Shown here: positions 1-64,000 of the stretch, piece after piece
Layout of the letters: every line of letters starts with the position of its first letter
Numbering within the stretch: the stretch's first letter is position 1
DNA from: Anadara kagoshimensis
Lineage: Eukaryota; Mollusca; Bivalvia; Arcoida; Arcidae
Assembly: GCA_021292105.1 (NCBI GenBank)
Contig: CM037870.1
Span: 8,281,558-8,345,557 of the forward strand
Length of the DNA stretch: 64,000 bases
Reading direction: 5' to 3'
The notes under the pieces: generated by a model
Databases searched by the model: none
Told to the model about the DNA's origin: nothing
Seen by the model: the letters and a program-made list of their open reading frames with translations, nothing else
Made by a program: the position numbers and the translations under genes

Positions 1-2
1 TT

Positions 3-3000
3 TGTTTGGCTGGTACAGAACTGACCCATGAAGGACATTGTATAGAGTGCAGGGATGGCTATTTTAAAAGTCATGATGGGAAAGGTCTATGTATACCACA
101 TAATGTGTAAGACTTCATAATTTTCCTTATAATTAAATCTTGTATAACTTGTAGCTTGACTAGTTCTGCAGTCAGGAGGTGTACAGTGGAAAAATAAGCA
201 ATTTCATAACTTGATGTTTTCCAAATATTTTTCAGTTACCAAGTAAAGCTAAAGCAGTCTCTTGAGAGACAAATACCCCATGGCCCCAAAATTGCCAAAT
301 TGTTATTTGTAAGATCATTTCCCCCACTGGAAATTACTTTTATTTGGTAGTATTTAGGTAAAAATCACTGGTACCATTCAATATGTGCAAATTTAAGGTG
401 TTTTAGAATTGTTTGTAAACTGCATCTTGTATTCTCACTTGATACAATGTTACCTAATCTAACCAGTATTTGAAAGATTTAATTTAGATTATTCACCAGT
501 AGAGTGATCATCATAGTTAGTTAGTACAAATATATGTAACCTCATTGAAACCATCTGTGATTTACAATTGAATTTAAAAAAAAAATGTCACTTTTCATTC
601 TATAAATATTTAAATTTTGATTTTTAATTTGATGTTTTAGGTGTCATCCGCCCCACCAGGAGGTTGATTTTCATGGCAATAAAACATCTGACGTGACATG
701 CAGGCCTGCTCTTAGAAACACCTCTTCAACATTGATCTACGGAGAAAATGTTACCCCTTCTCATGTACCAGTCAGTCCTTACATCACAGATAATCCGGTG
801 AAAGCAAACAATTCTAGTAGGAGTAAGTATATTTAAGTTTGAAGACATATTTTTTATATGTAACAACAAAAAATGGGGAAAATGCAATGCCATACCAGGA
901 CGTAAACCCAGGACCTCCCTAATACTAGCAAGATGCTCTACCAACTAATCTACCTGGCAACCCATCATTTGCATCATATTCCACCCTGGGAACAACCTGT
1001 TGGTCGGCCACTTCTAAGGGTTGAATGAGCCCTCAAGTGTTACAGGAAAGGATAAAAATGGTGTGGCCCAATACTTTGCCAAAAAATAATAACTAGTAAT
1101 ATGTTTTTAACATAACCTCATATGTGTTTGTCTAATTGTCTTGTTTTGTGTGGTTGGTTTTTTTCAATACTACTGTAGGAACCACTGTGGCTATGACATT
1201 GAAATATTCTTTATATCCATAGAAAATCAAATAAATTTAAATAAAGCTTGATATTTTTCACTTACTTGTACCTAGTCGTAATGGGAAATCTGTATGCGCA
1301 TCCAAGATTTTCATAAAGTATGTCTGTAGAAAGGAAAATGTTGGCGGTATGGGGATTTTACACATGCGAAAATGACGATGTTTACACCGGAAGTGATGTC
1401 CTTGGTGACGTTTAGGTCATATGCGCAACAGAATCCACCATTCGCCTGATTTTTCAACATGTTAAATCCCCATAGCACCAACATTTTACCCTGTGCAGAT
1501 ATATTTTGGGCTAATCGCGGATGCGCATACAGATTTCCTGTTACGACTAGGTACAAGTAAGTGAAAAATATTTATCTTTATTCAAATTTATTTGATTTTT
1601 TATGAATATAAAAAGTATTTCACTGTCACAATCACAGTTGTTCCTACAGTAGTCAGTTGTATTTTAAGGAACATGGCTTTTCAGGTAGATGTGGGTATTG
1701 GTGATTGTTTACTTGTAATAATATTTAGGGACATTTATCTTATATATTACCGTATACATCATTTTTCTTTTCAGACTCAAGTAACACTGAACCAAATAAA
1801 GGTGCTGAGGAAAATGGTACAAAAACTAATGATGACAACAAGTAAGTGGTTATAGACAAACAATATTGACCTGTGCACATATCATTAATTTATAACCCGA
1901 GTTTATTTGTTCATTTTCCTGGGAGTTAAGGCCCTTTGACTGAAAAACATAAAACAGTTAAATTTTCTAAAACTCATGACCAGAGCCTAAATCTGATTTG
2001 ATATTTATCTTTTCTGTAGTCTGAAACTAATAGTTTATTCATTTTGTGAAATTTGCTTGAAAAATGCGAAACACATTTTTGTGTTAAATTTTGACAAAAT
2101 TGAAAAAATGCCTTCACAAGAAAATGCCTACTCAAAATTCTTGTTCAGAGTTATTTTTACAAATATATCAAGCACTTTTTTTACAAAAAAGTTTTTTTTT
2201 TACTTTTTTTAGCTGCTCTATAATCTTAAAACTAATTATTTATTCCTTTTGTGAAATTTGATTGAAAAATGGGTTGAGCTTTTTTGTGTTAAATTTTGAC
2301 AAGATTGAAAAAAGCCTTCATAATGTTATGTTCAAACAAAATTCTTGTCCTGATTAATAGGTGATGATGTCTCAATATAAGTGAAATCAAAACTACGAGG
2401 CACTTTTTTCAAAACTTGCATACCTGCTATCCCTCCCGATATGAGCGGGAATCTCTTGCTATGAAGACAAAAAATTTGGAATCTCCCGCTATCACTGCTT
2501 TGTCTGCGCAGGAGGTTAAAATCTCCCGATTTTGAAGAACTATATTGACCTCCATTTCAAAGTCTTCCTTCTTTTGAATTAATTACTTCAATTTCCAAGA
2601 TCCCCAGGCAATGATTGTTTGTCTATAGACACTAATTAATCTATCCACCTTTGGTTGATCATTAATGGTTAAATAAACAGCACAGGTACTGGATTAACAC
2701 TTGTGTCTATCGTGTATACATAGGTAAAAGCACTGCATACATGAAGCAACATAAATTGGACATTGCACTTCGATTTTATAAATAGAACTTTAATAATATA
2801 ACAGACCCATTTAAAATGTTCCTTTTTCATGAAATAAACCATAAATAAAAGCATTATTCGATTGCATGATGTTAAATAGTGAAAAGTCTCTGTTTACGTA
2901 AGGGAGATAACCCAAACAAGAAAAAAACTATCTATATTTATTTGTGATTTTTCAGTTTATTGAAAGACTGGAATTATTCTAGAATATGTTGTATTTATTC

Positions 3001-6000
3001 ATTCATCATTATGACATTAAACAACATAATTTTATTTATCTTTAGTTTAATTTTCAAATAAATGTATTTATTTATTTTTTAAATTATCCATTTACTGCTC
3101 AACTATGACATGAAAAATATCAGAAGCTTATTATAAAGTATTTATGTGCTTTTAACAATATATAGAGTGAAATAAAATGAAAAAAATAGTTTTAGTAAAC
3201 ATGCAGTCAGTGGATATAGTTTTTCAATATCTTATGAACATTTTGTAAATATTATTTAAAACTCTGAGAAACATTATGCTATGGGTCTCTGTGCAGATTA
3301 TTGAAACCTCAATGAAGAGTAAACAATTGAATACAGGAGTATGAATTGTGTTTTAGTCGGATTACACAGAAAAAGGTTGTTACACAAAATAATCTCCCCC
3401 CGACCAGCACTGCCGGGAGGGGGAAGAAGAGAGAGAGAGAGTAGATCTCCCTCTTTGGAGTCTCCATAGGTTGGCAGGTATGAACTTGGTGCAAAGCATC
3501 AACATTGATAGGAGATGTGCATATCATTAACCTGAGGTAGTTTGCTAATTTTCTAAAACACTTGACTTGAGCCAAAATCTGATGTGATATTTGGCTTTTC
3601 TATACTCTTAAACTAATAATTCATGCATTTCGTTAAATTTAGTTGGAAATGTGTCTCATGCAAAACATCAAAATTGACAGGAGATGTGCATATCATTAAC
3701 CTGAGTTTGTTTGCTTATTTTCCTGGGAGTTATGGAAGTTTTAAACATATGTGCAAATAAATGTATTTATTTATTTTTTTAAATTATCCATTTACTGCTC
3801 AACTATGACATGAAAAATATCAGAAGCTTATTATAAAGTATTTATGTACTTTTAACAATATACATAGTGAAATAAAATGAAAAAATAGTTTTAGTAAACA
3901 TGCAGTCAGTGGATATAGTTTTTCAATATCTTATGAACATTTTGTAAATATTATTTAAAACTCTGAGAAACATTATGCTATGGGTCTCTGTGCAGATTAT
4001 TGAAACCTCAATGAAGAGTAAACAATTGAATACAGGAGTATAAATTGTGTTTTAGTCGGATTACACAGAAAAAGGTTGTTACACAAAATAATCTCCCCCC
4101 GACCAGCACTGCCGGGAGGGGGAAGAAGAGAGAGAGAGAGTAGATCTCCCTCTTTGAAGTCTCCATAGGTTGGCAGGTATGAACTTGGTGCAAAGCATCA
4201 ACATTGATAGGAGATGTGCATATCATTAACCTGAGTTTGTTTGCTTATTTTCCTGGGAGTTATGGGAGTTTTGAACATATGTGCAAATCAAAAGAAAAGA
4301 ACCTGCTGGCAAGGGATCCCAATTCACTTAATTTGCTTATTCCTTATTCAGGTAAATAAACTTATAGACAGATATTTTTTTTTATTTTTAGGACTGTGAT
4401 GATTATTTTGATCATTGTGATTTTTGCACTACTGATATTGGCAATAGTTGTCTTGGTTATATGCTGTAAAAAGCGTTTAGGTGAGTCATGTATATTAACA
4501 CATACAATTTATTTTTATAGCATAATAAGTTTATACAATAAACCCATGTAATATAAATTGTATTACACACATGTTATATCACTCCTTTATCCTAGGTTAT
4601 AATGTTATGATTTGACCATACAATAAACCCATGTAATATAAATTGTATTACACCCAAGTAATATAACTCATGAATCCATGGTTATTATGTTACGATTTGA
4701 CCATACAATAAACCCATTTATTACATTATGATATGATTTTACTCTGAGACCTTTGTTTTGATTGGTTAAACTACTTGCACGTACAATTTCATCTTATTGC
4801 ACCCTGGAACATGATAAAACACCATATTGCATTAAGCCAATCAAATCCATCATATCCATGAACTGATATGATTCAACACCAGTGTAACAAATAGTTCTGC
4901 ACAAATGTTAGGAGGGATCATCACTGTGGCAAGTGGTGAACCCCATTGTGTGTTTTCAAAAATATATTCATGCAAGGGGAATTAAATTTTAATCTTCATG
5001 ATATCATCAACCGCTAGAATCATGAATGTTCATTTTATTCCCTGTTGGTATTTCTAGTTATACAGTCAATTTCTCAGTTTCGTAAGAATCAGAAATCTAA
5101 AGTTGATGGTGTAATGTTTTAATGTTGTTTAACATAGCATCAGCAATTTTTAGCTATTCATGATGAGAGCAAGTGTATTAAGTTCTTAGTATTAATTTTA
5201 TGACAGGTTTGTGTATGCATGAGGTGTGTGAGTGTGTTTTATGGTTTGCTTTGTACTAGCATAAACTTAGAGTATCTTTAAGGTGCTACACATACTATTG
5301 CTCAGGGGTCAGTATGCCACAGAAAAACGTGCCACTCCTCCCGTTATGTTATACTGACACTAGGTGAACCAGTCAATACTCTGTTATCTTAATTCCAAGC
5401 TCAAAGTATTTGACCCATATCTATTTTAAAGTATTGTGTATGAAAGGCCCAAGTTCAATTCCACAACCTCTCACACTTGGAGTCTTTCTAACACTGAGCC
5501 AGCAAGGTAGTAGAGAACTCTAAAGTGCACATTAGTACAAATCAGATCAGGAAAACGTGCACAAATTGGTCCGTGGGCTAGGTGGACCCACCGTGCACAC
5601 ACACACACCCTTCCAGGATCCTCCGACACCACCTTGTAGTCGACTTAACCTTGTACACAACATTAACTTGTTTTTTTTTTACAATTCTAGAGATTTTTAA
5701 CAAACATTTTCTGGTCATGAATCACTGATTAATTAATTAAAAAACTGATGGAATGTAAAACAACATTCAAACAACCAAACACCAACTTTCAGTTCCACAG
5801 CTTAAGCAAAAGTAAACTGTCAGGCAACCTTGACTTTTAACTAGTTGAAATAAGTTAAATAAATAAAATCCTGTTTAGTAAAAAAAAAATGAAAGTTGCC
5901 AATATTTGAAGAGAATGTTTTAGAATGATTTCATGCAATTTTATATATTTACTTTTTTTTGTTCTTAAAGAAGATCAGGCAGAACTATCAGAGTGGTCAA

Positions 6001-9000
6001 GTAGGTTATGTAATCTATACACCTCTCTCAGAAATTGCTCATGGCGAAATATTTCTGAAAGGAAATCAACACAACAACAGTCTGTCATGTACGATCCTGT
6101 TGGAAGTCAAACATCATTAACAAAGCAAAATGATCAGGAATCTACCACATACAATCCACCTGGAAGTCAAACATTAGTAAAAAGTCAGTGTGGGGAATCA
6201 GCTGAACAAGATAGTATCCTTTGTCCAAATAAACATAAAAGTAATGGTCACCTGTCATATAAAAAAAAACCTGTAAACCCAATGAAAGATGCTGATGCTC
6301 AGGCCTCACTTCAGTCATCTGAACCCGTTGAAGATGATGGAAATATTGATCCATATAAAACACTGGCCAATAATCCTTTAAGCTCAATGAATGATCAACA
6401 AAAAGAGAAAATAGATGAAAGTCAGGAAGAGGACAAATTTGAATCCTTCAAATCAAAACCACCAAATATGGATGAAGATACAGAAAATAAAGTTGTTGGA
6501 GAAAGAACAGAGATGTTTGAATTTAGGAATGATGATTCCCCAACTTTCTCCAGTAAAGATGATGCTGAAACAGGTCCAGCACTGGGTGGTATTCCAAACA
6601 AGCGAAAAGTCGAGAAAGATCAGATTTTTACTGATGTTGTCAATAGTAATTATATTCTATAGAGTTTTTACATATACTGTCTATTCACATTTAACAATTA
6701 ACATTCAGGTGGTTCGCAAGGACAAAATATTTGCAAAAGTTTATCGCCGTGAACTTTTTAGCTCACATGAGCTATTGCAATGGTTCCCCGTCCGTCGTCT
6801 GTCGTGCGTCGTGTGTTGTGCGTCGTGCGTTAACTTTGTACATTTTAATCATCTCCTCTGAAACTACCAAGCCAAATTTGATGAAACTTAGTGATTATGA
6901 TGCCTAGGTGAAGGCCTTTCAGATTTGCACAAATGAAAGGATTATGTCCCCTTGGGGCCCCAAAAAGGGGGAAATTGTGGAAATCTTTAAAAATCATCTC
7001 CTCTGAACTTACAAGAGATATAGCTTAGATATTTCATGTGAAACATACTTAGGGCACCTAGTTTCAGATTTGCACAAATCATAACTGTAGAGGCCAAAAT
7101 GGGGAAATGGCAAGGTACTTAAGGGGAAAATCGCTAAAATTAATGTATTTGTCAAAATATCTTGAAAACTATAAACTTTTTGTATAGGCATGTATATTGG
7201 AATATTGTAGGTATTGACCTAACGATCATTTTGATATATGAATGAAGGTCATAGGTTCAAAGGTCAAGGTCATAGCTGCGAATGAATATTTAAATGGTTA
7301 TCTCAAAAACTATAAACTTTTTGTATAGGCATGTATATTAGAATATTGTAGGCATTTGCACAACGATCATTTTGATATATGAATGAAGGTCATAGATACT
7401 TAAATGGTTGATTATCTCAAAAACTATAAACTTTTAGTATAGGCATGTATATTGGAATATTGTAGGTATTGGCCTAACGATCATTTTGATATATGAATAA
7501 AAGTCATAGGTTCAAAGGTCAAGGTCATAGACGCAAACGGATACTTAAATGGTTAATTATCTCAAAAACTATAAACTTATTGTATAGGCATGTATATTGG
7601 AATATTGTAGGTATTGGCCTTACGATCATTTTGATATATGAATGAAGGTCATAGGTTCAAAGGTCAAGGTCATAGAATTGAATGAATACTTCAATGGTGA
7701 ATTATCTCAAAAACTATAAACTTTTTGTATAGGCATGTATATTAGAATATTGTAGGCATTTGCACAACGATCATTTTGATATATGAATAAAGGTCATAGG
7801 TTCAAAGGTCAAGGTCATAGACGTGAACGAATACTTAAATGGTTAATTATCTCGAAAACTATAAACTTTTTGTATAGGCATGTATATTGGAATATTGTAG
7901 GTATTGGCCTAACGATCATTTTGATTTATGAATGAAGGTCATAGGTTCAAAAGTCAAGGTCATAGCTGCGAACAAATATTTAAATGGTTAATTTTCTCAA
8001 AAACTATAAACTTTTTGTATAGGCATGTATATTAGAATATTGTAGGCATTTGCACAATGATCATTTTGATATATGAATGAAGGTCATAGGTTCAAAGGTC
8101 AAGGTCATAGAATTGAACGAATACTTAAATGGTTAATTATCTCAAAAACTATAAAGTTAACTCTTTGTATAGGCATTTGTATTGGAATATTGTAGGTATT
8201 GGCCTAATGCAATTTTAATATACAGATGTTTTAGCTGTTTATAAATAATATATTGTAGCTAGACTTTAGATATGTTATATATAGCATACTTATATAATAA
8301 TTATTATAATTACATGTAATTTGCAAAAATACTTGCATATTATTGGCCCTTACTGCTGAAAATTTTGATATTCTCTTTTAAAAATGTCATTGACCATTGA
8401 ACCTCTGCATAAGATATGTACTGTGCCTCAGGTGAGCGTTAAGGCCCATGGGCCTCTTGTTTGAAAATGGTATACCGGTAATTTATACCAAATATTTAGC
8501 TAAATCCATATCACGAAAGTTTATAGTCAAGAAATGGTTTTTGTTTTAGAATCACAAGTGAAAGTTGGTCTACAGTAATCAATAAGGACTGTTGCTCAAG
8601 GCGTCCACTGGCTTAAACTCTGATGCTCATCATATCAAACTCCATCAGGGATTAAAAGTAGTTTGACTTATCTAATATTTTTATCTGAGTTGTTAGTAGT
8701 TAATAGCAGTTGAAATTAGAGAATAAAAATTATGTTGAAATTTTTAGCCAACCAGGAAAGTCAAACCTGTGTATAAAGTCCACCAAAGGGAACCTTTAAA
8801 AGTAGTTTTATGGGCAGGTGGCCCTTATATACAGGTTCTAATGACATGAATAAAGAGCAATGGGGATAAAATTTTACTGGTCTTTAAAAGTAGGTGACCC
8901 TTTTATCGTATATAGCGTTGGCATTTATTTTAGTGCTTTCATCCATTTAGGGACTTTTTTTTAAAAAATCAAGCGAGCAAATCTTTTTTCCTTGTAGGCT

Positions 9001-9239
9001 ATAATGTTGTCTTGGTAACATTGCTGATTTGATGCAAAACAACATTCAAACAACAAGCTTTAAAACTCCTTCAAGGGTTGAAAGCACTAGAATAAATGCA
9101 AAATGTTTATCCTGGTCACAGGTTTTTATTATAAATATATACAAAACTGAAAATTAAGTTGAAAAATGCTTTCTATAACATAACTGAATTTATGTTTTGT
9201 AAAACATGTTTCACTGTTGTGTCGACTCGGCTCTTCTTG

Positions 9240-9271
<32 letters not shown>

Positions 9272-9494
9272 TTACATTTAGACATGATATTTTATGTTTC
9301 AGTGTCTCCTTTGCTGGTATCAACGTCCACAGCTGTCACTTCACGGCTGCCTCCTGTGACCCAACCACATTCCGATTCACTAATGCTACCTTCTGCAGAG
9401 CCATTACAGTATGACTCCATTTATGATCAAGTATGTTTCAGGCTCAATAGGACAATTCACAACTTGCTTTTTTAACCAAATAATTTGCATAGGC

Positions 9495-9540
<46 letters not shown>

Positions 9541-10104
9541 ACTATAACAAGCAATCATAATGTGCTAATACAGTAATACTGCCAACTTTATCAAGTTGAG
9601 TGGTTTCCAGGTAGATAAATTTGAGTATTTATCTTTATATTGGTAGTCACAATATTGTTGATAAGTATAATGTCTCAGTATCTAAAATGGATATATAATG
9701 TCCAATAGTTTTTTCATTCCCAATTTTGATTACACATGTGATGGGAATAGATGGCTAAACATAAGCTGCTTACCCTTCCAGAGCACTCAGCCTCACTTCC
9801 CTGGTGGAAGATCACATATTAAACCTGATTTGCCAGCTTCGAAGTTTTTACTTTGGGATTGTGGTTTGGCTATGGATTTGTATGTTTAAATTTTTCATTG
9901 GTTGCCATGATAAATAATTCTGTTTAATTTAATCCTAACCTTTTAAAAGGAAACTGAATTAATCCTATTGTATATCTCGTTACGGTGCTTTTTTTTCATC
10001 TGTAAACATTTGTAAATTGTGAATATTTAAATAGTCTTAAGTAATGTTGATGTTATATCTTTTTATTTTAGGATAATGAGTCAGAAGCAGAAGACGACAA
10101 CTGA
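3..10104 (+). CDS. TNF-receptor-superfamily-like type I membrane receptor, 5' part missing
   Basis: Exons as read: 3-106 (partial), 641-822, 1775-1841, 4392-4480, 5971-6645, 9303-9430, 10072-10104. All junctions are GT-AG and phases agree, giving about 425 visible residues. The first two exons encode a cysteine-rich repeat with TNFR-type spacing (C, CxxC, a GYF-type core, then CxP, C and C). A Thr/Ser-rich stalk follows, with several N-glycosylation sequons (NKT, NTS, NVT, NSS). Exon 4 encodes about 22 hydrophobic residues (IILIIVIFALLILAIVVLVI) followed by CCKKR, a transmembrane helix with a basic stop-transfer. The cytoplasmic tail of about 280 residues is acidic and Ser-rich. It contains YDP, YNP and IYDQ tyrosines and one SQEE match to the known TRAF2-type [PSAT]x[QE]E consensus. 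No death domain is recognisable. The family call rests mainly on one cysteine-rich repeat plus the topology; another cysteine-rich receptor class is possible. Confidence 0.62.
870..965 (-). repeat. tRNA-derived SINE head, degenerate
   Basis: The minus strand reads like a tRNA 5' half: an A-box-like stretch (TAGATTAGTTGGTAGAGC) and a decayed B box (GGTCCTGGGTTTACGTCC). It lies in intron 2 of the receptor gene. A related head sits at 53370-53460, sharing the AGGTCCTGG stretch. There is no acceptor-stem pairing, so it is not a functional tRNA. Confidence 0.5.
1169..1653. mobile_element. Foldback MITE, 485 bp, arms about 145 bp
   Basis: The left arm (from ACTACTGTAGGAAC at 1169 to about 1308) is the reverse complement of the right arm (about 1508 to 1653), with scattered mismatches. 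The inner part of both arms reads CTTACTTGTACCTAGTCGTA and continues to TGTATGCGCATCC. It lies in intron 2 of the receptor gene. A fragment of the same arm recurs near 46165-46215. Confidence 0.75.
1860..2420 (+). repeat. Decayed, internally repeated segment related to the hairpin-ended elements
   Basis: Two diverged copies of a segment (about 1985-2115 and 2210-2310) share TTTGTGAAATTTG, GAAAAATG and TGTGTTAAATTTTGACAA blocks. The same segment is found inside the hairpin-ended elements at 10880-11000 and, inverted, at 52930-53060. This is probably an old relic of that family, in intron 3 of the receptor gene. Confidence 0.5.
3055..4289 (+). repeat. Tandem duplication, period 699 bp
   Basis: Positions 3055-3536 and 3754-4235 (482 bp) are almost identical, including a CCCCCCGACCAGCACTGCCG stretch and a (GA)n run. 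The 3' flank after each copy is also related. A recent local duplication within intron 3 of the receptor gene. Confidence 0.85.
4533..4722 (+). repeat. Minisatellite, about 85-bp unit, 2.2 copies
   Basis: ACAATAAACCCATGTAATAT starts near 4535 and 4620, and a third partial unit starts near 4706. The linking text TTATGATTTGACCATACAAT is also shared. It lies just downstream of the transmembrane exon. Confidence 0.7.
6640..6662 (+). promoter_or_regulatory. Weak splice donor followed by an in-frame stop (alternative 3' end of the receptor)
   Basis: Exon 5 can end at 6645 on a weak GTAATT donor, in phase 1. That matches the phase of exon 6, and the joined codon reads ATG (Met). If the donor is skipped, the frame stops at TAG 6660-6662 after five more residues (SNYIL). 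The receptor could therefore have two tails: a short one, and one extended by 53 residues through exons 6 and 7. Both are predictions without transcript evidence. Confidence 0.45.
6758..8462 (+). mobile_element. Hairpin-ended interspersed element, copy 1 (141-bp core type)
   Basis: The left end is TTTTTAGCTCAC with a small hairpin (AGCTCACATGAGCT). The right end is CAGGTGAGCG, then AAGGCCCATGGGCCT (palindrome), then CTTGTT. Between them lie a GTCGTC-rich stretch, a CATCTCCTCTGAAAC segment and a tandem-repeat core. There is no coding capacity. The architecture (terminal hairpins, tandem core, no transposase) fits non-autonomous Helentron-associated elements or the 'pearl'-like families of bivalves; the class is an inference. 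It lies in the receptor intron between exons 5 and 6. Confidence 0.65.
7135..8200 (+). repeat. Tandem-repeat core of hairpin-ended copy 1
   Basis: About eight units with a period near 141 bp (one short unit near 7385). Each carries AACTATAAACTTTTTGTAT, an AGGCATGTATATT stretch, and most also GGTTCAAAGGTCAAGGTCAT, a cluster of AGGTCA half-sites. Confidence 0.85.
9240..9270 (+). repeat. (CA)n microsatellite upstream of receptor exon 6
   Basis: A CA run ends 32 bp before the exon 6 acceptor AG at 9301-9302. Together with the CT run after the exon it brackets a small exon. Confidence 0.9.
9498..9537 (+). repeat. (CT)n microsatellite downstream of receptor exon 6
   Basis: A run of about 20 CT units starting 68 bp after the exon 6 donor (GTATGT at 9431). 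Confidence 0.9.
9743..9890 (-). repeat. FB foldback element, single-arm fragment
   Basis: Contains CTTACCCTTCCAGAGCAC, CTCACTTCCCTGGTGGAAG and GAAGTTTTTACTTTGGGATT, in the order of the right arm of the full FB element at 54890-55446. It lies in the last receptor intron, the only FB copy found outside the dehydrogenase/satellite half of the window. Confidence 0.7.
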
Positions 10105-10595
10105 ATACAGGCTATCAATATTACAGATCATGCATGATTGAAAATCATAGAATGGCTTTCATACAATATGGTTGTACTTAAAAGTGTGTACATGATTATT
10201 TTTCTGTCTTATAAAGTTACCATAGTTCTAGTATAACACAAAAGAAATCAAATGCCTTTTTGTTGCCATAGGGACAGGAAATGCAAGATGACACAAAGTA
10301 GTGGTACTGTTTTTATGGAAGAAAATATCTGAATTCTAGAAAGTTACATAACCCAATTCTATACATTTGAGAGTGGTCACAACTTACCAAGCATTCAATA
10401 GAATATTTTTATTATTATTATTATTATTATTTTTTTTTTTTTTTTTTTTTTGTATAGAAAAAACAAATTCTACAAAATGTGCCATTTTTACATAAAACTT
10501 ATAAGAAACACTGTCAACTTGAATGATCAAGAAATATAGGAAACATCTGAGGTATTTCTGTGGCAGAGATGATATATTGCTACGGTTCACATTTT
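10105..10595 (+). other. Receptor 3' UTR and downstream sequence
   Basis: AT-rich sequence after the TGA at 10102-10104. It holds an (ATT)n/poly-T tract at about 10409-10452. No clear AATAAA was found close to the stop, so the transcript end is not placed. Confidence 0.4.
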
Positions 10596-13363
10596 TAGCT
10601 CACCTGACCGAAGGTCATGTGAGCTTATGGCATAGCGCAGCGTGTGTATGTGCGTGCGTGCGTGTGTGCGTGTGTGCGTGCGTGTGTGCGTCGTTAACAC
10701 CTATTTTCGACTTCTCCTCTGAAACTACTGGACAGTTTTTAATGAAACTTTGTCAGAAGTATATATGAGCTGGTGCAATTCAGATTTGTTCGTGGCGTTG
10801 CTATGGCTACCATAACTAGGTCAAGGTGACCTAGGGGTGCAAAAATCTTAAAAAATCTTCTTCTCCGAAAGTACTGATTGGAGAAAAAATCTGATGTGAT
10901 ATTTGGCTTCTCTAGGGTATTAAGCCTATAGTTTGTTCATTTTGTGAAATTCGGATAAAAAATAGGTTACGCGTTTTTGCGTTTAATTTTGAAAAAATAG
11001 AAAATAGCTTCAAATTGTTATAACTTGACTATTTGACCAGATAATGACATGAGGTTTTCAGTTTTGACATCTTCTTGTTAGTATCTTCAAAATGAGGTCA
11101 AGGTCAATTGTGAAGGTCGTGACCTAATTTTTTTTACCTTTGATTATAATTATTATCTCGAAAACTATAAACATTTTGTATAGGCATGTATATTAGAATG
11201 TTGTAGGTATTGATACAACGATCATTTTGATGTATAGAGAAAGGTCATTGGTTCAAAGGTCAAGGTCACAGATGCAAAACAATACCGAAATGGTTAATTA
11301 TCTCAAAAACTATAAACTTTTTGTATAGGCATGTGTATTAGAATGTTGTAGGTATTGATACAACAATCATTTTGATGTATAGAGAAAGGTCATTGGTTCA
11401 AAGGTCAAGGTCACAGATGCGAATCAATACCGAAATGGTTAATAATCTTGAAAACTATCAACTTTTTGTATAGGCATGTATATTAGAATGTTGTAGGTAT
11501 TAATACAACGATAATTTTGATGTATAGAAAAAGGTCATGGGTTCAAAGGTCAAGGTCACAGATGCAAAACAATACTGAAATGTGTAATTATCTCGAAAAC
11601 TATAAACTTTTTGTATAGGCATGTATATTAGAATGTTGTAGGTATTGATACAACGATCATTTTGATGTATAGAAAAAGGTCATTGGTTGAAAGGTCAAGG
11701 TCACAGATGTGAAACAATACCGAAATGTTTAATTATCTCGAAAACTATAAACTTTTTGTATAGGCTTGTATATAAGAATGTTGTAGGTATTGATACAACG
11801 ATTATTTTGATATATAGAAAAAGGTCATGGGTTCAAAGGTCAAGGTCACAGATGTAAAACAATACCGAAATGGTTAATTATCTCGAAAACTATAAACTTT
11901 TTGTACAGGCATGTATATTAAAATGTTGTAGGTATTGATACAACAATCATTTTGATGTATAGAAAAAGGTTATTGGTTTAAAGGTCAAGGACACATATGT
12001 GAAACAATACCGAAATGTTTAATTATCTCGAAAACTATAAACTTTTTGTATAGGCTTGTATATAAGAATGTTGTAGGTATTGATACAACGATTATTTTGA
12101 TATATAGAAAAAGGTCATGGGTTCAAAGGTCAAGGTCACAGATGTAAAACAATACCGAAATGATTAATTATCTCGAAAACTATAAACTTTTTGTACAGGC
12201 ATGTATATTAAAATGTTGTAGGTATTGATACAACAATCATTTTGATGTATAGAAAAAGGTTATTGGTTTAAAGGTCAAGGACACATATGTGAAACAATAC
12301 CGAAATGTTTTATTATCTCGAAAACTATAAACTTTTTGTATAGGCATGTATATTAGAATGTTGTAGGTATTGATACAACGATCATTTTGATGTATAGAAA
12401 AAGGTCATTGGTTGAAAGGTCAAGGTCACAGATGTGAAACAATACCGAAATGTTTAATTATCTCGAAAACTATAAACTTTTTGTATAGGCTTGTATATAA
12501 GAATGTTGTAGGTATTGATACAACGATTATTTTGATATATAGAAAAAGGTCATGGGTTCAAAGGTCAAGGTCACAGATGTAAAACAATACCGAAATGGTT
12601 AATTATCTCGAAAACTATAAACTTTTTGTACAGGCATGTATATTAAAATGTTGTAGGTATTGATACAACAATCATTTTGATGTATAGAAAAAGGTTATTG
12701 GTTTAAAGGTCAAGGACACATATGTGAAACAATACCGAAATGTTTAATTATCTCGAAAACTATAAACTTTTTGTATAGGCTTGTATATAAGAATGTTGTA
12801 GGTATTGATACAACGATTATTTTGATATATAGAAAAAGGTCATGGGTTCAAAGGTCAAGGTCACAGATGTAAAACAATACCGAAATGATTAATTATCTCG
12901 AAAACTATAAACTTTTTGTACAGGCATGTATATTAAAATGTTGTAGGTATTGATACAACAATCATTTTGATGTATAGAAAAGGTTATTGGTTTAAAGGTC
13001 AAGGACACATATGTGAAACAATACCGAAATGTTTTATTATCTCGAAAACTATAAACTTTTTGTATAGGCATGTATATTAGAATGTTGTAGGTATCGATAC
13101 AACGATCATTTTAATGTATAGAAAAAGGTCATGGGTTCAATGGTCAAGGTCACAGATGTGAAACAATACTGAAATGGTTAATTATCTTGAAAACTATTTA
13201 CTTTTTTGTATAGGCATGTATATTAGAATGTTGTAGGTATTGATACAATGGTTATCATGATGTAAAGAAAACTGTCATTGGGGTTTAGTATTTATGTTTT
13301 CTTTAAATCTATCAGCTAGCCATTAGTTATCAGGTGAGCGTATAAGGCCCATGGGCCTCTTGT
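10596..13363 (+). mobile_element. Hairpin-ended interspersed element, copy 2 (141-bp core type)
   Basis: The left end TTTTTAGCTCACCTGACC pairs with GGTCATGTGAGCT to form a hairpin, then runs into a (GTGC/GTGT)n stretch. The right end is CAGGTGAGCG, then AAGGCCCATGGGCCT, then CTTGTT, as in the other three copies. It inserted downstream of the receptor gene in the same orientation as copy 1. No ORF of interest. Confidence 0.7.
11150..13260 (+). repeat. Tandem-repeat core of hairpin-ended copy 2, with higher-order structure
   Basis: About 15 units of roughly 141 bp. Two unit variants (AGGCTTGTATATAAGAATG and AGGCATGTATATTAAAATG) alternate, and blocks starting near 11725, 12010, 12450 and 12740 repeat as dimers or trimers. 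Most units contain GGTTCAAAGGTCAAGGTCAC or a one- or two-base variant. Confidence 0.85.
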
Positions 13364-14051
13364 TATTTTTGAATTTTAAGTGCCACTTTAGGTTTAAGAA
13401 AAAGTGGACATAGTGACAAATATGTATTTTTTGGTATTTTTCACCTTAATTTTATGCATAATATGCCCACTTCAAATTATTTTTGATAAAATATTGTTTG
13501 TTGTGAAGGTACTTAATATATATGTTGACCATTTCATTGGGTACTTTTCATCCTTATTGCAAAATATCATTAAATTTACTTAGAAGCAAACCAGTGTACA
13601 ACTTAAGACCATGAATGATTTTAGAGCACTGAACTTTACTTCACAATAGAAATTCAAAGCATTACGTGCATCCGGTGATTTATTTGAATACCTGTCATAT
13701 TTAAAGAAAATGGTGATAAAATCGTGTAATGTTTGTGATAAAGAAAATCTAGTCTCTGAAAAATGATGGTGATAATACAAATTTTATTTTATATAATTTT
13801 GTGTGCATAGAAGTTTAGATATTTGACAATATATTAGATATGACATTTTATAGTGAAAATGGTCCTTAAAATTATGTAATTACTATTTTTTCATTTGTTT
13901 CAAAACATTCGTTTTTAATGTTGATGCTTCAAAAATATAACAAAAAGTTAAAATATCAAAATTTTAATGTAAGGACCCTTTTTAAATATGGATGGTCAGT
14001 TATATATGGTTTGTGATATATTTTTGCTGAACATTGATTTCATAATATATA
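13364..14051. other. AT-rich intergenic sequence, nothing recognised
   Basis: No repeat, RNA or convincing coding signal was seen. Short minus-strand frames here have no family features. Confidence 0.5.
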
Positions 14052-14276
14052 TAAGCAAACAACATTGACCTGTCCGCTTGACCTTTGATTTAAATATTTA
14101 TTATGGACAAGTGAATTTATATATAGGGAACACAAGGGTTTATTTTGTCTTTATAATGAGAATAATCATGTGCCTTGTGTAACTGTGAATCCTAACACTA
14201 CATATGTATTGGATGGATTCCTCTACACGAACATTCCTCATCAAAGGTCAAGCAGACAGGTCAATGTTGTTAACCT
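14052..14276. mobile_element. MITE, 225 bp, TIRs about 32 bp
   Basis: The left end AACAACATTGACCTGTCCGC (continuing TTGACCTTTGAT) is matched by its reverse complement at the right end with one mismatch. TA dinucleotides flank both ends. A second member in inverted orientation lies at 17527-17764. Confidence 0.8.
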
Positions 14277-14656
14277 ATATATGGTTGTGATAAATTTGGT
14301 TCATCAATACAAGTAACATATAATACAGTTAATAGAGACCTGTCAAAAGTTATACACTGGGCTAACGGAAAAGAGTAGAAGTTTGGCTGTCAAGTGTCTG
14401 AGATGTGGATAACCAGTTGCAAAAAAAGCTGTCGAAGTATGTATGCCAGCTGTGAAATCGCTGCCCAGATATAGCTTACAAAGGGCGGATATGAACTAAT
14501 TTGTTAGCTTTTTTCGTTAAACTTTCGACAGGTCTGTACTGTAGGTGTAGATGTACTTATAAAAATTGGATCATGTATACAAGATCATATCATATATATC
14601 ATGTACATGTATATGGCAACTATTGTGATACATATGGTGCATCAAAACAAGTGACA

Positions 14657-14998
14657 ACCACTGCGGTAGCTCAGTTGGTAGAGTGCTCACTCGGTAAGTG
14701 GGAGGGCGTGGGTTCGAACCCCTGCCGGGTCTGACCCAAGACTTAAAAGTGGGTAGTGACTGTCTTTCGCCAAGCACTCGGCATTACGAAATGATAGTCA
14801 CGGTTCTTTCGGATGGGAACTTAAAATAAACGAGGTCCAGTGTCTTGGTAGGCTTGGCACGATAAAGAACATTGATGTATAATGCCATCAGCGCAACGCA
14901 CAGGCAAAATTTCTGCACCTTCACCTATAGCTGGCGATGTCTTGATATAAGTGAAATATTCTTGACTGGGACGTTAAACACCATTACTCACTCACTCG
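14657..14998 (+). mobile_element. Full-length tRNA-derived SINE with 12-bp target-site duplication
   Basis: The 5' head has a perfect A box (TAGCTCAGTTGG) and a near-perfect B box (GGTTCGAACCC). The body ends with TCTTGATATAAGTGAAATAT, a TTCTTGACTGGGACG block and a short ACTC tail. AAACAAGTGACA is present immediately before (14645-14656) and after (14999-15010), a target-site duplication. The 3' block recurs in other SINE copies (49548-49580 and inverted at about 56065-56140). The copy is therefore probably fairly young. Confidence 0.88.
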
Positions 14999-15010
14999 AA
15001 ACAAGTGACA

Positions 15011-17030
15011 TATTACAAGCATAGATGTATTTATTTAAACTCTGGACATAAGATGTCCCCAGTGGATGTGTGAATTGACACTGGATGTGTGGATTGACAG
15101 AGTCTTATGTCTACATTTGACCTTTTGGTATTGGATGTAGTGAATCAAATTCACATGTAAGTGGGATATTTATATATAAGCATGTTTGTATAATTTAAAT
15201 GACATTATGTACAAATGTGATAGTGACTTCTGATAAATGTTGTGCATCAAGTGTATAACAGATTCATACTAGGACTTTAAAGACAATTTATCCACACTTA
15301 ACGTTTATGTGAAGACATGATTATCAAAAACATGTACCACGAAATGTTATGAAGACTTATTATAAATGAGAGATGCAGTTTAAGAGAACTTTAGACTTAT
15401 TAAAGATATCTCTTTGAAAAATTGACTATAAAATACATGCATGATAAAATGTTCAGTAGACTTATTATACAATATAAATGTGAGATGGAGAGCTTTAGTA
15501 TACACTATACACTACGTTTAAAAAACACTACAAAAAATGCAAATATCTTAATATTTGCTGATAGCCCAACTTGAGATATAGAAAGCATTAGACTTATTAC
15601 CCTACATTATAAATGTGATTTGACTTACGAAGATACATGTATTATCACATTATAATTGTGAATACATACTCCATTAAGTGCATAAGATGAAGTTTTGGAG
15701 AACACTAGACTATATAATCCTGCATTATAAATGTGATTCAACTTACTTATGTATTTTTACATTCTATATATGAAATGACAGGAATATTTTGTGGAAAAAC
15801 TGAAATGTGTATGTATGATTCAGTAACAATATCAGAAACCTTATTGAATAACATTTGTGAAAATGTTCTCTCTGTATTGAAAGTTGAACATATGCATACC
15901 GGTATACAATTTACTTACAACTACTATGTGTTTATGCAAAATTATCTATAAAATGATCATAAACTATATTTTATTTACATGAGTGATCAGAACAATGATT
16001 TAAATCGCATTTATTTTACAAAAAATTATTGTGATAGATAATTTTTCATATTTTCATATACCAGTAGATATTAGACTTCACAAGTTAGATAATTTTTCAT
16101 ATTTTCATATACCAGTAGATATTAGACTTCACAAGTTGTTACCATGTATATAATATTGAGCAAATTTAAAACCAACAATAAATATGTACATTTATTCCGC
16201 AATATATTAATGAAAGATACATAGATAAACATAATAGCTGCTTGTTTTTTACCTTTCTATGTTATATAGCTTTAGTGTTCATTCTAGATGAGGGCATGGG
16301 GTGATTGATGCCTTCTTTTGTTTCCCAATGACCCCATTGTTAAGACCTAAGTTGGCCATATTTAACATTATACTGATTTTATGGTATTTAAGAGAATAGT
16401 CTTTTGCCCCCCCCCCCCCATAAGAAGTCTGAGATTGAGCTATGTAGTTTTATTGTGATAATCTATGTATGATACTCTTTTAATATACTAGTAAAGACTT
16501 CTTCAATGAGATTGTTTTAAAATATGTATTTTTCTGCAGCTTATTTACCAAGTAGAACAAAATTTAGTAGTTGCATGTATCTGTTTCATGTCTTATTCAG
16601 CCTTATTGTGATAATTTCTGCATTATATACTCTTTTAATTGAATAGTTTTTCCATGAGATTAATATATACATTTTGTAATTTTCTACATTTTATTATGAA
16701 TTATTTATGTATTATGAATTATTTATGAAGTTCAACATATTTTAGTGATGGGGGAAATGAATATGTACATGTGTACTATTTATTTTCTTAACAACCAAAA
16801 ATTATAAATTTTTGTTTTTATCTATTGAACACCAATGTACAAACATGCTTGCCAAAAAGAACAAATTCTGGACTATTGATAATTTAGGTATAATTATAAT
16901 ATTGTTAGCGGAAATTTGTAGCCAAATGTCAGCATGGCTTTTGTTTTAGAATTGTAATATTATGATAATCATAGAGTGAAAAGCTAATAAAAATGTTTTT
17001 TATAACTCGAGCAAACTAGTTTCAGGGGGT
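15011..17030. other. AT-rich intergenic sequence
   Basis: No genes recognised. Contains a 51-bp direct duplication (16035-16136) and a poly-C run (16407-16419). Confidence 0.5.
16035..16136 (+). repeat. 51-bp tandem duplication, two identical copies
   Basis: TAGATAATTTTTCATATTTT begins at 16035 and again at 16086, and the following bases to CTTCACAAG agree. Confidence 0.9.
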
Positions 17031-17225
17031 ATATAGGAATCACAATGTCTGTCTGTCCTTTCCCTCTGTCCCTGTAAGCTCGTGTCCAGTCCATATCTCA
17101 TAATAGCTTTGAAACCCTGTCATAAAACTTATAATCAACAATCTTCAAGGTCCAAAGGTTTGTCATGGCCTTGAACCAAGGTCATATCAGAAAGGTCAAG
17201 GTCACAGGAGAACAGTTAACCCTTG
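17030..17225 (+). repeat. Probable dispersed repeat with AGGTCA motifs
   Basis: A GTCTGTCTGTCC stretch is followed by a region with TCAAGGTCCAAAGG, GAACCAAGGTCATATC and AAAGGTCAAGGTCAC. The layout resembles a portion of the hairpin-ended elements, but the termini are not recognisable. Confidence 0.4.
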
Positions 17226-17510
17226 TCCATGTTCGGGGTTTCGAGAGACATTATTAGTTTAATCTGTCCCATATTTTATCAGTTTATTTGTTATTTCATT
17301 GGTATTTTTTTTTGTTTATTATTATTGCATTTGCTTACCGTATTTATATATTACCAAGAACAACAATGTATTGCTTATATTAGAACAACACATGAACAAT
17401 CCTTCCTGACAACTTAGGTACAAGAACATTTTAAGAATGATTGGTCCATTTTAAATCATGTCAAATCAAACCAGGGAACAGCATGTAATGAATGCTAATG
17501 TCAGCTGTTT

Positions 17511-18040
17511 GGGAATATTTACTGTATAGATAAACAACATTGACCTGTCCATTTGACCTTTCATAAGGAATATTCATATAGAAGAGTCCACCCTTTACAT
17601 AGGTAGTAGTAGGAGTCACAGTTAATAATATATCACAAGATAAGTGATTAGTGTTCCCATTATGTATACAAAATAAATCCCTGCAATTCCTATATATAAA
17701 TGCAGTCGTCCATAATAAATATTTAGATTAAAGGTCAAACGGACAGGTCAGAGTTGTTTAGCTATACTGTTCCAGGGTTGAGGTAGCTTTAGCAATAATT
17801 TGATACATGTTTATAAGTACACAATCAAATTTCGTTCAAAGCAAGAAAGTTCTGACATATGTTTCATGGCCCAAAAAACATAAAGGTAAGGGTTGTCAGA
17901 CGATTGGAAATATTTACTGTACTGCTGCATGGTTGAGGCAGGCTTAGTAATAATTTGAAACCTATGTATGTGTTCACAATCAAATTTCATTCAAAGCAAA
18001 AAAGTTTTGAAATATGTTTGATGGTCCTAAACCCTAGTTA
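17511..18040 (+). repeat. Diverged direct repeat of about 130 bp, first copy split by a MITE
   Basis: Copy 1 (17511-17526 joined to 17765-17880) and copy 2 (17906-18040) share AATATTTACTGTA, GGTTGAGG, AGCAATAATTTGA-like, CACAATCAAATTTC and TTCAAAGCAA blocks. Confidence 0.75.
17527..17764. mobile_element. MITE of the 14052-14276 family, TA target site
   Basis: The left end TAGATAAACAACATTGACC and the right end GTCAGAGTTGTTTAGCTA form a TIR pair. TA flanks both sides. It interrupts copy 1 of a direct repeat, and copy 2 serves as the empty site with a single TA. The internal text is the reverse orientation of the 14052 member. Confidence 0.85.
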
Positions 18041-21000
18041 AAATGTAAACTAAATAGGTTACTATGGTGATAGGAGATGTCAAGACTTGTGGATTTCTGC
18101 TGTCTATAATCATGTATACACCATGAATTGATCTATATATTTCCTCATTTTCTCCACATTTTGTCATTGTGCTGTTTGTTTTTGATTGTTGGTCAGTAGA
18201 GAAGGATAGGGGGTCAGTAATGGATATGTTGGGCAATAAATCAAGACATGAATTGGGCATTACAGGATAAGGTGCATTACATTTTCACAATTTTTCACAA
18301 AATAGTTTTTTTTTTATTTCCGTGTGAGTTTTCCTTCATTTCTGCAATCAATGTTTGTTACCTGTACAGTTATGTATAAAGATTTGAGAGAGAAATTAGA
18401 TCTTGTACATAAATAACCCACTGTGAGAATTTATCCTTTTATAGCAAATTTAAGTACTTTTTCTTTTAAGTATTTTATCAGTTTTAACAGCATTAGGCTT
18501 TTTTTTTTTAAAAAAAAAAAAATCAGAGATTTTCTATTGCTCAAAACCCCACTTTCACCTCCAAACGGAGGGTTTTTCAACAAGTAAATTGTGGCAAATA
18601 AAAACATAATATGGTAAAATCTGTGTTTTTTTCATGTTGAATTGTAAACGTTTTAGTGGAAAAGTCACATCAAATTGTCAAAATGTAATGCACAGACAGC
18701 GTGTTAGGTATGAATGTTACATTTGTTTTGTAAATAGTCTTAAATTTCTTGTACGATTTTCATAGATGTGTATTAGTTGTTACAAAAATATTTATATGAG
18801 GTAGACTAGACATGTATAGCATTTTTAGTATTTTGATACAGCATTTGAGAAATCCTGACCACAATGATTATATTTGATAGTACAGTAAAACTTTGCTTCA
18901 CTCTCATCACTTGTTCAGCTGAAGTTGGGCAAAATACAAGTGTTTGGCGAAAAATGGAGAAATAGTTAATTAAAAAAAGAAGTTTTGTGTTCCATTGAAT
19001 AATAATGACTTGTGGTGGATGTTCTGTTTAGTCGCCAGGTATTCACAGTCAATATAGCAACCTTTAAGTATTGTTGAGTGATCTTGATGTGTGGTGGACC
19101 AAGCTTTATAGGTGGCTTGGTAACTCGGAGCATACTGCTAGTATTGGGGAGACCTTGGGTTCAATTTCCTGTTACAGAGGGTGGGTAACTTTTGAAACAG
19201 TCCAGAGATGCATATTTGTTCTTCTTATTGTAACTCCTAGTTTTGATCGAGCACTTTATTTGCAAGATATACATTGATGAACATGAAAATAAGGGTGGGT
19301 GAAAGTAGAGTTCAATATAGTAAAAACAGCAGGTAATAATACATGGATAAAAACCATGAAATTGTATTAAGTTCAAACGAAACACAATTATGTTGGTCCA
19401 TGAATGTCCAAGCCACAATCCCAAAAGCAAATAAAAGGTTCAAACTTGCACATTTATAAGTTAAACATGGATTTTCAAAATGGATTAAATAATATGTGGA
19501 AATGATTGAAATTGTGTCATGGAAGTAATTTTCCCAACTAAATGGATTGCTTGTGTTCTTTTTAAAAGTGATAAATAGTTTTCTTACTAGAAATAAAATA
19601 CGGTTCATTAGTAATACCTGGTGGTTGATGTTTTTTTTAGGTATGAGTGTTAAATTGTAGGCTTTTGACTGTAGATTAATTTTAACCAGATTTTTATATT
19701 TTATTCATATATTGAACTAGTCTGCTTTAGAAAAACAAAATTAAGCTGCTATCTATGACTTGGAATGACTCGGGATTTTGTTCTTCAAAGCTTAAAGTTT
19801 TATTAGTGATTTAAAGAAATTAAAACATAAATAAAAATCAACATATCATTATCATGTCAATGGTTTTTGTACGGCGTTTCACGATAGTGAACGCGTACTT
19901 TGCTATCGCTTTCTTCCAAGATATCGGGCTTCTTTGCTATGAAATTATAAGAAATCACTACACATGGAAATAGTGCGCCTGGTAAATGAGCGTGAAAGAA
20001 ATATATCTGTTTTATCGTGAGATATGTATTCTGAGACGTGTAATGCATTTGGTTACATATGCACATTTGGAATAAATTTTCGGAATACATTTCGGAATCT
20101 AGTAAAATATTGCGACGGGATGCATCCAATTCACCATTTCGAAAACACAAAGTCTCGCGTCTACCGAAGTCTCGTTTAAGTCTCGTGGGGGGGCAAGTCC
20201 AACAGGTTGCTGAAGAAAGACTACATTGAGATGCGGTTACGCTGTCGAAAATTGTGAATTAGTAGTTCTTCGTTATCGTTTTCACCAACAATTATGACGA
20301 ATAAAAGAAATAAAATAATACAGAAAGTGAAACAGTGTGTATTAATCATTTATTTGTAGAAATTATTTAAATTACAGCAACCAAAAAGGAAACCGAAAGT
20401 TGACACGGCTGTTAAAAAAAAGATGTCTACGTTTGTAAATTTATCTGTAGTTGATATATCTTTCCTATGTGTCAAATAAAGTGGTATATAAATAAGTAAA
20501 AACAGTTATTAGTTGAGAGTAAGAACTAGTAATTGTTTCTATTTAAAAAAAAATAAATAAACCACTCACTTGCCATAGTACAACTTTTCCTCATCATGCG
20601 ATAGACCCCGAATAGCTCAAGTTCCGATTTACATTAATCAAATTATGAAGGAACGTGAATAAAATCGTTGAAAAAGTATTTTTTACCATTAAACCATCAA
20701 TTTGTTATCATAAGTTATAAAAGATCGAAATAATCCCGTGCCTATGGTGTAAAAATTATTTTTATATCTGATGTCTTTCCTTCTATTTTTGTTTAAAAAA
20801 TTGCCTTTATTTCACCCTTTTTCCCTTATAGTATCCAAAATCTTGATTATGGTTACATTTTTCGACATTTGTTGTTTCTCAGGATATTTTTACATTTTTA
20901 TAAACGACTTTTTGCTTCCAATTTGCGTTAAAGATGACAAAATTCTACGCCGGATTTTTACCGGTATTTCACAGGTAACCGGCATATCGTTACAGAATTT

Positions 21001-21190
21001 ACACCCAAAGTTTTCCGTTTTAGAAATTAAAGAATTTGAATTTTATTTCATTATAAAGTCTTTTTTAACAAAAAATAATAATAGTAATAAAAATTAAAAT
21101 TAAAAATCATTTTGAGAATATAGTTCAAACATCTATAATTGTAGCTGGTTCAACGTCACAGAATTTTTTTCATGTGCTCTTCAACGGTAA
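18041..21190. other. Intergenic sequence without a recognised gene
   Basis: AT-rich. Short open frames at 19161-19608, 19857-20150 and 20771-21097 have no family features. The stretch 19860-20250 has more CpG than its surroundings but no gene could be assigned to it. Confidence 0.4.
19083..19185 (+). repeat. Degenerate tRNA-derived SINE head
   Basis: An A-box-like GGCTTGGTAACTCGGAGCA and a B-box-like GGGTTCAATTTCC lie at tRNA spacing. No 3' body was recognised. Confidence 0.45.
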
Positions 21191-21192
21191 GT

Positions 21193-21219
21193 TTATAATG
21201 AATGAATGAATGAATGAAT

Positions 21220-21274
<55 letters not shown>

Positions 21275-21277
21275 TTT
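21193..21277 (+). repeat. Tetranucleotide microsatellite (AATG)n then (TTTA)n
   Basis: Continuous AATG units change into a longer TTTA array. Confidence 0.95.
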
Positions 21278-22054
21278 GAATACACAGTCATTAACTATAC
21301 GAAGTCATGAAATTAGAAGTATAAATTCACGGCAGTTTCAAAGCTAGTGTGGGTACTAGTAATTCAGAATCATAATATTCATCATAAATCAAGGTAATTA
21401 ATTAATCCGTTAATGAGATTAACACCATGTAGGTACATTTTCCACGTATAATATACTATCATCTGATCCAATGGGAATTTGGAATTTGCTTCCGTTATCA
21501 ATAAGTTACCGCGTCTGTTGATAAGCAGATAAGGTATGCAGATTATCAACATTAATTAGCAACCTTTACCTGTGGGTAAAAATATGTAATATACACTTTC
21601 GTACAAGTCAAAACTATCACTTTTGAAATAAAGGTTCTCGGTTCCAGTAATTTTCTATTACAGAAGTTCTGACTTCGAGAAATATTTACAGAATGAAATT
21701 ATGATAATAAAAAATAATCAAAATATAAAATTTTCAAAATGAACAGTTAAAAATGTTTGTGCGGTTTAAATTTGTTTAATATATTCAGAACCTCTTAAAA
21801 TGAAAAAAAAGTTAAATAAGGAAGAAGAAATGTGATATATATAATCAGCGACGTTGAACACGGAATACTTTAAAGACTCTATTAAACGTCACGGGCGTTG
21901 ATCAAATTAAATATGAAGATTTTTAGAGTAAAGTTTCATTCTTTCGAAAATTTTTGTTTATTTTACCTTAAAAAAGACTGCCAAACTGATTTTAATACAT
22001 TATAAAATATTAAATTTTACATTAGCCATACACAGATATAAGGAAAACAAAACT

Positions 22055-22313
22055 GGCCCCGGTTTCACAATCATTCCTTAGCTAAGATTTTCCTTAACTT
22101 AAATTTAGCAAATTTTGTTAATCTCTTTTTGGAACTACTGCTGAATATTTTTATCAAAACTAAATGCAAATGTTTTATTCTAGAGGTGATCTTACAAATG
22201 ACACATTAAATTCCTCCATATCTTCAAAATTAACAAAATTATAAAGATTTGAAATTTTGCAAGGTTTAAGTTAAGGAAAATCTTAGCTAAGGAATGATAG
22301 TGAAACCGGGGCC
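22055..22313. mobile_element. Foldback MITE, 259 bp, arms about 50 bp
   Basis: GGCCCCGGTTTCACAATCAT at the left is matched by its reverse complement at the right with one mismatch. The match continues through the CCTTAGCTAAGATTTTCC stretch. Confidence 0.85.
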
Positions 22314-22646
22314 TGATTATTTAAATATAACCAGATTAAGAATTACATCACAGATAAAAAATTGAAATTGGACGTTATTCAAAAAAAAGAAAAAAAAGAT
22401 AAATTATGCGCTAAATGTTATAGTAATTCTATAGAAGATGAAATTCATTTCTTGATATCTACTGTCCAGTAATTTTGACAGATGATTTTCGGCTGTAATA
22501 AATACATCAAATAAATGCTTTAATAATCAAAACTCTTTGATAAATATTTTTGGATTATAAATTGTGAAGATTGTGATATACTTAAGACTTCTGTACAACC
22601 TGGGGTACAACAAAAGTCTTTTTTTCTCCGTTTCAATCGTCATATT

Positions 22647-22810
22647 CTACGCTGCAACTATACTGGACGGATGTAGCTTGCCCCCCCAAGCCTCGTTTTC
22701 GTTCATAGGTGTTATCTCCCCTGTCGTGTTTTCGAAATGGTCAATAATTTCTGCAATTTGGCGAACTGATCTCGTGTTTACAATAAAAAGTAGTCCGAGA
22801 AGTTTGCGTC
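22647..22810 (-). other. Possible terminal coding exon, unidentified
   Basis: The minus strand has an AG acceptor (TACATCGTAG before 22810) followed by an open frame of about 53 codons to TAG at 22647-22649. The frame reads RKLLGLLFIVNTRSVRQIA, then an EIIDHFENTTGE segment. The plus strand is open over the same stretch. No partner exons were found; it may be a gene fragment or part of a repeat. Confidence 0.22.
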
Positions 22811-23378
22811 CTACGATGTAAAATCATAACTTTTTATGAAATAAACAGCAATGGCAGGTTGATTTAATTAATTCTTCATGAAATCTACGGTAATTTAAAT
22901 TGATTTTGAAGGGTATGATAACGTATTTTGATGTTGAGGCAATTGTGTCATATTTTAAAATTGTTTATCGATTAGATAACACTTTCGTGAAAGGGAGATA
23001 ATTCGTACAGTGTTGTGTGCAAATGACCACATGTGGATTTTAAATACTTCACCATTAACATGAAACGGGAATATTGTGAGTGATAATCAGCAGTTTATTA
23101 AAACCCAGATTTAACAGCAAATAATCCAGTTACATACAACCGCTAGAATGTACCCCCTCATAGCGACAGTAGGGTCGGCAAAACTCTACTTTCTCTCTAT
23201 CCGAATGATGACAAAACGATCGGGTACGACTTTATTAAATTTTAATTACTGATTGTCTTTTTCTTTTTCATATATTATTGAAATTATTATTTTCTACCTT
23301 TTAATTTAGCAATACATGGTTTGGTACATTGTTTCTTTTTCCAAAAAACATCCGTCGGACTATGCATAGATCGAGACA

Positions 23379-23404
23379 CCCCCCCCCCCCCCCCCCCCCC
23401 CCCC
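23379..23404 (+). repeat. Poly-C homopolymer, 26 bp
   Basis: Uninterrupted C run. The length is likely to vary and to be hard to sequence. Confidence 0.95.
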
Positions 23405-24112
23405 GAATTTTCGGTTATATTCTGTCTTGCTACAACAACGCCGTACAACAGCACGGCAGTGTTATGTTTAAGCAATGACGGATTTTTTTTGCAAAAAGTT
23501 TACAAAATGTTTGATATTAGAAAGAAAGACATTCTAGTCAATTGATTAATAACTTAATTCAACTTTGAAGAACAAGGTCCTTGGTCAAGGTGCGCATAGC
23601 TAAATTAGAGTTAATTATTAAACGAAAATTAGTCAACTGATTTGCTAATGCTTGTTAATTAATTATTAACTTTAATTAGGTTTGAAAACCGGGATCCAGA
23701 TTGTTAAGAATAATGTGCGTTTTATATTGACATTGTAATTGCATAAAATGTAGTATATTGTTGACAGATTTGTTTGTTTTTCAATAATAGCAATTCAAAA
23801 AGTGCAATATCAATGCAGATATAAAGAAGAATGCAATACGATGTTTCTGTTACGGTAATTGTTAATTGGTTAGAAGGATTTTTTTACTGAGAAGATTATG
23901 ATTGTTTGATAAGTATATATTTGTATTGAACGGAATGTGATTCTGATTAGGTCTGTATGATATTGGATCTGATGGATATTTGGACCATTGAAGGATGTAT
24001 TTGTTATGAGATTTTTGATATGTGATTTAATAAAAGTAAAAAATAGTAATGCAGACTTAATTTATTGTTGTGATATTTAATAACAGCCAAACATTTTTCT
24101 GCAAAATATTCT

Positions 24113-24400
24113 TTTTTATCTAACATTAGACTAGTTTTTCTACGAAATACAAGTTTTATCAAACATGCATGATACAGAATCTTGTATCACCAACATTGGC
24201 GGTAAAGTGCACGTTCTCATTGTGACATCATTAGGGAGAATGTAGAACAAATGCCATAACATAGTTCAGTGGTTTTCTGTGGTAAAATGTATTTTTTCTC
24301 ATTAAGTATTGTTTTTTAATTATTTCAAATAACATAATTGGAAATGTTAGATAAAATATTATATACACACTGTGTATATAATATGTTTATATCTGTGATA
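24113..24400. mobile_element. Foldback-type element, copy 1
   Basis: TATCTAACATTAGACTAG at the left and GAAATGTTAGATA at the right form short inverted ends. A TATACACACTGTGTATA palindrome lies directly beside the right end. The inner text (ACATTGGCGGTAAAGT, CTCATTGTGACATCAT) recurs inverted at 42620-42925. Confidence 0.65.
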
Positions 24401-25289
24401 TATTCATAATCATCGTTTTGAATGTGTCTAGTCGAGTAGGCATTTTATGAACCTAGAAATGTTCAAATTTGGGCAACTTGCACAATATACATAAATCCAA
24501 AATAGCCGCCAAACGCCGAATTGAAGTTCACACTGCAGTATAAAATATCTTCCAATAGCTTGTATTATATCCTTTTAGATGTTTTCAGGTATGAGAACCC
24601 CATTTCTGGTGTTAATTTTTACATTCGAGACACCTAACTTGATCAATAAGCTATAAATCAAGATGGCCGACGGAGACCATCTTGAAATACTGATTCTATC
24701 CAAAAGCAAATTTATAATAGGTTGTAATATATCTTTGTAGGGGTATTAAGGCATGTGGAACAAAATTCTGGTATAAGTTTTACATTATATACAATCATTT
24801 CTATAATGACCGATCATGTGTCAAATAACTTTTTATCCTGGGCTAACAATAGGTAACCTAATTTGGTGTGAAACTTGTAACACTCCCTATCTCTATAAAA
24901 GTTACAAAATTATGTACAGAACATAAACATATCCTTGTGTGTTGCACTTAAGATTTTGAGTCTTGCATTGACATTACATGACATAAAAACGGTCTGGCGG
25001 TACCGGGTCTCCGTTAGCTATTACCAGTAATGAGAATTAGTCTTTGAATTCCAATTCGAAGTCGGTTATCACCTTATACTCTTAAGTAGGATCTTTGCTG
25101 TCGACCCCCTTCCACATCATTAACTAAAGGTGAAACAACAGAACATGATATTGGAAACAAAGTCATAACTATTAGGCTTTGATGTTCTTTATGAAAAGAC
25201 TAGCGAGGAAACGTCACAGGTTTTCCTGCTGGCTGGTCATTCAGAAAAACAAAGAATGGTTCAGATCCCACCAAATTGTTTGTGATCTT

Positions 25290-27143
25290 TGTTAACCAAG
25301 AACATCAAATAAATACACGAAATGAGAAGAAGAGTTTGTAATGCTGATAGTTTTCTTTTTTCCAAAGAGATAGGATGGTATATCACAACCACTAAGAGCA
25401 TGTATGACTAGCAGCTCAAGACATCTAGAACGAACCATGCCCCTAAGAGCATTCATGCCTGGCATTTCAAGACATCTCAAACCAAAACAATGACACTTAA
25501 AGCATGCATGCCTGGCAGTTCAAGACACCTCGATCCAAGACTATAGAAAGTTGCATTGATGTTCAAAACTGTTCATCACTCAATCTGTACATCGTCATCG
25601 CATTGTATTTATGCTTATACACCCGATACACTATCAAAACAAAAACATCTTTGCACACAAATGATATTATATTCTGTTTGTGAAGTCTAGAGATTATACG
25701 ATACCATAGTTATGCCGGATTCCTCATTGCCAAATCCACATTTGCTTACATTTCCTCTGCCATAGAACTTAGCAGCTATGAGATTCGTGATACCAATGTG
25801 ACCTTTTTGGATTGATGCTATGAAATCTGATGGATTATCGTCATGTGATCATGCGATATGGTAGAAAAACCGAACCATTGTGATTATGTGCTAGAGAGTT
25901 TTTGATAAATGAATTACACAGAGCCGTTTGTCTAGAGCTGACTTCATGCCTTTTCAATGACAACCATTTTCATCCACAAGTGAAAAAAAGAACAGAAACC
26001 ATTTCAAATGCAATCAGAAAGTAAGCTCAAACTACCCTTGCTGTCCATGTTAAAAAAAAAAACATGTTTTCAAGATCAACGTATGACTTTGTTTTTGCAT
26101 CTTGACCGCGACACTCCTTCCCTTTGTAGAGGTAATGATGGCATTATAAAATCTATCAGGTAGACTGGATATGTACTCGTATTCCATCTACTCATCAATT
26201 ACAACTTAATTACAACTGAATCCACCACAATGACAAATTAGAAGCAATTTGACAAGCGACTGACTTATGACCTGTTTTCATTTAGAGGGAGTTTGTATTA
26301 GCAATTGAGTTTGGTTATATATATGCAAGGAACACCGAAGATTGAACTACATATGTATTCCTTGAGTAATTATGGCCTGTGTCACACTCATTCAAATCGA
26401 TCAGAGATGTTCTCTTAATTTTGAGATGCACCAATCTACCCACTAAACAGATCAGACTAATGAGTCTAGTTTTTAAAGGCTCCTTTTTCAAATTTGAAAG
26501 CAGTTTGTTATCTAAACTGGTCAGCTGAGAGAGCATCCTCATAAACACCATAGTGTTGACATGCAAGATCTGCCATATCTTCGACAGGTCACTCGTGCGT
26601 TTATAACAGATACTGAGTAAGATAACGAGTATATTGCACATGTCCAGCATTCCAAAAACTCGTTTGTTGGGTGTGTTTATCAAGTTACAAATAATTTTGG
26701 TGGTAGGCAGTGCAGGGGTATTACTTTCTGCAGTCCAGTATAATTTTGAAGTGAAACAGCACTGTCAGATCTAGCTGTTGAGATGTTGCTTAATAGTAAC
26801 ATGGGTAAGTTGGGATCTAGATTGTGCACTACCTTTTCACTTATACCAGATTGATGAACCTAGAAGTCTGTGGTCATAGCGTGTGTCTCATATCGCTCAT
26901 TTGGAGTGGAAAACTATCATAAAACCAAAGGTTAGCAAAAGTATGAGTTATACTCAAACCCATCAATTGGTGGAAGGTTGCTACATTATAGATGACAAAT
27001 TTTACTGCATATTTCCGAAACGATAATACTTCATCATATGACGTAATATATCGATGTTCATGCAAAAGTCGAATCAATTTACTGCTGCCAAGTTTATGAT
27101 TTAGTTTGATAAAAAATAGGAATGTAGTTTTGTTTCCATTCAT
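25290..27143 (-). pseudogene. Remnant of a transposon protein (HALSGCD motif)
   Basis: On the minus strand, 27143-26874 keeps an open frame with KLIRLLHEHRYITSYDEVLSF. Further downstream, degenerate frames across 25680-25560 read DVFVLIVYRVYKHKY, and 25420-25340 reads LVIHALSGCDIPSYLFGKKK. From memory, the order (D-V-x-V-L-x, then HAL[TS]GCDxxSxFFGxGK) matches a conserved region of uncharacterised, probably transposon-derived proteins common in cnidarian and mollusc genomes. The reading frame is broken many times, so no intact protein is encoded. Confidence 0.45.
25380..25545 (+). repeat. Short tandem repeat, about 52-bp unit, 3 copies
   Basis: Units share AAGAGCAT-like, CATGCCTGGCA and TTCAAGACATCT blocks. 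One unit overlaps the sequence that encodes the HALSGCD motif on the other strand. Confidence 0.6.
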
Positions 27144-27742
27144 GGTAATATGTGTGCTGGAAATAATGAGACTTTAAAAACTTCTTCGTTGGATACAGGC
27201 GTAGAGGAAACCTTGGCAAAGTCGAACTAGCCTTTTCGATAGATTAAGTAAAGCTGTAGTTAATCAGATCATATTTTAAATTTGTTATTAAAAGGAATTG
27301 TTCGAGCTTCATTTAAGGCCTTTAAATCAAAATGTATGGTTAAGTTACGCACGCAGTATCGAATGTGATATACTGAGTTGCATCTTATAATCAAACCCTG
27401 TTACTCCTTCCCTTGTCGGGTCAAAAATGTTAAATATACATTTAAAATGCGTTTCATGTTAAAAACAACAACGTAAATGAGTTCCTCATCCCTAAAAACA
27501 TATAAAACGGCATATTACAAGCTATTGTAGAACAATTCCTACGAAAGAGATTTTCAATATGGCGTCAGGCAGCCATCTTGGATCAATGCAAATTGTGCAA
27601 TTTGCCCAATGTTGTCTGCAGGGCAACAAACCTAATTTTACCCAAGGGACCCTAACTAATACAAAACAGCAAAAAAAACGTCATAGGAAAAAACATTTCT
27701 AGGTTTAAGTAATGAAAATATGGGAGTGTCAACTCCACTAGT

Positions 27743-28228
27743 CTGTTAAAACATATTTCAAGATTGATGGTGAAAAGACCTGAATTTTTAATTGTTCATA
27801 TATCGTGATTATAAAGCATTGTCTGTCACAGTAGGATTATTTGATACTGTTATATGTTGATTCTTACTCCAAGACAGAAAACTTCTAAATGCATCTCTGG
27901 ATTTTCCCTTAACATGGTTGTTTGTTTTTAATCACATCCTGGTAGTAATCACTGTCTTCCACTCCTTGCATGTAACACGATAAAACATCGGGGTTTACCA
28001 GTCATTTTTGTTGGATCTAGTTTTTGTGGTTGATTGATTAATATTGGTCCCGAATTTAAAGGCTATGTGAATGCTTTCTATACTAGTGAGCTTCATATTT
28101 AGACTTTGACCTTAATTATGACGCCAACAAAAGGCTACATTTGAAGCTGTATTACAAATGCGATGACTTCAAGTTTTCTGTTGTCAATTTGTTATTTGCA
28201 CTTCTCTTGTAGAAATTCACGTGTTCAA
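27743..28228. other. Intergenic sequence between transposon and FB fragment
   Basis: No gene or repeat recognised. Confidence 0.4.
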
Positions 28229-28455
28229 TCAAAAACAAACATACTAATCTATGTCGGAATCACAATCCAGAAGCAAAGTAAAAACTTTGAACTGACAAAT
28301 TAGGTTAGACACGTGAACTTCCACCAGGGAAGTGAGGCCGGGTGCTCCGGAAGGGTAAGCACCTCCTGTTTAGCTAGCTACACCAGCCACGTGTGTAATC
28401 AAAATTGTGTGAAAGGAACATGGAACTATGAGACGTCAAATATATCCAGGGCAGA
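28229..28455 (+). repeat. FB foldback element, left-arm fragment
   Basis: Contains AAAAACAAACATACTAATC, GAGGCCGGGTGCTCCGGAAG, TTTAGCTAGCTACACC and GGAACATGGAACTATG in the same order as the left arm of the full FB copy. It lies 270 bp downstream of the 3' end of dehydrogenase copy A. Confidence 0.8.
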
Positions 28456-28727
28456 TAATCAGCATAGACCATCTTTTAGATACACGGTTGTACTGCTCAT
28501 AATTTACGTATCGCCGGCCATTTCTATTATGTACCGACACTGGCCGCCATCACGGTACCAAAGCAGCAACACGGCAACTAATGACGTATTTGTGTCAGTT
28601 ACGTCATTAAATTCAATTCAGGTCGAGATTTCATTCTTTTTGTGTATAATTCAAGCTTGCCGGGCCTTTGTCGGAACATTGTGGGCGTGGCCAGCGATAC
28701 GTCAATTATAAGACATAAATCATTTAT

Positions 28728-31700
28728 TTAGTCACTTGGTAACACTTTGTATGGGTTTAATATTCCATTTGGGTCCATTAAAGTTTTCATCTTCTTCATC
28801 AAACTAAGTGCTGATTTAGATTTACTGTGATATATAAAGTCTTTCTTCTTGAATCCAAGTCCATGCTCTGCACTAACGCTGCCATGACAACCAGATACCC
28901 AGTCGTATATATAAGGCTCTATAAGATCCATCACATCCTGTCTATACTCTGAGGTTGTAAGATACAAGTGGAGGTTACCTATTTAGAGAGAATACTAGTA
29001 GTCATTATGATTTAAGATTAACAAAGTCCATGATCAAATCGCAAGCCATAAACGCAAAGTAAAAAACTTTGAAAAGTGACAAATTATGTTAATAACTTGA
29101 TCTTGTACAAGGGTAGTGAGCCCCGGATGTTTCGAAAGTGTCAGCATCTCCTCTCGAGCTAGCTCTATGTATGAAATATACCCCAAACTTTATAGGAACT
29201 ATATTTAAAAAAAACAAACAACAAACCATTGTTAGTGAAGGTAAGAACTGATGACCTGGTGAAAGTAGTATCTCATTTCGTATTAAGCAACATTTATGAC
29301 ATACCTAAGCATGTCATAAATGTTGCTTAATTAATTACACATGTGTAATCATTTTAGTCTTTTTAAAAAAATTAAAATCAAGAAAAGGAAAATGCAATAA
29401 TGCAAATTTGTAGCAGAAAATAGTGTACTTGTCAATATCGAATGCTACCAAGAACAATCAAGAAACGAATATAATACTAGTAAATAGTTATAATTGTGAA
29501 GTAGATCGGCTAGGCAATTATAATAGTTATAATAATAGGCAATTTATCTTGCAAAAGCTGTTGATAGCAAATTTGTTTCAGTTAAAATTTTGTTTTTATA
29601 TCTATATTTGCCATTCTGTAATATTTTTTATATTATTAGTGAAAATAGGAAAACATGAAATTAAATATTAAAAAAACATTCACCATCTCCGATATGACCA
29701 TATCCAAATATACGTTTAGTATCTGATCCTGCCCTCTCACGCATGGCTTCTACCAAACCATAAAACTTTGGTAACGGTAGAGATACGTCATATTTATACA
29801 CATAACCGTCGTGTAATGGAGACTCGGACATCCGTTCACGCAAGGTCCATATATTCTGTAAAGAGAGAAAAAGTGGTGAATAGACATTTATTTTTTCTTA
29901 AAATTAATGCTTTATTCAAATAACGCCTCCTCATATTAGACAGATACATCATTGATTGAATGTCTCGAATATCCATTCTTGAGGAAACCTTATAATAGAG
30001 CAGCTGTTTAGAGGATTCAGAAAATAAAAAATCTTTTAACTTTGAATTTTGAAACTAAAGATGTAAATTTGATAAGCCAGATGGCACGCTGTGAACATGC
30101 ATGTATAATTATCAATTTCAAAGTCAATGGTTCAAAATGGGTTTTTTTTCAATAAGAACAATTGAATCAAATACAAACGCACCGGTCCAAAACACAATCT
30201 AAAAGCAAATCAAGAAAAGGAAGTTGTTTTTTAATTGAAATTTCAAGTCATTACGTTTGTAATTTAGCTCAAATGTAGCCTTTCATGTGTGTCATAAATG
30301 AGATACAGGTCCAAATATGGAGTTGTTCTTTAGTCGCATCGTTTCTTTCAGGCTCATTAAGATAGCTGACATTCATATATTCTCCAAATTTAGAATTATT
30401 AAGAGACAGTCATCTACCCCCTGTATATACATTTGTATTTGTATGTGGAGTGAAATAGTTTACGACAGTCCTCGCTCCAGATTTAACAAGGTTCTGGATA
30501 AATTCTTAAAATAAAACCTGTATTTTGGCAGGCTCAGAGGCTACAACTCCATTCTCAACATGTCCAACTTCCATCACATGTGTTAAAAACCTATCTAATT
30601 TTTCTTTGTCATGCCCACCATCTGAACCCGATGTTTCAATTAGGACATAGAATGGATAGTCTTCAATCGGACAGGACAGTTTCAGGTTTTCTTTTGCAGC
30701 CATCATAGATTCAGAATCTATAACTTCAAATGCTGAGAGTATTTCTGCCAGTTGACGTTTACTTTCACTCAGTGTGTCCAGTACACTAGCAAAACCAGCA
30801 CATCCTGAAAAAGGAAATCTCATGGAGGTAATAAAGGACAAAATAACATTTGACTTGTACTCAGTCGATCACGAATCCCCAAGAAAAGTTATATCGTACG
30901 AAACTGCTTTTAATATTATTTCGGCTACATGGCGAAGAAGAAGACAAAAAAAATTAAGCTATAACCTATGGTGAAATCAAAATACATTTATTAAATACAC
31001 AATATATACAACCTACCTAAAAATGCCACATTTACAGAGTTTGGTTTTTGTGGACATAAAATAGATACAGCAGTAACCACTCCAAGTGTTCCTTCTGAAC
31101 CAATAAATAGATGTTTTAAATCATAACCAGTATTATCTTTCCTCAAGGTAGATAAACAATCTAAAACTTCACCATTTGCTAATACCTGTAAAACAGCAAG
31201 CAATGATGTCAAACATAGCATTTTTATTCGAAAAAGCAAATGGTTATGGCTGTAGAAAAGGCTTCTGCTATCTCTATTTAGAAACCCTTATTAAAATTGT
31301 AAACCTTATTTAATTTGACAAGTATAAAAATACAAAGTTCTGAATCACTTCTTAATAATTTCGAAAGGCTCTCCATGTAAATCTATAGAATTTCAATACA
31401 AGCTGCATCAGAATATTGATAAGAGTTAACATGTAGAGGGTTCAATGTTGATTTAAATTGCATCGGGTACTATAGAGAAACAGAGACCAAACATATAACA
31501 GAATGGACATCTAGCAATGAAGACGAAACAATAATGTTTAAGTATTGAATTTATAGATACAACAATAATTGAAATCTCTCTATAAATACAATCTTTTCGA
31601 GTTATTCTATTTTCACACTTTCTTACTATTACTATATTTACTATTTCTAAACCAAGAACGCTTCCATGCAATGACCCATATCTCAGAAATCGTAATCCAC

Positions 31701-33401
31701 CGGCATTAGTTGCAATGTTACCACCAATATGACAGCTCCCCTTGGCACCAAGATCGTGTGGCATAATTAAGTTATATTCAGACACGTGATCTTGAAGTGT
31801 AGCTAAAACACACCCCGCCTGACAAACAAGAACACCTGTAATTAGGACTTTAAGAATTATTTTATAACTAATTTCTTTCAAAACTAAGTGAATTGTCAAT
31901 AATTGGATCCTGGCTGTAGTCAATTTCTGTGATGGATACAACGCCTTAGTGTAGAAGCACAGAATTCTATCAGAGATACTTTATCTTAATACTGATATCT
32001 AAGGAAGTTTCGAAAATTTCATTATCATAAGTAATTGCGACTTTAATTTCGATTCAGTAACCGTGAAACACTTAAGTCTCATAAACCCCAAAATTCGTAT
32101 AACATCTTCATTTCTTTTTCGCAGTTAATAATGTGTACACAAGGTACATGATTAGTGTTCACATTATGTAGATAAAATAAACCCACGTGATTCCTAAACA
32201 TAAATGCACTATTTTCAGTATGGTACGACGTTCGACTTTCATCTTAAACAATGACAATGTATTTTTCTGTAGACTCTTTTTACATTTAACAGATACTTTG
32301 ATAGAATTAACTACATATAAATAAATCATTTTACCTGAAAGATCATCAAGGCTGATAATTTTGTTCATCAACTGTGTAGACAGGATAACCTCGTCAAATA
32401 CAGGTACACTTCCTCCCACCTGACCTGTGTTACCACCTTGGGGAACCACTGCTATCTTTCGTTCATTACAGTACTTTAATATGGCCGACACCTCCTCTGT
32501 AGTCTTCGGACGTAGCATGACCTGACTAGTTCCTATAACATAATAGCACTTAGGTGGCGTTAGTTGTGGTCATTGTTTTTAATAGCTGCATATTAGTGAA
32601 TGAACAAACAGTGCTTAAATATTCAGATACAGTGTTAACATATTATATTGCAAATACTAGTATAAAGAAAGAAAACGACTATTCAATATTCCCAAAATAG
32701 ACTAAACCATAATATATCTGTATGATACTTAAAACATCTAAGCAGCAAAAACAATCATATACGAAAGACAATTGTCACTAAAAAACGTGCAATTAGCAAC
32801 AGCCAATATAAACAAAAACACAAAACAATACATGTATATTTATTACCGTTACAATTTTGCGGCACTAGACGGTCGTTTTGAAAATTCCTCATCAGTAGTG
32901 CTCGAACAACATAGTGCAAATCAAAACATTTGTAGGATGTTGTTTTGAGAAAAATAAATAATAGAAATCACAAGACAAGGTACAAAAGACACTTACTGGG
33001 TCCGTTGGTTATGAAACTCCCGATTGTGGACGGCCATGGGATTTAAGATTTAATTGTGTAGTTTAAGTATTATTGAAGGACTACCCTTACCATAAACTAG
33101 TACATAAATATTTACCTTTACAAGTTTTAAGCCAATCTGTGTTGTAGGAATCTAATTCTGAAACGTCTGTTAACACACGACCTGGTATTAACTTTTCAAA
33201 TACCTTCAAATCCTCATCGCTTAGTATTGCAAACTGTCCTCTCTTCAAATAAGGATACCTCTTGGTTGTCAGTTCTACGGCCGAATAAGAATTACTTGTA
33301 CAAAAAACTCTGGCATTTTGACACTGCATACATCCACCTGACGTCTTTGTATACCATGACCGACAACTTCGCAGCAGTAAACGTATATGTGGTATTGTCA
33401 T
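28728..33401 (-). CDS. D2HGDH: D-2-hydroxyglutarate dehydrogenase, mitochondrial, copy A (active-site Asn to Tyr)
   Basis: Exons (minus strand): 33116-33401, 32335-32532, 31642-31835, 31017-31185, 30518-30804, 29684-29855, 28728-28978. Introns are GT-AG, phases agree, and the frame is open for 518 aa. The family oxidises D-2-hydroxyglutarate to 2-oxoglutarate with FAD in mitochondria. Visible: an Arg/Ser-rich N-terminus fitting a transit peptide; the FAD-binding domain with [14 protein letters not shown] (Gln where copies B and C have Leu), [18 protein letters not shown] and FIGSEGTLG; and a C-terminal domain with [21 protein letters not shown] and SAEHG. The zinc ligand pattern is present. 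The residue equivalent to human Asn443, as I recall a substrate contact, is Tyr441 here (NLHLY instead of NLHLN). AATAAA overlaps the TAA stop. Probably translated; whether it is an active D-2-HG dehydrogenase is uncertain. Confidence 0.88.
29026..29172 (+). repeat. FB fragment, strongly degenerate (copy A intron 6)
   Basis: GCAAAGTAAAAAACTTTGAA, CCCGGATGTTTCGAAAG and GAGCTAGCTC match FB left-arm blocks in order. Confidence 0.55.
29284..29329. repeat. Short perfect hairpin (19-bp arms)
   Basis: TAAGCAACATTTATGACAT and its exact reverse complement are separated by 8 bp. Confidence 0.85.
32124..32212 (+). repeat. Internal fragment of the 14052/17527 MITE family
   Basis: GATTAGTGTTCACATTATGT and the following AAAATAAACCCACG / ATTCCTAAACATAAATGC match the interior of the 17527 member. 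No TIRs remain. It lies in copy A intron 2. Confidence 0.6.
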
Positions 33402-33701
33402 TTTTAATTAACAGATTCAGAGATGTGTATCATATTTTATGTTTTCACAATCTACCCTCTATTTTGAACTGATTAACAAGATTAGTTTTAATATAGGTCG
33501 ACAAAATCATAGATAAAAATATATGTAGAACAAATACAGCCTATTTAAGATGACATTTAGAATTAGATAAATCTTGAATATCGCAGGCGGTAGATCGGAA
33601 AACTTATTTTTAAAAATAAATATACCATTCCTAGGAAATATATTTTTACAATAATGTATGAAATTGTTGAAAATTTAAACAAGTTTATAAAAAAACATAA
33701 A

Positions 33702-33958
33702 AATCCATGTCCGAATTAAAATTCGTGAAAAAGTGAAAAAGTAAAAACTTTGGAACTGACAAATCAGGTTAGACAAGTGAACATCCACCAGGGAAGTGAG
33801 GCCGGGTGCTCCGGAAGGGTAAACACTTCATGTTTAGCTAGCTACACCCACAACGTGTGTAATCAAAGTTGTGTAAAAGGAACATGGAACTTGGGGACGT
33901 CAAACATATCCAGGGTAATCCTGGACACAGAGACATCAAATTTATCAACAATACTGTA
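33702..33958 (+). repeat. FB foldback element, left-arm fragment
   Basis: GAGGCCGGGTGCTCCGGAAG, TTTAGCTAGCTACACCC, GGAACATGGAACTTGGG and ATATCCAGGGTAAT lie in FB order. Confidence 0.8.
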
Positions 33959-34847
33959 GTGACGGCCATAAATCTGATTCTACATCAATTGACCTATATA
34001 CTTCCGTCGAACGCAATTGGAAAGGGTGTTTGCTAGCCTACACTAGTTGCATTGGTACAAGCATAATGGACCGAGTGGTCTATTTATCAGCGACATTTCT
34101 CGACAAGTGTGCTAGCACTCTAAATGTCATAAAGTATGGCGACATTTGTACACAACAGATTAAAAATACTCGCACAGATCGCATGCATAACTGATAGCGT
34201 TCAGTCTTTTTCGCGAAAAAGTGAACAACTTCTGGTGTAAAGCAGCATGCACCCGACCAAAAAATCATAATCTTCTCAGTTTCAATTTTATATAATTATT
34301 TTAATGTCACTCTATATTCATTTCTGTTGAATTCGTGACTATGATGTGTTTTGTTTACAACTGAGTGAAACCTTTCCAAGAACAGTCACGTGTCCGTTTT
34401 CTGCATGGATGTCAGTACATTATTATTCCTATGTTTAGCAAAATGTATAGCAATATACTTCCAGATATTGGACTCTAACAGATAAACTAACAGATACACA
34501 TGAGATCGAACTTATGATATTTTATAAAAGGACAACTAATTCAACCAGTATGCTCGTCTATATATAGAATAGAATTGGGAACGGGGTTAAATGCCGAACA
34601 AGGCGGTTTTTCTGGGATAGAGTTAAGTTGGAATGTGGATTTAATTTTTCATCAATAATGTGTTTTAAAAAACGAAGGGATGTGTAAGAGGCGGGGTGCT
34701 AGCGCAGATGTAGACGTCGAGGGTCAAACAAAAGCTTCTTTTTTTGTTCTTCGTGAAGACAAGCTGAAATCGATGTATGAAGGAAAATACAATAGTGCAA
34801 TTTCTATATTATCTTCCTTTCACTCTCAACATGGCATGTGTCGCTAG

Positions 34848-34968
34848 GTTAAGCCTTCCGGAGAACCCGGCCTCACTTCCCTGGTGACAGTACACGTATT
34901 TAACCTAATTTTTCATTTTACATTGCTTCTGGGTCGTGGTTTCGGCATGGATTGGTATTTTTTCATTA
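34848..34968 (-). repeat. FB foldback element, right-arm fragment
   Basis: CCTTCCGGAGAACCCGGCCT, CACTTCCCTGGTG, ATTTAACCTAATTT and TTGCTTCTGGGTCGTGG lie in right-arm order, ending with the FB terminus. Confidence 0.75.
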
Positions 34969-36014
34969 TAAAAGACAAAAATTCATTTAAATATTATTTT
35001 ATATATAAACATTATAAGGATAACCGATGTTTATTACAGCTTATTTTTTTTTTTTAATTTTAATGTTTTCTTTGTTGTACTATAACCCACTAAACTACAC
35101 TAAATTATTTGTTCATTCAAATCCGATGACAACTCGTACCTCCAGTTTAAACATTTATTAATCACTTTGTTGGTAATGTTTTATAAGGATTCAATATACC
35201 ATTTGGGTCCATCAAAGATTTAATCTTTTTCATTAATCTAACTGCGGATTTTGATTTTGAGCGATAAATTAATTCTTTCTTTTGTAAACCAAGTCCGTGC
35301 TCTGCACTTATGCTGCCATGACAACTAGAAATCCAATCATAGACATTAGGCTCAACAACATCCATTGCATTCTGTCTGAAGTCAGATGATGTAACATTTA
35401 GATGTAGATTGCCTTCAAAATAAAGATAATTAATATGAAGACAATCTTTAGATTTAAGTACAGTATAATGTTATGTGTCATTTCAGAAAAACTTAGTTAT
35501 AGGCCATTAAATCGACTTTTAGATTGTTATATCTACACAACCTATGCCAGTTTCTGATTAGATTACATATTATTCTAGATACATTTTAACAGCATTAAGT
35601 CGTTTCAAGATATGGAAAATATATACAAATAATATGCACAAAATCGTTAGTTAAAGTCACGACTACCAGCGAAAGACAATTTGAACGGTATGCACTTTTT
35701 ATGTTTCGTCACGTCATCTAATGAGAAACATTGGCAGTATTTTATTTTATATTAATAATTTATCTTAAATGATTTGTGTTAAGATGGTGACTTTCTATAA
35801 GTATGTACAGCAGTACCGAACTGCATTATAAATAACATACATAATTAAATTTAAGGAGAAAATGTTCACAATTTTCTGACGCCATTTCTTTACGATTTTT
35901 TCTTGACTCGTTACAGCATGATTTTGTTTTGAAACGAATTTTTAAAAATGAGTCAAAACATTGTAAATGCTTTATAGTAGTTAATACAGATATATTCAAT
36001 CATATATACACTTG

Positions 36015-36310
36015 GCAGATGTAGCTAACTAAACAGGAAGTATTACCCTTCCGGAGCACCCGACGTCAGATGTTTAACCTAATTTGCCAGTTTCAAAGTT
36101 TTTACTTTCTTTGGAATCCTGGTATAGACATGCATTAGTATGTTTGTTTTTGATATTACATGAAAATATATGATGAGGTACTTGCCCTTCCGGAGCACCC
36201 GACATTACTTCCCTTCAGGAATGTGGTGAGTTTCACTTAATTTTGCAAGGTTTCAAAATTTTTACTTTACTTTCGGGATTGTACTTTGTACTGGTATGTT
36301 TGATAAAAGA
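36015..36310 (-). repeat. Two consecutive FB right-arm fragments (copy B intron 6)
   Basis: CCCTTCCGGAGCACCCGACG near 36047 and CCCTTCCGGAGCACCCGACA near 36185. Each is followed by a TTTCAAAxTTTTTACTTT block and a TAGTATGTTTG or TGGTATGTTTG end. One copy follows the other in the same orientation. Confidence 0.75.
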
Positions 36311-36537
36311 TTAAAACGACATGTAATATTACAATAACTTACCATCACCCGCATGGCCATATCCCATTACACTGATGTCGGATCTTACAACTTTCTTACG
36401 TAATACTTCAACTAAACTATAAAACTTTGGTAACGGTAAAGATACATCGTATCCATCATGCTTAATGGCTTCTGCTATTCTCTCTCGCAGTGACCATAAA
36501 TGCTGCAAGATACCACAACAACGTGTAAGAACAGACT

Positions 36538-36720
36538 TAACTAATCCATGCCCAAATGACAATGTAAAACTAAAAAATTAAGTTAGACACGTAAATTTTC
36601 AACAGGGAAGAGAGACCGGGAGTTCCGGAAGGGTAAGTACCTCCTGTGCAGCGAGTTTACCCACCATGTGTGAAATCAAAATTGTGAAAGAAACATGATA
36701 GTATGGATAGTTAAACATAC
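36538..36720 (+). repeat. FB left-arm fragment (copy B intron 5)
   Basis: TAATCCATGCCCAAATGACA, AGACCGGGAGTTCCGGAAGG and AATCAAAATTGTGAAAG lie in FB order. Confidence 0.7.
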
Positions 36721-38087
36721 GATATTGTAGGGTCTTATCGGGTTTAATGATGTGTCATACTTCATATTTCTTATTCCCTTTATGCCTAATTTACAAAAAG
36801 GCAAACAACAATCGTCGAAGAGAACAATATAAGACAATATAAAATAACCAAACAATAGATTATATGGTAAAAAGAATTAAGACACTGTCACCTAACAAAT
36901 TGTCACGTTCGAGTCTTGTGCAACTAAAACATGTAGAGAAAATCGAACTAAAAGATAAAATTTCATTGCGTTTAAGAATGTTTAAAAGACTAAAACAACA
37001 CATGGATCTTTGTAGGTTCAGTAGCCAAAAGTCCATTTCTAACTAGTCCAGCTTCCATAACACATGACAAGAACCTCTCCAGTTTTTCTTTGTCGTGATC
37101 ATCGTCTGAGCCATAAGTTTCAATTAGAACATAAAAACTATAGTCCCCAATTGGACTGGATAAGTTTAAGTTCTGGTTTAATGCTAGCATACATTCAGAA
37201 TCAAAAACTTCAAATGCTGAGAGAATTTCTGCTAGTTTTCGTTTACTTTCATTCAATATGTCTAATACACTTGAGAAACGGTCACAACCTACGAAAGAAA
37301 AGACAATTAAGAATTATATAAGTATTGCCTTAGGTGGATTTGGTAAAAAAAATCGTCCTGCAACTTGTTTCTCATTTAATATCTTAAAATTTAGATTTCC
37401 GCAATTTTGGTCCGACCACTACTGATAAAGAATTTAAGTTTAGCTATAACTGATACTTGATATTAATATTCAAATTTCTACATGCTGAATTTCACATTGG
37501 AGTTTAAAAAAGAAAAATACAGAAAAAACAACTGGTAGAATGTAAATCATTTAACGTCACAGATTTTTAAGACAAACTTTTTTACGGTGGAAACATCAAC
37601 TTATACGATTCCTATCTATAAAATATTTTCCCCATTTAAACGTTAGAAGGTTAACGTCACAGCCATTTAGTCCTAATTAAGTATGCATAATATTTGTTTC
37701 ACACATGCTCAAAACATAAAAAAGCAAACCTACCTAGAAATGCCACATTTACAGAGTTTGGTTTCTGTGGACATAAAATAGATACAGCAGTAACCACTCC
37801 AAGTGTTCCTTCTGAACCAATAAATAGATGTTTTAAATCATAACCAGTATTATCTTTCCTCAAGGTTGATAAACAATCTAAAACTTCACCATTTGCTAAT
37901 ACCTGTGTGACAAAATATCAATGTTAGTAATAATAGCTGTGTTTCAATTTTTCTTTCGGTTTTTCTTCCATTTCAAAAATAGGTATTCTATATAACCAAA
38001 GTTAACATGACGAAATTAAATTCAAGAAAAAGAATTTATTACATATATTATTTGAATGAGGCATGCTTTGTACATAGTAACAAGATC

Positions 38088-38275
38088 AAAAACAAACATA
38101 CTAATCCATGTCCGAATCACAATCTAGAAGCAAAGTAAAAAATGACATTGATAAGTTAGGTTAGACATGTGAATTTCCCAAAAAAGTGATAAAGTGAGAC
38201 AGGGTGTTCTGGAAGAGTAAGCACCTCCGATTTAGCTAGCTAAACCCCCATGTGTGCTAAAGTATGCGATGTTTC
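38088..38275 (+). repeat. FB left-arm fragment (copy B intron 3)
   Basis: AAAAACAAACATACTAATCC, AATCACAATCTAGAAGCAAA, TTAGGTTAGACATGTGAA and GATTTAGCTAGCTAAACCCC. Confidence 0.75.
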
Positions 38276-39744
38276 ATTTTTTAAAATCCGCATTTTCATT
38301 ATCTTTAATAATTTTGACCATTCTATAAGATTTGCTGTGTCTTGCTTTACTACAAATACTTACCACTTCTAAGCCAAGAACACTTCCATGTAATGAACCA
38401 TATCTCAGAAGTCTGAGACCTCCAGCATTAGTTGCTATGTTACCACCAATATGGCAGCTTCCTTTTGCACCAAGGTCATAGGGCATGGTTAAACTGTATC
38501 CTGACACATGATCTTCTAATGTTTGTAATACACATCCAGCTTGACATACTAACACACCTGTAATTTATAGAGATAAATAATTACAATCTTTGTATGGCTG
38601 TAATCAATAAATTTATTATGATGCACAGTTGCCTTCCTAGTGATGTAATTCAAATTTTTGTTTTACTTTTTTAAAATAAAGTTATTTAAAATTAATGAGA
38701 CATCAACTCATGTTTATTTCGCATCAACATTATCCAATATAAGTGCAAAAATGTGAAACGTGTCATGAAAGACATTAGCGACTCTATTAAAAGAACAAAA
38801 TACAACTGCATATCAGTATCTAAAATGTGTAATGTAGGGAACAAGGAAGCTTGAATTATAAGATTTCTTTTTTGTTTTAAATTAAAAATTATTTAAAGTA
38901 CGCCTTTTGTGTGAAGGTATAATAATACAGATACATAGACGCATATTTTGTTGCCATTTATATACATTTGAGAAAAATGAAAAGTAAGAAATAAGGAAAA
39001 ATACAAATTAATTTTGTTCAAAATTGATATCAAATACAGGTATTACTTAGAATTTAATTATCTTAATAAATGATATTCGTTTTAAGATGCCAGAAGTGAC
39101 TTCTAACCTGAAAGATCGTCAAGGCTGATAATTTTGTTCATCAACTGTGTAGACAGAATAACCTCGTCAAATACAGGTACATTCCCTCCGACCAGACCTG
39201 TGCTACCACCTTGGGGAACCACAGCAATCTTTCTCTCGTTACAATACTTTAATATGGCTGACACCTCCTCTGTAGTCTTTGGGCGCAAAACAACCTGACT
39301 CATTCCTATAGTTATACAAATATATTTGTATATTACTTATATTTTAGTTTAATTCTACAACTACTTGCCTTGCTCCTAAAATTCCAAAGTCCAATCATTT
39401 ATAACAATAGTAATACCGGTCTCATTAAAATTTCTATCTATGTACATGTATAATGCAGTTGAAACTGAATCTAGGAATATATATATAATACACCTAGATT
39501 ATAACAACAATCAAATAAACATTCAGATCTATTTAAAATCTGAAACTCGTAATAGCCGTCTAGACTCGCTTAACGGAAACTGAAACTAAATTTAATCTAG
39601 ACATATTTCAATTTCATCAATGTATAATAGAATATACTTATACTCGAAATGATTTGCATACGTTCTGGAAATAAAATAAAAACAAAAAGTCCAGTTTTAT
39701 TAACTAATACTGTAACTACACTTCCAATACACAAAGAATAAAAA

Positions 39745-39965
39745 ACAAACAAACCGATATATGTCCAAATCTCAATCCAAAGCAAAGTAAAACTTTGAAA
39801 CTTAAATTAAGATGAACTGTTAGTTGAAGTGCGCTTCAAACAGGGGAGTGTGGTTGAGTGCTGCAGAAGGTAGGTAAGCGCCTCTGTTTAGCTAGCTGTA
39901 TCAGACATGTAAGTGAAAGGAAGGTGAAAGTATGGAACATCAAATACTAATATATCCAGGGTAAT
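39745..39965 (+). repeat. FB left-arm fragment (copy B intron 1)
   Basis: AACAAACCGATATATGTCC, CAATCCAAAGCAAAGTAAAA, TGTTTAGCTAGCTGTATC and ATATCCAGGGTAATTTTG. Confidence 0.7.
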
Positions 39966-40604
39966 TTTGAAATGGGAAACAAGCTGTGGATGGAGTTAAT
40001 AGTTAGTTAAATTCAAATACAAATGCATTTACCTTTATATATTTTGAGCCAGTCTGTAACACTAATGAATCATTTAATACACGACCTGGTATGATCTTTT
40101 CAAACACGTTTAAATCGGAATCGTTCAGAATAGCAAATTGTCCTCTCTTCAAATGTGGGTATCTCTTGCTCGTCAGCTGAACAGTTCAATTGTATCTACT
40201 CAAGCTGAAACATCTTCTGTTGGTTAAATTTAAATTCTTCTTGAGGCAGTTAAGAAAACAATAAACGTCCCTTGATAGTTTTTGATACTTCATAATCGTT
40301 CATAACTTAAAACAAAACAACACTTTCTTTAAACTTTAAAACAAATTACTCCTACATATCGGTTTGTTATGTCTACTGCAAAATCATTACTTCTTTTTGA
40401 CCCTCTTTGGTATAGTGTGGTATGTTCACTGGAGGTTAGGTTAAATCACTAAGACATTTATCTATATAGTACAGAGGTACAAATGGGGGTTCATTTCCTC
40501 GCAAATGTTTATTCCTGATAAAATAACAGCCTAAACCGATCCAAATCTAAAACAAACATACCAGTCATTGTTCAAAAGACAATCCTAAATGTTAACCACA
40601 TACA

Positions 40605-41065
40605 TACCAGTCCATGTCAAAACCACAATCTCAAAAGTAAACTTGAACTGGCAAAAGTACGCCAAACATGTAAATTGAACCAAGGAAATAGGTGTGGTTG
40701 CTCTGGAAGGTGGAAGGGTATATGCCCCCTATCAGGCTTGTGACATCAGACAAGTGTGAAATCCCAAATGAAAATGGAGGGATTTGGAACTATGGGAAGT
40801 GGAATATAATGGAATAATTTTTTATATAGAGGTCATACTTCAGACACACCCAGTTTTACATTCCTGGTTGAATTTTGTGTGTTTTAACTAAATTTGTCAG
40901 TTTTAAAGTTTTTACTTTTTCTTTATTATTTTGATGCTTAACCTACCAGAGCACCCGGCCTCACTTCTCTGGTGGAAGTTCAATTGTTTAACCTAGTTTG
41001 TCAGTTTCAAATGTTTCACTTTGCTTCTAGATTTGATTTGGACATGGATAAGTATGTTTGATTTT
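40605..41065. repeat. FB element, both arms, degenerate
   Basis: The left arm is at about 40605-40800 (CATACCAGTCCATGTC, AACCACAATCTCAAAAGTAA). The right arm is at about 40940-41065 (CAGAGCACCCGGCCTCACTT, TTTAACCTAGTTTGTCAGTT, TTTGCTTCTAGATTTGATTT). The pair looks like one old full-length FB copy. Confidence 0.65.
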
Positions 41066-41503
41066 GACTTGTTTTACATTATTTTGATGGTGGTCATAAT
41101 CTCTTTCAGGTTCTTGATAAGCATAGACTTGCAATATCCCTTGGTTAACAATTTATTTGTATGCACATCTATATTTATTGTTCTTTGGTATTGTACATGG
41201 ATTGCTATATATATATTAGAATATATAACTGTTAATGAAAAGTCATTCAAATTTTCATTGGTGTCTACCAAAACAAAACTGAACTCGTAACATTTCAAAT
41301 TATATTATTAATATATATTATATAGATTATTGTCCTAATGGACTATCACAGTTCATTTAAATTTTTGTAACAAGTTTGACAAACACTATTCTGACTGTAA
41401 CTGATAATATGACTAGACACTACATGTACTGGTTAATATGTTGACATATATTGATTTGATTTTTGGTCCAATGTACATTTTGCTCAGTAAAAGAGGTAGC
41501 TGA

Positions 41504-41706
41504 TACAGTAAAACATGTTTATAACAAAGCCCCAGGGACTCTATTTTTAACTTTGTGATATAGTGACTTTGTTATATTGTTATATAGTGACTTCGCTATA
41601 TTGTTATATAGAGACTTATATAGAGAAATGGTCAAGCTAAATAATTGACTTCATTATATCCATGTATTCGTTTTAAGTGTGTTCATTATATTTGTGTTTT
41701 ACTGTA
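41504..41706. mobile_element. MITE, 203 bp, short TIRs
   Basis: TACAGTAAAACATGTTTATA at the left and TATATTTGTGTTTTACTGTA at the right are imperfect inverted ends. The interior repeats a TATAGTGACTT(T/C)G unit. Confidence 0.65.
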
Positions 41707-41916
41707 TATAACATACATCTTCATGACTAGTATACCTTTACGAACTAATAACGACCTGAGGAAAATGAAAACTCTAGAAACGTTTTTTGGCAATTAAAAA
41801 GGGGCAATTAACCCCACAATACTTTGTCCAAATAAACTGTTATCATAAATAACTATAAATATAAGTACCATATAGATGTTTGTATTATAATCATCATGTC
41901 AGATTGTATTTTATAC

Positions 41917-41974
41917 ATTTATTGCCTTTGAGTGAGGGAGATATGAACATCTCCCTCAAACAAAGGCAATAAAT
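41917..41974. repeat. Hairpin with 26-bp arms
   Basis: ATTTATTGCCTTTGAGTGAG then GGAGAT is followed after 6 bp by the near-exact reverse complement. Confidence 0.85.
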
Positions 41975-42454
41975 TGTTTATTATACCGAACGATAACCAT
42001 GGTAATAAGAAAGGCAGAAACAAAGAAAAATATTTTTTAAAAAGACAGAGTGAAAGCACCATTCCTTCTCGGATTCATTGCTTTTTCTCCTATCGGAACT
42101 CATCGGAGGCAAACGCTAGAACGTTGTGACCGATTCTCCGTCGATGATGTCATATCATTGTGACGTCATGTGTGTTCCGAAGGGGTAGGATATGATGTTT
42201 TCAGAGGGATACACGATGTTTTCTCCACCCTGATTACATGATCCAACGATCCAATCAAATTACAGATAGTATCATATTTTTCCAATGACTGAGGTATTAT
42301 AAATAGAATTGTAATATTGAAGTTTCTGCAGCATTTGAAAGTCTTATCTTAAGCTAAATGCATGCTACAAAGATGTTTCATGAATAAGTTTTATCACTGC
42401 AGTACATGTCAGATAGCTGAATTGATAAGTTATTATGAAAAAAATGATATATAC

Positions 42455-42925
42455 ATATTATATACACAGTGTGTATGTACAACCCTCAGTATCAGGTCGA
42501 GTCCTTTTTTCGTAGTCGTATCACTACGAGTCGCGCTTGCGCGACGAGTAGTGATACAGCTACGAAAAAAGGACGAGACCTGATACGAAGGGTTGTACAT
42601 ACACACTGTGTATATGATATTTTTATCTAACATTTCCTATTAGATAATTAAAATAATAAAAACCCATTACTTTATGTGAAAAAAAAAACATTTTAACACA
42701 GAAAACCACTGAACTATGTTATGACATGTTTTGTAGTAATGAAGTCATTGTTTACATTTGACAAATCGGAGATTCCACAATGACGTCACAATGAGAAGTG
42801 CCATATACTTTACCGCCAATGTTGTATCACAGTGTGGTGATACAAGATTCTGTTTCACGCGTGTTCGATAAAACTTGTATTTCATCAAATACAGACAGAA
42901 AAACTAGTCTAATGTTAGATAAACT
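42455..42925. mobile_element. Foldback element copy 2 with a 166-bp palindrome
   Basis: 42455-42620 is a near-perfect inverted repeat (arms about 80 bp) centred on CGCGCTTGCGCG near 42537. Next to it, 42620-42925 (TATCTAACATT to AATGTTAGATA) is the inverted counterpart of 24113-24365. In both places the element abuts a TATACACACTGTGTATA-type sequence. Confidence 0.8.
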
Positions 42926-43947
42926 TTTGTATCACACTAATACATTGTTCATTCTAGAAGAGAACTATGGATCCATTAATCCCTTATTTTGCCAAATGAC
43001 GACAAATCTTATAGGAGTCATATTTATCATTACACGAATGTAAAAATATTGAAAGTATGCCATTTTAGAGGAAAGATTTTGAAAATGACACATCTTAAAA
43101 TATATCAGAAAAGATTAAGAACCATATTTATCCAAAACTCAACTAAAACTGAAATGAATGGCTTTGGTTGACCCACAAACATTATTTTGGTGGGACAAAA
43201 TTATTATTTTGGTAGGACAAAATGATTAATTTGGGACAATGGTGCAAGGGCCCATTTCAGATTGAATACTATATATATATATATTATACATTTACCATTA
43301 ATTATTACTGAATTTAAGTAAATGTTATTTACATGTATGTCTGACAAAAAGAGGGATACCTGAAAATGAATCATCCTAAGAGATGTAATTTATAAGAACG
43401 TGTTTGAACAATGATATCACACTAATAATTGCACATAATGCACCAAAAACTGCAAGAAAAACAATACAAAATTGTAAATATATAAAAATAAATGTCAATT
43501 CACAATCGTCTCTTGGATAAATAGCCCTGTAGGTTTATCAAAATCTGATGGTGGAGTGTCTATAAACACAGGCGAGTCTTATATAACCTAGAACAGTAAT
43601 AATAGCATGATTTGTTTGTATATAATCACACCATCCTACACTTTATTTGTTAAAATCCCTGACATCAACATAGACTTGCTGTATACATTGCTATCAGGAC
43701 CTGGTTGTTCCAAACTCTGTTAGCTGAATCAGTTGGTTACCTTAAATTTGTACATTGAAGTTTAGAAAATTACTCACAACTTTTATTATCAAATAGAAAC
43801 AATTAAAGTAAAAACTGTATTTTTATTTCAAATATTTTTGGATTTTTTTAAAGTTCACTAAACATTTGATTAAGCTAACAGGGCTTTGAACAACAGGGTC
43901 TAGATCATGACCGACTTGTATATTACTAACTAATATACTACTTCCTG

Positions 43948-46900
43948 TCAGTCACTAGGCAACACTTTGTATGGATTTAGTATCCCATTTGGGTCCATTA
44001 AAGTTTTCATCTTTTTCATCAAACTAACTGCTGATTTAGATTTACTGTGGTATATAAAGTCTCTCTTCTTGAATCCAAGTCCATGTTCTGCGCTAATGCT
44101 GCCATGACAACCAGACACCCAGTCGTATATATAAGGCTCTATAAGATCCATCACATCCTGTCTATACTCTGAGGTTGTAAGATTAAGATGTAAATTACCT
44201 TAAAAGTAAAAACAGTTACAAATCAAATTTGAGGCACATAAGAGTAGCATCATCATACCAAAAATCATCTCAAAATCTGCAAGTGGGGAATACTTAAGTT
44301 GAATTGATAAATTACTGTATAATACTTATATTTCACTATGGTTTTATTTTCATTTTATTCATGGTCCAGTGTATTCCTGCGAAAATAAAACCGCCAAGGA
44401 AAAACATGGTAATTACAAGCCCATTAGCCATCATCAAACCACGAAAAATTTGACACAGTGAAAATAAAGCAATAACCAATGGGTGGGTCAAATACATTAT
44501 ATTCTCAACCACTATGTTTATGGGTAAAAGTGTGAAAAACTTTTGCTGAACTAACCAAAACCATTTTGCAACTTTAACTTACGTGATATGAATTTTAGCT
44601 GAATATTTAATATAAATAAACCTATTCTCAAAAGCAAGTTTAACATTTTTTTTGCGACTATTTTGACCTCATGAAACATGATTGTGAAAGTTAATATCAT
44701 GCTAATAAAAGTTGGTTTACAATATATAAATGTGATAACTTACCATCACCTACATGACCATATCCTATCACACGTATAGTTACTGCCCCTGCTCGCTCAC
44801 GCATGGCTTCTACTAAACCGTAAAACTTGGATAACGGTAGAGACACATCATACTTATAATTATACCCATCATGTATCAATGCCTCAGCTACCCTTTCTCT
44901 TAGACCCCAGATATTCTGTAAAATACAAGGTTTTTCTAAAATAACATTTTTAGAGCTCATATTCAGTATTTCTCAACATTTCAGTACACTTAGCATCCTT
45001 TTTATTACAAATTTACAACACGAGTGCTGTAATACAAGATAAATTTTGTATAGTCTTTGTTAGGCTTTTAAAATTTTAACTTTTTTAAAGATTGAACTTA
45101 GTTCAATCTGAACCTTCAAATTTGCCTATAAAAACATATATATTCCTATCAAAATTTTGAAATTCAAGTTACCTCTCTTTGTTTCAGTATCTATCCAAGT
45201 GCATACACAATAAGTTATACAGCCAGGGTTTTTTGGCAGGTTACACATCCACATGTACCCTGTCAACGGTTTATGTACCCTAGGCAGCAGACAAATGGTA
45301 CATTGATCTTTGACAGGGTACATGGGGCCGTGTTACCTGTCAAAACCCTGTATAACGTTTTTGTCACTATTCAAAGCGGTACCAGTTGGTTTGTTTAACT
45401 TAGATTCTGTATTCTTTGTGACAAATGTACATTGTTGCCATGTTTGTTTAGCGTAACTTGAGTTTCCGTATCTACAAGTTACTTCTCTTTTACCACTAAA
45501 CGTCATGTGTACATCGGCAGAATTTCGAACATAGTTCTATGTACCCTGGCAAGTTAACCAATCATTCTGCAAGATATTTCTTAAATGGGTGACAATATAC
45601 GATAAAGCTCAGGGCTCACTTGCTATGCTACATCTTTCAAATACCATATAGTGGGTTATTTTTGTACTACAGTATGCAGTGGATATTTAAATACCTGTAT
45701 TTTAGCTGGTTCTGTAGCAACAGTTCCATTTTCAACAAGTCCAGCTTCCATCAGATGTGCTAAAAATCTATCCAACTTCTCCTTGTCATGGTCGCCATCA
45801 GAACCAGAGGTTTCAATAAGGACATAGAATGGATAGTCCTCGATTGGGTTTAATAGATTTAAATGTTCTTTTACTGTTGACATAGAGGCGGCATCCATGA
45901 ATTCAAATGCTGACAAAATCTCTGCTAGCTGTTGCTTGCTCTCTTTAAATGTGTCCAGAACTCGGGTAAAGTTGTTACAACCTGCACAAGATAGAATTGT
46001 GTACACTATGAATATTATTACCGTAATCAAACATTCATGAAAACATATATAAACACATACTAGTAGTAATGCAAAAGCTTTATATAAAGTTGTACATGTA
46101 ATAAAACATTAACACAAGCTCTACTGTCTAAATCATCATTTCTCCGACAATAAATCATGCTTTATTTCTATAGAAAATCCAATAAACTTGAATAATGTTT
46201 AATATTATTCAATACTTGTACCTTGACATGATAATATAGGGTTATTGAACTGATATTGTGAAATATTGTCCCGAGTTGAGCCGAAATTTGCACAAGCTTC
46301 GAGTGCAAATATCGAGTCAACGAGGGACAATATTTCACAACATCAGTTCAATAACCCTATTTTTAAATAGCTAAATAAATTTTGTTTACTTCCAACTAGT
46401 ATATCATCTCAAAATACCATTTTTTCTTACAATACATAAAGATTGCACTAGTTCTTGTATACGGATATAAGAACTAGTGCAATACGACAACAACCCAATC
46501 ATGACGTCGTCAGCCATGTAACAACAATCATATGACATCATAAATGACAGCGTCATGTGACAAAGCTTGCAATATGAAAAATTGATTCGGGAAACCTCGG
46601 ACTGCAACAAAGTTTGCGTGCAAATAACGATATTTATTGCACGCTAACACCTTGGGATTTATCATTTAATTTCTATGTGATGCATATATTGCTATATAAT
46701 AATAATATTCCTTTCACATATCTAAAATGTTGATATACATTTGAGTTGGAATAAAACAATCTGTAAAATGTAATTTTCATTTGTGTTTTATTTTCATGAT
46801 TTGTTACTCACATGAATTTATGCAAAAATTTCTGATTTACAGTAATCTGGATATTTATCATTTTCCACAAATACAACTTTTGTTTATAAAACTTACCTAG

Positions 46901-49900
46901 AAATGCCACATTTACAGAGTTTGGTTTCTGTGGACATAAAATAGATACAGCAGTAACCACTCCAAGTGTTCCTTCTGAACCAATAAATAGATGTTTTAAA
47001 TCATAACCAGTATTATCTTTTCTCAAGGTAGATAAACAATCTAAAACTTCACCATTTGCTAATACCTGTTAAAAGAAACAAACAACTTTAAAACCTGAAA
47101 CAAAAATCATCAGAAATTCAGAGTTTAACAATTATTGCTTGAAAGACTAATTCAAATTTGATTTTTTTTTAACTCAGTTGATAGAGTGCTCTCTTTGTAT
47201 GTGGAAGGTCATCACTCATGGGTTCAAACCCCAGATTGGGTATGATCAAGACTTGCAAATAGCTAGTGACTGTTCTTTCACAGAGCACTAGCATATTATG
47301 CCATATAGAAATTCAAGTTATGGGGTTCTTTAGAAGAGACATTAAAACCAATATCTCATGTCACGGAAGGCATGGCATGTTAAACAAGAGGCCCAAAAGG
47401 GCCTGTAACGCTCACCTGGATCTATTGGACTTCTGTGATAGTTGAAATTGACTTACTGATTTCAGAGAAGTCATTTAAGTAATGTTTACAGAGGCACGAA
47501 GAAACACACCGCAACACAACAACCTCAGTTGGCCTTTGGCCGGGTGAGCTGAAAACATACCATCTCACTTAAACCATAAACCTAGTTGATGACCAAACTT
47601 TTACTTTCTATGTTTCAAATTTGAACGAAATCAGTCAATAAAATAAAATAAATCTGAAAAGGAATATTATGCGCTTTGGCTATTTATAGTAATGGCAACC
47701 ATCTTGGAAATGGAACGGCAACACCAAACAAAAATTTTACTCCTTACCACTCAAGGACATTCCACATAAAATTTGGTTGAAATTGGCCCAGCAGTTTCAG
47801 AGGAGAAGATTTTCAAAGAATCATGCTAAAAAATACATCTAATTTGCATATTCCGCTAATATCGTAGCAACGAAAATTTTTACGGAAAAACCCGTTTTAT
47901 ATGTTAAATGGCCAGACATCTACTTTCTATATTTCAAATTTGAATGAAATCGGCCCACAAATAAATCTGAAACAACAAATTATGTGTTTTTGCTATTTAT
48001 AGTAACAGCAGCCATCTTGGATAAGGGGCGGCTAAACCGAACACAATTTTTACTCATTACCACCCAAGGACCTTCCACAACAAATTTGGTTCAAATTGGC
48101 CCAGCAGTTTCAGAGAAGAAGATTTTCAAAGAATCATGCTAAAAATACACCTAATTTGCATATTCCGCTAATATCGTAGCAACGAAAATTTTTACGGAAA
48201 AACCCGTTTTATATGTTAAATGGCCAGACATCTACTTTCTATATTTCAAATTTGAATGAAATCGGCCCACAAATAAATCTGAAACAACAAATTATGTGTT
48301 TTTGCTATTTATAGTAACAGCAGCCATCTTGGATAAGGGGCGGCTAAACCGAACACAATTTTTACTCATTACCACCCAAGGACCTTCCACACAAATTTGG
48401 TTCAAATTGGCCCAGCAGTTTCAGAGAAGAAGATTTTCAAAGAATCATGCTAAAAATACACCTAATTTGCAAATTCCGCTAATATCGTAGCAACCAAAAT
48501 TTTTACGGAAAAACCCGTTTTATATGTTAAATGGCCAGACATCTACTTTCTATATTTCAAATTTGAATGAAATCGGCCCACAAATAAATCTGAAACAACA
48601 AATTATGTGTTTTTGCTATTTATAGTAACAGCAGCCATCTTGGATAAGGGGCGGCTAAACCGAACACAATTTTTACTCATTACCACCCAAGGACCTTCCA
48701 CAACAAATTTGGTTCAAATTGGCCCAGCAGTTTCAGAGAAGAAGATTTTCAAAGAATCATGCTAAAAATACACCTAATTTGCATATTCCGCTAATATCGT
48801 AGCAACGAAAATTTTTACGGAAAAACCCGTTTTATATGTTAAATGGCCAAACATCTACTTTCTATATTTCAAATTTGAACGAAATCGGCCCACAAATAAA
48901 TCTGAAACAACAAATTATGTGTTTTTGCTATATATAGTAACAACAGCCATCTTGGATAAGGGGCAAAACCGAACACAATTTTTACTCATTACCACCCATG
49001 GACCTTCCACAACAAATTTGGTTCAAATTAGCCCAGCAGTTTCAGAGAAGAAGATTTTCAAAGAATCATGCTAAAAATACACCTAATTTGCATATTCCGC
49101 TAATATCGTAGCAACGAAAATATTTACGGAAAAACCCGTTTTATATGTTAAATGGCCAGACATCTACTTTCTATATTTCAAATTTGAACTAAATCGGCCC
49201 ACAAATAAATCTCAAACAACAAATTATGTGTTTTTGCTATTTATAGTAACAGCAGCCATCTTGGATAAGGGGCGGCAACACCGAACACAATTTTTACTCA
49301 TTACCACCCAAGGACCTTCCACACCAAATTTGGTTCAAATTGGCCCAGTAGTTTCAGAGGAGAAGATTAAAGTTTACGGACGGACGGACTGACGGACTGA
49401 CGGACTGACGGACTGACGGATTGACGGACGCTTTATCATGCCATAAGCTCACATGGCTTCGCCAGGTGAGCTAAAAACCATAACTGCACATAACCATGAG
49501 CGCACTGCAAAGGTAAAACTTTCCACAACTTCACATTTAGCTGGTGACATCTTGATATAAGTGAAATATTCTTGACTAAGAAATATGCTGTTAGAAACAC
49601 TAGTTCCCTCTCTGATTTGCTTTTACAAATTTAAAATCAATGTCTTTTTTGAACCGTGAGTTCTCTTGAACATCATTGTTATAATTTTCAAGATCTGATT
49701 CATTTCATATGAATAATATACCATATACACATTTCTCATAAACTCAGATTGAAGCACTTTTTGACCTAAGAAATTTTTAACCGGAAGGTCCGTTATTCAT
49801 AATCTCATGACTCAACTAAGTTTTCTTATTTGTTCAAGTTGAATAATTTGCGAAAACTATAATTGTTAATAACTTTTAAAAGAATACATACTTGTTTTTT

Positions 49901-52900
49901 TTTTAAATTTAACAAGCAACTTCAGTGAATTAGGATCTGCAGTCAGTAGGAAATTTTTGTGATTCGTAATACTTTCAAAGGTCCATAACTCCTTGGAAAA
50001 TAGGCTAACCAACTTGGGTTAATAAAATGTGCATTACCTATCAAGCTTATGGTTGATGCTTTGCACCAAGTTTCATGAAAAAGTGCTTCAGAGTTTTGGA
50101 GAATTACTCTGGGCAAGAAGTGTCTGGAGTACTCTGGAATGGAAGGACCAAACATCAAATTTAATAGCCCCCTCTTTCTGTAAAAGGTGGGGGATAACAG
50201 ATGAAAAAAATTCTGTATTCTTACTTACAACTTCTAAGCCAAGAACACTTCCGTGTAATGAGCCATATCTCAGAAGTCTTAGACCCCCAGCATTAGTTGC
50301 TATGTTACCACCAATATGGCAGCTTCCTTTTGCACCAAGGTCATAGGGCATGGTTAAATTGTATCCTGACACATGATCTTCTAATGTTTGTAATACACAT
50401 CCAGCTTGACAGACTAAAACACCTGAAATTATAGAGATATGTTTCTATATTCTGTGCAGTGTTATCATGCAATCATTTAAGTCTAATAAATAGCTATAAA
50501 CATTCACATCCCTTTTAGTACTAGTTCAAGGATCCTTTAAATTAGAAAAACAGGCATCACATCATGCAAATATGTGAAGAAATTCTTATGGTACAATAAA
50601 TATTAGAAATTCAAAAGTTACAATTTTGTACCAAATTTATTCAAATTAGAAAATATCTCCAAAATATTTGGGAAAATCATGTTTTGAACATGGGGAATGG
50701 GGCCCATTTTTTTGCCCCAAATTAAGCTTATTGACAGTCCTTTTTTCTACTATTATGTTAAGAAAGAAAAAAAGAAAGAAAGAAAGAATGAATGAATGTA
50801 TTGACTGAACAGTGTGCTAATTTAAGTAGATGTCAGTTTTCTTTCACAAAAAAACCCACTAAGCAAAACACTTGACATCAGTGTCCACTTACCTGAGAGA
50901 TCGTCAAGGCTAATGATATTGTTCATCAGCTGTGTAGATAATACAACTTCATCAAATACAGGTACACTACCCCCTACAAGTCCAGTATTACCACCCTGAG
51001 GGGCCACCGCAATCTTCCTCTCGTTACAATACTTTAATATGGCTGACACCTCCTCTGTAGTCTTTGGACGCAAGACAACCTGACTCATTCCTGTAGTTAT
51101 AAATACATATTTAATATTAATACAAATAAATTTGTAAATAATTAATTTTTTTATTTGAATCATTCACATACCATCAGGTCATAAAAGTAATTTTTTTTAG
51201 TTCCAATTTATGGTAATTTTGATATGTTTTCTTTCATATTACGTCATAACAAGAGGCCCAATAGGGCCTGTACCGCTCACCTGGGCCGTTAACAGCACAA
51301 AAACACAATAAATACTACATTTAAGGAGCAATAACTCTGATGTGGATATTTAGATATTTATGAAACTTGCTACTCGCATCTGTGACCTTGACCTTCGAAC
51401 CAATGACCATAATCTATATATCAAAATGATGATTACATCAATACCAACAATATTCTAATATACATGCCTATACAAAAAGTTCATAGTTTTCGAGATAATG
51501 AATCTTTTTGGTATTGTTTTGCAACCGTGACCTTGACCTTTGGACCCATGACCTTTTTCTATACATCAAAAAGATCGTTGTATTAATACCTACAATATTC
51601 TAATATAAATGTCTTTTTATAAAGTTTAGAGTTTTCAAGATAATTAACAATTTTGGTATTGTTTTGCATCTGTGACCTTGACCTTTGGACCCATGACCTT
51701 TTTCTATACATCAACATGATCGTTGTATCAATACCTACAACATTCTAATATACATGCCTATACAAAAAGTTAATAGTTTTCAAGATAATGAACCATTTCA
51801 GTATTCTTTCGCATCTGTGACCTTGACCTTTATACCAATGACCGAAATCTATAATCAAAATGATTGTTACATCAAAACCAAGAACATTCCAATATACATG
51901 CCTATACAAAAAGTTTATAGTTTTCAAGATAATTAACGATTTTGGTATTGTTTTGCTACTGTGACCTTGACCTTTGGACCTATGACCTTTTTCTATACAT
52001 CAAAATGATCGTTGCATCAATACCTACAACATTCTAATATACATGCCTATACAAAAAGCTTATAGTTTTAAAGATATTGAACCATTTCAGTATTCTTTCG
52101 CATCTGTGACTCTGACCTTTAAACCAATGACCTAAATCTATATATCAAAATGATCGTTACATCAAAACCAACAACATTCCAATATACATGTCTATACAAA
52201 AAGTTTATAGTTTTGAAGATAATTAACGATTATGGTATTGTTTTGCTACTGTGACCTTGACCTTTGGACCCATGACCTTTTTCTATACATCAAAATGATC
52301 ATTGTATCAATATCTACAACATTCTAATATACATGCTTATACAAAAAGTTTATAGTTTACAAGATAATGAACTATTTCAGTATTCTTATGCATCTGTGAC
52401 CTTGACCTTTGAACCAATGACCTTAATCTATATATCAAAATGATTGTTACATCAAAACCAAGAACATTCCAATATACATGCCTATACAAAAAGTTTATAG
52501 TTTTCAAGATAATTAACGATTTTGGTATTGTTTTGCTAATGTGACCTTGACCTTTGGACCCATGACCTTTTTTCTATACATCAAAATGATCGTTGTATCT
52601 ATACCTACAACATTCTAATATACATGCCTATACAAAAAGTTAATAGTTTTCAAGATAATGAACCATTTCAGTTTTCTTTCGCATCTGTGACCTTGACCTT
52701 TGCACCAATGACCTTAATCTATATATCAAAATAATCATTACATCAATACCAACAATATTCTAATATACATGCCTATATAAAAAGTTTATAGTTTTCGAGA
52801 TAATAAACAATATTAGAAAAGTAAAAAATTAGGTCATGACCTTCATAATTGACCTTGACACCATTTTGAAGGTAATAACAAGAATATGTCAAAACTGAAA

Positions 52901-54042
52901 ACCCCATGTCATTATCTGGTCATATAGTCAAGTTATAACAATTTAAAAATATTTTACGATTTTTGCAAATTTAAACGCAAAAACGCGTAACCTATTTTTA
53001 AACCAAATTTCATGAAATGAACAAACGTAAAGGTTAAGACTATGTAGAATCCAAATATCACATCAGTTTTTGCCTCCAATGAGTGGTTCAAGAGAAGAAG
53101 ATTTTTTGAGGTTTTGTCTATTTTTAGTAACAGCGGCCATCTTGGATATTCGATCGTCATGATTTGAACAAACTATAGTTAGACTCTGTCAAGGACCTTC
53201 CATGGCAAATTTGGTTTCATTTGGCCCAGTAGTTTCGGAGGAGAAGATTAAAGTTTACTGACGCACGCACGGACGCACGCACGCACGCCTCGCCATGCCA
53301 TAAGCTCACATGGCCTTTGGCCAGGTGAGCTAAAAATTGAAACTATCATGATTGTCTTTCTGTTGTACAGGAAGGAGAAAAAATGCAGGGTAGGACCAGG
53401 ACCTCCCTCGCTTTAAGCGATTGCTCTACCAACTGAGCTAGTAGTTAAATTCTTCCAGCCTGTTATTTTCTCCGACCTTCTCACATGGGAAACCTCCCCC
53501 AAATTCCCTCAGATTAACTTTATAAGTTTATATGGCCTGCAATATGCCAATCCACCTTCTCTGATGGCCATTCCGGCCAAGAAACTGTAAAGGAAGAAAA
53601 AATGCAGGGATCTCCCGCACTATAGGCAAGTGCTCTACAAACTGAGCTACCCAGACCACGACACTGTACATCCTGAAAATGGCAATATGTATATATATCC
53701 TAACTAACAGAAAGAGATTTAGATTTAAAGAGAGAGAGAGATCAAGGACAAACCTTTGCATGTCTTAAGCCAGTCTGTATTGTATCCATCTAGTTCTGAT
53801 ATGTCTGTTAAGACACGACCTGGCATGATGCTTTCAAACAATTTTAAATCTGCATCATTCAAAGTAGCATATTGTCCTCTCTTCAGATTTGGATACCTCT
53901 TACTCGTCAGTTCAACGTTGCATTTGACTCTACTGGTACTAAACAATCTAGAATAACTTAAATGAAGATTTCCATTTTGATGGTGTCGACAGTGTCGACA
54001 ATATTGTACCAGCTTCTGAAACTGCTGCATTGCAACTGCCAT
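43948..54042 (-). CDS. D2HGDH: D-2-hydroxyglutarate dehydrogenase, mitochondrial, copy C (intact)
   Basis: Exons (minus strand): 53754-54042, 50893-51090, 50229-50422, 46897-47065, 45695-45981, 44744-44915, 43948-44198. Introns are GT-AG, phases fit, and the sum is 1560 bp or 519 aa, the usual family length. The enzyme oxidises D-2-hydroxyglutarate to 2-oxoglutarate with FAD in mitochondria. Seen: a basic, Ser/His-rich N-terminus fitting a transit peptide; [11 protein letters not shown] at 127-137; [18 protein letters not shown] in exon 3; FIGSEGTLG in exon 4; Arg385, Lys400, His433, His440, Asn442, Glu474 and His475. The last set lines up at a constant offset of one with human Arg386, Lys401, His434, His441, Asn443, Glu475 and His476, recalled as active-site/zinc residues. 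Human Thr390 is Ala389. The frame extends upstream of ATG 54040-54042 but only through a TTG. Two hairpin-ended elements in introns 1 and 3 account for most of the extra length relative to A and B. Confidence 0.95.
45217..45354. mobile_element. Small foldback MITE (copy C intron 5)
   Basis: The left end TATACAGCCAGGGTTTTTTG, continuing through CATGTACCCTGTCAA, is mirrored by the right arm ending CAAAACCCTGTATA. Confidence 0.75.
46165..46640. repeat. Composite of inverted repeats (copy C intron 4)
   Basis: 46165-46215 resembles the arm of the 1169-1653 foldback (TAGAAAATCCAATAAACTTG, CTTGTACC). 46234-46363 is a hairpin with arms of about 41 bp (AATAGGGTTATTGAACTGAT-type ends). 46442-46483 is a second hairpin (ATTGCACTAGTTCTTGTAT). 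Confidence 0.65.
47383..49474 (-). mobile_element. Hairpin-ended interspersed element, copy 3 (310-bp core type)
   Basis: Inverted relative to copies 1 and 2. It begins AACAAGAGGCCCAAAAGGGC, then CGCTCACCTGG. It ends in a GACGGACT repeat, GCCATAAGCTCACATGG and CAGGTGAGCTAAAAA (hairpin). The termini match the other copies, but the core is a different tandem repeat. It is inserted in a SINE in intron 3 of dehydrogenase copy C. Confidence 0.75.
47560..49370 (-). repeat. Tandem-repeat core of copy 3, about 310-bp unit, 5-6 copies
   Basis: AAACCCGTTTTATATGTTAA recurs near 47890, 48203, 48512, 48823 and 49134. Each unit also has CAGCCATCTTGGATAAGGGG-like and GGACCTTCCACA blocks. Confidence 0.85.
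50759..50798 (+). repeat. (GAAA)n/(GAAT)n microsatellite
   Basis: AGAAAGAAAG-type repeats pass into AATG repeats; copy C intron 2. Confidence 0.85.
51248..53335 (-). mobile_element. Hairpin-ended interspersed element, copy 4 (141-bp core type)
   Basis: It starts AACAAGAGGCCCAATAGGGC and ends GCCATAAGCTCACATGGCC then CAGGTGAGCTAAAAA, inverted like copy 3. The core matches copies 1 and 2. It lies in intron 1 of dehydrogenase copy C. Confidence 0.75.
51350..52830 (-). repeat. Tandem-repeat core of hairpin-ended copy 4
   Basis: About ten units near 140 bp with TGACCTTGACCTTTGGACC or TGACCTTGACCTTTGAACC (inverted form of the AGGTCA cluster) and CATGCCTATACAAAAAGTT. Confidence 0.85.
53370..53660 (-). 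repeat. Two tRNA-derived SINE heads
   Basis: On the minus strand, ACTAGCTCAGTTGGTAGAGC (about 53430-53450) and GTAGCTCAGTTTGTAGAGC (about 53630-53650) are A-box regions. Each is followed at tRNA spacing by a truncated B-box region. Both are copies in intron 1 of dehydrogenase copy C. Confidence 0.6.
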
Positions 54043-54889
54043 GACTAGCCTACCCAGAAACAAGAGAGTTCAGGACTTCATGAAATATCGGTTAAAAATT
54101 AATTCTAGAGTGTCAGAACGGGTGATTTAGTCAAATGAGACATCAGTCCTGGTTTCTTCTCTGCGTGAAAGATGTGTCAGTGTGTCATTCCTGATAAAAC
54201 TGATAAGAACAGTAACCTTGATTTACGTGAACTAAGAGTACATGGGCGTCGCCATATTCATTTTGTTGCTGTCGGATATAAATCCCTCCTTAACAAGAGC
54301 ACCTGAACAGCTAACTCGGCAGTTGATCACCAGCTAGCTATAGGTACTAAGTTGAAACAGGCACAATTTGCAAGAATGTTGCAATATATAATATTTCCCA
54401 AAATTATTTATCGGATATAAATCAATATCTTTTAAATTATCAACTGGAACAATTAATTTTAGACACCCTTATTAATGACATGATATATACTGCTGGGCAA
54501 AAAAGTACACTACATTTTTTGTTCGATGCTTATTGCAATATAAAACACCTATATATTTAAACATAAAATATTCAACTTTCTTGAAATGAATTCGAAGTCA
54601 CTAGCTTCCACACTAATGCCAACCTGTTAGTCGACCACATCCCATGGGTAAGATAAGCCCCGAAAATGGAACGGGAAATGAACCCTGAAAATGCAGTCGC
54701 CAACAAGGAAACCCGTGGCACCTCCAAATACCAGTGAGAATCGGTTGTCTTAATATACATGCATGGTACACATGTACAGTACATTGTTTTATCACTGCTA
54801 GGGAGCGTCTATTCACCTATGGTGTAGGACACTTTGTGTTTTATATAATGATAATCGCCAGTCATTGAGTTTTACCACTGCTATGACTG
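54043..54889. other. Upstream region of dehydrogenase copy C
   Basis: Presumed promoter side of copy C. No TATA box or other element could be placed. The minus-strand frame at 54572-54784 is open but shows no family features. Confidence 0.35.
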
Positions 54890-55446
54890 AAAAACCAATA
54901 CATGTCCAAATCACAATTCCAAAGAAAAGTTAAAACTTTGAAACTTGCAAATTTGGTTAAACAAGTAAACTGGATGCTTCGGAAAGGTAAGCGCCTTCTG
55001 TTTAGCTAGCTACATCCACCACGTGTCTGATCAAAAATTGGGAATGAAAGAGAAATAGAATTATGGGGCGTCAAATATATACATGGTAATTTTGGATACA
55101 CAGGCATCATACATGTCAACAATATCCCTGGATCAACAATTTAAATCGTTGATCAAGGGATATTGCAACCATAGGCTTATCAGGGCCTTCGAAAATTTTA
55201 GTGGCAGTTATCACAGTATTGTGTCTCTGTGTCCAGGATTGCTCTGGTTATATTTGACGTCCCATAGTTCCATGTTCCTTTCACACTAAATATTGAATAC
55301 ACACGTGGTGGGTGTAGCTAGCTAAACAGTAGGTGCTTACCTTTCCCTTTTGGAAGTTCACATGTTTAACCTAGTTCGTCAGTTTCAACGTTTTTACTTT
55401 GACTTCCGGATTCTGATTTGGGCATGGTTTAGTACGTTTGTTTTTG
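54890..55446. mobile_element. FB foldback element, full length (about 557 bp)
   Basis: Two arms of roughly 260 bp face each other around a palindrome near 55120-55175 (AATATCCCTGGATCAAC / GTTGATCAAGGGATATT). The left arm has CCAATACATGTCCAAATCAC, GAAAAGTTAAAACTTTGAAA, TTTAGCTAGCTACATCC and GGGGCGTCAAATATAT. The right arm mirrors them (TTTGACGTCCCATAG, GGGTGTAGCTAGCTAAACAG, TCAACGTTTTTACTTTGACT, TTAGTACGTTTGTTTTTGAT). It has no coding capacity and is the best template for the FB fragments listed elsewhere. Confidence 0.85.
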
Positions 55447-56214
55447 ATTGCGAAACAAATGCATAATAAGCAGGAAGAAGTGAATATATTGCTGCATAGA
55501 AAAAGAAAGTTGACAGTAGAAATTTTTAACTCATCACATTTTTCACGCAGCATCAAATGTAGCCTTTCCTTGGTGTCATAATTGAGGTGCAAGTCTAAAT
55601 ATGAAGACAGAATTTGTCTAAAATACCTGACATAAAGGAGAGTTTTTCTTATGGTAAAAGATCTAATTGGCGAGGGGATGCCACATTGGAGTTTTGGTTG
55701 CTCAACAGTAACATTATTTTAATAGTAGATGATTACCTTTAACGTCAATGCGACAAAACACAATCATATTTATCCTTTAACTGTTACTGTGTCAAATTAA
55801 AAAGTAAAATGGATTAGATGACCTTAAAGAAAACAGTCGTGAAAAGGTGCAATGCTTTTGATGTTTATGTACACATTAGAAAAATTGTACTAACACTTTT
55901 AGGGGTTCAAGTAAGATACCAGTGTTTTGATCTTCCGACATCTTCTGACCTAGTGTATTAGAAAGGGACTATTTATATCACAGCTCGGTAATCCTTTTTA
56001 GTACTTCAGTGTAGGTACAACATACCATAAATAACCAGAATAAGTGACACGTAGAATTTGCTATGGATGTTGGAGTGGAGTGATTGTATTTTACGCTCCA
56101 GTCAAGATTGTTCTACTTATATTGAAGTCTTTGGGGGTCTTTGGAAGTATGTGCTGAGGTGTTGGTGTTGTTATGGGTCCGTTATTGCACCACTTGTAGT
56201 GTAATCCCATCGAT
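55447..56214. other. Intergenic sequence with an inverted SINE tail
   Basis: No gene. The reverse complement of about 56065-56140 (ATCTTGACTGGAGCGTAAAA) matches the 3' part of the SINE at 14657-14998. Confidence 0.5.
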
Positions 56215-56460
56215 TGTCAAACAATCATGCATAAGGCAGGTGTAGATAGCTAAACAGTTGCTCGTCCTTCCGAAGCATCCGACCTCACTTACCTGGTGGA
56301 TATGTTAAACATTGTTTATTGTCTTTTGTCATATTGAATGATGCAATTTAAAAATGGTATATATGACAGTATCACTTCAAATGTTTGAATCTGACTGTTT
56401 TCAGAGTATTTTCTTTGCTATTGGTATTGTAAATTGACTATGGACCGGTATTCTTTCAAA
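56215..56460 (-). repeat. FB right-arm fragment at the edge of the satellite
   Basis: GGTGTAGATAGCTAAACAGT, TCGTCCTTCCGAAGCATCCG, CCTCACTTACCTGGTGGA and TATGTTAAACATTG are right-arm blocks. They are interrupted by unrelated text before the first satellite-like unit (TTCAAAGTTTTTACTTTGC at about 56455). Confidence 0.65.
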
Positions 56461-59400
56461 GTTTTTACTTTGCTTTTGTGAATGTGTTTTGTTCGTGAAC
56501 CGGTATGTTTGTGTTTGCTTGTTTGCAAAGTTTTTACTTTACTTTTGGGATTGTGATTTGACCATGGACCGGTATGTTTGTGTTTGCTAGTTTCAAAGAT
56601 TTTACTTTGCTTTTGGGGTTGTGATTTGATCATGAACCGGTATGTTTGTGTTTGCTAGTTTCAAAGTTTTTACTTTACCTTTGGGATTGTGATTTGGTAA
56701 TGAACCGATATGTTTGTGTTTGCTTGTTTGCAAAGTTTTTACTTTGCTTTTGGGATTGTGATTTGATCATAAACCGATATGTTTGTGTTTGCTAGTTTCA
56801 AAGTTTTTACTTTACCTTTGGGATTGTGATTTGGTAATGAACCGATATGTTTGTGTTTGCTTGTTTGCAAAGTTTTTACTTTACCTTTGGGATTGTGATT
56901 TGATCATAAACCGGTATGTTTGTGTTTGCTAGTTTCAAAGTTTTTACTTTACCTTTGGGATTGTGATTTGGTAATGAACCGATATGTTTGTGTTTGCTTG
57001 TTTGCAAAGTTTTTACTTTACCTTTGGGATTGTGATTTGATCATAAACCGGTATGTTTGTGTTTGCTAGTTTCGAAGTTTTTACTTTGCTTTTGGGGTTG
57101 TGATTTGGTAATGAACCGGTATGTTTGTGTTTGATTGGTACTTTGGGATTGTGATTTGATCATAAACCGGTATGTTTGTGTTTGATTGGTACTTTGGGAT
57201 TGTGATTTGATCATAAACCGGTATGTTTGTGTTTGCTAGTTTCGAAGTTTTTACTTTGCTTTTGGGGTTGTGATTTGGTAATGAACCGGTATGTTTGTGT
57301 TTGATTGGTACTTTGGGATTGTGATTTGATCATAAACCGGTATGTTTGTGTTTGCTAGTTTCAAAGATTTTACTTTGCTTTTGGGGTTGTGATTTGATCA
57401 TGAACCGGTATGTTTGTGTTTGCTAGTTTCAAAGTTTTTACTTTGCTTTTGGGGTTGTGATTTGATCATGAACCGGTATGTTTGTGTTTGCTAGTTTCGA
57501 AGTTTTTACTTTGCTTTTGGGATTGTGATTTGATCATGAACCGGTATGTTTGTGTTTGATTGGTACTTTGGGATTGTGATTTGATCATAAACCGGTATGT
57601 TTGTGTTTGATTGGTACTTTGGGATTGTGATTTGATCATAAACCGGTATGTTTGTGTTTGCTAGTTTCAAAGATTTTACTTTGCTTTTGGGGTTGTGATT
57701 TGATCATGAACCGGTATGTTTGTGTTTGCTAGTTTCAAAGTTTTTACTTTACCTTTGGGATTGTGATTTGGTAATGAACCGATATGTTTGTGTTTGCTTG
57801 TTTGCAAAGTTTTTACTTTGCTTTTGGGATTGTGATTTGATCATAAACCGATATGTTTGTGTTTGCTTGTTTGCAAAGTTTTTACTTTGCTTTTGGGGTT
57901 GTGATTTGATCATAAACCGGTATGTTTGTGTTTGCTAGTTTCGAAGATTTTACTTTATTTTTGGGATTGTGATTTGATCATGAACCAGTATGTTTGTGTT
58001 TGCTAGTTTCGAAGATTTTACTTTACTTTTGGGGTTGTGATTTGATCATGAACCGATATGTTTGTGTTTGATTGGTACTTTGGGATTGTGATTTGATCAT
58101 AAACCGGTATGTTTGTGTTTGATTGGTACTTTGGGATTGTGATTTGATCATAAACCGGTATGTTTGTGTTTGCTAGTTTCAAAGATTTTACTTTGCTTTT
58201 GGGGTTGTGATTTGATCATAAACCGGTATGTTTGTGTTTGATTGGTACTTTGGGATTGTGATTTGGTAATGAACCGGTATGTTTGTGTTTGATTGGTACT
58301 TTGGGATTGTGATTTGATCATAAACCGGTATGTTTGTGTTTGATTGGTACTTTGGGATTGTGATTTGATCATAAACCGGTATGTTTGTGTTTGCTAGTTT
58401 CAAAGATTTTACTTTGCTTTTGGGGTTGTGATTTGATCATGGACCGGTATGTTTGTGTTTGCTAGTTTCAAAGTTTTTACTTTACCTTTGGGATTGTGAT
58501 TTGATCATAAACCGATATGTTTGTGTTTGCTAGTTTCAAAGTTTTTACTTTACCTTTGGGATTGTGATTTGGTAATGAACCGATATGTTTGTGTTTGCTT
58601 GTTTGCAAAGTTTTTACTTTACCTTTGGGATTGTGATTTGATCATAAACCGGTATGTTTGTGTTTGATTGGTACTTTGGGATTGTGATTTGATCATAAAC
58701 CGATATGTTTGTGTTTGCTAGTTTCAAAGTTTTTACTTTACCTTTGGGATTGTGATTTGGTAATGAACCGATATGTTTGTGTTTGCTTGTTTGCAAAGTT
58801 TTTACTTTACCTTTGGGATTGTGATTTGATCATAAACCGGTATGTTTGTGTTGCTAGTTTCAAAGTTTTTACTTTACCTTTGGGATTGTGATTTGATCAT
58901 AAACCGATATGTTTGTGTTTGCTAGTTTCAAAGTTTTTACTTTACCTTTGGGATTGTGATTTGGTAATGAACCGATATGTTTGTGTTTGCTTGTTTGCAA
59001 AGTTTTTACTTTACCTTTGGGATTGTGATTTGATCATAAACCGGTATGTTTGTGTTTGCTAGTTTCAAAGTTTTTACTTTACCTTTGGGATTGTGATTTG
59101 GTAATGAACCGATATGTTTGTGTTTGCTTGTTTGCAAAGTTTTTACTTTACCTTTGGGATTGTGATTTGATCATAAACCGGTATGTTTGTGTTTGATTGG
59201 TACTTTGGGATTGTGATTTGATCATAAACCGATATGTTTGTGTTTGCTAGTTTCAAAGTTTTTACTTTACCTTTGGGATTGTGATTTGATCATAAACCGG
59301 TATGTTTGTGTTTGCTAGTTTCAAAGTTTTTACTTTACCTTTGGGATTGTGATTTGATCATAAACCGATATGTTTGTGTTTGCTAGTTTCAAAGTTTTTA

Positions 59401-62400
59401 CTTTACCTTTGGGATTGTGATTTGATCATAAACCGGTATGTTTGTGTTTGCTAGTTTCAAAGTTTTTACTTTACCTTTGGGATTGTGATTTGGTAATGAA
59501 CCGATATGTTTGTGTTTGCTTGTTTGCAAAGTTTTTACTTTACCTTTGGGATTGTGATTTGATCATAAACCGGTATGTTTGTGTTTGCTAGTTTCAAAGT
59601 TTTTACTTTACCTTTGGGATTGTGATTTGATCATAAACCGATATGTTTGTGTTTGCTAGTTTCAAAGTTTTTACTTTACCTTTGGGATTGTGATTTGATC
59701 ATAAACCGGTATGTTTGTGTTTGCTAGTTTCAAAGATTTTACTTTACCTTTGGGATTGTGATTTGATCATAAACCGGTATGTTTGTGTTTGCTAGTTTCA
59801 AAGTTTTTACTTTACCTTTGGGATTGTGATTTGGTAATGAACCGATATGTTTGTGTTTGCTTGTTTGCAAAGTTTTTACTTTACCTTTGGGATTGTGATT
59901 TGATCATAAACCGGTATGTTTGTGTTTGCTAGTTTCAAAGTTTTTACTTTACCTTTGGGATTGTGATTTGGTAATGAACCGATATGTTTGTGTTTGCTTG
60001 TTTGCAAAGTTTTTACTTTACCTTTGGGATTGTGATTTGATCATAAACCGGTATGTTTGTGTTTGATTGGTACTTTGGGATTGTGATTTGATCATAAACC
60101 GATATGTTTGTGTTTGCTAGTTTCAAAGTTTTTACTTTACCTTTGGGATTGTGATTTGATCATAAACCGATATGTTTGTGTTTGCTAGTTTCAAAGTTTT
60201 TACTTTACCTTTGGGATTGTGATTTGATCATAAACCGATATGTTTGTGTTTGCTAGTTTCAAAGTTTTTACTTTACCTTTGGGATTGTGATTTGGTAATG
60301 AACCGATATGTTTGTGTTTGCTTGTTTGCAAAGTTTTTACTTTACTTTTGGGATTGTGATTTGGTAATGAACCGGTATGTTTGTGTTTGCTAGTTTCAAA
60401 GTTTTTACTTTACCTTTGGGATTGTGATTTGGTAATGAACCGATATGTTTGTGTTTGCTTGTTTGCAAAGTTTTTACTTTACTTTTGGGATTGTGATTTG
60501 GTAATGGACCGGTATGTTTGTGTTTGCTAGTTTCAAAGTTTTTACTTTGCTTTTGGGGTTGTGATTTGATCATGAACCGGTATGTTTGTGTTTGATTGGT
60601 ACTTTGGGATTGTGATTTGATCATGAACCGGTATGTTTGTGTTTGATTGGTACTTTGGGATTGTGATTTGATCATGAACCGATATGTTTGTGTTTGCTTG
60701 TTTGCAAAGTTTTTACTTTACTTTTGGGATTGTGATTTGGTAATGAACCGGTATGTTTGTGTTTGCTAGTTTCAAAGTTTTTACTTTGCTTTTTGGGATT
60801 GTGATTTGATCATGAACCGGTATGTTTGTGTTTGCTAGTTTCAAAGTTTTTACTTTGCTTTTTGGGATTGTGATTTGATCATGAACCGGTATGTTTGTGT
60901 TTGCTAGTTTCAAAGTTTTTACTTTGCTTTTTGGGATTGTGATTTGATCATGAACCGGTATGTTTGTGTTTGCTAGTTTCAAAGTTTTTACTTTGCTTTT
61001 TGGGATTGTGATTTGATCATGAACCGGTATGTTTGTGTTTGATTGGTACTTTGGGATTGTGATTTGATCATGAACCGGTATGTTTGTGTTTGCTAGTTTC
61101 AAAGATTTTACTTTGCTTTTGGGGTTGTGATTTGATCATGAACCGGTATGTTTGTGTTTGCTAGTTTCAAAGTTTTTACTTTGCTTTTGGGGTTGTGATT
61201 TGGTAATGAACCGGTATGTTTGTGTTTGCTAGTTTCAAAGTTTTTACTTTGCTTTTGGGGTTGTGATTTGGTAATGAACCGGTATGTTTGTGTTTGCTAG
61301 TTTCAAAGTTTTTACTTTGCTTTTGGGGTTGTGATTTGGTAATGAACCGGTATGTTTGTGTTTGCTAGTTTCGAAGTTTTTACTTTGCTTTTGGGGTTGT
61401 GATTTGGTAATGAACCGGTATGTTTGTGTTTGCTAGTTTCAAAGTTTTTACTTTGCGTTTGGGATTGTGATTTGGTAATGAACCGGTATGTTTGTGTTTG
61501 CTAGTTTCAAAGTTTTTACTTTGCGTTTGGGATTGTGATTTGATCATGAACCAGTATGTTTGTGTTTGCTAGTTTCGAAGTTTTTACTTTGCGTTTGGGA
61601 TTGTGATTTGGTAATGAACCGGTATGTTTGTGTTTGCTAGTTTCGAAGTTTTTACTTTGCTTTTGGGGTTGTGATTTGGTAATGAACCGGTATGTTTGTG
61701 TTTGATTGGTACTTTGGGATTGTGATTTGATCATAAACCGGTATGTTTGTGTTTGATTGGTACTTTGGGATTGTGATTTGATCATAAACCGGTATGTTTG
61801 TGTTTGCTAGTTTCGAAGATTTTACTTTGCTTTTGGGGTTGTGATTTGATCATGAACCGGTATGTTTGTGTTTGATTGGTACTTTGGGATTGTGATTTGA
61901 TCATGAACCGGTATGTTTGTGTTTGCTAGTTTCGAAGATTTTACTTTGCTTTTGGGGTTGTGATTTGATCATGAACCGGTATGTTTGTGTTTGATTGGTA
62001 CTTTGGGGTTGTGATTTGATCATAAACCGGTATGTTTGTGTTTGCTAGTTTCGAAGATTTTACTTTACTTTTGGGATTGTGATTTGATCATGAACCGGTA
62101 TGTTTGTGTTTGCTAGTTTCGAAGTTTTTACTTTGCTTTTGGGGTTGTGATTTGGTAATGAACCGGTATGTTTGTGTTTGATTGGTACTTTGGGATTGTG
62201 ATTTGATCATGAACCGGTATGTTTGTGTTTGATTGGTACTTTGGGATTGTGATTTGATCATGAACCGGTATGTTTGTGTTTGCTAGTTTCGAAGATTTTA
62301 CTTTACTTTTGGGATTGTGATTTGATCATGAACCAGTATGTTTGTGTTTGCTAGTTTCGAAGATTTTACTTTACTTTTGGGATTGTGATTTTATCATGAA

Positions 62401-64000
62401 CCAGTATGTTTGTGTTTGCTAGTTTCGAAGATTTACTTTGCTTTTGGGATTGTGATTTGATCATGAACCGATATGTTTGTGTTTGCTAGTTTCGAAGTTT
62501 TTACTTTGCGTTTGGGATTGTGATTTGGTAATGAACCAGTATGTTTGTGTTTGCTAGTTTCAAAGTTTTTACTTTGCGTTTGGGGTTGTGATTTGATCAT
62601 GAACCAGTATGTTTGTGTTTGCTAGTTTCGAAGATTTTACTTTACTTTTGGGATTGTGATTTGATCATGAACCAGTATGTTTGTGTTTGCTAGTTTCGAA
62701 GATTTTACTTTACTTTTGGGATTGTGATTTTATCATGAACCGATATGTTTGTGTTTGCTAGTTTCGAAGTTTTTACTTTGCGTTTGGGATTGTGATTTGG
62801 TAATGAACCGGTATGTTTGTGTTTGCTAGTTTCGAAGATTTTACTTTGCTTTTGGGATTGTGATTTGATCATGAACCGATATGTTTGTGTTTGCTAGTTT
62901 CGAAGTTTTTACTTTGCGTTTGGGATTGTGATTTGGTAATGAACCGGTATGTTTGTGTTTGCTAGTTTCAAAGTTTTTACTTTGCGTTTGGGATTGTCAT
63001 TTGGTAATGAACCGGTATGTTTGTGTTTGCTAGTTTCGAAGTTTTTACTTTATTTTTGGGATTGTGATTTGATCATGAACCAGTATGTTTGTGTTTGCTA
63101 GTTTCAAAGTTTTTACTTTATTTTTGGGATTGTGATTTGATCATGGACCGGTATGTTTGTGTTTGCTAGTTTCAAAGTTTTTACTTTATTTTTGGGGTTG
63201 TGATTTGATCATGAACCAGTATGTTTGTGTTTGCTAGTTTCGAAGATTTTACTTTACTTTTGGGGTTGTGATTTGATCATAAACCGGTATGTTTGTGTTT
63301 GATTGGTACTTTGGGATTGTGATTTGATCATGAACCGGTATGTTTGTGTTTGATTGGTACTTTGGGATTGTGATTTGATCATGAACCGGTATGTTTGTGT
63401 TTGATTGGTACTTTGGGATTGTGATTTGGTAATGAACCGGTATGTTTGTGTTTGATTGGTACTTTGGGATTGTGATTTGATCATGAACCGGTATGTTTGT
63501 GTTTGATTGGTACTTTGGGATTGTGATTTGGTAATGAACCGGTATGTTTGTGTTTGCTAGTTTCAAAGTTTTTACTTTGCGTTTGGGATTGTGATTTGGT
63601 AATGAACCAGTATGTTTGTGTTTGCTAGTTTCAAAGTTTTTACTTTTCTTTTGGGATTGTGATTTGGTAATGAACCGGTATGTTTGTGTTTGCTAGTTTC
63701 AAAGTTTTTACTTTGCTTTTTGGGATTGTGATTTTATCATGAACCAGTATGTTTGTGTTTGCTAGTTTCGAAGATTTTACTTTGCTTTTGGGATTGTGAT
63801 TTGATCATGAACCGATATGTTTGTGTTTGCTAGTTTCAAAGTTTTTACTTTTCTTTTGGGATTGTGATTTGGTAATGAACCGGTATGTTTGTGTTTGCTA
63901 GTTTCAAAGTTTTTACTTTGCTTTTTGGGATTGTGATTTTATCATGAACCAGTATGTTTGTGTTTGCTAGTTTCAAAGTTTTTACTTTTCTTTTGGGATT
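56440..64000 (+). repeat. Satellite array, 68-bp monomer plus 51-bp deletion variant, runs off the window end
   Basis: Head-to-tail units, roughly 115 by estimate. The standard unit (68 or 69 bp) has GCTAGTTTC or GCTTGTTTGC, AAAGTTTTTACTTT, GGGATTGTGATTTG, then ATCATGAACC or GTAATGAACC, then GGTATGTTTGTGTTT. The 51-bp unit (GATTGGTACTTTGGGATTGT) lacks 17 bp of the first half. Blocks differ in variant composition: ACCTTTGGG/CCGATATG units dominate about 58430-60480, near-identical GCTTTTTGGG units lie at about 60770-61030, and TCGAAG units dominate after 61300. The unit corresponds to the outer end of the FB right arm. Open frames on the minus strand are by-products of the repeat. Confidence 0.97.

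What the first reader, a model, noticed from the sequence alone, without database searches (positions are those of the whole stretch)
54890..64000. Satellite array apparently born from the terminus of a foldback transposon
Seen: the satellite monomer (AGTTTCAAAGTTTTTACTTT, then GGGATTGTGATTTG, then a GGTATGTTTGT-type end) has the same blocks in the same order as the outer end of the FB right arm at about 55378-55446 and in FB fragments at 36090-36150, 36250-36305 and 41000-41060. An FB right-arm fragment lies immediately before the array at 56215-56330. Inference: the last 68 bp or so of one FB copy was amplified into a satellite of more than 7.5 kb. TE-derived satellites are known, but here source element, edge fragment and array are visible in one window.
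Basis: partly seen in the sequence, partly recalled or inferred. Interest (0 to 1): 0.78.

Follow-up and report, generated by a model that had tools for sequence, protein, structure and literature searches.

The report
Retroelement tails that seed satellite arrays
The repeat array in this animal genome grew from the tail end of what looks like a Penelope-like jumping gene, whose tail has given rise to similar small repeat arrays at many other places in the same genome, so the birth of satellite-like DNA can be seen at several stages.

Summary
The array is real: window 56388 to about 65841 (past the window end), 145 counted units of 67-69 or 51 bp. Its 68-bp unit matches the 3' tail of a dispersed element (55 of 66 positions; score 75, best of 1000 shuffles 30), and an element body lies about 90 bp before its first, degenerate unit. 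The source is not a foldback transposon. Fetched copies share one end, are truncated at varying points and show no target-site duplication signal; one copy encodes reverse transcriptase related to a 998-aa protein with an N-terminal GIY-YIG-like stretch. It is most likely a Penelope-like element, and the 'foldback' two head-to-head copies. The window's own joint is confined to one locus (94 of 97 hits). But tandem tails occur elsewhere: 2028 exact junctions of one class, 1503 of another, 0 in reversed-pattern controls; 40 loci on one contig. They run from 2 units to spans of about 10 kb. The commonest joint is at a GTTTTT box present twice, 49 bp apart, in the tail. Template jumping at insertion, then DNA-level growth, is my inference, not shown.

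The parts
54894..55139 (-). Left 'arm': 5'-truncated element copy, minus strand, head-to-head with the next one (inner limit approximate)
55143..55449 (+). Right 'arm': 5'-truncated element copy ending in the single tail 55376-55449
55470..55607 (-). Fragment of the element's reading frame (residues 878-923 of relative P0003), tail-to-tail with the right arm
   Evidence: tblastn E 2.7e-06, 50% over 46 aa
56235..56300 (+). Truncated element body near the 5' edge of the array
   Evidence: body positions 355-423, 79.7% identity, E 3.5e-12
56388..56454 (+). First, degenerate tail unit, between body and array
   Evidence: by reading; it lies outside the array-1 group, in a wider group (support 0.57) with 3 tails and 2 array-2 sequences
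56455..64000 (+). Tandem array of 67-69/51-bp tail units; continues outside the window to about 65841 in the same frame
40549..40654 (-). Element tail with two tail-like units about 45 bp apart (possible dimer)
   Evidence: I8, I11; second unit only
40933..41067 (+). Truncated element copy with single tail
36005..36156 (+). Truncated element copy with single tail
36175..36304 (+). Truncated element copy
38086..38256 (-). Truncated element copy
39741..39897 (-). Truncated element copy
28229..28453 (-). Truncated element copy (95% identical to the reference copy L032)
33693..33975 (-). Truncated element copy
9647..9893 (+). Truncated element copy

Best explanation
The array is the over-grown 3' tail of one 5'-truncated copy of a Penelope-like retroelement. 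The element's last ~70 bp can be joined to itself head to tail, giving 2-4 tail units at the end of an insertion. The commonest joint lies where the box GTTTTT occurs both inside the tail and near its very end, 49 bp apart. Most likely the element's reverse transcriptase makes these joints during insertion, by slipping or jumping back to the 3' end of its RNA template. A few seeds later expand by slippage or unequal exchange into arrays spanning up to about 10 kb, of which this window holds one. Shown by sequence: origin from the tail, position between body and 3' end, several independent origins, and the box at the joint. Inferred: the template jump and the expansion step.
For: Unit = tail, far above shuffles. 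Body, then units, then an element-like terminus: array 1; array 2 about 10 kb downstream; C6 with 3 units and C3 with 4. Body before the first unit in 10 of 12 loci, with differing truncation points. 2028 exact GTTTTT-box junctions and 1503 other junctions, 0 in controls; on C1 26 and 15 loci, 1 shared; of the 26, 11 show one junction only. The box spacing is 49 bp; on C1 45 of 66 junction spacings are exactly 49 and 51 of 66 are multiples of 49. Different joints inside one insertion: L088 (three), L076 (two fillers), L084 (49- and 71-bp units). The RT-coding copy L004 runs on into the same untranslated region and tail. PLEs are described with partial tandems, optional tails, head-to-head inverted copies and internal initiation (PMC3846280 passages; PMC11167929 abstract and passages).
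Against: 2 of 12 loci (L074, L079) and L091 show no body beyond the tail. The body match is short at array 2 (25 bp, E 4e-05) and L077 (39 bp, E 1.4e-04), and in the window about 65 bp separate body and first unit more than expected. The 3' edges at L078 and L080 end inside a unit. L072 shows 10 nearly identical 46-bp units after its first tail, which looks like DNA-level amplification. The joint TTTTTGA|CTTCTGG recurs at many loci and may be inherited from one source. A 6-bp repeat would equally favour DNA slippage. The share of all copies with tandem tails was not measured (search did not complete). The GIY-YIG stretch was seen only in a database relative, below Pfam's cut-off.
Confidence: 0.58

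Rival explanations
1. Single-tail insertions are made normally, and tandem units arise afterwards by replication slippage or unequal exchange between the two GTTTTT boxes.
For: The 49-bp unit is exactly the span between the boxes. L072 and L067 carry runs of near-identical units. Array 1 is homogeneous: mean pairwise identity 0.930 among its 79 units of 68 bp.
Against: L088 has three different joints in one short insertion; L076 has two different fillers; L083 and L087 join the 3' end to sites other than the GTTTTT box. One-step slippage does not add filler bases. These loci were chosen for unusual joints, so they do not tell how common such cases are.
Confidence: 0.25
2. One or a few source copies already had tandem tails and passed them on by retrotransposition; many arrays are inherited, not newly made.
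For: The joint TTTTTGA|CTTCTGG is the same at many of the 26 loci, and the box joint at all hits is by definition the same.
Against: About nine joint classes by my reading (three of them similar whole-tail joints); varying unit lengths and numbers; units look alike within a locus (by eye). The window's own joint is essentially at one locus.
Confidence: 0.15
3. A foldback DNA transposon gave the array.
For: Inverted arms at 54894-55449; close head-to-head neighbours also at L005 and L034.
Against: 25 of 27 other loci lack close head-to-head neighbours; one common end with variable truncation and no TSD signal; reverse-transcriptase coding. Head-to-head inverted copies with palindromes are described for PLEs (PMC3846280 passages).
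Confidence: 0.02
4. The element captured pre-existing satellite sequence (reverse direction).
For: None found beyond the shared sequence.
Against: The window's joint is at one locus (94 of 97 hits), single tails are many, and array units form one tail-free group (midpoint root, support 0.79).
Confidence: 0.03

Closest known systems
Penelope-like elements with an N-terminal GIY-YIG endonuclease (Naiad/Chlamys type; this description recalled, the two names seen as PLE categories in PMC10941475, passages)
   Same: Relative P0003 has a GIY-YIG-like stretch (134-220) before an RT stretch (762-848), both below Pfam's cut-offs; 5' truncation; inverted neighbours
   Different: Here the last 46-73 bp, not a whole element or pLTR, are repeated; a copy with the endonuclease part was not seen in this genome
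Penelope/Poseidon elements with pLTR and optional tail (PMC3846280 passages; PMC11167929 abstract and passages)
   Same: Partial tandems, an optional tail extension of about 30-40 bp, RT starting at defined internal sites, head-to-head inverted copies
   Different: The passages read describe tandem elements and optional tails, not arrays spanning kilobases built from the tail; no hammerhead found in the stretches scanned here; the Penelope endonuclease is C-terminal
Tetris / TIR-220 of Drosophila virilis (PMC4079207: abstract and section 19 read)
   Same: Short tandem repeats at the end of a mobile element that became kb-size satellite-like arrays
   Different: Foldback-like DNA transposon with repeats in its inverted repeats; here an RNA-copied element and many seeds
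Helentron-carried satellite-like repeats of Crassostrea gigas (PMC7492417: search listing only)
   Same: Satellite-like arrays dispersed by a mobile element
   Different: Carried by non-autonomous Helentrons; here the array is a retroelement tail
HviSat02-2707 of Harttia catfish, 'related to Penelope elements' (PMC11955569: passages)
   Same: A satellite linked to a PLE
   Different: The name points to a 2.7-kb unit; its origin is not traced to a tail in the passages read

Membership tests
Penelope-like element | RT of PLE type | tested here: inconclusive
   RT relationship met: L004 matches P0003 residues 673-995 (39.5% over 329 aa, E 7.5e-46), continuous with UTR and tail; RVT_1 in P0003 at E 0.0015, below Pfam's cut-off. 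That it is PLE type rests on the GIY-YIG stretch and recalled knowledge; no RT tree was built
Penelope-like element | GIY-YIG endonuclease | tested here: inconclusive
   In relative P0003: PF01541 E 0.00061, 20.5 bits against cut-off 22.6; not seen in this genome (genome search with P0003 did not complete; tblastn of held DNA reached only residues 673 and later)
Penelope-like element | 5' truncation with common 3' end | tested here: met
   copies were found with the tail as query and one search kept only matches reaching it, so the common end is partly by selection, but flanks beyond it differ
Penelope-like element | hammerhead ribozyme motif (many, not all PLEs; recalled) | tested here: not met
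   Rfam scans of window 54000-58500 and 7 loci listed no ribozyme; only 3' parts of copies were available
Naiad/Chlamys subgroup | endonuclease N-terminal to RT | tested here: inconclusive
   Seen in P0003 only
Foldback transposon | two long terminal inverted repeats in each copy | tested here: not met
   Close head-to-head neighbours in 2 of 27 other loci
Foldback or other cut-and-paste DNA transposon | target-site duplication of set length | tested here: not met
   46 copies with distinct flanks: mean longest flank match 4.37 against 4.26 permuted, 41 of 200 permutations as high; the 5' limit came from BLAST and may be off by some bases, which weakens the test
Satellite DNA (genome-wide family) | same monomer in many arrays | tested here: not met
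   Window joint: 94 of 97 genome hits in this one array. The 49-bp box-joint unit, in contrast, recurs at many loci

The most novel reading that the evidence does not exclude
A retroelement acts as a satellite-seeding machine: its reverse transcriptase, guided by a GTTTTT box present twice in the tail, writes 2-4 tandem tail units into new insertions, and some of these hundreds of seeds grow into kilobase arrays.
Probability: 0.45. Interest if true: 0.8.

Novelty: new variant of a known kind. Interest (0 to 1): 0.6.

Why it matters
How the first duplication of a future satellite arises is usually inferred from old arrays. Here one element family offers, in one genome, single tails, 2-3-unit tails and arrays spanning up to about 10 kb, with an apparent built-in microhomology that sets the commonest unit length. 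That makes the seed step and the growth step separately testable. Satellites from mobile elements, including ends of DNA transposons and untranslated regions of LINEs, are already known (PMC12628747, passages), which limits the surprise.

Tried and rejected
Foldback transposon: rejected. Helitron: considered because the fixed end mostly reads A|TC on the other strand and no TSD was seen; rejected because the truncated end shows no matching preference and the element encodes RT. Retrozyme/hammerhead: Rfam gave only microRNA- and snoRNA-like matches below the families' gathering scores. Pfam scan of the C-terminal peptide gave nothing useful. Solved structures: no match to P0003. Share of all tails that are tandem, and a genome search with P0003: not completed. 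Species: not determined.

Literature searches that might have shown a PLE-tail satellite; no listed title or abstract start showed one. Apart from abstracts, passages and one section of a few papers I read nothing, and the library lacks most subscription journals, so this is not a claim that it is unpublished.

Full report
What is there. The window lies at G000:C14:8281558-8345557 of an unnamed 1.115-Gb genome in 36 contigs. The array begins with a degenerate unit at 56388, is regular from 56455, leaves the window and ends at about 65841 in the same frame. It has 145 anchored units: 79 of 68 bp, 28 of 69, 33 of 51 and 5 of 67. The 68-bp units are 93.0% identical on average. Their consensus matches the tail of a dispersed element at 55 of 66 positions; the best of 1000 shuffles scored 30 against 75. 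The 51-bp consensus is a weaker match: it beats the shuffle maximum only against the young-tail consensus.

What the element is. The copies fetched share one end and stop at many different points at the other. They were found with the tail as query, and one search kept only matches reaching it, so the common end is partly selected for; but the flanks beyond it differ. Among 46 copies with distinct flanks there is no target-site duplication signal (copies reaching the full reference length and those near the arrays were left out). Several copies keep a common C-terminal reading frame (by eye), then a stop, then 198 bp to the fixed end in copy L034. A search with 90 residues of it found 2 relatives among 23 candidates; P0003 (998 aa) has a GIY-YIG-like stretch before a reverse-transcriptase stretch, both below Pfam's own cut-offs. 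Copy L004 matches P0003 over residues 673-995 and runs on into the same untranslated region and tail. GIY-YIG with this RT points to Penelope-like elements, and the domain order recalls the Naiad/Chlamys group (recalled; the two names seen in PMC10941475). No RT tree was built. PMC3846280 describes head-to-head inverted copies with palindromes, partial tandems and optional tails (passages). That fits the 'foldback' at 54894-55449, two truncated copies joined head to head. Of 27 other loci, 2 (L005, L034) have head-to-head neighbours within 50 bp; looser inverted pairs, head-to-head or tail-to-tail, are frequent, as expected where copies are dense.

Is it a satellite family? The joint of this array, searched with up to 3 mismatches, occurs 97 times in the genome, 94 of them in this array. 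The other three hits lie at two loci, C6 and C3, each a truncated copy of the element with 3 and 4 tail units, ending at an element-like terminus. A second array of about 46-bp units lies some 10 kb downstream, again between a truncated body and the terminus; its body match is only 25 bp.

How common are tandem tails? A pattern that accepts a spacer of 4-34 bases between two tails gave 1503 exact hits and 0 in reversed controls. A pattern for the young subfamily gave 43 hits at 26 loci on 13 contigs, with about nine kinds of joint by my reading, three of them similar. The exact joint at the GTTTTT box gave 2028 hits and 0 in controls. The long listings stop after about 100 places, so loci could be counted only on C1: 26 loci by the box joint and 15 by the other, one shared, thus 40 on a contig holding about 4.6% of the genome. 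Of the 26, 11 show a single joint; the largest shows 25. Scaling C1 suggests about 560 loci for the box joint alone; this is a rough extrapolation. Patterns are exact, so counts are lower bounds for their classes. The longest span on C1, 13892256-13902832, is that of hits; it was not read through.

Edges. Of the 17 loci listed I fetched stretches at 14, 8 of which show their 5' edge. With C6, C3 and the two C14 arrays, 12 loci show it: 10 carry element body before the first unit in the same orientation, 0 in the opposite one, with different truncation points. Two of the ten matches are short (array 2, 25 bp; L077, 39 bp), and in the window about 65 bp more than expected separate body and first unit. 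L074 and L079 show no body. Of the 26 loci, ten chosen for unusual joints were fetched, so that sample is biased; in the six with a visible 5' edge, five show body by reading and L091 begins within the tail. At L078 and L080 the 3' edge ends inside a unit.

How it may work. In the native tail of L034 GTTTTT occurs twice, 49 bp apart. On C1, 45 of 66 joint spacings are exactly 49 bp and 51 of 66 are multiples of it. Young insertions show few units: L083 and L087 have two, L068, L069 and L076 three. L088 has three different joints in one insertion, L076 two different fillers, and L084 mixes 49- and 71-bp units. Mixed joints and filler bases within one insertion speak for template jumping by the reverse transcriptase at insertion rather than one later slippage. 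PMC11167929 reports that a Penelope-like enzyme starts copying at internal sites of its RNA (abstract and passages). Later growth by exchange or slippage is needed for L072, L067 and the window array. None of this was seen happening; the template jump is inference.

Direction. In a midpoint-rooted tree of 132 short sequences (62 tails), the array-1 units apart from the edge unit form one group without tails (support 0.79); the edge unit falls outside it, in a wider group (support 0.57) with 3 tails and 2 array-2 sequences. Support is modest, as expected for 68 bp.

Verdict. The element is re-identified, the window array is a single-locus one, and the larger finding is that this tail has formed tandem arrays many times in the same genome.

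Noticed in passing
window 7396-8207, 11152-13281, 51376-52808: Three arrays of a 145-bp unit, two on one strand and one on the other, with GACCTTGACCTTTG-type motifs in the last; possibly another element-borne repeat.
   Followed up: no
window 47646-49368: Tandem array of a 312-bp unit, 5.5 copies, 95% matches.
   Followed up: no
window 30506-32569 and 45656-46108, minus strand: Open frames that look like exons of a D-2-hydroxyglutarate dehydrogenase-like gene, with related exons at two places (by eye, name recalled; no search run).
   Followed up: no
L034:2221-3164, L028:2234-4434, window 55143-55607: Element copies followed, in the opposite orientation, by pieces of the element's own reading frame; at L034 and in the window the gap is about 20-30 bp.
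   Followed up: partly
C1:41831101-41835932 and C1:41977351-41980436: Two tail arrays about 146 kb apart with similar units, perhaps a segmental duplication.
   Followed up: no
L026:1563-2935: Three same-strand element copies, two with nearly identical 3' flanks, suggesting a local tandem duplication of the insertion.
   Followed up: no
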